Assembly: GCF_964355755.1 (NCBI RefSeq)
Contig: NC_092674.1
Span: 13,399,001-13,463,000, forward strand
DNA from: Antedon mediterranea
Taxonomy: Eukaryota; Echinodermata; Crinoidea; Comatulida; Antedonidae
DNA: 64,000 nucleotides
Reading direction: 5' to 3'
Notes under the pieces: generated by a model
What the model saw: only the letters and a program-made list of their open reading frames with translations
What the model was told of the DNA's origin: nothing
Database searches by the model: none
Made by a program: the position numbers and the translations under genes
Part shown: positions 1 to 64,000 of the stretch, piece by piece
Numbering within the stretch: position 1 is the first letter of the stretch
How the letters are laid out: every line of letters starts with the position of its first letter

Positions 1-1210
1 TATATTCATCCGTTAAAATTAAGATTGATTAAAAAATGGTCCTCATCATCTGTTTTCTATGGGGTTGTGTATTGCTGATCTAGCGAATTATAGGGCTAGG
101 CCTGTTTGTGTTAATCAAAAGCTTTCAGCACTTGCATATTGATGTTTTCAGTTCATAAATTCTTTTCAGGGAAATTTGTTGTTCGAATAGTTTTTACTTT
201 TTGCGAACTGAAAAAAAATTCAGGAATTGATGGAAGTAATTCTCGGGTGGGACATAAACCCATGACTTTTGGCAGTAATGACTGAAACATTGTTTGCCAA
301 AACATTTTATTTACTTTCAAAATATAAATCGCCTTAAAAAAAGTACGGCTCTAAACACTGTTGAAATATATCCCCTATGAAGAAAACTATGCATTGCTTT
401 CTATAAAAACCTTGTATCTCCACATAGTTTTACAGGTGGATGCTTTATATTTTGTGCTAGGTGTGTAATGAATTGGAGAATGCCAGAGATTCCAGTAAAA
501 TATAAAACTTAATAATAAATATATAATACATTTCTGGTTTTATATAAGTATTTTGATAAAATGCCACACAGATTCCAGTAATAATAATAATAATAACATT
601 CTGATTTTTATTATTTGGAATTATTTCACAATTTTTAAGACATATAATACAAGGGTTAGCCATGATTTTGTAATAATAATAAATTTCTAGGAATCACTCT
701 GATGTTGGTATGGAAACCAAGGAATTCACTCTGATATTGGTATAAAAACAAGGAATTCACTTTGATATTGGTACGAAAACCGCATATTGTACAGTACAAA
801 TCAAAACTTTGTATGAGCATAAATATATGTGTTCCGACAAAAAACACAACATTTTCTGCTTTCTGATTGGCTGTTGTTCAGACAACATATTGGGTTAAAA
901 AATATGGTATATATTAAAAATATTTTATTGATGTTAATAAAATAATCTGATGGCAATTGGATTCAATTTAGAAATGATAATACTAATATTGCTGGTACAA
1001 TCAATGAAACATATGTAGATTACATTAACATCATAAAAAATAACTATTTGAAGCAAAATGTCTTTAAAAACGTATGGTGTACGTTATTGTCAACGCAATG
1101 GATTATCCAAACTGTCAATTATGATTGGTCAACTCACTAGCGTTTGTAGCGATTTCTGTTTTTTAAATCATTTTTTTCTGATTTTAATTATTTTTAAAAT
1201 ATTTTATTTA

Positions 1211-1348
1211 TTTATAAATGTTATTTTTAAGTGTTGTATTTTTATGTTACTTGTCTTGTCAAATTATATTGTACTAAGGGTCCGTATTATGATCAGCTTT
1301 GTCTGGATGTACTATCCTTGTTAAATATTGTTGAAATAAAATAAATAT
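1211..1348 (+). repeat. Dispersed non-LTR-like 3' tail sequence
   Basis: This stretch contains GATCAGCTT..CTGGATG..CC, then ATTGTTGAAATAAA and an A/T-rich end. It recurs at 32971-33108 (through the large duplication) and independently at 11291-11420. The AATAAA-type end and dispersed position suggest the 3' end of a truncated LINE. The family is not identified. Confidence 0.6.
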
Positions 1349-1779
1349 GGGAACCACACCTTTTGGTTAAAAAAACATTTTTTGAATATTGCCACTTAAC
1401 TTTATTTTATATGAAACATAACCATGACTTTATGTTTGTTTAATGAAACGCATCATCATTGTACTCTACAATTGTCTTAACCTTTTATTGAAATATCTGA
1501 TATATTTATAGATAGAAAGTAGTTCACTACAGTTAAAATTATAAAAGTATATAAATATAAAATAATAGTATGGATGTTATGAATTTATTTATGCCAAATT
1601 GGTGGGGTTTTTTCACAGTAAATGGAACTGATCCTTGTACATACAAAGATGAACTTGGTTGTCTCTTCTCTTTTAACTTTGTTATGAATGGAACAATGGA
1701 GGTGATTCTGGTACAGAAAATAACATGTAAGTAATGTAAAAAGAAAACCCAAGCAAAATGAAACCCAATACATTGTCTA

Positions 1780-1911
1780 AAGCTCTGTCTACACTATCAA
1801 ACTTTATGTGACAAAAATATGTTATGTGACCATATATGGTGATGAAAACTACCGTAATGGGTACATTACACTTTTTTGTCAAACTATTTTGATAGTGTAG
1901 ACATAGAGCTA
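1780..1911. mobile_element. Short MITE with TCTACACTATCA ends (copy 1)
   Basis: The ends are inverted copies: AGCTCTGTCTACACTATCA on the left, TGATAGTGTAGACATAGAGCT-type sequence on the right. A TA dinucleotide flanks each side, as for Tc1/mariner-type insertion. About 130 bp, non-coding. Further copies are at 27535-27648 and 33540-33677. Confidence 0.75.
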
Positions 1912-2251
1912 TATATTGAGATCTCTGTGCACTTCACGCACGCGCACACACACCTTCATATATACAGTATACATCCCCTCATTTGACAGGGACAATTTGA
2001 TGGACATCAGCAGGCATACTGAACTTTTTTCACAAACAATTACGAAAGAGTACCATCAGTAACCTGTATTCTTTGTATATTAAACATCTTTTATTTTTCA
2101 ATTTGAGACATGCACTTCATTATTATACTAGACTTGTTTGTACAAAGTATGTGAAATGCATGATAGAGTTAGAGTGAAAAAAAAATGATTGCAACACTTC
2201 ATGTTAATAATTTATATGAATATTTATCAACATGTGGTACTTTATTTTCAG

Positions 2252-2913
2252 CTTGCCCAGAAGGAATAGATGCCTTATGGCTGGCTATTGGCATCATTAT
2301 TGGTATATTACTAGTTGGTCTAGCCCTTCTGCTGGCCTGGAAGATAGCTACATTTATATATGACAAACGAGAATATGCTAAATTTTTGAAAGAGTTAGAA
2401 AATGCACGAACAGATGCAGTAAGGAATGATTATTTTTTTTATCTTGTAGTTAATAATGTTTATTTATTTATTATTTATGGTTTCCCTTTAAAGACCAGAC
2501 CATTTTTATGTAGAGTCACCACTACATAGCATCCAAGTTCACTGTAGCTAACGTTCCAAGACAACATTATTTATTTTAAACATTTCTATTTGCATTTGAA
2601 CTCTCTATCTATCTCTATATCTATTTCTAGTATGATTATGATGTATCGTAGTATTGTAATTGAAAATTTAACAGTACTAGTAAATACCTTAAACTTAAAG
2701 TATAAGTATATATTTATGTCAATTTCTGTGATTAACATGCATTGCAGTGGAACATTAGCATTGAAAATACTAATTGAAATTTAATTATATGTTTATGAAA
2801 AATGAAACCAAGAAAATATTACCTCGACATACTTACTTGCTTTTTTTCAGAATATAAATCCCCTTTTTAAATCTTCTACTACAACCTACAAGAATCCAAC
2901 ATATGGTAAATAG
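2252..2913 (+). CDS. Integrin beta, 3' end (copy A): transmembrane and cytoplasmic exons
   Basis: Two coding exons are seen: 2252-2418 and 2851-2913 (stop TAG 2911-2913), each with a clean AG acceptor. The first begins in CPEG and encodes a hydrophobic helix, then the membrane-proximal WK..DKREY..F region typical of integrin beta tails. The second encodes NINPLF and then NPTYGK, so the first NPxY site is NPLF (Phe for Tyr) and the second is NPTY. These sites bind talin/kindlin-type PTB proteins in the known family. The remaining exons lie left of the window. The small beta-tail exon found in copy B at 33971-34002 is deleted here, which would put the transmembrane exon out of frame if the upstream exons match copy B. 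The protein as drawn may therefore be non-functional. Confidence 0.9.
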
Positions 2914-3521
2914 AAGGTTTTATGCAAGATGTTGATACCTGTTGCCAAACAAGACCTCATTCAGAACCATCCAACAAGGCCCGATCAAATTGAAAACTGA
3001 TACACAGACTAAATGATATCAGAATAATAATTTATGGCAAAGTTCAGACTGTAACTGACAGATCAATCAAGCCTGTTATCAGAAAAAGAAATGCCCACTA
3101 GGCCACAACTGACATCAGATCAAAGTACCATGAGATACTCTCCACTGGGCCACACAGTAGGATATCAGATCAAAGTGGCTTGTCCAGATCCACAAGGCAT
3201 GTCCAGATCCAGATAAAGATCCCAGAAAAACATTCAAATGATGTTTAATAATATCGGATGTCGTAGGCACACAACACAAAATATACCACATAATTATATA
3301 AAATGGTCTGATACCAGAAACTAACAACCAGAGCATCTTGTCAAACAGAATTCACCACAGGTATCTGATAGAACATGACATTTCTGTAGTATAAATTGAG
3401 GTATTAATTATTTGGCTAGAGAGCTAACTCCATATTTAACAATAAATTGTTCTATTCATTACCCTAAAAAAATAAGTAATTTATAAAAACTGGACTGTAC
3501 TTTTATGTATGTTTATATTTT

Positions 3522-3523
<2 letters not shown>

Positions 3524-3561
<38 letters not shown>
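3524..3561. repeat. (TA)n microsatellite
   Basis: Uninterrupted AT dinucleotides of about 38 bp. The matching place in copy B (about 35309-35330) is shorter and interrupted. Confidence 0.95.
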
Positions 3562-3564
<3 letters not shown>

Positions 3565-4011
3565 TAACTCATGTATTCATAATATTGTAAGTTATTGTTT
3601 TATATTATTAAATAATATTTTTGAACAGATACAGCGGATAATTTTTAAGCACCAACACTGTCCTCGTCAATTTGCTGTAACATAGTTAGCACTCTAGTCA
3701 ATCTATTACCTCCTCAATGGTACCTAGATCATGCTGAATTTGGTGCTAAGTTGCAATATGTGATAAAATTAGAGGTTGATATAACAAAAAAAAAATTAGG
3801 ATTTAAGAATAAATTAGAGTAGCGTATATTGGTGTGGCCATGTCTTCTGCCTTAACAAACGTGCTTTATTTTATTTAAGATAAATATTTTATATAAAATA
3901 TTTGAAAATGCTGTTATTTGTTTGTAAAATTATAATAATATCTTTTCTTAGGACAGTATACAGTAGTGAGCCTATTAAAAGTAATACTGTAATTGGTTAC
4001 TCTATAGTAAA

Positions 4012-4281
4012 GGAAAATATTAGATCCCGTCAATTAAAGTTGCTGGACCACGCGCTTCTAATGCCTGATGACGAACCATTCAAAGAGTACGCTCTGTATG
4101 TTCCTCAACATGGGAAAAGAAAATGAGGAAGTCAGAGAACCAACTTTCTGAGATACATCCAACAGCTTTTAGGGGATGAAGGAGGCATGATTACCTCTGA
4201 TAAGCTGTCAGAGTTAGCCAAGGACCGTTGTGGTTTGAGAAAACTTGTAGTCGCCTGCTCCGCAGCCGACTGATGATTATG
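4012..4281 (+). mobile_element. 5'-truncated RTE-like retrotransposon fragment
   Basis: Present only in copy A. It is flanked by an 8-bp direct repeat ATAGTAAA (4004-4011 and 4282-4289), while copy B has a single ATAATAAA site. One frame reads RQLKLL, then YALYVPQHGKRK, a stop (TGA, probably from CGA), then RYIQQLLGDEGG and a final VACSAAD stop. This resembles the C-terminal end of non-LTR ORF2 proteins seen in marine invertebrates. The 3' end is TGATGATTATGA-like, as in RTE-type tails. A dead, short fragment. Confidence 0.7.
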
Positions 4282-7200
4282 ATAGTAAACTGAAAAAACA
4301 CAGTACTGACTGTATAAATAAGAACTCCCAGCCAGTTTTTAAGGGAAACTCTATTCAGCTTGGTTCCCACTAGGACGCAGTACAAGGACGTAAGCCGCAA
4401 CGCAAGCAAATAAGTCGAATGCATTGTGTCATATTGTGAACCAGACTTTAAGGGGACACTGGTGCCAAATGTGTCCCCATAATACAGTTTCCACTGTAAT
4501 ATTTATGCAGGTACATAAGAATAAAAAATATCCTAAATATCTAGTTTTGTGATTTGATGATTATTCTCCAATTTATACATGGATATGTTTCAAAGGTTTA
4601 ACTGTTAAATTAATACATAAAACAGTAAAAAGAATATTTAAAATGTTCAAAGTATTGAAAATATCAAAAATCTTTTTAAAAGATGTTCATGTTTTCTGAA
4701 TAAATCTCTTATATTTATCCTTCCGATACGATATACACTTACTACTGTTTTTTTTTACTTCGGCCATTCGGCAATGTATTCATTCACTATGTACAATCAC
4801 AGGTCAATACATAACATTTTTTCTGGTAAATTTGACTCAATTTACATTAGTGTCAAACCTGTACAAAGGGCATACAAAAGACAAACTGTTCCATACTGAC
4901 ACTATAAACATTAATAAGCAATACTGGTTGTAAAACAATATTGTAATATTACTACTTACTACTGTTTTAAGTTTGTTTTTATTATTACTTTGTTATTGTA
5001 TGTGTATATTATTACTTGTTTAAGACAGAAAAGACGTTTAATATTATAATTTCAATATAAATTGTAATAACAAAATGAGATAACAACGTTTATGAACCAT
5101 CGTGGAACCACTTTCAAGATCAAACAATAATATACATAATATACCGTAAAACATCGAAAATAAGTCCATCTCGATATCAAGCCTATTAGGCTTCTTTTCA
5201 CGATACTATGGGCTTCTTTTTTGAAATAGACTGTATTATAATGTCAAAGGAACAGAAGTTATGATCGTGTTATTATATGGTATGGATATATTAATGACCT
5301 TGCAACCATTTTTAACCATGAACTCGTATATTTATTCTACAATGTATTGTTTTCCAAATGCTACTTTTATTTAATCTTGCATCTTCTTGTCTGCTTCCTT
5401 GACAAATATATAAAATTGGCAGAGAATGTTTTAAAAATCATATATGAAACGTCATTAATTTAATCTTTTTGCCATTAGTTTTTGTATTAGAATTATTTAA
5501 TTCAAGTTTAATGTCAATCTTTAAATAGACATTTTTGATGAAATAACCGTCTTAAAAAAACTGTTTACCGGTACATTATTGATTTTTGTTAGTATCAATG
5601 TGGTAGTTATTAATAGTTCAAGGGTTTGAATTGTGTAAACATTGAGTATTTAGTGAATTTAATATAAACCAAGTCTTATTGTAGGCCTATGTAAGAGCAC
5701 AAGCTCGTCCAGGGATGTTGGGTCGTTCGGTTAAAAATAATTCTAATCCTAAGGTGCCCTTTCAAGTTAGAAACCAGCAGCGAAAGTGGTAAATAGGTCT
5801 CATGACAATTATTTGGAAAATTCATTCATCTACTACTATACTAGGCCTACAGCTATATTTTCTTTTAAAAATCTTGGCTATGGACTAGGAACAGCGAAGA
5901 GTAAGACTCGTTCATCTTTTAAAATTACAGTACAAAGCTCCCGGCCCTTAAAAAAAAACATCAACAATACCAAAATTGGTATTGCTTTTTATTTAATTGT
6001 GAATTACTATAAAATAGTGTATTTATGTAATTATTAAATAATATATACTAAACACGATCACGTCTAACCCAATTCTGTGACAATAAAAAAAAAAGGTTTA
6101 TCTGATTTTCCAAAAGCATTTTTTATATAATCTTGTAATATATTTAGGCCTATAACTTAGTTTACACAATTTTATTTTTATTAATTTTTGTAAATAATTG
6201 TATCAGATCATAATGTTATACTAGAAGAAAGAGATCGGCAATAATAAATAGCAATGTGTCGATTGGTCATGAAGGCACCAACTTCAATTTGTACACCAGG
6301 TATAATATAGATCACGCGTTTATTTATTATGAGTGTTGATATTAACGTTACGTGTATTTTGCCATATACTTTTCATTAAATCAATTGACTTTAGTACAAC
6401 CTTTACGTAACGTTATATTTTAGAATTAGGAATACTGCTTTATTAGTAGTATGGCCTGTGTGGTATATAACGGCGTTGTATCGTCTTCTCGTCTTTAAAA
6501 TCGACAGCGTAGGACACTGCGATGTCTTGCAATGTCCAGCAGATGAAGTGGTGCGCGCTGCGAGTGCTGTCTTACAACCTTATGAATTTAGTGTATGTAT
6601 ATAATGTTTGAAACATTAAATTAGTTAAATGTAATCCGTAAGTGCCTTGAAAAAAAAAGCTTGTAATATTTTGTATAGATATTTATAGTATTAACCGTAC
6701 ACAAATGTTTTTATAATAGCTATATTATTATAGGATAATATCAAATAAAACACTTTATCACATCATTTTGCCCTTTGTGTTACGTCATTGAATATAACCT
6801 ATATTCGTCTATTGATCCTTCTAATAATATAAGTTGTCAAAATAAAGTACCGGCACAAACACTTCTTTTATTTTACGATGTATAAATTTATATTATAACT
6901 TAACTTAACATACGAATGAACAGTAATCTTTTACTTGACCACCAGCAGATAAATATGGATACTGTAGGTAATAGGTCTTTACTGTATTCATTTCTGCCAA
7001 AGATTTTTATTTTATAATATGGTCGCGTTTAGTCTGAACTACGCGCGATTTTATGAAATGTTATGATCATAAATTCGAAACCAGATATTTTCCAATACAG
7101 CACTGGTTTATAATATCAAAATAGTCAACTTTCTACAGAGCTTTACCATTTAAAATGCACACAATAAATGTCCTAAAACGTTGCCGGCTATTTTGAGCAT

Positions 7201-7640
7201 TTCAAATTATCATGTCATTGTCCGTCTTGTTAGCCATTTTTTATGAACTAAAACGAAACACGACATGCAATTTAAACTAATAATTCGTGCGATTACAGCG
7301 CCTCAGATGCCAAAAGGTGACAATGTACAATTTTTTTTCCGATCCGAAAAATCATATTTCCATCACCGCATTTATAGGTTCTATACAGTGATTTGGCTTA
7401 AACTTGGTAAAAAGAATAACACATGACGTCTTATACGTATACTGTATATATAATTCAAGCTTAACAGATACAAACTGGAACGCCCACTCACTGGAAATAT
7501 TAATAAACAAACAATAACTACTACAAACTTGTGGATCAAGTCTAGCGAATCACCTAACCGTACAATGTACACACGCAACAATAGTGGACTAATCGTACAC
7601 AGCATAAAGTTTTATTAGCTGGTCTAACTTATAAAAGGAT

Positions 7641-9840
7641 ATAATAATAATAATAATAATAAATAATATATTTATACAGGATAAAACAATCAGATAACAG
7701 TGTATCTGTTTTACATTGTGGTCCTGTCTTAATCAAAATATACAAAAGAGAAACTTAATTAAATATAATACATGTCAGTTTTTTATGAAAAGAAATGAGA
7801 TTTGTATCTAGCCTTAAAGGACGTAATTGTTGGTGCCGATTTAATATTAATTGGTAAATTGTTCCATATTTTTGCGCCTGCAACTTTAAAGGACGAATTC
7901 ATTTTACTAAGGGTGTATTTAGGTATTGTTACATTCAAATTTTCTACTCCACGTGTTAAGTGGGTGTGAATATCGCGAATCAATTCAATTTCATTTACTA
8001 ATCTAATTGGTGCAAGGCCGTAAACACATTTATACATTAGACATGCTAGGGAGAAATCTCGTTTCTCTTCAAGAGTTTGCCACGATAAGTTCTGGATGAT
8101 GTTGTCACCCCTTACATTAATATAATCGAAGTTGTTAGTTACAATTCGAGCAGCTCTTTTTTGATGTCGCTTTAAAATATTTTTGTTTAACTCTGTCGTA
8201 TTTCCCCAGACTGTTATAGCATAATCACTACAAGGCTGAATTGTACTTATATATAGAGTTTCAAGTAACGGTTTACTTAAACTACTAGCCATTTTACCTA
8301 GCATTGTTATTTTATATCCAATATTTTTACTAATACATTGAGTATTTTGTTTCCAAGTTAACATTTCATCGATTACGACTCCCAGATACCTTATACTATC
8401 AACTTGTTCTAATTTACTGGTTCCAATTTGTATATTTAAATCATTACTGTCAGCTGTATGATTGTTTCTTAGTAACATAACCTTTGTTTTTTCAGTATTT
8501 ATAGAGAGGTGGTTGTCATCATACCATTTACCAATGTTATCAATAATTATTTGTAATGAATCATTTACTATCTTAGCAGTATCACCTGAGGTGTAAACCA
8601 CAACATCATCAGCAAAAACGCTGCAAGTTCCATTTACTATAGACTGCGAAATATCATTTATGAAAATGAGAAACAAGATGGGTCCCAGGACACTTCCTTG
8701 TGGAACACCAATATTGATTTCTTTAAGTGTAGATTTGTTATTGTTACAGTATACAAACTGTTTTCTGTTTTTTAAGTAATTACTAAACCAGTAAACAACA
8801 TTTTTATGGAAACCATATTTGTAAAGCTTAAATAACAAAATTGAGTGATCTATCGTGTCAAAGCACTTGGATATATCTAAGAAACAAGCGCCGACGACCT
8901 CTGAGTCATTAAAACTTTCTAACCAATCATCAACTACTCTGTGCAAGCATGTTACAGTAGAATGGTTTTTCAAAAAGGCAAATTGATCAATGTTAATCAA
9001 ATCAAACAAACTAAGAAAAGAAATGATTTGTTCCTGAACCACTCTCTCTATAATCTTTGCGATATGAGCAACGACAGATATTGGTCTGTAGTTGCTCATA
9101 CTGTCTTTACTACCCTTTCCTTTATATATAGGAGTTGTCCTTGCTACTTTCCAATCAGCTGGGACAAGACCAGACATGAGAGAGAGATTCACAATATGAC
9201 ACAATGGATAAGCAATGTACGGAGCTGCTAACCTTAACAATTTACTATCAAAATCAAGAACATCTAAATTTTTTTCTGGCAAATTATAAAGCTTCCTTTT
9301 AATGGTATTTACATCAACATTTATAAAATTAAAGGAATATTCACTAGGTGGATTATTCCAACTTGGCAGCGTATCGTCAAATGACTGCGCCATCTTAACT
9401 CCTATGTTGGTAAAGTATTCATTAAAATGTTCGCAATCAATAGTTTTACTAATGTTAGATTTCGTTTTACCAGTTAGTTTATTTAGCTCGTTCCACATTT
9501 TTTTTGGATTATTTTTATATTTTATATTTACATTATTAAAATAGTTATACTTTGCTTTCTTAATGTTAGTGTTAACCAGATTTCTAAGTCTTCTATACTC
9601 AGTTTTTAATCCTGGATTATTAACATTTACTTTGCTTTTAGTATAATCTCTTTTGTACATTAACTTTATAATTTCAGGAGTTATCCAGGGAGAGAATCTA
9701 TTTTTTATTCTTGAATTTTTTATAGGCCCATGTTTATTACTTAAATTTAGAAAGCAATTTCTAAACGTACTCCATGCATTGTCAACGTTATTAATATTGT
9801 GAATATTTTGTAATTTCTGAGAATGATAATATCCCATATG
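7641..9840 (-). mobile_element. Non-LTR retrotransposon, 5'-truncated, inserted at duplication edge
   Basis: The 3' end is at the low coordinate: a (TAA)n run at 7641-7666 is the element's tail read on the plus strand. The body is ORF2 without its endonuclease domain, so it was truncated at the 5' end, as target-primed reverse transcription often does. No clear target-site duplication was found. The plus-strand sequence before it (ATAAAAGGAT) is also the last base pairs shared with copy B. The right end is at the CATATGGG-rich palindromic stretch near 9834. Confidence 0.85.
7783..9837 (-). CDS. Reverse transcriptase (ORF2 fragment) of a Jockey/CR1-type LINE
   Basis: A 684-codon open frame with no stop, so the insertion is fairly recent. 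Residues about 1-190 are the basic linker between endonuclease and RT. RT motifs follow in order: NYRPISV near 255, motif A FLDISKCFD near 317-326, motif B GVPQGSVLGP near 370, catalytic FADD near 407-411, then YLGVVID and a C-terminal region ending in WNNLP and ITSFK. These motifs place it in the Jockey/CR1 group of non-LTR elements; the exact clade is not resolved. The AP-endonuclease domain is missing, so it cannot move by itself. The first Met is near the truncation point and may not be a real start. Confidence 0.92.
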   Translation of the reverse strand: MGYYHSQKLQNIHNINNVDNAWSTFRNCFLNLSNKHGPIKNSRIKNRFSPWITPEIIKLMYKRDYTKSKVNVNNPGLKTEYRRLRNLVNTNIKKAKYNYFNNVNIKYKNNPKKMWNELNKLTGKTKSNISKTIDCEHFNEYFTNIGVKMAQSFDDTLPSWNNPPSEYSFNFINVDVNTIKRKLYNLPEKNLDVLDFDSKLLRLAAPYIAYPLCHIVNLSLMSGLVPADWKVARTTPIYKGKGSKDSMSNYRPISVVAHIAKIIERVVQEQIISFLSLFDLINIDQFAFLKNHSTVTCLHRVVDDWLESFNDSEVVGACFLDISKCFDTIDHSILLFKLYKYGFHKNVVYWFSNYLKNRKQFVYCNNNKSTLKEINIGVPQGSVLGPILFLIFINDISQSIVNGTCSVFADDVVVYTSGDTAKIVNDSLQIIIDNIGKWYDDNHLSINTEKTKVMLLRNNHTADSNDLNIQIGTSKLEQVDSIRYLGVVIDEMLTWKQNTQCISKNIGYKITMLGKMASSLSKPLLETLYISTIQPCSDYAITVWGNTTELNKNILKRHQKRAARIVTNNFDYINVRGDNIIQNLSWQTLEEKRDFSLACLMYKCVYGLAPIRLVNEIELIRDIHTHLTRGVENLNVTIPKYTLSKMNSSFKVAGAKIWNNLPINIKSAPTITSFKARYKSHFFS

Positions 9841-9916
9841 GGGTCTTTATTTTTTAAATATGGGATTTCCCATATGGGATGGCCCAGATATTTAAGTCAT
9901 ATGGGCCCCATATGGG
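9832..9916. repeat. Cluster of CCCATATGGG palindromes
   Basis: Within about 85 bp the 10-bp self-complementary word CCCATATGGG or a close form occurs four to five times, including CATATGGGCCCCATATGGGC. It lies at the truncated 5' end of the retrotransposon. Confidence 0.8.
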
Positions 9917-10960
9917 CTTGCTACCTAGCTGAGTACTTGACAAATGCTATGCTTCAGACCGTTTGTACTCGCAATGCTAAACAATGTTCATGGGCTCCCG
10001 GACTAACTGTTTCGCGCTTCCAAACGTTGTTTAAACTAAATAGTGTATTAATTATACCAAATAGGATGGTATTTATTGAAATAAACGCCCAACAGCTCCC
10101 CAATAAAACATCACTTAGAATAATAATCGCCCATCCACATTACACAGTGTATTGTATTTATAACACAATTACATTGTAGTAGAATTCATTGACTACAATT
10201 TACCAAGCATTTTTTTTTACCACTTTTCATATCTATTAGAGGATTTTATTTGATTATAACTATTACCATATTAAAACTAAAACATTAAACGTATCCCTCG
10301 AATAAGCACCTACCTCAATGAAATCCGCCCCACCTCTTCCCCAAAAGGCCAACCTCCCCCCCACCTCCTTCCTAGAGGGGGAGGGAAGCGAGCTCACCCT
10401 CTAGTGTTAAAATTTGTTGTTATTTTTATTAAATGTGTACATGCTTTTAAAAACGTAATGATCTGTAGTTTCAAGACTTTTTGTTAATGCCACCAACTCT
10501 CTTTTTGTGTGTGTTTGTCGCCCTCTACTTGGAAAAGGTTGTCAATGGAAAATTAATAATGGCTGCGCCCATGCAAGCATGTTGAGATGTTGGCTAAACT
10601 AGTTATTTGCAGTATAAAACAATCACATAGAAGCTATTAAACATTAATGAATATGCAATGTAGTTGTCCATATCAGAGACATTCAATTGTACGGTAAATA
10701 TCTGTACCCCTTTGATTGAGTTTACATGTTACCGTTTTATTTGCTATGTTTGTGTTTATAAATTATCATGCCCTCTAAAAGCTAGCTATGCCTACCTAGG
10801 CCTGGCCCTAGCTAGGCCTAGCCTAGTTCTGGCCTAGCCTAGGCCTAGCCCCGGCCTAGCCCCTTTATCTTATGTATGTTTGATTACTATTGCAGTTAAT
10901 CATTGAAGATCATATCAGGTCAACGCATTTTAAATTAACAGTAACCAAGTTGGCTCGGCG
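9917..10960. other. Non-coding; degenerate repeats and CTAGGC-rich patch
   Basis: No gene seen. Loose repeats of ATAANCGCCCA occur at about 10080 and 10122, with a C-rich version near 10300-10400. A CTAGGC/TAGGCCT simple repeat lies at 10786-10863, a type common in echinoderm and hemichordate genomes. I looked here for the missing integrin 5' exons and found none. Confidence 0.6.
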
Positions 10961-12438
10961 CTAATGCAGTTTCGTACCCACCCCTTAAAATTACTCAAAA
11001 TGATTTCAATACTTCATCTAGCCTACTCACGAGTTGTCTACAGCATTCAGCAAGCATAAAATGGTAAAATATCGATAATTTCTTATTTATAACTATTTTT
11101 AATCAATTAATAATTGAGCACCCTTCAGAAATCCATCGCCAGCTTAGCTTCGCTACGGAGGCCTCATAGGGCATCGATCTATAGAGGACGCTGTTATGAT
11201 CATATTATGGCGATAATAAAATATTGTTTACATGTTCCTCGTGAAACGGATTTTAAGTTTTTTTCATAAAGAAATATTTTGTGTTTAATTATGTTGTTAA
11301 TGTTTATTTTGAATGTTGTGTGTTATTGTCTTGTCAAATTATATTTTTTTGTAAGGGTCACTAATGATCAGCTTCGGCTGGATGGACCACCCTCATAAAA
11401 TATTGTTGAAATAAATTAATGAATACTAGTTGCTTCATTATTTAATGTTTTATTTGATTTTATTTTAATAAACACAACATGAAAGAAGATAAAAAAGAAG
11501 AAATGAAAGACATGAAATGATGTATTCAGTGTCAGCAGAAGTAAAATAAATTCTAGTAATTGATGGAAAACATTATAATTATTGTATTTACTGTACATTA
11601 CATTTCAATAAATTATATCTTTCTGTTTTTGTTGCATTTCCTATTTCCATGTATTTGAAGAGGTCTTTCATAGGTGAATAAAAAATGTTAATTAATAATA
11701 ATATACTTCTATAAAATCTTAAAACAGGGAAACCATTAGCGTTTCTAGTATAGCTAGTGATAACAAATACTAAAACAATTAATTCGTCATAGCTTGATTA
11801 TTGTGTTATAACATTAACAATGTAACTCAGGAATGAAGTACTGTAATTCTTTTTAATCATTTCATTTATTTATTTGACCTACAAACCATAATGTAAAATA
11901 AACTTTTAAACAGAGGAAAATTGCCAGGTCAGTACTTATATCTTCAAGAGTCAGCAGTTCCATATTTATCTTCTTTTCTGTGTGAAATTCTACTAGTAAA
12001 ATGAAAGAACAAATTAAAAACATAACATAATTATGATGATACCCACAATGATGAATACAGCAATTGTATAGTATTTCTTTTTCTTTATTAAAAATACGAA
12101 ACGCATGTCGGAAATAATGAAAATTATAATTATTTGGTGCGTGCTTTAAACGTTAGTAACTACGCCCTCTATAGAACGCAACTGTTTACTCTATTAATAG
12201 AGTTAATGTCCTGTGAGGCCTCCGTACTTTTATCGGCAGGCCTAGCGATGATTTTCGCGAAGCTAAGCTGGCGATGTATTTCCGAAGGGTGCTCAGTATT
12301 AATTGATTAAAAATAGTTTTAAATAAAAAATTATCGATTTTTTACAATTTTATGATTGCAGAATGTTGTAGACAACTCGTGAGTAGGTTGGATGAAGATT
12401 TTGAGTAATTTTAAGGGGTGGGTACGAAACTGCATTAG
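10961..12438. mobile_element. Long-inverted-repeat element (about 1.5 kb)
   Basis: The outer ends are inverted copies: CTAATGCAGTTTCGTACCCA at 10961 and its complement ending at 12438. The inverted repeat continues imperfectly for over 200 bp on each side, including GAGCACCCTTC..ATCGCCAGCTTAGCTTCGC and the GCCTCCGTA/TACGGAGGC segment. The middle has no transposase frame and carries a copy of the LINE-like tail (11291-11420). It is a foldback/MITE-like non-autonomous DNA element. No convincing target-site duplication was found. Confidence 0.75.
11291..11420 (+). repeat. Dispersed non-LTR-like 3' tail, independent copy
   Basis: It shares TTGTCTTGTCAAATTATAT, GATCAGCTTCGGCTGGATG and ATTGTTGAAATAAA with 1211-1348, but the flanks differ, so this is a separate insertion inside the long-inverted-repeat element. 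Confidence 0.6.
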
Positions 12439-12950
12439 GCCCTACATCATTTAGTTGTCAATGAATGAGGATCATTCACAATTAAGAAAGTGTACAACCA
12501 GTTGATTTGTATGCATGTTATCAGTTTTTGTTTTTTTAATCAAATGTGTACATTCTTATAAATGTACACTTATTTATAATAAAAACAACATAACATTCTT
12601 GAGTTTCAAACAAGATTGAATTCATGCTTGTTGAGAAACAAATTATCGGATCTTTATAGAGGACGGTATATACTATAAATTACTCATCAGTCATATTAAT
12701 TTAAACTGTTGAAATACACTGGCGTACTCATTTTTTATTTGCTTGAATTTTTAGTTACTTACATTTTTCAACCATTGTCTATTTCTTTTTTAGACGTGAC
12801 CATCCATGTTTTCTAGAGGGAGATTTTTGTGAACAACCTTATGGTTTTAGAAATGTCATTCCACTGGTTGATGATATTAATTTATTTGAGGTAAAATATA
12901 CTCTGTTGAGTTCCTAGACTTTGTTTCTATTGGCATGATGGCTATATTAA

Positions 12951-14582
12951 AGGGGGGTTCCGGGTTTAAAATGAATAGTAAAAAATGTAAAATATATTTG
13001 TTTGTCTCTTGAACGGTAAAAGTTTCAATTTATATAAGAGCCCAGTGAAGCAGAACGAAGGCTGTGAAATGAGGCCAGATTACAAGTGCAGCTACGGCAA
13101 AATCACACTGTGGTTACAGAATAGGAAATTCATGAAATGGTCAATCTTCCGACGACTCGTTATCATTAACCATATCAATTACTTTTGTAAAATTATACTT
13201 ATCTGATGTATTTTTAGTCGGTCTTCCCATTTATAAAGTCAATTTTCTATGAAAATTCATCAAAACAGTGAAAAATTAGATAAGTTTGCACTTTACGTTT
13301 GCCGATTTTCGCACTGACTTAGGGAAAGCCTTCAAAATCAATGAAGCGTAACGTATACATTCCTGCTGAGCGAGGAGAGCGAGAGGGCGATACACGTGCT
13401 CTCTCTGCCCATGCCTGGCATCGTCACGTGATAAGCAGATACAGTGTATACAATACCAAACTGGTCGGGTCGAGTATACCCCGTCTATAATCACAACATG
13501 AACGATGTACAGTATTTGATTGAAGGTCGACTCAACCTACCGGAATGGTAGAGATAATATAGCTCGAATGAGAGAGTTGGAATATTTGTAAACAAAAGTA
13601 CAGTATTGCTAATTTTAACAAGTGTAGCCTATAGTAAAAGGCCTGGTAGTATCAATTCGCATAGGGTCTACTACACTAGCTAGCTCAATTTTTAACTGGG
13701 CCGGATCGGCTAGGCTAGGCTAGGTCTCCTTCCTACTACCGGTCTACTTGCTTGATGCAGTATCCGCTTTTTTGGAGAGTAAACTAGGCCTATTTCAGGC
13801 CTACTTATTTATTAGACGATCGGGACACCATACGTGCGGACGGCGATCGGACCTTGTTTTGCCTCAATATTCACAGCCGATTGTTGTAGAACGTTTTAGG
13901 TTTAGATTGTTTAGGAGTTGATAGGATGGGTTTGGAATCCACTGAGTTTTGTTATTTATGGGCCAATCGTTTAGTAATAGGCTAGCTAGGCCCATGAATG
14001 ATGGCCCCAATGTTTTAACGTAGCCATCGTGGCATGGAATCCCTAGTCAGAAATGGCTCTCACCCCCCGGCATGAATAAAATGATTATTTAGGCTAGGCC
14101 TAGCCTAGTACGTGAAACCGATATACGATCTGTACTATTAATTCGAGGTATAAAAATAGTATAATTTATGACTCCGTAATCTGTACTAAATTTTGTATTT
14201 CATTAAATGTCAAATAAATATATGCTACTACTGTTATTATTACACTTTAGGCCTAGCTTAGCAAATCTACAAAAAATGTATTTCACAATGATCGGGTGGT
14301 CGTCGTTTGACAGAGGAGAGAGAACACAACGTACAAGCTTGACGTCGCGAGTTTGGAATCCACTGATGACGTGATTTTGTGAATATCTCATGAATATTAA
14401 TGAGCTTCCCTAAGCTGCTGAAAAACAGACTTTCCATGAATTTACCCTAAAATGTATATGAAATTTAATTTTTTTAATTTCTCGTTATTACTTCTTCATT
14501 CTGACATGTCTATATTGTTATAATATTTTTTATTTAATAAATAAACGATATTTAAAAGCAATTTTAAACCCAGAATCCCCCT
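12951..14582. mobile_element. TTAA-flanked piggyBac-like non-autonomous element
   Basis: Flanked by TTAA on both sides (12947-12950 and 14583-14586). The terminal inverted repeats are about 22 bp with two mismatches: both begin AGGGGG and end GGGTTTAAAAT. Inside, no transposase frame is seen; the short frames at 13009-13206 and 13276-13494 have no protein features. TTAA targets are typical of piggyBac-type elements, but the AGGGGG terminus is not the classic one. Confidence 0.8.
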
Positions 14583-15611
14583 TTAAATGCTACTGACATG
14601 GCTCAGGATTTAATGCTCTAAGCTAAGCACACATTAAACACATCACTTGCTCACACAAAACAACCCATTCATCGAATTGAAGACTTTTACTTACCAAATT
14701 TACTATTTTATATCATGTGACATTAGTAATTTTGTTGCATTCAGTGATAACAGTGACATTCAATGGTCCCATTCAACGGGCAAGTGAAAATGGTGAGCTT
14801 TGTTGTCATGTAATAAGCCCAAAAATGTGAAAACCAACCAATATAGGCTTGGCTAAAATCTGAGCCTTGCTTTTTGCATGGACTTTAAATACTAAATTGT
14901 CTTGCCCATTTTATGTTTTTTTATAATTGCACATACTTTTTTTTTATAGAGAACACTTAAAGATCAAACCTTTTCAATGAGTCTTGATAGACCCGAGGGT
15001 GGACTTGATGCCCTGATGCAAGCTACTGTCTGCAGGGTATCTAATTTTACCTATTTACTTATTGGTAGTTTGTATGCTAAATTAACCTAAATAATATTGA
15101 TGGATCAAAAGTAGTTTATTATTTTATGTTTATATTGATTTATCTATCAATCAAAGGATGTGTCAATTCTATTAATTTAATTTTAATGTATTAACAATTT
15201 ATAATTTATTTCTCTATACAATAGTGGGCCTACTGTGATCGTACTGTTTACAATGTTTTGTTTGATTTGTGTTTAATTTAACTGTTTCTTTTGACTAAGT
15301 TTTATAAGTTAAAAAACATTTTTTTTTTCTAGAGAAGTGATTAACTTTATTAGAACTACAAAATTGCCTATTTAAAGTCTGTTTTTATTAAGACTTAAGT
15401 TCAATTTTCATGGTTTTTTTTTTTATCTTTAACATGAATTCAAAATGAAACCCAACCAAGAGAAGGCCTTCCACACTTTTAATGATCATTTGATGTAATT
15501 GATTTTTCAGGAGCATATTGGTTGGCGTAATTATTCAAGACATTTTATTATTTATATGAGTGATGCAGGATTTCACTTCGCACTTGATGGCAAGGTTTGT
15601 AGAAAAAACCC

Positions 15612-15875
15612 CTCATTTGAGGGGTAGCCAGCTCATTTGAGGGGTAGCTGGCTCATTTGGGGGGTAGCTGGCTCATTTGGGGGGTGGTAGCTGTATCATT
15701 TGAGGGGTAGCTCGCTCATTTGAGGGGTAGCTCGCTCATTTGAGGGGTAACTGTATCATTTAAGGGGTAGCTGGCTCATTTGAGGTGTAACTGTACCATT
15801 TGAGGGGTAGCTGTCTCATTTGATGTTTGCTGGATTATTTGAGGGGTAGCTGACGCATTTGAAGGGTAGCTGGCT
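15612..15875. repeat. 20-bp minisatellite beside an integrin splice donor
   Basis: About 13 imperfect copies of CATTTGAGGGGTAGCTGGCT, beginning 17 bp after the donor of exon 15511-15594. Variant units (CTCGCT, CTGTAT, CTGTAC endings) are interspersed. Confidence 0.95.
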
Positions 15876-16392
15876 AAAATATTTATTGTAAATAATTAAT
15901 ATTATTATATAAACTATTTACAGATAAAAAAAATTCAAAATTAAGACCAAAGATGTGGATAATTTCCATGTGGGAGAGTGGAGATGTATCTGCTGTGTGT
16001 AACAATATTTCCTACTTTTGTATTTTGTACCATTTATGAATTAATTTTCAAACTTATTATACCACATTGATTTAAAAGAAATGAGGGAAACATTTTGTTT
16101 TCTTATATACCACATTTTGAGTGAGTTCATAAGTGGAAGAAAAAAAAATTGCAACCAAATGTTTTTAATTTTTCTTTTAGGTTGGCGGGCTGACCTTACC
16201 AAACGATGGTGAATGTCATTTAGATGATCAAGGATAATACTCATTCTGAAAAAAATGTAACTAATTTTCTGATTTACTTTTCTGATTTAATTTATCATTG
16301 TTGTGTTACTTATGTAAATACGGACAATAGTCCAAATATGAGATTGAATTGAAATCATATAAAAAACTCAATTAATTAAATTACAATAATAA

Positions 16393-16565
16393 TAATACGG
16401 TCAACTCTACCAACTGAACTCTCTGAAAACTGGAAACTTTCCCAAAACCAGACGTTTCTTGAATTAAAAATTAATTTTTACCATTAAAAACAAATTCTGA
16501 ATACCAGAATTGCCAGACATTTTAGCCCAGCCCAAAGATTTCTGATATTGAGAGAGTTTACTGTA
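16393..16565. mobile_element. Possible pogo/Tc1-like MITE
   Basis: The left end TACGGTCAACTCTACCAA and the complement of the right end, TACAGTAAACTCTCTCAA, match at 14 of 18 places and begin with TA. 173 bp, no coding capacity. Confidence 0.45.
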
Positions 16566-16597
16566 TTATCTATTAAAAATCCACATAATTCTATCAG

Positions 16598-19500
16598 AGG
16601 GGAAACAAGACAAAATGGCGCATGCACTATCTGAACCCACACTTTCAGTCGATATCCAATAAAATGGACGAACTTAGAGCGAACGCGAAATACTTTCGTG
16701 AATTCCGTGATGCCAGTATAATGTCATTCACTGAAACATGGTTGCAGGATAGGCATGATGATTCTCATATCGAAATTAATGGTTGTAAAATACTTAGGGG
16801 AGACAGAACATGTGAATCAGGAAAGAAAAAGGGTGGTGGTATCTGTATTTACATCAATGAAAGATATTGTCACCAAAATAACGCAGTCGTGAAGAAGCAC
16901 AGATGCTCACCAAATTGTGAAATTCTTGTTGTAAGCGTACGCCCCTATTATATACCCAGGGAATTTTCACACATCATTGTTACTGTATATATTCCCAAAA
17001 CAAATCTGGTTAATAATGCATCGACAGAGATTGCAGAAGTACTGTACGACATAGAAGCTACCTCGCCCGATGCATTCGTTGTCATTAACGGAGATTTTAA
17101 TCGCGGATCATTGAAGAAGACAAGCGAGTACTACTACCAACACGTTACATGTCCTACGCGCGAAACAAGTATATTAGACCTCTGCTACACAAACGTGAAA
17201 AACGCATATGTTTCAACCCAGTGGCCGTGCTTGGGAGATCATTTTATAATCGTACTAAACCCGAAATACATTCCATTAGTTAAACGAGAGAAGCCAAGGA
17301 CTATTAAAGTAAAGAAATGGACAGCGGAAGCAACGGGACGCCTACAAGATGCATTTGATGATACGGACTGAGAGATGTTTATTAATAACCAACAGGTGGT
17401 AAACACCTAAAACGGTCCAGTCCCAATTTGCACAGTGGCTGTTAGTGACAGTGGCTGTGTTTGTGTGGACTAGTACACCGGGGTAACCCCCTACTCATCT
17501 CGAAAGATGTACTATGTTCTTTAAAGTGCGCATAAGCTATGTGTACACTGGACCTACAGTTTATAGTCCTTATCCGAGAAGACTCGTTCTACCACCAGAA
17601 CCAAGGAGCGAGTGAGCCTCGAACCCTTGCCGATGTTATGAATGAACTTACGGACACAGTGTCTGAATATATAAACTTTTGTAGTGATATGCTTATCCCA
17701 ACTAAAAAGGTTAAAGTATTTGCGAATAATAAACCGTGGATAACCAAAGATGTGAAAACTATTATTAACCGGAAACAGAAAGCATTTGCTGAAGGTAATA
17801 AAGCGAAATTAAAAGAGGTCCGTAAATACGTAAAGAAAAATACAAGTTTAAAAATAAGGTTGAAAAGAAGTTCACGGAAAATAACATGAAAGAGGTGTGG
17901 CAAGGAATGAGGTTAATGAGTGGACATATAAATAATAAACAAAAATCTGTATCGCTACCAAAAATTGACAAAGAATATATGCAAATGAATTAAATATATT
18001 TTTCAATCGTTTTAACAAATATGATTTTTCAAAAGAAATTAAGGAACGGAAGTGTCAGCTTGAATCAAATATAAATGACATAAAAATTGATACAAATGAG
18101 GGTGAAGTATATAAGTATTTTAGAAATTTGAATGCTAAGAAAGCTCCCGGGCCCGATAAACTTAAACCAAATATTTTAAAATCATGTGCAATGCAGTTAT
18201 CGTATATTTTCTCAATTATTTTTAATTTGTGTTTCACAACTAGTTCACTTTCAGAAACATGGAAACAATCATCTATTGTTCCTATTCCAAAAAGCCGTGT
18301 TATTAAGTATATGAATGATCTCAGGCCAGTTGCCTTAACATCAGTTGTAGGTAAAATATGTGAGAAAATTGTTTTAAAATGCTTAAAACCAATAGTCACT
18401 ACGCATACTGATCCCATGCAATTTGCATACAGAAGTGCTCGGAGCACAGAAGATGCGATTGTCGTTAAACTTGAAAGGCTGTATCGTCATTTAGATAAAC
18501 AAAGGTTGGAAATTCAACCCGTGTTATGTATTACGACTTCTCCTCTGCGTTTAACACTATTCAACCCCATTTACTAGTAGATAAGCTGTGTGAGATGGCC
18601 ATTCCCTTTAATTTGATTCTTTTTATTCTGAATTTTCTAACAAACAGAAAGCAGTATGTGAAGCTTAGCCCAACAGTATGTTCTGATGTTAGTGTTTCCA
18701 ATACAGGTGCGCCACAAGGCACTGTATTAGCCCCTTTTTTGTTTACCTTGTATACAAGTGATTATAGATCTAAATATGATTCTTGCCCAGTTGTACGATT
18801 TGCCGACGATACGGCAATGATTGGCTTGATTCAGAAGGACGATTGCACTTCATATTTAAATCAGATTAATAATTTTGTAAAATATAGTTATGATAACTTT
18901 TTAGAATTGAATGTTGAAAAAACAAAGGAAATTATTATAGATTTTAGAAAGAAAACGAATAAATGTGATCTAGTTGACATAATGGGTAGACAAGTTCAGA
19001 GGGTGGAAACATATAAATATCTGGGGGTTGTATTTAACAATAAATTGACGTGGAGTAACCACTTGGATCTTGTTATGAAGAAAGTAAATACTAGAATGTA
19101 CTGTTTAAGACAACTAAACAAGTTCAGTGTAAATTATAATATTTTGATTACATTCTATCAGGCTATTATTGTTGGGGTTTGGAAATATTGTATTGCAGGG
19201 TGGGGTGGAAATGTTACAGAGGGAGATAAGGGTAGAATTGATCGTGTGGTAAGAAGGGTTGAGAGGATGTCTGGTTTGTGTCAGCAGTCGGTGGATTCAG
19301 TTTATTGCGAGAACCTGGACAGGCTTTTTGGGATGGTGTTGAGGGATGAAAGTCATCCTGTGAATTCCGATTCAGGCAGTCTCAGGAGTGCTCGCAGTGG
19401 AAGATTGCGATCCGCGGCTGCTGACACAAACCGATATCTTTTCTCCTTTCTGCCCACAGGTATCGGGAGACATCAGCGACATACATCCAGAAGAGCACCA

Positions 19501-19646
19501 TGAAATAATATGTAATAATATGTTCTTGTTGTGAGTTTTTAATATTGGTATTGTTATGTTATTTTATATATTGTAATTGTGATGTATTTGAAGACGAGCA
19601 ATGTAATTTTCTCCTTGGGAACGAATAAAGACGCATGTCAATTTCT
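16598..19646 (+). mobile_element. Decayed non-LTR retrotransposon (endonuclease + RT)
   Basis: A nearly full-length ORF2 in several frames. 16622-17371 is an AP-endonuclease domain: SISNKMDELRAN, FTETWL, KGGGICIYIN, INGDFN, LDLCYTN, LGDH. 17539-17889 is the linker. 18128-18577 and 18526-19503 are the RT: KAPGPDKLKPNILKSC, FSSAFNTIQPHLL, GAPQGTVLAPFLFTLY, RFADDTAM, YLGVVFNNKLTW, ending SFLPTG. Frameshifts at about 17370, 17890 and 18530 make it inactive. The 3' end has a GGGAACGAATAAAG signal. It lies in sense orientation inside an integrin intron and is the same family as 23080-26207. Confidence 0.9.
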
Positions 19647-19945
19647 TGTTATGCATTTTATTTTATTTTATTTTATTCAATTTTCAGGCACAACAATACA
19701 TGACAACACAGCGGTGCAGCACCCTGAGGATTGCCATGAGTGCAAAGCACTATCGAGATGGCTCTCCATACTGCACTAGAACATATACACAAGATGCTCT
19801 ACATAGACAAAGACTTATTATTAAGTCTTTGGGAGTGGAGTTGTAAATTGTCATGAGAAAAAAACCCTGACATATGACAGGACTTGAACCCAGGACCCTT
19901 AGATTGGTAGCCAAGCATCATAACCACCAAGCCAAGCTCCACTCC
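19647..19945 (-). mobile_element. tRNA-derived SINE (copy 1)
   Basis: Read on the minus strand, it starts near 19945 with a tRNA-like head: A-box TGGCTTGGTGG and B-box GGTTCAAGTCC, 30-odd bp apart. A body follows, then a (TAAAA)n-like tail at 19650-19677. A second copy of the body, with part of the head, is at 56040-56230; both contain CACAAGATGCTCTACAT and CCTGACATATGACAGGA. The exact 3' boundary is uncertain. Confidence 0.75.
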
Positions 19946-20028
19946 CTCTCTCCTATTATGCTAAAAAAATGGATCAATACAAAGTATGATTGATATACAT
20001 ATTTTACATTTACTTTGTTTATTTTCAG

Positions 20029-21524
20029 GATTTTCCATCTTTAGGACAGCTTCATGAAAAATTATTATTAAGAAATGTACTGTAATTCCGATTTTTGCAG
20101 TTAGCAAAATCAAAACAGCGTGACGATCCAGCTCTTTATCAGGTATTGAATATGTTGAATCATGATAGAATACATTCTAGTATCTTGTGTTAATTCTTTA
20201 GAATTCTCCACATGCTAGTCCTATTAGTGCATGGGTTTAGTATCTGCTACTTGATCAACTTATATATATATATATATTGTTATCTGAAAAGTAATGGTTG
20301 GATATGCCATTTTAATGTCATGTAATAGTTATTCCATTCCAAAAATTTGGTCGGAAAAAAATGATTTACCTACCTGCCACTGCAGCATCTACCCAGATCA
20401 GCATGCTGGGAGATGAACCCTGCTCTTTTTTTTAATAATGTACCAAGTTCTTTAACATGCACTGTACAAGGGGCCAGCGGCTTTATGTCCCATCCAGAGT
20501 ATGAGGTATATTTTAATTTGTATTTCTTTATTTCAACAGGAATTAAGTTGTAAATGAGTTTTTCCCAGGTGGATCTGTGGGAACACTAGCTAGTGATTCA
20601 AAAAACATTATTGAACTTGTTCGTAGTAGTTATGATGTAAGTTTGGAGTTTTTCATAGCACCTTTATTTTTATTTGAGATTTTTTCCCAGTAGTTTTTTT
20701 TTCACCAATTATTATGTCATTAACACAAAACCAGCTAAGCAAACATTTATGCTGTTTGTGAAACAATTTTTGGATTTATAGGCCTTTATCGAGTGTAAAT
20801 AAAATTAGGCCTACATGCCATTAAAACTTCTTGAAAAATTGCTTTTTCTACAGACTTCGATGAATAAAGTACTGACGATTTTAAATGATATTGCAATATA
20901 TTTTTGTTTTGTTTTTATATAGTATTTATATGCATTTTTAATGTTTATACAAATTATATGTTATATGTATGTTATATGTAAATGTTTTTTATACAATCAG
21001 TGCAATAGGAGACTAGATAGTGATTAAGGTCGCTTTTTAGGAATCCTGTCTCTGCCTAGTGTTGTGTGATGTTTTCTTTTCTTTGTCCATGTTTTTCTAT
21101 ATTGTATTTTTATGGAGACAAAAAAATAAATGAAATGAAATAAAGTTTGATGTAACATTTAACTACATAAAAAGACTTGACCTCAATTAAAGTAACATTT
21201 TTCTTGTTCAAAATTACTTTAATTCTGTAAAAAACATCTTTCACACAGATGTGGAGTTATACACCATGCAGCGAAAGGATTAATGCACACATTTTGTTAA
21301 TTGCACATGTTTTATTAGTTATTAGTATCATAATTAATTAAAAAAATTATTTTTATAGAAAATTACATCTGAGATTCAACTTGTAGACACGGTGACAGCT
21401 CCTATTCATGTAACCTACTCAGCCTATTGCGATGGCGAGACATTGACAACAAATTCGCAGAACTGTAGTAACATTCGCTTAGAAAATGTCATTACATTTA
21501 AACTGTGTTGACAAATCCTATCTC
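20029..21524 (+). pseudogene. Integrin beta gene B, beta-I/hybrid exons 5-7 with frame lesions
   Basis: Exon 20029-20142 reads DFPSLGQLHEKLL, then TAA at 20083-20085; a family-like VIPIFAVSK lies in another frame, and DDPALYQ returns in the first, so there is a compensated pair of indels. Exon 20540-20636 begins EL and meets TGA at 20555-20557. One base over, VNEFFPGGSVGTLASDSKN is open, so one extra base is present. Exon 21359-21524 reads KITSEIQLVD through ENVITFK and needs one more A near 21500 to continue as TVLTNPIS and join the next exon in phase. The clustering of lesions in the ligand-binding head is the main evidence for pseudogene status. Confidence 0.8.
20940..21141 (+). repeat. 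LINE-like 3' tail
   Basis: It ends TTTTTATGGAGACAAAAAAA, then ATAAATGAAATGAAATAAAG: a polyadenylation-like signal followed by a short AATGA repeat, like CR1/L2-type ends. The left limit is not defined. Confidence 0.45.
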
Positions 21525-22320
21525 GTAAGACATGTTTACATTGTTTATTACCAATCACAAGTGGAGCATTAACCTTGGTCCATGCGTTGGAACGCTTAAA
21601 ACAAATGTTTCTGCTGCCCAAGCCTGACTGACCCAATATATTTTGGTCAGCTTCTTTTTTTATTTGTTTAATTGTAGGAGCATTTAATGAAAAAGCACAA
21701 ATAAAATTAAAAGGCAATATTATTTTCCCAAAAATTAATTATTTTTAAATCAACACTAAGGATTGAAGTAACAAGTAAATTGAAATTGCATTTTCTCTAG
21801 AACTACTTGTCCAAAAAACTTCATTTTTGTACAAGAGGCAAGAGTTATAATTTGTGATTTGTAATTTTAAAACATAATTCGATTTAATGTGCACCTTTTT
21901 TTATGCGAGTAGTTTAAAAACCTATTTCTTTTCAAATTCACTCGTTTGATGTTCGTGTTGCTGTTCTATTGTTAGTCAACTGAAGCTATTGTTAATTTAA
22001 AGGCTTGTTACACATAACCTTGCATACACATGCTTGTAGTGAAATTAGCCTAAATCACAAACAGCATTAAGACACACACAAATATATATACAGTATATAT
22101 ATTTTTCCCGGAGTAATCTTATGTAGGAGAATTTTACAGTAGGCGGAAGTATGCACTCGTTATTATTATTTTAAAAATGTCCATTTACTGGATAAATGGT
22201 ATGATTGATACAAAGTTGAATAATTTCGACTATGCAGTGGTTGAAAAAATAAGAGCTTTCTTTTAATATTAATAAGTTACAGGATACATGATGTGCTTGA
22301 ATTTTTATCAAAATATTTAG

Positions 22321-25300
22321 TTTTTCATTTAAACCTCTCGGATTTGAAGAGAACCTAGAAGTTGTCATAATAACAAATTGTGAATGTGAATGTACCAAAT
22401 CTGTGACACCAGACAGTAAGCTGTGTAGCAATGGTAATGGTTCACTGGTCTGTGGTATTTGTGAGTGTAATGAAGGCCGGTATGGAGAGGTCTGTGAATG
22501 TGATGACACTGGCTCAGATGAAACTGAAACACTTGCAGATAGTTTACCATGTCAAACGTAAGTTAATTTTTCTAAGGTTTTTTCAACTTCTTTACTTTAT
22601 TTCCTTTTTGCAAAAGCATAATATACCGCTAACCTAGTTTACTATTGATTATTTATCATACATCAAGCATAAAAAAAATATTCCTGTTGAGTGTAGTTTA
22701 CAATTGTTTAACCATTATTTTCTGAACACATACTGTAAACTATAGAGGGCAGAAATCATAATTTTGATTTCTTATTTTCAATATCCAATCAATGAAATGA
22801 TGTATATGCCTATATGTACTTGTATGTTTAAAAAATATTAGTCAAATCCTATTTTCATTTATTTCAATAGAAGTAACTCATCTTTGGTTTGTTCAGGTCA
22901 AGGGTCATGCATATGTGCGAAATGTGTGTGTAACAGGCGACAAGTAGGTGAAATAATTATATGATTTTATAGTTTTCTTATTGTGGAATATCAGTAGGTC
23001 AACTATTACAGTATGTACTGTGAGTAAATTGTCTTGTTATATCGTCTTAAATTTGTTGTTTCGGTGATATTTTTGTATCCAGTTGCCTTATTTATACTTT
23101 CATTATGTATCTAAGTATAGTTATATCGTGTTTCGAGCTCTGGTTTCTGTTGGTTTTCGATGGAATTGGTAGTTGTTTGTCGACGGTACCACCTAGGCCG
23201 AGTTACCCACCCTGCTACATCACGTATAGCCGCGATTAGCTCATTCAACTCCGACCTGCGTTACCCGGCGTGCAACGTAGATCTAGGCCTAGTGCCACTG
23301 ACACTGACACGTTAGGAGCGCAGATCAAAAACAGGAAACGAGGGAGAAGAGGTGGTCTTAAAGCTAGACTTAAACGCCGTAAGTTTTCTGCTCCGCTACC
23401 CTCTATACTAACAGGGAATGCTCAGTCACTCCGCAATAAACTGGATGAGTTGAAAGCATGCACCCTTTATCTCAAGGATTATCGTGATGCAAATTTGATA
23501 TGTATATGTCTGAGACATTTTTTACAGATACTGATTCTGAGTTTGATACAAACATCGATGGATTCTCATGTGAAAGGTCTGACCGAACACTAGACTCTGG
23601 AAAATCCATTGGAGGCGGTGTTTGCGTTTTTGTCAACAGTCTATGGTGCAACAATGTTACGGTGAAATATCGGCGGTGTACTACTAACTCATTACTGTTT
23701 CGCTTCGTCCATTTTATCTTCCTCGCGAGTTCAATAAAATTTTTGTCACAGTAGTCTACATCCACCCAAGAGCTGATATGAAAGTAGCTGCATCTGACAT
23801 TCAAACCATATTAAGTGAACTGGACACAGAATCCCCTGATGCTGTTAAGTTAGTCACTGGTGACTTTAACTCGTGCGACCTCAAGAAGGTTTCGAATTAT
23901 TATCAGTACGTAGACTTTCCCACACGCGGTAACAAAATACTTGATTGTTGTTACGGCAACATAAAGAACGCGTACAAGTCAGGTAAATCTTTAATACCAG
24001 CTTATAAACAAAAGTTAAAACAAAGTAAACCAATGGTCAAGGAAATCAAAGTGTGGACAAATGATAGTATGGAGGAATTTAAAGGATGTCTTGAAGCTAC
24101 GAATTTGGATGTGTTTATGAATACAGATTCTATTGACGCCACTATGGAAACAATTGTTGAATACATTATTTTTTGTGAGTCTAGCATCATTAAAAAGAAA
24201 GAAATAAACATTTATCCAAATTGTAAACCATGGGTCACTAAGGATATCTGAGAACTTTTACAGCAAAAACAACAAGCTGTCCGCAATAATGATGTTATGG
24301 AAAAGAAGCGTATTCAGAAGTTAAGGAAAAAGCGAATTAATGATGCCAAACGCAAATTTGGAGAGAAAATAAAGAATGATTTTGATAGCGGTAACCCCAA
24401 GCAAGCATGGAATGGATTAAAGAAAGTTATTGGAAACGCGAAAAGGCAGAACACAATAATAGTTCCATCCGGATCCCGACCATTGGACTTTGCAAATAAA
24501 CTAAATATATTTTTTAACAGATTTGATAATGATGACCAAATTAATAATACTAATGATAATGATGTTAAACTGAACCTAGAGTTAAATACAACCAAATCTG
24601 ATGTACCTGAATTTGATCTGCTTTCAGTTGAGAAAGTATTTAAGGGTGTTAAGCCAAATAAAGCAGCTGGGTCAGATAAACTAACTGGCAATATTTTAAA
24701 GTCATGCTATAAACAACTTGCGCCTATCTTTTGTAGATTATTTAACTGGTCGTTAAGCTCTTCTTGTGTCCCATGCATGTGGAAGTATTCAATAATAGCC
24801 CCAATAAATAAAGTACCTAAGCCGAAAATATTAAATGATTATCGTCCTGTTGCTCTAACCCAAATTATTACAAAGTGCTTTGAGAGGCTATTTAAAGATG
24901 TATTGATTAAAGAAACGTTGCCTTTTGTTGATAATAATCAGTTTGCATACTGTAGTAATAGAGGTGTCGACGATGCAATAACTACCCTCTTGCATCCAAT
25001 CTATGAAACTTTGGATAAACCTAGGCAATATGTAAGGACGTTATTTTTAGATTTTTCTTCGGCTTTCAATTCAATGAAACCAAACATACTTCTTGATAAA
25101 TTAGTTAGTATGAATGTTAATCCTTTTGTTTGTCTATGGATCAGAGATTTCTTGAAAAACAGAACCCAGCGTGTTAGAATTGATAATGTTTTGTCTGATA
25201 TCATTGTTTCAAACACCGGTGCCCTACAGGGATGCATGCGTGTTATCTCCATTGTTGTTCACATTATATACAAGCGACCTTAGAAGTGAATCATGTCAAA

Positions 25301-28300
25301 TAGTTAAATTTGCTGATCACAGGTTTAATTGTAAACAATGATGAGAGCACGTATAGAACTGAAGTTAATAATATAATTAACTGGTGTGATATGAACTGTC
25401 TAAGTATTAATGTAAATAAAACAAAGGAAATTGTGTTTGACTTTCGTAAAATTAAGAGGCAACTTATACCTTTAAATATGAAAGATAATGATGTCCGCAC
25501 AACTAGTGAACATAAATATTTAGGAGTATAGATAGATGAAAAACTGTCATGGAACGCCAAGACTGCCAAAGTCTATGCGAAGGCAAACCAAAGATTGTAC
25601 TTCTTAAGGAAATTAAGAAACTTTAAGATTGGCAGAGATGCGCTGTCTCTATTCCATCAGGCTATGATACAGTCCATATTAACATTTTGCTGTATTGTAT
25701 GGCTAAATAGTTTATCTAAGTATAACTCAAATAAATTACAGAGAATAATAAAAATGGCTAAGAAGGTAATAGGTGCAAACGTCCCATCTATCCATGATAT
25801 ATGCGATAAGGTTATGGAGAAAAAACTAAAATGTATAATTAACGGCCAGTCTCATCCTCTTTTTAACTTTATAAATTTCAGTAGATCCCGAAGGATGATT
25901 CCTTCAATTAAGAAGACTGAGCGTCATAATAAATCATTTCTTCCGTGTGCAATCAGGCAATACAACAAGCAATTTAAAAGATAACTTGAGACGTTTTATA
26001 TTTTATTCTTTATATAGTATTTTAATATTTATACTGTTCATAATGTTTTATACATAGCATATTTTCTTATATATTATCTTATCTATTGTATAGTATTGTA
26101 TGTTTTTAACTGTTGTTATTTTTATTGTAATTTGAACCTTGGAAGGCAAATTTCATTTACTGTGTATTTGACAATAAATTTTAACTTGAACTTGAACTTG
26201 AACTTGAGTATACTATAGTGGGTCAATTAGAGTAAAAAAGAAGTTCCAATTTTTAAAATCTGTTGCTGATGATAATTTACAATTAGTAAGTGCAAAATAT
26301 TAAAAATAATGTAACCCTATACATAGAAAATGTCACTCTTTTATATAGGATCGTGAGAGGAGGAGGCGAGACTCAAGTAGTCAATTTGTTATTTATAACT
26401 ATATTGTACATGTTAAATTTCTCTATTTCTAATAATGGCCAACTGCTATGTGATCAACAGTTACACTGGTGACGTGATCAGTTAGTTTTAAAAAATATAT
26501 GCAATGATTGTCATCATTATTACAGTTCAATAAAAATGTTATTACCATATTAACATGTTTTATATTATTCAAATTCAAAATTCAAAAATCTTTTATTGTC
26601 CAATTACATACAAAATACATACATGCCATTGGAAATGTGTCGTTTGATACACTACATACAAAACAATTAAAATATAAAGAGTTATACTGTACATCATTCA
26701 CAAAACATGTAACAACACAAGAAATAAAAAATTTAAATATAGAAAAAGCACACGTACTGTAACTTAAACTAAATCTTAATGCATGGTGTAGTGGAAAGAC
26801 TAGCCGAATGCCAAGCTACATTATAATCCAACCCACTAATTTTTTGCCAAATGTTGTAACCCGGCTCCTGATAATATACTGGTCATATATTTTCTTGAAT
26901 GCAATTAATATAATATAAAATGTATTATAAATAGAGCTTTTTTGTTATGATTAATATTTTTTTCTTTTTCAAGAATCCTTTAGAAAAAATCACAGGAAAG
27001 TTTTGCAACTGTAATAACTTCTCTTGTCGCAGAGATTCTGCTGACCTCATTTGTGGTGGTATGTTTAATTTTGTTTATACTGTATTTTCTTTTTCATGCA
27101 CATACTTTGGTCAATTTAAGCTCTGCTGACAATATTAAGGACCATATCAGCATTTTTCTACTACAGTAACTAAATATCTTGAATATGATTTTAGTCGTGT
27201 TTCAAATGTAGAAGCTATGATAGTCATTGCAATAAACAGTGTGTATTATTACCCAAATTAGATTATTAGATTATTGCATTGCATAAACAGGTTAAACAGA
27301 AACAAAATAGTTTAGTTACTGCAATAACTGCAATAAGATAATCAATCTCTGTAGACAATTTATTATATTATTTCTCTGTGATTTTTTGCCTTTGAACATC
27401 ATGAAAATGGTAGTATTACAAATGAGGTATTTAATTATTATTAATTATTATGAAAATGGTTTTGAGCATCTTGTGTATAATATACAGTATGCTGTGCTAT
27501 ATAACATGGACTTGATAGAAATAATTTATGACTAAGCTCTGTCTACACTATCACACTTTCTGTGCCTAAATTGACGTGCCGATGGACACGATAACATCAT
27601 ATCAATACCCTTTTTTTTGTCAAACTGTGATAGTGTAGACAGATCTTATAGGTATTTATTAACTTTGATAGGTCCATCAAAAGGAACATGCATTTGTGGT
27701 CAGTGTGAATGCAAGCCAGGCTATAGTGGTCCTGATTGCAGTTGTCCAACCAGCATTGAAAACTGCCTAGCATCTACTGGAAAAGAGTGCAATGACGCTG
27801 GACACTGTGAATGTGGTGTTTGCATGTGCAATGCAACACTGGTCTACGATGGCCCAACTTGTGAGGATTGTGATGTAAGTTCATTTATGTTAAAATATTT
27901 AGTGCATCCTCAAATTCAAATGTATGATGTCATCATCATCAGGATTGATCAAATGCCCTATTCATAGAAATATTAATAAATTATTATCCATTAGTTCAAT
28001 TTTAATTATTTTATTTCATGTAATCTGGGATCTCTTTTATACAAAGCTTCTGGTTTCTTGAGACTCCATTTCATCATTTTAACATTGTACAGTTACCATA
28101 ATAATTTATACTGTACCATAATTTTTCCAATGATTTTTCTGATGATGAATAAATGTATTTGTATTATAATATACTTCTATTTTCTATGTAAAACTGTCTT
28201 AAGTTTAAGTCATGTGACACCCATCACCGAATCGTTCCACCTATTTTGTACTTACTGTACGACAGAACCCCATAATCATATTTACTGATGTTTGTAGACA

Positions 28301-28782
28301 TGTCCAGCTAAATGTGATCGCAATTGTGACTGTGTGCAATGTCTCGCTTACGGTACAGGTATATCTGAGGAAAAATGCCAAGAGTGTCCTCAAAGAATTA
28401 TACTTGTCGAGGAAGAAGAATTAATAGGTAAGAATTGTAGGAACATTTTAATTGAAAAGTAATAAACTCATTTATTTTATTTGATTTGTCTTCAAGATTC
28501 TGTAAACCTTCTTGTTTCATTTCTTTTATTGTATTCATCTGATAAAAAAACTTTAAAAAGGATAAAACACAGATTAAATTACATTAGTACAATCCAATGT
28601 CTTGAGTTGCCATGTTGTAATTGGTGGTTCACAGTGTTGATAAACTATAAAGTATAGTAGGACAAGCATATGACAATTTAGGAAATGTTTCTGGTTTGTT
28701 CAGGGAAGAGTGCCTTATGCATATGTTGCTTTCACGACACATGCATTGCGTACTACACTTCCTGTCGAAGCAAAATGAACAA
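22321..28782 (+). CDS. Integrin beta gene B, I-EGF stalk and beta-tail exons 8-13
   Basis: The frame is open throughout. 22321-22557: FSFKPLGFEENLEV (hybrid domain end), then CECECTKS and the first I-EGF repeats. 22871-22943: CICAKCVCNRRQ. 26974-27058: ITGKFCNCNNFSC..LICGG. 27672-27874: GTCICGQCECKPGYSG..CECGVCMC. 28298-28427: CDRNCDCVQCLAYGTG, the start of the beta-tail. 28704-28782: LCICCFHDTCIAYYT, matching the family's LC..DD.C..YFTY segment. The CxCxxCxC spacing is diagnostic of integrin beta stalks, which extend and straighten during receptor activation. Donor and acceptor phases agree at every join (2, 0, 1, 0, 1, 2). If 28704 is read past its donor it ends at TGA 28805-28807. Confidence 0.93.
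23080..26207 (+). mobile_element. Decayed non-LTR retrotransposon with hexamer tail
   Basis: From about 23270: KRGRRGGLKARLKRRK then SLRNKLDELKAC (before and at the endonuclease start), FTDTDSEFDTNIDGFSC and GGGVCVFVN in a second frame, TGDFNS and KILDCCYGN in 23778-24251, the RT in 24297-25283 (NKAAGSDKLTGNILKSC, DYRPVALTQI, LDFSSAFNSMKP) and its remainder in 25310-25531 and 25595-25984. Many shifts and stops are present; the FADD region is broken near 25310. The element ends with AATAAATT and four copies of AACTTG (26182-26207), a tail type typical of CR1/L2-like elements. Same family as 16598-19646. It sits in sense in the intron between 22943 and 26974. The 5' limit is approximate. Confidence 0.88.
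26560..26640 (-). repeat. LINE 3'-end fragment, antisense
   Basis: On the minus strand it reads ATTGGACAATAAAAGATTT and then TTGAATTTTGAATTTG, like the GACAATAAATTTTAACTTGAAC end of the element at 23080-26207. Short truncated copy. Confidence 0.45.
27535..27648. mobile_element. Short MITE (copy 2) next to an integrin acceptor
   Basis: TA on each side (27533-27534, 27649-27650). Inverted ends AGCTCTGTCTACACTATCA and TGATAGTGTAGACAGATCT. Same family as 1780-1911. Only 23 bp separate it from exon 27672. Confidence 0.75.
28406..28490. repeat. Short direct repeat at exon end, partner at 29058-29140
   Basis: The end of exon 28298-28427 with its donor (GAGGAAGAAGAATTAATAGG then TAAGAA) and the following AAAAGTAATAAACT recur at 29058-29140 as AAGGAAGAAGAAGGTTTAAT and so on. 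The second copy ends at 29148, where the detectable homology to copy A begins. Confidence 0.75.
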
Positions 28783-29762
28783 GTGTTTTAACAAAACTTT
28801 TCTCTGAAAACTACGCTGTTATGCAAATGAACAGAAATGAAAGCTCTTTATCAGCTATCTGTTCATGATGTTATAAGAACTGTATAATCTATACTGAGTT
28901 TTAGCAGGTACTGTATAATTTATGCCATTGTAAAATATTATTATAAAGATTTTCTTAAGCACTTAAAGGAAATCTTCTGTGATCTAATAGTTTTATATAC
29001 TAGTTGTTTATTATCTTGAATTATACAAAATTTGTAACAAATAAAGATTATTTATAAAGGAAGAAGAAGGTTTAATTGGTAAGAAGTCGAAAAGTTGAAA
29101 AGTAATAAACTAATTTATTATATTTATTTTTTATTTAATTTCATTTATATATTCATCCGTTAAAATTAAAATTGATTAAAAAAATGGTCCTCATCATCTG
29201 TTTTCTATGGGGTTGTGTATTGCTGATCTAGCGAATTATAGGGCTAGGCCTGTTTGTGTTAATCAAAAGCTTTCAGCACTTGCATATTGATGTTTCCAGT
29301 TCATAAATTCCTTTCAGGGAAATTGGTTGTTCGAATAGTTTTTACTTTTTGCGAACTGAAAAAAAAATCAGGAATTGATGGAAGTAATTCTCGGGTGGGA
29401 CATAAACCCATGACTTTTGGCAGTAATGACTGAAGCATTGTTTGCCAAAACATTTTATTTACTTTCAAAATATAAATCGCGTTAAAAAAAGTACTGCTCT
29501 AACCACTGTTGAAATATATCCCCTATGAAGAAAACTATGCATTGCTTTCTATAAAAACCTTGTATCTCCACATAGTTTTACAGGTGGATGCTTTATATTT
29601 TGTGCTAGGTAGGTGTGTAATGAATTGGAGAATGCCAGAGATTCCAGTAAAATATAAAACTTAATAATAAATATAAAATACATTTCTGGTTTTAGATAAG
29701 TATTTTGATAAAAGGCCACACAGATTCCAGTAATAATAATAATAATTAAATTCTGGTTTTTT

Positions 29763-32375
29763 GGTTATCCGCACTTGGCGGATAACCTCTTGTTATTGTC
29801 ACGATCTTTTTTTTTTAGGTGATCATTTAGAATAAAATGATCACCTATTGTTATTGTATCAAATCTTTGTTATTATTTATTACTTTCTGTACAGATTTTG
29901 TGTAACAGATATCTCAAAAAGTTTAATGTCAATGATTACCAAAATTTCACAATGTCTTTCAAATACTTTAACTTAGTTCTAATAAGCTTTTCAGCGTGAT
30001 CACTCAACCGTGACGTAATTTATACGCCATTTTGTGAAATCACATTATCAATCATATCTCCATAATTAATTATCACATATTAATGTAATTCACTAAACGT
30101 AAACTTCAGGTCAAGTGTAAAAATATTAGCAAATAAAAACGCACGCACACGTAGGGTCATGCGCGTGAAATCGCGCTTTAAAAATTTAAAAACCTCAAAA
30201 TTAAGTTTTGATCAATTTAGAGCATGAATTAGGCCATTTGTGTGTTTCAAAAAATTACTGCGCAAAAAATTTTTTTTGCGCGCGCGATACTTACGTAAAA
30301 AATACGATTTTTTTTTACAAATCGCATTCTACTCACCATCTTTAGTACATTCACCAAATTTGAGTCAGTTCCGATATAAAATAACGCTATACGAGCAGGT
30401 TCAAAATGATAAAATGCGCAAATTAATTGCATCAAAGTGTTGAAAATGGTGAAAAATAAGGCATTTTAAAAATCAAAATAATTCTTCAGAATGCACGATG
30501 ACCCCCAATTTTTTTAACTTTTTCTGGAAGCCGTTGAGTTGTAGATATGAATTCATGTACACATTTTACGTACAAAATGTTTTTACGTCATCAAATGGCC
30601 ACTTGAATTTAAAATTAAGTTATTTTTCTCTTTTGTCATTCTTTTTCACATTCAATAGAACGCATCTCTGTTATTTTGTGCCGGGTTTTCGCTCAATTTT
30701 CAGTATATGATTGCTCAATTAATTGACTTTCTTATGACTTGCCACTACTTTTATTTTGATGACGTCATCATGCGTAAAAACTTGATTAACATAGGTCGTG
30801 TAAGTTCACCTTCACCGTAAATTTGAATATCTTACAGCTCTTCAGAATTAAAGGTTACCTTGATGATTATAATTTATTATGAAAGCTGATGAAATGTAGA
30901 TATGAATTCATACAAAAAAAAAGCCTATTGGATGTTGTGACGTTAACATATGGCCAGTTGAAGTTAAAAAGTAGTATTTTCATCTTTTTCGTAAAAGTTA
31001 TACAAATTTCAAAGACCGCGTACAGCGCTTCTACGTGCCAAATTTTCTTCCAATTCTTATATTTATTTGCTCAATTCATTATCTTTCGAAATTGTCATCT
31101 TTGAGTTTATTTTGATAATTCCATCATACCACAAAATTGGAACATGATGTGTGTCCCGTAATTTTACCTATGCTACACTGTATATAGATATATACAGTAT
31201 ATACTGTACATAATGTATACATATAATAGGCACAACACAGCACTATAAGCGTATAATAGGATGGCATACATCAACATTTTTCGATTGTATGTTAACGTAC
31301 GTGCATGTTTAACAAAATATTAATGTCAATAAAATTATAAAAATGATCACCTATAATTCGTCTTTCCCAGAATTTTGTTGCGCGTGTATCTCTAAATCTT
31401 CTTAACATAACATTGTATAATTTTATCAGATGATTGACCTCTATCTGAAGATGTCGTAATAAGGTTTTCGGTCGCCTCTGAGATGCGCAGTGTAAGTTAC
31501 GCGCGATTTTAAGAATTTCAATGATTGATCATAGATAAAAAACTAAAAGTCATTTTGTATTGACACTTGGTGAAAATTTAAGTTATATCAAGGGCACACT
31601 TTCTAGGGATTAAAAATGGCATGTTTCACAAAAAGTGACTTTCTACGCGTTTCATGTTATTTTGAGCATGTCAAAAATTCGCACGTGGCGTTAAAAATAT
31701 ACTTTTTTCACGTGATTTATGTTTTTCCAGCCTTTTCTAGTAATTTTACCAACTTCTAAACAATTTAGACTTAAAATTACGTCATACGAGCACGTGGAAT
31801 TGGATAATTTGTTCAAAAATTCGTCAAAATTATGCCTTCTTTTAAACAGTCATAAATTCTAAACTACATGGTGAAGTTTATTTTTTATTACATATTATGG
31901 AAGTTGATGAGTTGTAGATATAGAATCATGCATCGATATGGCTAACCGGACATTGTGACGTCATCGTATGGCCACTCAAATATAAAATAGAGGATTTTTG
32001 TCTCTTTCATCATAGCTCATCACATTTAATAGAGCACATCTCCACTTATCCGTATTCCATTTCCCCCTATTTTTTTATTTTGTCTAGGCCAATCAATTGT
32101 CTTTCGCACGATATACCATTTTTTAAATTGTTATGACGTTATCATGTGCAAAAGCGTCAATAACTTTGGTCACTTATTTTCACCTATTCTGCACTGTATG
32201 TAGTACGTATACAATATATAGTGTAAACTGTATATACTTAGACGTGACACAAAATAGAGAGCAAACATTTTTTCAATGGCATAATCGTTTTTCTGTGCGC
32301 AATATTCTAACGTATGACGTGGCGTTTGCGCTGCGGATAACCTAACTCGTCTGTAGTGACGAGTTGAAATCTAGT
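29763..32375. mobile_element. Helentron/Helitron-like non-autonomous insertion (2.6 kb)
   Basis: Absent from copy A, where TTTTTATTATTTGG is continuous. The left end is a hairpin, GGTTATCCGC (29763-29772), loop ACTTG, GCGGATAACC (29778-29787). Near the right end GCGGATAACCT returns (32333-32343), followed by a second hairpin, AACTCGTC/GACGAGTT (32344-32365), then GAAAT, CTAG (32371-32374) and T. A 3' hairpin just before CTAG and T is the Helitron ending; inverted subterminal repeats fit Helentron-like elements. Inside there is no Rep/helicase frame. Sequence near 30540, 30895 and 31915 repeats a TTGTAGATATGAATTCAT-like unit with TGACGTCATC and TGGCCACTTGA-like parts. Confidence 0.75.
29817..31375. 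mobile_element. Second hairpin-ended element nested inside the Helentron-like insertion
   Basis: It begins with a hairpin AGGTGATCATTT (29817-29828) and AAATGATCACCT (29835-29846). The same AAATGATCACCT returns at 31341-31352, followed by an AATTC..GAATT hairpin. This repeats the architecture of the outer element with a different sequence. A fragment of this type is at 48081-48103. Confidence 0.5.
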
Positions 32376-32970
32376 ATTATTTGGAATTATTTCACAATTT
32401 TTAAGACATATAATACAAGGGTTAGCCATGATTTTGTAATAAATTTTTAGGAATCACTCTGATGTTGATATGAAAACTAAGGAATTCACTCTGATATTGG
32501 TATAAAAACAAGGAATTCACTTTGATATGGGTATGAAAACCGCATATTGTACAGTACAAATCAAAACTTTGCATGAGCCACTAAATATATGTGTTCCGAC
32601 AAAAAATACAACATTTTCTGATTTCTGATTGGCTGTTGTTCTGACAACATATTGGGTTAAAAAATATGGTATATATTAAAAATATTTTATTGATGTTAAT
32701 AAAATAATCTGATGGCAATTGGATTCAATTTAGAAATGATAATACTAATATTGCTGGTACAATCAATGAAACATATGTAGATTACATTAACATCATAAAA
32801 AATAACTATTTGAAGCAAAGTATCCTTAAAAACGTATGGTGTACGTTATTGTCAACGCAATGGATTATACAAACTGTCAATTATGATTGGTCAACTCACT
32901 AGCGTTTGTAGCGATTTCTGTTTTTTAAATCATTTTTTTCAGATTTTAATTATTTTTTTAATTATTTTAT

Positions 32971-33108
32971 TTATTTATAAATGTTTTTAAGTGTTATATT
33001 TGTATGTTACTTGTCTTGTCAAATTATTTTGTACTAAGGGTCCGTATTATGATCAGCTTTGTCTGGATGTACTATCCTTGTTAAATATTGTTGAAATAAA
33101 ATAAATAT
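32971..33108 (+). repeat. Dispersed non-LTR-like 3' tail (copy B)
   Basis: Counterpart of 1211-1348 by the large duplication. Confidence 0.6.
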
Positions 33109-33539
33109 GGGGACCACACCTTTTGGTAAAAAAACATTTTTTTAATATTGCCACTTAACTTTATTTTATATGAAACATAACCATGACTTTATGTTTGTTT
33201 AAATGAAACGCATCATCATTGTACTCTACAATTGTCTTAACCTTTTATTGAAATATCTGGTATCTTTATAGATAGAAAGTAGTTCACTACAGTTAAAATT
33301 ATAAAAGTGTATAAAAATAAAATAATAGTATGGAGGTTATGAATTTATTTATGCCAAATTTGTGGGTTTTTTTCACAGTAAATGGAACTGATCCTTGTAC
33401 ATACAAAGATGAACTTGGTTGTCTCTTCTCTTTTAACTTTGTTATGAATGGAACAATGGAGGTGATTCTGGTACAGAAAATAACATGTAAGTAATGTAAA
33501 AAGAAAACCCCAGCAAAATGAAACCCAATACATTGTCTA

Positions 33540-33677
33540 AAGCTCTGTCTATACGTACACTATCAAACTTTATGTGACAAAAACATGTTATGTGCCCATA
33601 TATGGTGATGAAAACTACCGTAATGGGTACATTACACTTTTTTGTCAAACTATTTTGATAGTGTAGACATAGAGCTA
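33540..33677. mobile_element. Short MITE (copy 3)
   Basis: Counterpart of 1780-1911 by the large duplication, with an ACGT-type insertion inside the left inverted repeat. Confidence 0.75.
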
Positions 33678-33970
33678 TATATCGAGATCTCTGTGCACTT
33701 CACACACGCGCACACACACCTTCATATATACAGTATACATCCCCTCATTTGACGGGGACAATTTGATGGACATCAGCAGGCATACTGAACTTTTTTCACA
33801 AACAATTACGAAAGAGTACCATCAGTAACCTGTATTCTTTGTATATTAAACATCTTTTATTTCAATTTGAGACATGCACTTCATTATTATACTAGACTTG
33901 TTTGTACAAAGTATGTGAAATGCATGATAGAGTTAGAGTGAAAAAAATGATTGTAATGGCTTTTTTGTAG

Positions 33971-34761
33971 GAAATATTTGCAGAAAAATAAATGTCAGTC
34001 AAGTGCAGCAAACACGGCTTGTCTTGATTCAACATGTGCAACACTTCATGTTAATAATTTATATGAATATTTATCAACATGTCGTACTTTATTTTCAGCT
34101 TGCCCAGAAGGAATAGATGCCTTATGGCTGGCTATTGGCATCATTATTGGTATATTACTAGTTGGTCTAGCCCTTCTGCTGGCCTGGAAGATAGCTACAT
34201 ATATATATGACAAACGAGAATATGCTAAATTTTTGAAAGAGTTAGAAAATGCACGAACAGATGCAGTAAGGAATGATTATTTTTTTTATCTTGTAGTTAA
34301 TGTTTATTTATTTATTATTTATGGTTTCCCTTTAAAGACCAGACCATTTTTATGTAGAGTCACCACTACATAGCATCCAAGTTCACTGTAGCTGACTTTC
34401 CAAGAAAACATTATTTATTTTAAACATTTCTATTTGCATTTGAACTCTCTATCTATCTCTATATCTATTTCTAGTATGATTATGATGTATCGTAGTATTG
34501 TAATTGAAAATGTTAAATCTAACAGTACTAGTAAATACCTTAAACTAAAAGTATAAGTATATATTTATGTCAATTTCTGTGATTAACATGCATTGCATTG
34601 GAACATTAGCATTGAAAATACTAATTGAAATGTAATATGTTTATGAAAAATTAAACCAAGAAAATATTACCTAGACATACTTACTTGCTTTTTTTCAGAA
34701 TATAAATCCCCTTTTTAAATCTTCTACGACAACCTACAAGAATCCAACATATGGTAAATAG
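33971..34761 (+). CDS. Integrin beta gene B, last beta-tail, membrane and cytoplasmic exons 14-16
   Basis: 33971-34002 is a 32-bp exon (acceptor TTTTTTGTAG, donor GTGCAG) encoding KYLQKNKCQS; its phases (one base in, one base out) join exon 28704-28782 to the next exon. 34099-34265 gives TCPEGIDALW, a roughly 23-residue hydrophobic helix (LAIGIIIG to LALLLAW), then DKREYAKFLKELENARTDA. 34699-34761 gives NINPLF, SSTTTYKNPTYGK and stop TAG 34759-34761. The tail has the membrane-proximal K/R-D-R-E motif used for the alpha-subunit clasp and two PTB-binding sites; the first is NPLF rather than NPxY. An unspliced read from 33978 through 34265 is also open and is probably a chance frame. Confidence 0.9.
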
Positions 34762-36737
34762 AAGGTTTTATGCAAGATGTTGATACCTGTTGCCAAACAA
34801 GACCTCATTCAGAACCATCCAACAAGGCCAGATCAAATTGAAAACTGATACACAGACTAAATGATATCAGAATAATAATTTATGGCAAAGTTCAGACTGT
34901 AACTGACAGATCAATCAAGCCTGTTATCAGAAAAAGAAATGCCCACTAGGCTACAACTGAGATCAGATCAAAGTACCATGAGATACTCTCCACTGGGCCA
35001 CACAGTAGGATATCAGAACAAAGTGGCTTGTCCAGATCCACAATACTAGATGCCGTGGCCAACACAAAATATACCACATAATTATATAAAATGGTCTGAT
35101 ACCAGAAACTTAACCAGAGCATCTTGTCAAACAGAATTCACCACAGGTATCTGATAGAACATGAAGTGTCTGTACTATAATTAGAGTTATTAATTCATTG
35201 GCTAGAGAGCTAACTCCATATTTAACAATAAATTGTTATATTCATTACCATAACAAATAAGTAATTTATAAAAACTGGACTGTACATTTATGTATGTTTA
35301 TATTTAAAAATATATATATATACTGTATATAAATTCTGACTCATGTATTCTTCATAATATTGTAAGTTATTGTTTTATGTTACTAAATAATATTTTTGAA
35401 AAGATACAGCGGATAATTTGTTAAGCACCAGAACTGTCCTCATCATTTTTCTGTAACATAGTTAGCACTCTAGTCAATCTATTAATACCTCAATGGTACT
35501 AGATCATGCTGAATTTGGTGCTAAGTTGCAATATGTGATAAAATTAGAGGTTGATTTGACAAAAAAAAATTAGGATTTAAGAATAAATTAGAGTAGCGTA
35601 TAGTGGTGTGGCCATGTCTTCTGCCTTTAAACAAAGTGCTTTATTTTATTTAAGATAAATATTTTATATAAAACATGTGAAAATGTTGTTATTTGTTCAC
35701 ATATTTTAAAAATTATAATAATATCTTATATTATGACAGTATTGTGAGCTTACCAAAAGTACTGTAATTGGTTACTCTATAATAAACCTTAAAACACAGT
35801 ACTGACTGTATAAATAAGAACTCACAGCCAGTGTTCAAAGGAAACTCTATTAGGCTTGGTTCCCACTAGGACGCAGTACAAGGACGTAAGCCGCAACGAA
35901 AGTTTGAATGATCTTTTGCGTTGTGGCTTACGTCATTGCATTGTGTCATATTGCGAACCAGACTTTAAGGGGACACTGGTCCCAAAGGTGTCCCCTTAAT
36001 ACAGTTTCCACTGTAATATTTATGCAGGTACATAACAAAGATGGAGGAATTTTCCCACTTCTATAAAAATATCCTAACTATCTAGTTTTCTGATTTGATG
36101 ATAATTCTCCAATTTATATGGATATGTTTCAAAAGTTTAATTGTTAAATTAATACATAAAAAGTAATATAAAGCTAAAAAGAATCTTTATAATGTTTAAA
36201 GTATTAAAAACTTCAAAAATCTTTTTAAAAAATGTTCATATTTCCTGAATATATCTCTTATATTTATCCTTCCTTAAATTCACAATATACACTTACTACT
36301 GTTTTTTTACTTGGGCCATTCGGCAATGTATTCATTCACTATTATACAATCACAGGTCAATACGTAACATTTTGTCTTCTAAATTTGACTCCATATACAT
36401 TAGTGTCAAACCTGTACAAAGGTCATATAAAAGGCAAACTGGTCCATACTGTTGGGTACTATAAACATTAGTAAAATCATATTGTAATATTACTACTTAC
36501 TACTGTTTTAAGTTTGTTTTTATTGTTACTTTGTTATTTATGTGTATATTATTACTTATTTAAGACATAAAAGACGTTTACTATATAATATCAATATGAA
36601 ATGTAATAACAAAATCAGATAAAAATGTTTATGAACCAGCGTGGAACCACTTTCATGATCAAACAATAATATTACATAGTATACCGTAAAACATCGAAAA
36701 GAAGTCCATCTCGATATCAATCCCATGACTTCTTTTC

Positions 36738-37173
36738 TTTTTTTCTCTTTCTTTTGTGGCGCAAACACCACTTTTATTCACATTCATATTATCTCATATT
36801 ACATAAAATCGTATTATTTAACTTGTAAATGTCGTTACAGTTCATAAGTAACATTTTTACATATATGAATTCTGTATTACTCCTGTTTTCATTAATTTTC
36901 TTATATTTTGCTTTACACTTGACAGGATCATCATTATCATCTATCCCGTTTTAAAATAGTTCACACATTTTCATTTGTTTGTTTTCATTTTACAACCCGG
37001 ATTATACAATATATTTATATACATGATAACAAGAAATAAAAACACAATAGGCCTAATAGCTCAGTATCACCAGTAACCCGTATCACAGTAATTCCTTTTC
37101 TGATAATCGTATCAAATTAGAAATTATATTAGCATAATAGTATTTCTTAAAGCTACCCATTTTTCTATACTTG
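36738..37173 (-). mobile_element. 5'-truncated retroposon with 12-bp target duplication
   Basis: Present only in copy B. The direct repeat TGACTTCTTTTC flanks it (36726-36737 and 37174-37185); copy A has one site. The T-rich left end means the element is antisense: on the minus strand, AATAAAAGTGGTGTTTGCGCC lies about 20 bp before an A-rich tail. No coding frame. Either a LINE 3' fragment or a retrocopied UTR. Confidence 0.75.
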
Positions 37174-39689
37174 TGACTTCTTTTCAAGATACTATGGGCT
37201 TCTTTTTCGAAATAGACTGTATTATAATGTCAAAGGAATAGAAATTTATGATCGTGTTATTATACGGTATCGATATTAATGACCTTGCAACCATTTTTAA
37301 CCATGGACTCACGTATATTTATTCTACAATGTATTGTTTTCCAAATGCTACTTTTATTTCATCTTGTATCTTCTTGTCTGCTTCCTTGGCAAATATATAA
37401 AATTGGCAGAGAATGTTTTAAAAATCATATATGAAACGTCATTAATTTAATCTTTTTGCCATTAGATTTTGTATTAGAATTATTTAATTCAAGTTTAATG
37501 TCAATCTTGATCATTTTTGATGAAATAACCGTCTTTAAAAAAACTGTTTACCGGTACATTATTGATTTTTGTTAGTATCAATGTGGTAGTTATTAATAGT
37601 TCAAGGGTTTGAATTGTGTAAACATTGAGTATTTAGTGAATTTAATATAAACCAATTCTTATTGTATTTTAGGCCTATGTAAGAGCACAAGCTCGTCCAG
37701 GGATGTCGGGTCGTTCGGTTCAAAATAATTCTAATCCTAAGGTGCCCTTTCAAGTTAGAAACCAGCAGCGAAAGTGGTAAATAGGCCTCATGACAATTAT
37801 TTGGAAAATTCATTCATCTACTACTATACTAGGCCTACAGCTATATTTTCTTTTAAAAATCTTGGCTATGGACTAGGAACAGCGAAGAGTAAGACTCGTT
37901 CATCTTTTAAAATTACAGTACAAAGCTCCCGGCCCTTAAAAAAAACATCAACAATACCAAAATTGATATTGCTTTTTATTTAATTGTGAATTACTATAAA
38001 ATAGTGTATTTATGTAATTATTAAATAATATATACTAAAAACAATCACATCTAACCCAATTCTGTGACATTAAAAAAAAAGGTGTATCTGATTTTCCAAC
38101 AGCATTTTTTATATAATCTTGTAATATATTTAGGCCTATAACTTAGTTTACACAATTTTATTTTTATTTATTTTTGTCTGTAAATAATTGTATCTGATCA
38201 TAATGTTATACTAGAAGAAAGAGATCGGCAATAATAAATAGCAATGTGTCGATTGGTCATGAAGGCACCAACTTCAATTTGTACACCAGGTATAATATAG
38301 ATCACGCGTTTATTTATTATGAGTGTTGATATTAACTGTACGTGTATTTTGCCATATACTTTTCATTAAATCAATTGACTTTAGTACAACCTTTACGTAA
38401 CGTTATATTTTAGAATTATGAATGCTGCTTTATTAGTAGTATGGCCTGTGTGGTATATTACGAGGTTGTATCGTCTTCTCGTCTTTAAAATCGACAGCGT
38501 AGGACACTGCGATGTCTTGCAATGTCCAGCAGATGAAGTGGTGCGCGCTGCGAGTGCTGTCTTACAACCTTATGAATTTAGTGTATGTATATAATGTTTG
38601 AAACATTAAATTAGTTAAATGTAATCCGTAAGTGCCTTGAAAAAAAAAGCTTGTAATATTTTGTATAGATATTTATAGTATTAACCGTACACAAATGTTT
38701 TTATAATAGCTATATTATTATAGGATAATATCAAATAAAACACTTTATCACATCATTTTGCCCTTTGTGTTACGTCATTGAATATAGCCTATATTCGTCT
38801 ATTGATCCTTCTAATAATATAGGCCTAAGTTGTCAAAATAAAGTACCGGCACAAACAATTCTTTTATTTTACGATATAAAAATTTATATTATAACTTAAC
38901 TTAACATTAATCTTTTACTTGACCACCAGCAGATAAATATGGATACTGTAGGTAATAGGTCTTTACTGTATTCATTTCTGCCAAAGATTTTTATTTTATA
39001 ATATGGTCGCGTTTAGTCTGAACTACGCGCGATTTTATGAAATGTTATCATCATAAATTCGAAACCAGATATTTTCCAATACAGCACTGGTTTATAATAT
39101 CAAAATAGTCAACTTTCTACAGAGCTTTACCATTTAAAATGCACACAATAAATGTCCTAAAACGTTGCCGGCTATTTTGAGCATTTCAAATTATCATGTC
39201 ATTGTCCGTCTTGTTAGCGTCACGCTCGTATTATGCACGGCGTACAAAACATACTTAACGAGGCCATTTTTTATGAACTAAAACGAAACACGACATGCAA
39301 TTTAAACTAATAATTCGTGCGATTACAGCGCCTCAGATGCCAAAAGGTGACAATGAAAATTATAGATGTACAATTTTTTTTCCGATCCGAAAAATCATCA
39401 TATTGCAAACTTATTTTTAGGATAGAGGATAATCATATTTCCATCACCGCATTTATAGGTTCTATAGAGCGATTTGGCTTAAACTTGGTAAAAAGAATAA
39501 CACATGACGTCTATATATAATTCAAACTTAACAGATACAAACTGGAACGCCCACTCACTGGTAATATTAATAAACAAACAATAACTACTAAAAACTTGTG
39601 GATCAAGTCTAGCGAATCACCTAACCGTAAAATGTACACACGCAACAATAGTGGACTAATCGTACACAGCATAAAGTTGTATTAGCTGG

Positions 39690-39728
39690 TCTAACCAGGG
39701 AAGAGTTATTAACTCTTCCCTGGTCTAA
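39690..39728. mobile_element. 29-bp perfect palindrome flanked by TCTAA
   Basis: 39695-39723 is a perfect 14-bp inverted repeat around one T (left arm CCAGGGAAGAGTTA). TCTAA stands on each side (39690-39694 and 39724-39728). Copy A (about 7617-7629) has one TCTAA and no palindrome, so 34 bp were added in copy B. An 8-bp duplication (TGGTCTAA) is an equally valid reading. The CAGGG terminus recalls hAT elements. Confidence 0.8.
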
Positions 39729-41851
39729 CTTATAAAAGGATGATGGCTTCCAATTGGCAGTGCAGTGCAGTCTTCTCCTACTCCAGAGTTTTATTCATTT
39801 TATATAGTCACATTGATATCAACTTCGTTTTACAATATGGATTTTGACGATGTTCTAAAACTTCTTGGCGACTTCGGTCGATATCAGAAGCGACAGTATG
39901 CCATGGTTTGCCTAATCGTCATTCCTGTTGCAATACATAGCCTATCGCATGTGTTTATCTCCGCTAAAACAGATCACTGGTGTGTCGTACCGGAGTTACA
40001 AAACTTTAATTGTACAAACAGTGATTCAGTCGAAAGGGAAGCATGTATCAAAATAAAACAAAACTTAGCAAGACCTAAAGATGATGTAAATACAATACCA
40101 AACGAAGCACAATGCTGGATGTATACGAGCGAAGACATCACGGAAGCACTTTTTACAAACAACGTATCTCGAGAACTTGACATTACATTGTGTACAAATG
40201 GATGGGAATACGATACCTCTCAGTAAAAGTCAACTATCATCCAATAGGTAAAGTCAAATATAGGTAGTTACGTAAGCATCTAAAATTGTGTTCATATTAG
40301 TAGCGTGACATCACAAACGATGCGATGTTCCTTGTCAAGTCAATACGGACATTTAGGTGTTTCACGATTTAGGGAATGGTTCTTTCTCAATAGTTACTGT
40401 ATAGGAATGCTTATAAATAGATGGAGAACTAATAAATAACTATGTGTGCAAGCCCACACCACAAGCGTATTTTTTTGGGCTGAAAGAACATTATTCGCTG
40501 CAATAGGCCTCAGCAGAGAGCTTATACATTTTGTCTGTTTGGCATAATATTGATTTGGGCGGTATGAAGGGAGTTACACATAAAGTCTTGGAAGTTTTGT
40601 TAGAAAGAGAAAAGAATTCATGTTATGATATCGTAATGTTGGTAAAAGTCTCAAAATTATCTTTCTTCAGCACTAGTGGGATGAGGTGATAGAAATCATC
40701 TCACCACCACTAACCACTGGAATCAGTGTATTGAGCTTCAAACAATTATCTTATATTTTATATAATTAATTAATTCCAAGCTGGAACTTTGACAAATTTT
40801 TATTTAATTTCCGGTCAACTAAAGGTCCAATTCTATAACTGGCTCAGTCGCGCTATACGTGTGTTCTGTTGAAAATCGTCGCCCACCACGGTCTTAGTGT
40901 ATTTCAAATTATTAGTTACGCGTTTGTTTCTTTTTGTAATACAGGTTTCTAGGGACACTGTGTCGAACCAGGGAGATACCTCTCGTACAATGGTTAGAGC
41001 ACATTATCTAGTATACAAACCCATCCGTTAACGACAAAATTATCACAGAATTAGCGGTTTTTTTTTTTTAAATTGTTGTCGACATTATTGTATGAGAGAA
41101 TTTTAAGAGATATTGTACGCGTTGATGTGAGCTGAATGGCATACGGTGGTAGAAAATTTTCTGATTGGTTGATCAAATGACAGTTTGTCTTTCTTTGTGG
41201 TACTGCAAAGACTGCATTATGTGGTTGGGAACAGATTACTGGGAAAGAATCTCCACTCACGCTCACGGAGGTTCAACTGTATCAACAATTTAAAAAAAGA
41301 AGTGATTTGATGGTCACTTTATCATGCACGATTGAGTGAGATGCTTTCCGTGTTAAACTTTGTAGTATAGGATAAATATAAATTGCAACGTTAAATTGGC
41401 AGTATTATACAATAACATCTTTCATGAAATGTTTATTAAAATGAATGAGTCCATGACTCTAATTTTTATGATAGTAGGCCAAATGGTATGAAATTTATAG
41501 CAATTAAAATTATGCCAAGAAAATGTCAATAATGTGTCAATATATTTGTTAAAATATCGAATAATAGTCATAAACTTGCCGCATACCGCGTTACTTACAA
41601 AACAAGACATTTCACTTCCGTATGAATGGATTGTGAGTATAAATGCCGGGGCCATCCAGTGAACTAATTATAACAACTCCAAACATTTCGTTTTATATTC
41701 AAATGACACACTGAAAAAAGACCCGAACGTATCTTTTTATGCTGTATCAACCCTTTTTTATCAGCTAATCTTTAAACAGTAGTTAGATAGTACATCAAAT
41801 TTAATTTAGGTTTACCGAAAACCAAACTAAGTTGGTCAGGGTTATCAAATC

Positions 41852-42067
41852 TACGGTGGCCTGTACGTGTCACGGCAACTGTTTTTAAATATCACGGCAA
41901 TTTATAAAAAAGACACGGCAATTTACAAAAAAACACGGCATTTGAACAAAAATACCACAGCAACTTAAAAATGAACACCATGGCTTTAAACAAAAATTAC
42001 CGAGGTTTATTTTGTAAATTGCCGTATATTTTTTTTAAGGTTGCCGTGACGCTTACAGGCCACCGTA
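41852..42067. mobile_element. MITE with CACGGCAA internal repeats
   Basis: The left end TACGGTGGCCTGTA..GTCACGGCAAC is inverted at the right end (GTTGCCGTGAC..TACAGGCCACCGTA). TA is at both outer ends. The interior repeats CACGGCAATTT plus A-runs at about 25-30 bp spacing. It lies in the first intron of the SLC22-like gene. Confidence 0.8.
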
Positions 42068-45000
42068 CAAACCGCGATTGAAAGTATGAGCGTTTGCTCT
42101 AATGACGTCCTAATGATTGTGGTGATCGTATTTTTTCCCCTTTGTTTGTTATTACGTTGGTATGTGACATTGTTAGAGCTCATGACACTGAATAAAATCT
42201 CAAAGTAGCCTATATAATATATAATTTCTTGGCAAATGATGCATGTGATACGATTATAACGAGTTACACAAATCAAAGTTAACTTAACGAATACCATGCA
42301 CAATTGTAGAATCACTAGTCCTTAAAAAATTCGGCAAATCTCGGTTCACCTGAGAAGCTGTTTATCCTGAATCTTGACGTTGACTATATGTTGTTGTGCA
42401 CTTTAACGAAGAATTACTTTTTGTTGTGGAAAGGAAAGACGACAATCGGCACAAAATAAGTAGAATACTAATGCCTTTTCAGAATGTTTGAATAAATAAA
42501 ACACGAATGTTGAAAGATAGTTACAAGAAAGAGATAATAAACAAGGATCATTTATTCTTAATTTTATTTGTATATGCTGTACAGCTCACTGCATGTTTAT
42601 TAGTATCACATTTTGTAATGAAAATGTATCAACAAGAACGTTATTATATTATTACAAAACAGTGTTTAACGTTAAGTGTTTATCAGTTGTAAACCATTAT
42701 CTTGATTTTACCAGTTTCTGTTTTATAATTTCAGTTTGATCTTGTCTGTGAAAAGGCCGCAAAGCCATCGCTTTCACAGTCAATTTTTTTTGTTGGAACA
42801 CTAGTTGGTTCACTTGTTTTTGGAGCTTTAGCGGACAAGTAAGTATTTTAGCATTTCCTAATTGAACAGACGACCGGCGACGTATTGGTCTGTCTGTTGT
42901 TTTAAAATGTAGGGGTATATGTAGTTAGTAGATTTTGAATGGTCTTACTTATATATTATCATTGCGAAATTCATATGTCAAATTTATTTGCAACTAAACG
43001 CTTATTTAATAGAACATTCCAATTATTTATTGTTTTGTGTTGTTATATCAAATGATAAATCCTTGTTGGTGCTATGAGCTAAACAACGAATGTTGTAACC
43101 GTACACATAATTCCATTGAATTGCTCTATAATCAAAATCACAGTTCGCATAATGTCACTCTTCCGTGACTTAAAAACCTAAAATATCTTTGACATAAACA
43201 AATTACAGACATCCCTTTTCATGTATCGACTTAACAATAAAAAGAATTCTTTCTAAAGAATAATGAGCTGCACAGCTAAAATACCCGAAATGTAAATGTG
43301 TCCAATCCAACTCAGCCGAAACTTTCTAAAATCAATCATTCAACAGGACCCGTACTATGGGACTCCCTTAACAAGTTTAGTTACTTGACCATACTTGTAC
43401 TTTTATCACATTTAAATATAAATTCAAAAATACCTAATATCACAATAAAACCAATATTTCAACTCAGCTTTTATCCTTTGTCTCTGTAACCCATATTTGT
43501 TCCTGTATATTGATCCACATTTTACTAATAATGTCTTTCCTGATGGAACCAATATAAAAGCTCTTTGAGCTTATTTGGTCCCTTAGAAAATGACAAAACT
43601 ATTTACTGTATTATGTTTATCATACTTATAAATATTGCTTTGTTCGAATAAAAGAAACTTTTTAAACAAATTAAACCGGTTTAAAATTAAAATTGGTAAC
43701 AATCTGAAACAGATATGATACAATGGGACTAGTGCAGACCATCGGTGCTAATAATGGAGCTATACAACAAAAGTAAAGTAAAACTCTTTACTAATTGATT
43801 TGTTAAAATTATTTTACATAATATGCTATTTTAGCTATAACGCTAATTTAGAAAATGACTCTTTGGTTCATTCAATGTATTCACCAAAGTCCCGCACTGT
43901 ATCTTGTTTGATAAATGACACTGTAGTTGGGATTATAATTCATTACATGATACAAATACGCATTTTTGTTATAATTTTCTACATAGGCTTGGGAGGAAGA
44001 CTGTTTTGTTTTTAGCTGTAGACTTGCAGTGTGGATCTGGAATATTAACTTCTTTTGTGAAATCGTTTGCTGCTTACACGGGGTTGCGATTCATCAAGGC
44101 GGCAGCGAACATTGCTGTTTTCATCACTGCCTTTGTTATAGGTAGGGTATTTATATATAGATATGCATAATCTTCGCTCAGTGCAGACCACCTAATTATA
44201 TTATATATTGTAATTATTTAGATAATTATGGTAGATCGAGTTTATTGTATTTCCAACAAAGATCGACACAATAACATCTTGAAATAGTAGCTTGATGCTA
44301 AACATTGCTCTGCCTTACCTTTCTTTAGTCGATGTCTTTCGCGAAAGACAACAACAATAGTTTTACATTACATTCATGTGAATAATGGACGAACAAATCA
44401 CCTTGTTTGATCCAATCATTAATCAAGTGCTTCACTCGTTCAGTGCCCACCTTAACCAGATGAGACGCATACACCAATACGTCTGAACAGGGGCTGCCAT
44501 AAGTGTCAGCAGTTATGATTTCAAATGCCTAATGGAACCAAGCTTCATATATACATTATATACAGCACCCGATATTCCAAGATTATTGTCAAAGCAATAA
44601 CCGGACCAAACGTTGCTTAACTTCGGCCACCTGGCGAGAACCAATGTTTCAACGTGGTAAAGCCGTATGCCTACATTCATTATGCTTTAACGCTGACGAA
44701 AACTATAAATATAAACAATAGTTACTTTATTTCCGGAGCAACCCTTTAAAAGTTTAATGTAAGTATACTAAATGCCAATTTACACAAACGATCGTTAACG
44801 GTAAGCGGAAAACAAAAATAGCCTATATAGAATCATGTTATTTCGTATGACCTTTTACAAAACAAGGAGCGATTGAGTGGAAACCCGCTCATGATAGATA
44901 CAAATTCTACCTGGGACAAGCACAAGGTTTTCCACCTACCACTAACCGCTCGAATCGTCTGTATAAATTGCCTTTAAACTGTACTAAAATACACTATAAT

Positions 45001-45498
45001 AATGGTAATCATAGTTTATCGATTACGATTATTATTATTATTACGATTTACTATCGATTCTCTTTAGGTACCGAGACTGTCGGTATTTCCAAACGAACAT
45101 ATGCTGGACTTGTTATCGAATTCTTCTTTGCATTTGGTCTAATAATCATGGCAGGACTTGCATACTTTATCCGTGAACTTTACAGCTTGTGGCTAGTGTT
45201 CCTGGGCTATTATATTTTCTTTATATACCGTAAGAGAAAGTTACCAAAACACTGTATAAATACCGTAACACTTTTTGCATATTTTATTTTATTGTTTTAT
45301 TCTCAAATATTCAAGTCCATAACAGGAGTTTTGCCTTTCCTTTGTAATTATTATAAATAATACAACAAAAAGAGTGAAAGTAAATTGAAGTGATTAACAT
45401 ATTTTTTTCATTCATTTATTTGGCACTTTGACCAGTGTAACGGTAAAACATGTATGAACATGTTAAAAGCTATCAAATACGCTAAATTAATAAATACA

Positions 45499-45585
45499 TT
45501 ATTGTTTTGTTAAACTAAAACAAGGCCTATATTTTAAAATTATAGGCCTAATAGAAAATTATTTTAGTTTTTAACAAAACAATAA
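45499..45585. mobile_element. Palindromic MITE-like hairpin
   Basis: Left arm 45499-45520 (TTATTGTTTTGTTAAACTAA and AA) pairs with right arm 45562-45585 with a 2-bp size difference. A second, inner near-palindrome AGGCCTATA/TATAGGCCT lies at 45523-45549. Confidence 0.65.
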
Positions 45586-48080
45586 TTAATGCATTCGCTC
45601 AAATTCTTGACCGAAATTACTCTCTTTAAATACGAATAATCTCTCTTTTTCAAGATTTTTCCCAGAATCAGCACGGTGGTTGATTTCTCAAAAAAGATAT
45701 GATGAAGCAAAGAAGATAACTGAGAAGGCAGCAACTGTAAACAACGTTAATTTGCCAACAGATTTTCACTTTTCTGAACACACTGTACGTATAATAGTTA
45801 TTACATATAATCAGGTATACGAAACGTTATCTAATATTTCTTAATTTTAAAACAATGATTGTTTATATTATTGAAAATTTCCAGTAATAATAATATTCAT
45901 TCACATACAAGATTTTATTGGTTTTTCCTGATGGTAAAACAATTACAATATATGCAGAGATTTCAACAACGAACGGATTTAAAGAGGCATAGAGACATTA
46001 CAAACCACCAGAGTTGAATACTGGAATTAATTTATAAACGGTGAAGATGTATATGTATCTTATCCCGTATCTTTTTAAAAGTCAACATGGGCACATTTAT
46101 CTTATTTCTTGGTTCTGGTATTCCTTGATAGAAAAACGATAAAAATACGAAGATAAAAATGTATACACCTACACACGAAACAAGGGTATTTTATTAAGTT
46201 ATCAACATCAAAAGAAATGTATGTTTCCTAAATTTAAACGCACCTTTCTATTTTGCGGTAAAAGCTTCTTAGATATTTTGACTAGGATGTAATTATTTTT
46301 AAGTTATAACATTTCTTCTATTCACTTGCTGAACTTTTATATTTTCAGGGTAAACCATCTTCACTCATGTCGTTTCTTGATTTATTTAGACCATGGCCAG
46401 TTTGTAAGAGAACGTTTAATGTTATGTTATGCTGGTAAGTTATGCTTATAATATGTTTTACCTGATGTGTACGGATTTTTTTTTAGGAAACACTAAACGT
46501 CTACACAAGCAAACTTTTCATTTTGTTTACTGCATGGTGACAAAAACTTAAGGAACCTCAGGAAACTTCTGAAAAATAAAATTTTGTCTCCACTTCCCTA
46601 AAGCATATTCTACACTAGCATAATTAACTTAACAATTTGCAGATGTTTTTATGTCTGTTGGACACTAGTTACTAGAGGCTTTTGACGACCTAACTTCTCC
46701 AAACTAAATAGTTTTCTATAGTTTTGTCAAGTTTTCCGCTAACAGACATTGGAAAACTTCCTTTTTCAAACTCAAAATTGGCAAACTAAAGCTGTCTAAT
46801 ACCTTAGCATCTACCATTGCTTGGTGAATTTTGTTTGCCTGCTGTTATTGGAGTCTGTCTTTTTGCAGGCCTTCTTGAAACGATGGTTGTCAGCAGTTTT
46901 CCAAAATCAAGTTTGAAAACTAGAGTTTGCTAGAAGATAGACTAGGCTGATTATCAATAGCGTGTTAGTATTATTCAATAGTTACCATACGTCAAAGGCG
47001 ACAATATATTTAAATTTTATCAATACTGTGACTATTTTTAATAATAATAATTGTTTAAATATTTAAATATTGTTTTTTTTAAGGATTGCTGTTAATATCT
47101 CCTACTTTGGCCTCTCTCTGAGTACTTCTGATTTTGGCGTTAATCATTACATATCTTTTCTTGTATCTGGTGCTACCGAGATACCTGCCTATGCATTGAG
47201 TATTGTAGCTCTGAACTATTTTGGACGCAGACGATCTTTATCAGCAACACTGTTACTCGGTGGCGTTGCTTGTTTACTAACTATTTTTATTCGTAAGTAA
47301 AAAACAACACCAATAACGATAATAATGATAATAATAAAAAAATTTATAATCCTTCATATTTCAAATCAAATGCTCATAGCTGCAGTACATACATGTTAAA
47401 AAATGATTAAAACAAGTTAAAATTCCATAAAGGTCTACGACAACTAGTGATACTAAGGTAATTAAACTGTTTGTTTAAAGGATTTGGTATTTGCTTCCAT
47501 AGTCAAATACAGAATTAGCTTTCGAAAGTATTACCTTTCGAATTCCAACGTAAAAACTTACATGGACACCTTTCAGTAGTTTTAATATACTACATTATTA
47601 TAAGAATGAGGACAGTAACATTTCAGCACATTACTTGTCCTAATAGAAGTCTATGTAATTTAAACAAGTCATCAATAGATAATAAGTCTATCACTTTCAA
47701 TCTATACAAATAAGATGTGTCACAGGAACCTTTCTAAACATCATTATCCTTGTTGCTTTCCTTTGTATACCGGTACTTTCTATTCTATTAATTAACTTCT
47801 CATGGTGCCCACATTGACGATCTTGTTGTACGCGGTATAGTAAACTTCTCCATAACATTCTCCAGCTGTCCAAGTCTGATGGAACTCTAAACAGTATAGT
47901 ATCATCTGATGATCTAAGTGAGCAAGCTGGTTGATACGATACAAGATTCTACTCAAATAATAATTTGGAGCAATATTCTGTCGTGCTTTAAATGTGGTTA
48001 TGAGTAATTCATACTTAATCCTGCGATGAACTGGTAGCCAATGAAGAAGATCTATGAATTAAAAGTTCCTATTAATTATT

Positions 48081-48103
48081 GGTGATTCGTACTAGAATCA
48101 CCT
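48081..48103. repeat. Hairpin related to the nested element at 29817
   Basis: GGTGATTC (48081-48088), loop GTACTA, GAATCACC (48095-48102), then TATTG. The hairpin at 29817-29851 has the same plan and shares ATCACCTATTG. Probably a remnant of one end of the same element class. Confidence 0.4.
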
Positions 48104-49764
48104 ATTGATTTTTTTATGAATAAATATAGTAAGACATCGCAGTGTTTTGTTTATACCAATAATTGACTTTGTAATATATTTTTTATTTTGTTGAAAAGCA
48201 ATGGGAATAGGATGACTGACAGTAGCGATTGTAGGAGATTTTGGAGTAACCGCTGCATTCGGTATTATATTTTTCTATACTGCAGAGCTGTATCCAACTA
48301 AGATACGGTTAGAAATATAATATTCTCCTATTTAGTGGTTATAGCTAGTCTAGTTCAATTGATAAAAGTTAAATGCTGTGTTAAACGAGCAACTGTAATA
48401 TTATAATAATTATAATTGTATATTCGACGTCCTGAGGTGGTGAGGACTTAAAGCACATCATCTTTTTACTCCCCTATTCACTATCATCAAACTCATACAG
48501 AATAAAACAATGATTCTCGCTGATGATTATTTTATTTTGACATTATAAACTCATTAGTTTTTTTTATTGTAATGTTGATGTGTTCTTTATCCATTCCATC
48601 TTCATTATGATGATGGCGTTATTGAATAAATGTATCTAGTTGTCAAACTTACCGACTGCTTTATTCATTTGGCAATAGGTCAGTTGCTGTTGGTATTTGT
48701 TCAACATCTGGTCGGATTGGAGCCATCCTATCACCATATATTCTCCACCTGTCAAGGTATTGGGCACCACTTGCAATGTAAACATTTAGTGTATTAGCTA
48801 TTTCATCTGGAGTACTTGTTTTACTTTTACCCGAAACTGCCAATAGAAAGTTACCAGATACAATGGATGAAGTCACAGAACTTAAAATGTAAGGGTTTGT
48901 TTGTAAATGTTTCAAAATTTGCATTCAGAATGTACTAATAAACCGCAGTCATTGAAATATAATGGGTTCAGTAAGATGTCTAATCTATCAAGGCACGAAT
49001 TATGATTATTATGTGTAATTTGTTGTTTTTTGTAATTATAAAGTTAATATTTGCATCAATTGTTGTCAGCGCTAGTAAGAGCATGTTGCTTTGGTAGGTG
49101 TCTCTGTGTGTGTGGTTTATCTTCTTTCTAAGTTTATAGCATCGTTTCGACCAGGGAAGACGTGTAGACGTATGCTAATGTTACAGGAATACGATCACTT
49201 TTGAATTTTATGGTCTGAACAAACATGTTAAAACGTAAAATAGCTATTTTATGTTAAACTAACCAGCCGTACCTTGAGTGTATTTGTATAATTTCTTTCA
49301 CTTTATTTTCTACACTATTTAATGTCGATTAATGATAATATTAACGTTTTATCATTTATTTTCAGATCTGTGACAAAATTATCGTCAGCAGAATTAGGAG
49401 AAAAAGAAGCTATGACATAAACAACATTGATATCATGAGAAACGTTACACCAACGTACCATGATAGACTTCCGTAAAAACGTGAAAAAACAGCAGTTCCA
49501 AAAAAAAAAATAATCCAGTCTCCTTTGGCTTGCTCATAAAAGCAATTGGGATGATAAGGGTTATTAAATACTCAACGCTATTACACTTTTTAATCAACAT
49601 TATGATGTTGATTTGTATCAGTACTTCTAGAATTTTTATAGAATACTAGTATATCAACGTATACCAACAAATTAATGAAAATCCTTATAATAGGTAACTA
49701 AACGCATTTCATCAACTGGTTGAAAGTATTTTACACGATTTAAATTTAGACTTTGTATAGCATT

Positions 49765-49852
49765 ATTTAATTTTCTAAAAAGGCGAATTGATGCCTATTC
49801 TAATGGAATAACATGAGAATAGGCAGCAATTCGCCTTTTTAGAAAATTAAAT
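49765..49852. repeat. 37-bp near-perfect hairpin downstream of the SLC22-like gene
   Basis: Arms 49765-49801 and 49816-49852 pair with a single mismatch around a 14-base loop. About 340 bp after the transporter stop codon. It could be a tiny MITE or a microRNA-precursor-like foldback. Confidence 0.8.
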
Positions 49853-51669
49853 TTCAAATTTATAAAAATGTAGGCCTATTTAGAGTATTGGAAAAAATAA
49901 ACAAATTAGCCAATTATTGAATTGTTAATGATAATACAATGTATAATTGTTATTGATGTACATACCGTATATTTTATTTTAATGTATGGATGATGTTGCA
50001 TGGGAAACTTTGTATTAACAGAAAAAGCCATAGCATCAAAATATGAAAATAAACAAAACAAAACATCATTTTTTTTACTGATATGTAACAGTGATATACT
50101 AATTCTAAGTAAGTTATGATGTACTGAAATTGAAATAAAGTTTAGAGAGTGAATCTCACAAAAAGACAAACAACTACAGCCAGTAATTTGTTTTCTTCCA
50201 AAATACTTATAAGTAAGCTTTTAAAACTAATTTGAATACATCATATTAAATATTAAAAAGTGTTTCTAAGATCCACGCGTAGGCTCGCTATTTATTTATT
50301 ACAGGCATAGAAATAAATTATATATATATATTAAATAGCCTATATAAATGCGTGAACGTGATTGGTTGAGTACGATGATATTGACTGAGTAATTGTCGAG
50401 TAATTATCGTGTCCCTGTCATTAAACATATATAAAATCCAGCAAATTCTCGAGTACGATGATATTGACTGTGTACTTTTTGTGTGGCAACACTCGCGTTT
50501 GGCGATAAATAAGTTAATAAAAGTAATAAAAGTCATCTACTGGGACTTGAACTCGCGATGAATTGTAACTCCATCACGCAACTTGCTTGAAGAAATTAAT
50601 CAACTAAACTATTTAAACTATTCATACATAGCGCCCTCGCTTAGTTATTAGTCCTCTCTAGATGTGACCTGATAATAATATTATTATGTATGCTTATTGA
50701 TGAAAATTATTCTGTTAATTTAAACGGCCTAGGCCTAAGTGAATATTTTATTGCCAAGGAATCATTAATTAGTAATTATCTGTATATTATTCTTCAGTGG
50801 TCTATTGGTTAGGACATATGCATTTCAATCAGAAGGTTCCGGGTTCGAATCTCGGTTGGGGCGACTTTTTCTCCTTCTCACAGATTTCCTCATCTTCAAA
50901 TTAATTAATTAAATTTCAGTATATCACGGTATAGTATTTATTCTGTGCCTGTGGTGTTTAAAATATATATATACTATATATCCCTGTTCATACTGTACAT
51001 GTTGACTTTATATTTGTAGTAGAATAAATTAACTTTTATATTCGTTTGTAAAGTGAAAATGTTATTGACTTTATACGGTCATTTTTCGCAAAGGTAAGGT
51101 GAATTAGGCAGTCTTATTACTTAGGCTAGCCGACCCATACACTTTGCTACATTTTTTAATATAGCAGATGTAATATATAGTTCATCGAGACAAATATCAT
51201 TCCCTCAGAGATGTCAATTGTTATATTTCACCTCTAAAAAAGTAGGCAATATCTGTATAATATAAACATTTGCAGTAGAGCAGAATCAGTGTCGTGAAAT
51301 AAACCTTTATTTTTAAAAGTAATGCTAAAGGAATATGTTGTAGTATAAGATAGGAATTCATCAAAATTGACTATACATAATTATGTAAAATTGAGGCATT
51401 TTTCTTTTTAAAAAAAGTATATAAATATAAATCAAAAGAAAAATCAATTTAACACAATTTAAAAATACCATTTTATTAAAAATTATTACCCAGTTAAATG
51501 TGTGTAAGTCATTGAATCAAAATTAGTAAAATTCCAATCTTATAACATTATGAAAAAGGTGTAGCATCACATTATAATACTTTGTTTTTAGATTTTCAGT
51601 GTAAAAAAGTAAGTAAGAATCCGTATCATTGTATATTTATTATATATTTTTTTAAATATTTTTTTTTAG
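49853..51669. other. Intergenic, no gene; repeats and tRNA-like remnants
   Basis: The word GAGTACGATGATATTGACTG occurs twice (50368 and 50451). A TGGGACTTGAACTC word at 50541 is an antisense B-box-like match without a proper T-stem. A tRNA-like sequence is at 50796-50864. Nothing else recognised. Confidence 0.6.
50796..50864 (+). repeat. tRNA-Glu-like sequence, probably SINE head or tRNA pseudogene
   Basis: A-box TGGTCTATTGG (50797) and B-box GGTTCGAATCT (50842-50852) are well formed. The T-arm CCGGG/CTCGG pairs, and the anticodon position reads TTC (Glu). The acceptor stem does not pair (TTGGGGC has no partner upstream) and the anticodon stem is poor, so it is not a working tRNA. Confidence 0.5.
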
Positions 51670-52216
51670 TTAAATAAACTTGAAGTTGCAAGATTGAAGG
51701 AATTCAATTTAAGTGCTGGTGTAATACAGATATGGTGGAGGAAAATCCTGGCAACCAAAAGTAAACAAGAGGTCAAACAGGTATTGATTGTAATAGTGTT
51801 TTGCCAAATATCTTGCAGGCATCATGCTGTTACCAAACCAAGCCACAGAAGGCTATTTTAACATTGAATTACATCTTAACTTTTATTCATTTTAAAATTT
51901 TTAAAATTAAACTAAATGTGTTTATGTACTGTTAGATGCTCAGTCACTGATTGATATGTTGTAGGTTTTAGAGGCTGGAAGGTGAGAGAAGATGTAAAGA
52001 AACGACATGAGGCAGCACGTGTCATACACTATGCTATGATGCTGAGTCACTTATTAGAATTGATGTGTTGTATGTTTTAGAGGCTGGAAGGTGAGAGAAG
52101 ATGTAAAGAGACGACATGAGGCAGCACGTGTCATACAGTATGCTATGAGTGGATATTCAATTCGTTTACATCAACGCAAGTTAGAGGAACAACTAAATGA
52201 AGTAGATTCAGACGAG
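51670..52216 (+). CDS. IQ-motif exons of an unidentified gene
   Basis: Exon 51670-51780 (37 codons, acceptor TTTTTTTAG, donor GTATTG) encodes LEVARLKEFNLSAGVIQIWW and RKILATK, an IQ-like calmodulin-binding stretch. Exon 52081-52216 (donor GTAGGC) encodes RGWKVREDVKRRHEAARVIQ, a second IQ-type segment GYSIRLHQRK, then acidic VDSDE. The exons are not in matching phase with each other, so another exon or a lesion lies between. A partial copy of the second exon lies just upstream (51972-52037). Repeated IQ motifs suggest a calmodulin-binding protein; no family can be named. No start or end was found; FVDLLST then TGA after an acceptor at 52519 may be a last exon. Confidence 0.6.
51935..52150 (+). 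repeat. Tandem partial duplication of an IQ exon (about 103 bp unit)
   Basis: GATGCTCAGTCAC at 51935 and GATGCTGAGTCAC at 52038 start two nearly identical units, each with the TTTTAG acceptor and GGCTGGAAGGTGAGAGAAGA. The first unit is cut after GCTATG, losing the rest of the exon and its donor. Confidence 0.9.
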
Positions 52217-54018
52217 GTAGGCCTTTACTTAAAACTCTCAATTCTCAATCTACGCTGCACCAACATACTTTACCAAGTGAAGTATGTTCCTTCATCCTCA
52301 TGTACTTTAATGATGTTGAATTAACACATCATCATTGATATGTATTGAGTTATAAAACTAAAAATGTTGAATCGAGAATATTTAATTTACTGAGAGATCA
52401 GTTAATTTTTAACTCATGAAATATTCTCACTATTCAAATCATAAACATTTAGTTTATGGTGTTTATACCAATCTAATACTTTTTTTTTCTTGATACAATT
52501 TAACATTTATTTTTACCAGTTTGTTGATTTGCTGAGCACCTGAATATAAAAAGTGTTACAGAAGAGAAGCCTGTAAATCAAGGAACCATCATTAACAAGT
52601 TTGTGTAAGTTGCAACCACTCCTGCAGTTAATATAGCTTTTGGTATTGTGTTACTTGGTTTGTTGTAAGTATGTTAATCCAGGAACTACCACCAGTATCA
52701 AGGTTGTGTCAAATGCCGCAAATTGTCTACTATATAAATGTTGAAAGAAAAATGAATATTGACACAATTTTTTACATGCGTGTGCTGTCTTACCAATTTT
52801 TATTCACAATACAAACAATAATAGTCTTTGTGAAGCTCTTTCAGCTTTGATTTGGTTTTCACGCATGAGTAAACTTTATGAAAATGAAATTATCCTAATA
52901 TTAAATTTTATTATAAACAAATCATGTAAAACTAACAATGTAAAACTAAGTATGTAATTTCAGTAAATAACAATTATTCTCAGGAATATGATTTAATTTT
53001 GTGATTTTTATGTCCCATGCATTTAGGATCAATTGAAGATTATAATGTTGTTTTTTTTTTCTATTAAATTCTTTTTATTAACCCTATTGGTCGCGTTGAG
53101 ATTTTAAAAATGCAATACAAAAAAGTTAACAATATTGTATATCATTTATCATTTATTAAAATAGAATATGAAATATGTATTTATTTAGTAACTCTACTAA
53201 TAAATGTATATTTTTTAAGTTTAAATCAACAGCATGCATACACCACAACATTGTACTTTATCTTTACAAGAGTTATCTTGTAAATATAAATTTACAATTT
53301 TAGTTAGCAATTATTAATGTCATTTCCATTCCTTAAACCATTTTAAGTAAGAACTGTTCCCCTCACTATAATTAATGACAATATTTACAAATATCTTAAT
53401 AATGTTCTCTCTCCTTGTAATGTTGCGTCAGTTGAGTCGATTATTGAACAAAAAAAGGTTTTATTTTAAATTACCCTACTTACAGTTTGCCAAATGCGCA
53501 CAATAAAGAATCGATTACACGTAAATATTAAAAAAGAGTTAATATTAAACTAGCATTCAAATCATTTAAAATGTCAAACTTTTTTAGTCAAGACATTTTA
53601 AGGGAGTTTGCCTATTTATCAAATGCCTCACAAACGTTATTTTAACTCAAAGGTTTGGAGGAATTATTCATAATTTATCTAACATATTTTTCCTAGAAAA
53701 CACATCATGCTAATATTGGATGTGATTGACTGATTGGAGGCATCTGTACGGTCAGTAAAAATATCTTATTTTTGTGATGAATGGGGAGAAAGGACCATTC
53801 TGTTTTAGGTTTTCAGAAGCCTGTTGATCGTCACACACACTAGACAGCAGCTGATTAGAATTCTGATTAAAAATTATTTCAAAACGTGTGGTTTTATAAT
53901 CCCAAGTTATACCAAGTACGCCTTCTAATCATAATAATATTTATAATCATAATATTGATGCTTATGATGCACACTATATATCATTGGCAGAGTTTAATGT
54001 GTCAAGACATCAAAATAA
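52217..54018. other. AT-rich stretch, no gene
   Basis: No coding frame with protein features apart from the possible small exon at 52519. Contains a dispersed repeat at 53712-53845. Confidence 0.6.
53712..53845 (+). repeat. Dispersed repeat, partner at 55878-56005
   Basis: Shares AATATTGGATGT, ACTGATTGGAGGCATCTGTA, AGTAAAAATA and GTGATGAATGGG..GGACCATTCT with 55878-56005. Not coding. Family unknown. Confidence 0.7.
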
Positions 54019-54606
54019 ACAATGCAAATAATGTAGGATAATTCAGTCCCTCTAATGGAATTCAACAACAAATAATTTAGGATAATTCAGTCCCTCTAAT
54101 TGAATTCAACAACAAACAATTTAGGATAATTCAGTCCCTCTAATTGAATTCAACAACAAATAATTTAGGATAATTCAGTCCCTCTAATTGAATTCAACAA
54201 CAAATAATTTAGGATAAGTCAGTCCCTCTAATTGAATTCAACAACAAATAATTTAGGATAATTCAGTCCCTCTAATTCAATTAAACAACAAATAATTTAG
54301 GATAATTCAGTCCCTCTAATTGAATTCAACAACAAATAATTTAGGATAATTCAGTTCCTCTAATTGAATTCAACAACAAATAATTTAGGATAATTCAGTC
54401 CCTCTAATTGAATTCAACAACAAATAGTTTAGGATAATTCAGTCCCTCTAATTGAATTCAACAACAAATAATTTAGGATAATTCAGTCCCTCTAATTGAA
54501 TTCAACAACAAATAATTTAGGATAATTCAGTCCCTCTAATTAAATTCAACAACACATCATTTAGGATAATTCAGTCCCTCTAATTGAATTCAACAACAAA
54601 TAATTT
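54019..54606. repeat. 44-bp satellite, about 13 units
   Basis: Unit starts AATTCAACAACAAATAATTT and continues AGGATAATTCAGTCCCTCTA then ATTG. Starts of AGGATAATTC fall exactly 44 bp apart (54035, 54079, 54123 and on). Units differ by only one to three bases, so the array is young or kept uniform. No unique spacers, so not CRISPR. Confidence 0.97.
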
Positions 54607-55270
54607 CATGAGATGAAAATGTGTTCCTTTGTTCCCATTGCACAAATATAATACATTTGTTTTATTAACAATTTGATTGGACGATTGTGGGTCATATGAC
54701 ATTAACTAAATGTACTACAGTATGGTACTGAAATTCAGTTTTATGAATTTATTTTTGTTAGAGAGAGATTGAGCAACCACACGCTTGAGAAGAGTCCAGG
54801 CTGTTGATTGATTAAGTAACCTGTAGAGGCCTGCAGTCTATTTGTTCAACTCCATGTCCAAAATTGGAATACTGCCTTTTTGAATGGCAACATTATATTT
54901 TGTTATGATTTAACCAGATACAAAAATACATACAAATATAACAATATTTTGTCATTCACATACCTGACATCTCATGATGTCAGGTACGTGACCTATGTTA
55001 AAGTACTTGTATTACTTTGGTCTATTAAAACATAGTTGTATCTTGCACTTCTAATAACATTATTTCAATAGGTCTTCTATATTGTCCTTTATTAACTATG
55101 TATCTCCTATTGTTCATACAAATTGTTTATTTGTTGAACTGAGTTACCATATAGCTGCAGTTTATACGGTCTACTGTAGGTTTTGAATAGACACTTTAGA
55201 CTGTTTCTAGAAATTCTACAATATCCATTCTCAACTTCCATCAAGGCTTTTACAACTTCCTCTCGTTGGT
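54607..55270. other. Downstream flank of the ROCO gene
   Basis: No gene seen. TTTATT at about 55087 is a possible polyadenylation signal for the minus-strand gene. Confidence 0.5.
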
Positions 55271-55542
55271 TCACATCTCTTTCTTGGTTTCTAGTAATTC
55301 TACAATATCCATTCTCTCAACTGCTCTCAAGGCTTTTATTACTTCCTCTTGTTGTTTCACATCCCTTCCTTGCTTACATCGCCATTGTACCAGTGATTCC
55401 ATTGTTGCTTCTACAGTCAGCGCTGAAAACCTTCTCTCAGTTTGTGATAGCTCAACATCAGCAATACCAAGATGCCTACAGAAATTCTTCCAATCTGTCA
55501 TCTTCTCAGAAATTATCAGGAAGTCCAAGTCTGTTAAGCATC
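55271..55542 (-). CDS. ROCO gene last exon: death domain 3
   Basis: Reads TDLDFLIISEKMTDWKNFCR then HLGIADVEL, later SLVQWRCKQG, VIKALRAVERMDIVELLE and stop. W, LGI, W and the final ..R.D..E.L pattern are the six-helix death-domain signature. The phase-1 acceptor allows exchange with the other two. Confidence 0.88.
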
Positions 55543-58500
55543 CTGTAAAAACACATTTAATTGACTTCATTAAATAAAATACATTTGGTTGTTTTTCTTC
55601 AAACATTCAGGTGCTGAAATTAAGCAACATTTCTGGAATGTAACATTCTATTTGTGTTGGCAGAAATCATGAATAATGCTTGAGCCTAATTACTAATTAT
55701 TTTATTATTATTTTATTCTTAGAATTACAAGATAGCTAACATATTTCCTGAATACAAGAAAACTTAACCCTCGAAAATATACAAAGAATGTGTCCTTACG
55801 TAAAATACATATTGCACAATTTCATCACAACAACATAAGTTACATAAATATTTGATCGTACCCCTGAAACATGGGTCAATATTGGATGTAGTTTACTGAT
55901 TGGAGGCATCTGTATGGCCAGTAAAAATACACTTGTTTTATCGGTGATGAATGGGAAGGCATGGACCATTCTCTTTTATGTTTTTTCAGATGCGTGTTCA
56001 TTTTAGACACAGTTTTGTTTGTTTGTTTTTATATATCTAGGCAAATTTCCAAGGATAATCATAAGCGAATTCAATCACTATCCTTCTTAAGGTGGCAATC
56101 CCATTCACAAGACAAACATATACACAAGATGCTCTACATAAACGAAGTCTTATTACAAGTCTTTGGGGGTGGAGTTGTATTTTTCATTATAAAACATCCT
56201 GACATATGACAGGAATTGAACCCAGGAGAACCCAAATTAGCTTAATCACATTTAAAACATTTCTTGTTTATCGAATGATTGCTGATGACAATAGAAAGTC
56301 AAAAGTGATTATTTCTACAGTAGTATCAGGTATACATATAACATTTGTTTTTATAACAATCATTACCCACCTTGTCCTGATTGGTCTGTAAACACTGCAA
56401 CTTCTAAACTGACATCATCTTTGTATTCATATCTTGTACACAGGCTATCAGCTAAATCAACACGTCCCTGTTGTTTAAAAGCCTTGATCATTGTAGGTAG
56501 CTGTTGTGCTTCTCCATGTTGACAGCTATTTCTCCATTGGACCAATATCTCCATTATGGCATCTTCTACATGTTTGTTTTTGTCTGAAATTTTATTAACG
56601 TTGTCCCATTTGATTCCAAGTCGCACTGCTAGTCTTCTCCAACTTTGATTTAAATTGTCACAGATGAATAAGAGATCTTGATCATCAAAAAAAGCTGTGA
56701 AATAATAAAAGCAATAAGGTAATGAGTTCTGTTTCAATTAAATTCAACTCCCTATTCCATGCAATATTTATTTCGGAATCTCTCGTCCATAGAAAATAAA
56801 CATTATCAGAATATTTTTTTTTAAAAGCATTCATGAGCAAGATTTTATAACACACCTAAGATTCTTAATTTAATTTGAGAATTGCGAGTAATTTTTTATT
56901 TATATGTGCTATTGCTCTCTTAATGATGTCATTGAGAGTGCAATGTTGTTATATGTGCACACAAGTACCTGCAATTTCATTTTGCATGTTCATTTTTGTT
57001 ACACGGTGAGTGAGCAACCACATGTTACAAGAGGCGAGGCTATTGTTGCCTCTCCTTTTATCAAAAGTAGGTGTATACTCATAAACATTCATTACTTGTA
57101 TACTATTTAATGGCACGAATCATTACAATATAAAATGCAATGTACCTGAATGTTTGATAACCTTGTGTATTTCATTGTCAACATATTTGTGAAACAGCAG
57201 ATCAGCAAGATCATTACGACCATGTTGTCTTAGTGCAGTACACAATACTTGTTGCTGATTAAGGTCACTACCAATGTTTCTCCTCCAATGTTTGAGCATC
57301 TTTGCTGTAGCTTTATCTGTTTGCTTTTCATTATCAAAAATAGTATTCACTTTAGACCATGTAAGCCCCAAACGAACACCAAATCGTCTGCAGGAAAGAT
57401 CCATCTCTCTGGACACTTTATCAATAGTTAGGTCATCCACATAGTCTATATCGAAAAACAAAATTTTATTTCTATTGTGTTTTTAATCCTTCACAATAGT
57501 AACTAAACATAATAATTATTTTATCATAATATATACCTTTGTTATCCTTGACATCTGACATCCTCCTTCGTTTACTAGATCCCTTAACTTTTGATTTTAG
57601 AGATGTTTTCCCCTTCATCATTTTATGAGACTTAGCAACAGTATCAACAGTATCATCATCATCATCATCATCAGTATCAGATTCTGGATCTATGTTCTTC
57701 TGTCTACCAGCTTCTTTTGAGGTAGAAGCTATAATGACAATAAAAAAACAAATTAGTGATAAAGTTAAACCAAGATGTACAATTGCTTGTTTTGTATTGT
57801 TATTTTATGTAGTATTACTCTTTTAGTTATAATAATCATAAATTAAATTTAGTTATTTATGAATGTCTTAGTTTGGCAATTCAGGAATTAGATTTAAAAA
57901 TGATGATCTTCAAAAATATACACTAATGATAATTTCTGTATTAGCTGAACAGTTTTTTATTTTCAATACTTTACCATCAACTTGTTGACATACAGTATAT
58001 TGCGATGTATAGTGTTGATATTAATGTATATCTGTGAAAGTCAGTTGCATTCAAAAATCGCATGGTTTAAACATTAAAAACCTAGAATTGTAGTGTACGA
58101 TGATGATGATAAACATTCATAATACATATTTTACCATCAACCGCACCTTTGTTATCCTTCTTGGAGGAAAATAATCTCTTCACTTTACGAGTGATTCTTT
58201 GAAGTCTTGAAGTAGAAGCTTGTGCATTGCTGTGACCATCACTGTCAGAATCTAGAGCTATGCTTTGTTTTGTACGATCTTTCGATTCAGATGCTAAACA
58301 AAAATAAATTGAAAAGCAACATTTTACAAACTGTATAAACTAGATGTACATCTTCAATAATACTGTTTTTTTTTATTCTGTGGATTATCATAAATGATGA
58401 TGACACAGAATTATTATAAAAATCTAAAACAAGTTTTTTTTTCTACTTTTCTACATTTTATGGCATTTATATAATAGTTGAAAGATTGTAACTTCTTATA

Positions 58501-60558
58501 ATGAAGTAACATACAATTATTATTCATTTTTACATGAATGATGCAAATAAAATGTCTTATATCCATTAAGTATACTTAAATAAATAAAGAATATATATAT
58601 TTTTTATTTTCGAAATTGTTAACTTGAATCCTCATTTATTTTGTTTGGTTTAAGAAATTTTTTTTTTTATTTTACTTCATCCTAAATTAAAAGTTTCACT
58701 GATGGATAATACACAAAACAAATCCTCTACCTTTTAGTACAATGTCTCCAAACAGATTACGATAACGTTTCACTTCCATTCCTCTGCTTCCACATGGCAG
58801 CACATCTTTGTCAAATTTGCGTACAACATGCATATGAGTATGTTCACCTTTTGAACCACACACACAAGGGATGTACATCTTTACTTTAACACCATGTGCA
58901 TTCTTCTCACTCAAAAAGTGCAATTCTTTTTCAAGAAATGTTAGTACCTATAAAATAGAATAATTTGATTTAGTTGATTATTTTGAGTAGTATTAGCTAT
59001 TTAAATAATTATACAAACTAAAAATGTGTATATATAATCTATATGCAATATTATAAACATACAAGATGAATGAAAAAAAAACACCTTTTAATGTAGATAA
59101 TTGCCATATTTTCCCCGATTTTGATTTAGTTGAGTATTTTGCTACCCACAACAAAAAGTAGTATTAGCTATTTAAATAATTATACAAACTAAAAATTAGT
59201 AAATGGAGCAAAGAATGATAACATGTAAGCATGTTTCCGAATAGGATCACCAAAACATATTCAAATACAAAATACATTATTATTTTACTATTAAGTGTAC
59301 ATTACAGTTTAAATAAATTATTAATTATTGTGTATTGTTTAATTTTGTTTAATCATCAAAATTGTTAATCTCTACATATCCAACTCATAAACATTATTTT
59401 TACATTAACTTACGTTCTTACAGATGCTAGGTTTTGGATCATCATCTTCAGGAAGGCCAGCAGCATTCATCATGTCTGTTCTAACTATTGTTGTCTTTGG
59501 GTACTATTACTTACCTTCTTACAGATGCTAGGTTTTGGATCATCATCTTCAGGAAGGCCAGCAGCATTCATCATGTCTGTTCTAACTATTGTTGTCTTTG
59601 GGTACTATTACTTACCTTCTTACAGATGCTAGGTTTTGGATCATCATCTTCAGGAAGGCCAGCAGCATTCATCATGTCTGTTCTAACTATTGTTGTCTGC
59701 AATATCAAAAATCAATTTTTGTTTTATTTTCATTTGACAATTGTCTTTCTTTAATTGTCATTAAAGCAATTGCCACTTAATCTATAATCTATATATAATC
59801 TATATGTAATATTATAAACATACAAGATGAATGAAACAAGGCCAACAGCCATTAAGTCGCGTGCTACAATGCATAGTGATACCGGACCGACAGACAGACC
59901 GACAGACAGACCGACAGACAGACCGACAGACCGACAGACAGACCGACCGACCGACATAGTGAACTATACTGACCGAAATTACTGAACATGTTTAAAAATG
60001 TTGAAATGTTTAAAAACATTTATATTTTTTTAATTTACACGTGCGTAGCCTGTCACTTTTGACATGCTCGTATAACGTAATTTCGAGTTGAAAAGTAAGT
60101 CAAGAAAACAGAAATCGGGCAAAAAGAGTGCGCAATAACATTTAACAAGCAGTGCGCGTGCAAAAATATGCGCACTCATGGCAATTTTTTAAACGCTTAA
60201 AATTGCCTGAAACGTACTCTTATTTCATTGAAAATAAATTTTGAAAATGTTAAGCGCGCGTACGCATGCGTTACATGCGCTACGCACGTAATTGTATTGC
60301 CATATGATGATTTATGCCCTGAAATTTATGAGTACCAAATTTTATTTTATTGTGATTCATGGTTGTGAAGATATGATTACAAACGTGATTTCGTTAAACC
60401 GCGTAATTTTTTATTGCGCACCGTGAAAACATAACCACATTGATTCCTGGCCATAAGGAATATACTGTGAAAAATTGACCTAGCTAGATTAAACTGATAT
60501 CAAGATAAGGTCAGAAAGCGATAAAACGCAGAGTGATACCGGACCGACAGACAGACAG

Positions 60559-60604
<46 letters not shown>

Positions 60605-62892
60605 CGACAGACAGACAGACAGACGGACCAACCGACCGACATAGTGAACTATAGAGTCGCTTCCACGCGACTAAAAACACCTTTAGGTGTTGGCAAGATA
60701 ATTGCAATATTTTCACTGATTTTCTGCCAACATGTTTCTGGTTGTCTGTCCTATAATGCTTAGTGTGTTTTACTTATATTAATTTTTATTCAAGTAAATG
60801 TTGAACAATCATTTGCTTTTTATTTTAGTCTATTTCCATTTTACTGTTATTTTATTATGTTATATCTATAATGGAGAATATAACTGAAAATCTGAAACTG
60901 ATAATGTTTCTATTTTAATTTTATTTTAGACTGATATTTTCTCAGAGGTAATTAAACATTTAGAGTTATGTTCCTTAGATGATACTTTCTCAGATTTAGT
61001 TTTTAGTCTTATAGCATCATTTTTATTAAGTTTACCTGAAACAAACGGCAATTGTTGATGGTAGCTACATTTAGAACCACAAAATGATGGCCATCAATAT
61101 GCAGTTCTACATGCTCATAGGACAATGTAGGCTCAACATCTTCCATTTGAAATTCCTCAATAAATTTTGTTGTGACACGTTGAAAGAGATCATCTGGTAG
61201 GTATCCATCAAAGTCATGAAAGAGAGAAATAGCACGTCTCTCTTCATATTTAACAGCCTTTGTATCATCACGTTGGGGATTTAGGCGTGAAAGAACATAG
61301 AACGTTCGTTCAACATTCTATAGAGACAAAAATGGAACATGAGTAGTAGATCGAATATATGAAAAAATAATTGAACTAAATATTTTAAATAAAATGTAAA
61401 TACCTCTTTACTCCTTTTTTCACACATTAACCCAAAGGTTTGCATCAGAGACACAAAGAAGATAATCATCTCATCTGAATCATCCTTCCATATATGCCGC
61501 AACAGTCTTTCATCTAGTTTACCCCCATTTAAATTTCTCCAAAGCTGTTTCAAAGATGGCTACAAAAATATAAAAGCACAAGTGTAATTTGTCAATGCAA
61601 CAAAGTAATTACTGTTCTTCTGGTCAGTAAAACCTCTTATTTAGGACAACCTTATTGAAACTTACTTGTGCAATGAATGAGGTTAACATCACAGCTAACA
61701 TCTATTAAGTGGACACTTTGTTGGGTCTTCCCTTAATGGGAGTGCTACAGTAATACGTTTATAAGCATATATTTTAGTATTAGAATATAATAGAATTAAT
61801 AAGATATAATTTCGTTCTCTGTGTGGCAGATATTACATGTTTACAGCTAAATACATCACACTGAAAAACAATGTTTACATATGATATTCACCAATGACTG
61901 ACACCACTCAAAGAAGTGAAGTTTGCAAACCTGAAGGCTGGGATCTATAACTGTGATGATTGTTTTGAACTTGTCAACTACTCCCATCAAATCTATAACA
62001 ATTTTTTCTTTGAGGATCTTGTCATCTGGGTAGAACAGAATCTCACCGATGTCGTGCAAATACTCAAGAAACTGTTTTCTGTCAGTTATCTTACAACTAG
62101 CAAGTAAATCATTAATCTAAAAGGCAAAGAAATATTATAATGAAAAATTTAACGAAAACAAAAATGTTGATTAATTACAAACTGGTTTTCTGTTGATGTT
62201 ATCAATCATTTCGTTAATGTTGAAAGGTTGTTTATATAGGACATAATATTTTATCATGCAAGGGTAGATTTGACATCTGAAAGTTTCCTAACCAACAGTA
62301 AACTCAAGGTTCACCACTTACTTACTTACTTCAATAATTGTTATTGCCAAACAAAATGTTCATTTGGTTTTTGGCACTAAAAGAATTGCACCATTCCTGT
62401 TTGATAAACATTTGTTGAAGATTCACCATAAACGGTCAATTAACACAGACAGCAAAGCAGGGATACTGTTAATGTTACTATCAATAACAAGTTTTTTTTC
62501 ACTTTAACACCATTCGATGCAGCAATAACAAAAACAGGGTTTAATGCTTTAATGTGATTTAAGAATAAACAAATGTAATGGATGTTAAACACTTATTATT
62601 AAAACACCAATCAATTTTGTTATATAAATGTATATATTCTAACCTCAGATGTTGGTAGATACAGTTTGTCTTTTCGTAACTTTTGTATTTCCTGCAGTAC
62701 TTGTAGCCATTTGATTGGCAAAGTAAGAATCATCATCTGGACTAATTTTTGTATTTGGAGAATGATTTTAGAAGCACCGCTCTTTTCAAATGAGACACTG
62801 TTTTCAATGGTAAAGAGCTCTTCTTGAAACACCATGTCCTCAAATGGTTTTCCTTCCAGGGCTTTCCAAAGTTTATTCTCTATTGCCCTTAC
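55271..62892 (-). CDS. ROCO-family protein, C-terminal part: COR domain plus three death domains
   Basis: Exons in coding order: 62644-62892, 61931-62116, 61404-61559, 61036-61317, one of three copies ending at 59696/59595/59494, 58731-58947, 58135-58293, 57537-57728, 57146-57445, 56371-56694, 55271-55542 (TGA 55271-55273). Frames are open and phases agree (0 up to exon 6, then 1-1). The first five exons read as a COR domain, the next is the Cys/His region after COR, the next two are charged linkers, and the last three are death domains. ROCO proteins join a Roc GTPase to COR, which mediates dimerisation and GTP-dependent signalling; DAPK1 is a known ROCO protein with a death domain. The Roc domain and start must lie beyond 64000. 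Three tandem death domains are unusual to my knowledge. No lesion was seen. Confidence 0.88.
55878..56005 (+). repeat. Dispersed repeat, partner of 53712-53845
   Basis: In the intron between death domains 2 and 3. Confidence 0.7.
56040..56230 (-). mobile_element. tRNA-derived SINE (copy 2)
   Basis: Matches 19715-19890: CACAAGATGCTCTACATA, GTCTTTGGG.GTGGAGTTGTA and CCTGACATATGACAGGA.TTGAACCCAGGA. It keeps the B-box but the tRNA-like 5' part is lost. Intronic in the ROCO gene. Confidence 0.7.
56371..56694 (-). CDS. ROCO gene exon: death domain 2
   Basis: Reads FFDDQDLLFICDNLNQSWRR then LAVRLGIKWDNVNKI, EILVQWRNS and MIKAFKQQGRVDLADSL. Phase 1 at both ends. The C-terminal DQSGQG links to the last exon. 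Confidence 0.9.
57146..57445 (-). CDS. ROCO gene exon: death domain 1
   Basis: Reads YVDDLTIDKVSREMDLSCRR then FGVRLGLTWSKVNTI, MLKHWRRNIG and LCTALRQHGRNDLADLLF. Phase 1 at both ends, like the other death-domain exons. Confidence 0.9.
57537..58293 (-). CDS. ROCO gene linker exons (two related copies)
   Basis: 58135-58293 starts ASESKDRTKQS and ends KDNKGAVDG. 57537-57728 starts ASTSKEAGRQK, holds a run of aspartates from an ATC repeat, a basic KSKVKGSSKRRR patch, and ends KDNKG. Shared starts, ends and 1-1 phase indicate an exon duplication. Low complexity, probably a flexible tether; KRRR could be a nuclear signal. Confidence 0.8.
58731..58947 (-). CDS. ROCO gene exon after COR, Cys/His-rich
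   Basis: Reads VLTFLEKELHFLSEKNAHGV, then IPCVCGSKGEHTHMH, LPCG and NLFGDIVLK. ROCO proteins often have a VPC..C segment after COR. The CxC and HTHMH spacing could bind zinc (inference). Phase 0 in, phase 1 out. Confidence 0.82.
59414..59696 (-). repeat. Triplicated ROCO exon (101-bp tandem unit)
   Basis: Three copies at 59616-59696, 59515-59595 and 59414-59494. Each is an 81-bp, 27-codon exon (TTIVRTDMMNAAGLPEDDDP then KPSICKK, ending KN in the last copy) followed by a GTAAGT donor. Spacers are only 20 bp (GTAAGTAATAGTACCCAAAG). Only the first copy in coding order has a full acceptor and upstream intron. Reading through the spacer hits TAG, so one unit must be used by splicing. Confidence 0.93.
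59837..60673. mobile_element. Helentron/HINE-like element with GACA/GACC arrays
   Basis: An empty site within the same intron (59037-59105) matches both flanks, so boundaries are seen directly: TACAAGATGAATGAAA on the left, AAAACACCTTT on the right. AGTCGCGTG (59855-59863) returns inverted as CACGCGACT (60664-60672). The right end is a hairpin AGTCGC/GCGACT (60655-60672). Two arrays of GACAGACC/GACA repeats (about 59885-59955 and 60542-60635) are each followed by ATAGTGAACTATA. No protein frame; the frames at 59751-59957 and 60489-60763 are simple-repeat artefacts. Confidence 0.75.
61036..62892 (-). CDS. ROCO gene: COR domain exons
   Basis: 62644-62892 (83 codons) is the Roc-COR connecting helix region, with LTLPIKWLQVLQEIQKL. 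61931-62116 (62 codons) has QFLEYLHDIGEILFYPDD and DKFKTIITVIDP, the COR winged-helix core usually read as FLH.LGD..YF..D and the following WL...F..I. 61404-61559 (52 codons) has GGKLDERLLRHIW and LMQTFGLMCE, the COR G.L....L..IW..L...FGL pattern. 61036-61317 (94 codons) has ERTFYVLSRLNP and FDGYLPDDLFQRV, the COR-B start. All exons are phase 0 and contain whole codons. Confidence 0.85.
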
Positions 62893-64000
62893 CTAAAATA
62901 AATAACATCACATTGGAATTAAACGTATGTATGGGGAAAATTTAAAGGGTGCCGTACCAGCCAAGACCCCACCCCCACCCCATTTGTAAACTGCAACAAG
63001 TCTTTTATTTAATTTATGTCACGCATTTATGTACCCAGTGTACACTGGTATAATTATACCAATATAAGAAAATGTTTGCTAAATCATAGATATTTGTATA
63101 CCCTTTTATTTGTTTTATTATAGACCTAACAGATGGAACATTATTATCACAATGAAAGCGCACATACTGTAGTATCTCATTTATGAAATAATCTTAGATT
63201 TTTATAAAAAAATATCATTTGAAATACTTTTAATCTTTAGCCTACATTTTAAAAAAAATTGAAATTAAGGTAAGATAATCATTTAATCATAAGCCAGCAC
63301 AGTACAGTAGTATGTGCATGTCATGACAATGAAACAACTGTCCACCTGATTACATAATAGGGACTTTACGAAACAGGATGGCTAGTTTTCTGTGTTCGCT
63401 GGAGCGCAAAATTATAAACAAGACATAGCCATTTCATTAGTTACCCACCACGTGAAGACGACAACGACTGGTCAGAGAGAGAGAGAGACAACCATGTCTA
63501 CTAGCCTACTAGACTATAATAGGGCTACTCTAGCTAGGGGACCTAACTAGGCTACTTACTAGATATGGGTGTATTGATTTGGGTTTATGGCCTAAAAGCT
63601 AGAACAACATTATCTCTAGTCTCCCTCCCCTGTCTCACGGGGTCCCTATTGAATCTCTTTGCCTTGGTGGTACGACATATGCTTTCTAGCTAGGGACCTT
63701 GCAAACAAACGCCGCGCAAAATGTATTGCACAGCAGCAATTTTAATCCAAAAACAATGTTATTTCGTTAAACAATTAAATTAGAAGTGAAAATTACACTT
63801 TAAGTGTTTTGAACTGTATATTTAAGGTTATATATACTAGTTGTATTTCTAATCGTTCTTCATGAGCACCTAATAGTATGAGCATGACATGACGTATAAA
63901 ACAATCGCCCACCTGATTACACAATATATGGTTGCCAATGTTAGGGATGAAACTACATATTGTTTCCAATGAATCAATTGCAATATACAATTTTGTTATG
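62893..64000. other. Upstream intron of the ROCO gene, no exon seen
   Basis: AT-rich, with a TAGGCTA-rich patch near 63500-63560. Two related 65-bp segments (63296-63362 and 63865-63930) share GAGCATG/CATGACA and CCACCTGATTACA. No GTPase P-loop frame found. Confidence 0.6.

What the first reader, a model, noticed from the sequence alone, without database searches (positions are those of the whole stretch)
55271..62892. ROCO (Roc-COR) gene ending in three tandem death domains on interchangeable exons
Seen: COR-type exons, then linkers, then three exons each holding a complete death domain, all starting and ending in phase 1. Known: DAPK1 joins ROCO and one death domain. Inference: the symmetric exons allowed death-domain copies to be added without frame change, giving a GTPase scaffold with multiple docking sites for death-fold adaptors. 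This is the most likely little-described system in the window.
Basis: partly seen in the sequence, partly recalled or inferred. Interest (0 to 1): 0.78.

Follow-up and report, generated by a model that had tools for sequence, protein, structure and literature searches.

The report
Feather-star COR gene with three death domains
A feather-star gene joins part of a GTPase machine (the COR domain of ROCO proteins) to three death domains on separate exons; it belongs to a little-described crinoid family in which the number of death domains differs between genes, which suggests a modular cell-death or immune scaffold.

Summary
The exon chain is real: eleven minus-strand exons join into an open 801-aa frame with COR-A (57.5 bits) and three death domains (DD, 39-42 bits each). 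Correction: the third DD exon is terminal, so only the first two DD exons and two linker exons are phase 1-1. No Roc domain lies in the window, and the nearest model, Antedon mediterranea P0001, lacks Roc too; close paralogues carry it.

The gene belongs to a crinoid ROCO family (45 proteins found: 23 Antedon, 22 Anneissia). A predicted structure of a Roc-COR-3DD member matches Chlorobium Roco and LRRK2. DD1, DD2 and DD3 each form one clade holding both genera, so the triplication predates their split. DD2 varies most: absent, single, or repeated inside a 12-DD Anneissia gene model. Linker exons vary too. Relatives add DED, caspase, ankyrin or macro domains.

Best reading: a COR/Roc scaffold that presents a death-domain cassette to death-fold partners, probably in immunity or cell death. 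That mechanism is inferred, and this copy may be Roc-less. New variant of a known kind.

The parts
62644..62892 (-). Exon A, phase 0-0, start of the COR segment; continues a family Roc-COR junction in paralogues
   Evidence: open, AG/GT borders, 83 of 83 residues identical to P0001
61931..62116 (-). Exon B, phase 0-0, COR-A
   Evidence: 62 of 62 residues identical to P0001
61404..61559 (-). Exon C, phase 0-0, COR-A
   Evidence: 52 of 52 identical to P0001
61036..61317 (-). Exon D, phase 0-0, COR-B-like segment
   Evidence: structure of P0001 matches the C. tepidum COR chain 3dpt over 341 alignment columns; 90 of 94 identical to P0001
59616..59696 (-). Exon E copy 1 (81 nt), phase 0-0, post-COR; the copy with the ordinary acceptor
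   Evidence: one copy in P0001
59515..59595 (-). Exon E copy 2, identical to copy 1, probably not spliced in together with it
59414..59494 (-). Exon E copy 3, differs from copy 1 in the last base (Lys to Asn codon)
58731..58947 (-). Exon F, phase 0 to 1, conserved post-COR segment
   Evidence: conserved in Antedon and Anneissia
58147..58293 (-). Exon G, phase 1-1, acidic/basic linker
   Evidence: present in P0001 and P0003, absent in P0004 and P0002
57537..57728 (-). Exon H, phase 1-1, acidic/basic linker
   Evidence: present in P0003 and P0004, absent in P0001 and P0002
57146..57445 (-). Exon I, phase 1-1, death domain DD1
   Evidence: Death 39.6 bits; six-helix bundle in the P0001 model
56371..56694 (-). 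Exon J, phase 1-1, death domain DD2
   Evidence: Death 42.1 bits; nearest solved chains PIDD and FADD
55271..55542 (-). Exon K, phase 1 to stop, death domain DD3
   Evidence: Death 39.4 bits; nearest solved chains FADD and TNFR1

Best explanation
The locus is the 3' part of a feather-star (Antedon or close kin) gene of a lineage-expanded ROCO family: COR, a conserved post-COR segment, a variable linker and a cassette DD1-DD2-DD3. Shown: domains, exon phases, conservation of the trio in two crinoid genera, and variation of DD2 and linkers between relatives. Inferred: in members with Roc, the Roc-COR part forms a nucleotide-regulated dimer that brings the cassettes together, so that three different death domains recruit death-fold partners (FADD-, RAIDD- or PIDD-like adaptors, DED or caspase proteins) and start a cell-death or NF-kB-type immune signal; gain or loss of the DD2 exon would set valency or partner choice. 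The window's own copy may lack Roc and would then work as a Roc-less scaffold or as a modulator of its paralogues.
Against: No Roc in the window, and P0001 lacks it. The G4 motif THxD has lost Asp in 24 of 25 echinoderm rows, so nucleotide binding may be altered. P0132 has the trio without Roc or COR. No RNA, binding or expression data; exon borders of relatives were not seen. Relatives are predicted models, some partial or fused. DD1 clade support 90/99 is just under the usual mark, and DD2 was weak (57/76) in the larger tree.
Confidence: 0.48

Rival explanations
1. The window copy is a decaying or partial duplicate. COR and DD exons are still open because the duplication is recent, but Roc was lost and the copy makes no working protein.
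For: P0001 has no Roc and jumps from a 34-residue ankyrin-like tail (59% identical to P0044) to exon A. Exon E is triplicated and the end of exon K is partly duplicated. Death-domain exons I and J differ from P0001 by 6 of 100 and 11 of 108 residues while exons A-C are identical.
Against: All exons are open with AG/GT borders over 801 codons, and all three DDs score above cut-off.
Confidence: 0.22
2. Roc-less by function: the protein is a DD scaffold or decoy that binds paralogues or adaptors through COR and the DDs and damps or tunes their signal, without a GTPase switch of its own.
For: No Roc in P0001 and low-confidence structure before COR in its model. The trio also occurs without Roc or COR in P0132.
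Against: The sequence upstream of the window was not seen, so Roc may simply lie further out; the search of the own genome did not complete.
Confidence: 0.17
3. Two genes: a Roc-COR gene ending at exon D and a separate death-domain gene starting in exon E.
For: P0009 ends right after exon D and P0003 and P0004 start in exon E; the D-E intron of about 1.3 kb holds simple repeats; P0132 has the trio without Roc or COR.
Against: P0001, P0002, P0008, P0012 and P0013 run through the D-E junction, in two genera.
Confidence: 0.1

Closest known systems
DAPK1 (kinase-ankyrin-Roc-COR-death domain)
   Same: Roc-COR followed by a death domain; some crinoid relatives also have ankyrin repeats in front (P0044 above cut-off; P0015, P0038, P0039 below it). 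DAPK1 order as in the abstract start of PMC12365538 (listing) and recalled.
   Different: Three different DDs instead of one; no protein kinase match among the 44 crinoid proteins scanned, many of which are partial. The N-terminus of the window gene was not seen, and no tree with DAPK1 was made.
LRRK1/LRRK2 and C. tepidum Roco (Roc-COR structures)
   Same: Fold of Roc-COR in the relative P0013 and of COR in P0001.
   Different: No kinase or LRR found in the family proteins scanned; death-domain cassette instead; G4 Asp lost in 24 of 25 echinoderm rows.
Brown-algal LRR-ROC-COR genes (PMC11378527; abstract and passages)
   Same: Expanded ROCO family with in-phase repeat exons, proposed there as immune receptors.
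   Different: There single LRR exons of 72 bp in phase 2 are shuffled (sensor end); here death-domain and linker exons in phase 1 vary (output end).
Invertebrate ROCO proteins with death-fold domains: Trichoplax (PMC4104024 passages), sea-anemone NG3 (PMC5094078 passages), coral P0049
   Same: Roc-COR joined with death domain or CARD.
   Different: P0049 has one DD; no row of three was mentioned in the passages seen.

Membership tests
ROCO family | COR domain | tested here: met
   PF16095 COR-A 57.5 bits, cut-off 35.3; P0001 model matches C. tepidum COR, E 1.7e-9
ROCO family | Roc GTPase domain directly before COR | tested here: inconclusive
   None in the 1.1 kb of window upstream of exon A; contig beyond the window not seen. 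Nearest model P0001 lacks it; paralogues P0009 and P0013 have it at 40 bits, cut-off 27
Death-domain proteins (PF00531) | Death domain above cut-off and six-helix fold | tested here: met
   39.6, 42.1, 39.4 bits; three six-helix bundles in P0001 model; FADD, TNFR1, PIDD, RAIDD, ankyrin DDs matched with Foldseek probability 1.00 though E only 0.03-0.25
DAPK family | N-terminal Ser/Thr kinase | not testable with these tools
   N-terminus lies outside the window; no kinase row in the tables of 44 crinoid relatives, many partial
DAPK family | Roc-COR grouping with DAPK in a tree | not tested
   No DAPK1 Roc-COR sequence was fetched
Brown-algal-type exon-shuffled ROCO | Repeated symmetric exons encoding LRRs | tested here: not met
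   Repeated symmetric exons encode death domains and linkers; Pfam shows no LRR in the joined protein

The most novel reading that the evidence does not exclude
Crinoids evolved a ROCO-based counterpart of NLR immune receptors: a duplicating Roc-COR switch with swappable ends (ankyrin, DED, caspase, macro) and a phase-1 exon cassette whose middle death domain is copied or lost to set signalling valency, up to 12 death domains in one protein.
Probability: 0.28. Interest if true: 0.78.

Novelty: new variant of a known kind. Interest (0 to 1): 0.5.

Why it matters
Death-fold signalling is usually assembled from single domains on separate proteins (recalled). A conserved row of three different death domains on a COR or Roc-COR scaffold, with a middle domain whose copy number differs between sister genes, would let one test directly how death-domain valency sets a signalling threshold. 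It would also give echinoderms a ROCO route to immunity parallel to the one proposed for brown algae, but varied at the output end rather than the sensor end.

Tried and rejected
Recent exon duplication as the origin of the three DDs of this gene: rejected, since each DD type is a clade holding both genera. The first tree of 64 DDs left DD2 weak (57/76) and the DD1 group at 100/100 and DD3 group at 97/100. The second tree used 32 rows: all DDs of eight sources typed 1-2-3 (the window, P0002, P0008, P0010, P0012, P0013, P0017, P0132), both DDs of P0035, P0038 and P0133, and two outside DDs; P0001, P0003, P0004, P0016, P0030 and the other 1-DD or 2-DD proteins were left out.

P0030's 12 death domains as proof of one giant protein: held open. 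Its order 1-2-3-(2 fragment)-1-2-2-2-3-(2 fragment)-1-2-2-3 may be a fusion of neighbouring genes by the annotation. The same kind of fragment follows DD3 in P0132, but no RNA was seen.

P0005's extra C-terminus matches LINE-type reading frames in the window and was set aside as a model fused to a transposon. TAZ and KIX in P0024 may be a gene-model fusion. DED in P0036 passes only for the whole protein, with no single stretch passing alone.

Relatives with several DDs outside crinoids: none found in the DD-region search (8 hits, all crinoid) or the COR search (29 hits, all crinoid). The Roc-COR profile search (166 hits, 120 listed) listed crinoids, one brittle star, one coral, named bacteria and unnamed records. 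Candidates are limited by shared words and by length, so absence is not shown.

A charge code of the DDs: DD3 is acidic in 6 of 6 rows, DD1 and DD2 are mixed; no conclusion drawn.

Papers on crinoid ROCO genes or on tandem death domains of a ROCO protein: eight searches (open-licence papers only) showed none in their listings. Seven papers were opened: PMC11378527 (abstract and passages); PMC4104024, PMC9334734, PMC8195603, PMC5094078, PMC2575513, PMC6526094 (passages only).

Full report
WHAT IS THERE. On the minus strand, eleven exons (A-K, with E taken once) have AG acceptors and GT donors (K ends in a stop) and join into an open frame of 801 residues ending at 55271. Pfam gives COR-A at 57.5 bits (cut-off 35.3) and Death in three stretches; each DD exon tested alone reaches 39.6, 42.1 and 39.4 bits against 22.6. 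Exons A-E are phase 0-0, F is 0 to 1, G, H, I and J are 1-1, and K is 1 to stop.

SOURCE. All 29 hits of the first protein search are from the feather stars Antedon mediterranea or Anneissia japonica (both order Comatulida, different families). Exons A-C match P0001 of Antedon mediterranea at 197 of 197 residues; D 90/94, E 27/27, F 69/71, G 42/45, I 94/100, J 97/108, K 88/90; exon H is skipped in P0001. The window is thus from Antedon or close kin (inference); P0001 may be an allele, a sister copy or the same gene in another assembly.

ROC. The window ends 1.1 kb upstream of exon A, and that stretch matches none of the 44 proteins compared convincingly (best E 0.008 over 22 residues). P0001 starts with 34 residues not found in the window that are 59% identical to the ankyrin tail of P0044, then goes straight to exon A; Pfam finds no Roc in it. 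P0009, on a contig of the same length (31,901,198 bases), has the Roc P-loop, COR and exons A-D and then ends; P0003 and P0004, also on that contig length, start in exon E. P0013 (Anneissia) has Roc, COR and three DDs above cut-off; P0002 (Antedon) has part of Roc (23.5 bits, under the cut-off of 27), COR and three DDs. So the family is ROCO, and this copy's Roc is unproven. I could not extend the contig: the genome search was busy seven times.

FAMILY. Searches gave 45 crinoid proteins (cluster representatives: 23 Antedon on contigs of four lengths, 22 Anneissia). Pfam was run on 44 of the 45 (not P0005). Death reaches its cut-off in 22 of 44 and Roc in 21 of 44, both in 7 of 44; 10 of 44 have three or more Death stretches, and P0030 has twelve. 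Other domains above cut-off: DED in P0036 (whole protein only) and P0040, caspase in P0041, macro in P0040, ankyrin in P0044, ZU5 in P0027, TAZ and KIX in P0024. These are predicted models; some are partial and some may be fusions. Outside crinoids, a brittle-star protein (P0042) has Roc-COR with a Schlafen-type domain and a coral protein (P0049) has HEPN, Roc, COR and one death domain at 23.7 bits.

HISTORY OF THE TRIO. In a tree of 32 rows, DD1, DD2 and DD3 each form one clade holding both genera (90/99, 97/96, 100/99; the DD3 clade also holds the second DDs of P0035, P0038 and P0133). The larger tree of 64 rows left DD2 weak at 57/76. Same-position identity between the window and P0013 is 53, 52 and 38%, against 31-34% between the window's own DDs; cross-position values with P0013 reach 35%, so DD3 stands out least by identity alone. 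Type-specific profiles give 1-2-3 in 11 proteins and the window; 1-3 in four (P0014, P0015, P0018, P0026); 1 alone in three; 1-2 in one; a first domain between types 1 and 2 plus a 3 in three (P0035, P0038, P0133); and P0030 as 1-2-3-(fragment)-1-2-2-2-3-(fragment)-1-2-2-3. DD2, whose exon J is symmetric here, is thus the type most often missing and the one repeated in P0030. The symmetric linkers also vary: P0001 has G only, P0004 H only, P0003 both, P0002 neither. This fits, but does not prove, cassette gain and loss through phase-1 introns, because exon borders of the relatives were not seen and alternative splicing or annotation choice could give the same picture.

MECHANISM. Inferred: Roc-COR dimerises as in C. 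tepidum Roco and LRRK2 (recalled from those families) and brings DD cassettes together so that death-fold partners assemble. A caution is G4: THxD has lost its Asp in 24 of 25 echinoderm rows (only P0031 keeps it), while 10 of 10 other rows keep it; P-loop and DF[GA]G motifs stay. Nucleotide specificity or switching may be altered. The window copy, if it lacks Roc, may be a modulator or a decaying copy.

KNOWN AND NEW. DAPK1 is kinase-ankyrin-Roc-COR-DD (recalled; order also in the start of PMC12365538 in a listing). Trichoplax has at least 17 ROCO genes, some with CARD or death domains (PMC4104024 passages), and a sea-anemone gene joins kinase, Roc, COR, death domain and TIR (PMC5094078 passages). 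Brown algae shuffle phase-2 LRR exons in ROCO genes, proposed as immune receptors (PMC11378527 abstract and passages). PMC8195603 (passages) describes prokaryotic AP-GTPase-COR conflict systems and lineage-specific expansions of TRADD-N domains in marine animals. No listing of my eight paper searches (open-licence papers only) showed a paper on crinoid ROCO genes or on three death domains in a ROCO protein.

Noticed in passing
59408-59698: Exon E with its donor is repeated 2.9 times in a 101-bp tandem array at 99% match; copies 1 and 2 are identical and copy 3 differs in its last base, which changes the last codon from Lys to Asn. P0003 has Asn at that place, P0001 and P0004 have Lys.
   Followed up: yes
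55203-55372: The end of DD3 exon K is partly duplicated in tandem (period 86 bp, 2 copies, about 85% alike); the reading frame meets its stop at the start of the second copy.
   Followed up: partly
62892-55271, against P0001: COR exons A-C are identical to P0001 while DD exons I and J differ by 6 of 100 and 11 of 108 residues; gene conversion between copies or faster change of the death domains could explain it.
   Followed up: no
Relatives P0001-P0044, Roc G4 motif: THxD has lost its Asp in 24 of 25 echinoderm ROCO rows, while 10 of 10 non-echinoderm rows keep T[HN]AD.
   Followed up: partly
P0041 (Antedon), P0040 (Anneissia): Gene models joining caspase with Roc (P0041), and DED, macro, Roc, COR and death domain (P0040).
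   Followed up: no
P0132 (Anneissia): The DD1-DD2-DD3 trio sits behind a long N-terminal stretch without Roc or COR and before a weak DED match (20.4 bits, under cut-off).
   Followed up: partly
P0024 (Antedon): Gene model with TAZ zinc finger and KIX domains in front of Roc-COR; possible fusion of neighbouring genes.
   Followed up: no
1-7628 and 29148-39695: Large duplicated blocks, mostly 84-97% identical; both copies hold an integrin beta cytoplasmic-domain frame at 2176-2529 and 33957-34370 (26.9 and 27.8 bits, cut-off 23.4).
   Followed up: partly
7786-9846 (-); 16589-19503 and 23240-25984 (+): Retrotransposon-like reading frames; the first has reverse transcriptase at 126.3 bits, the other two were judged from their frames and from matches to the transposon-like tail of P0005.
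   Followed up: partly
54025-54606: Satellite-like array, 44-bp unit, 13.2 copies, 96% match, just downstream of the gene.
   Followed up: no
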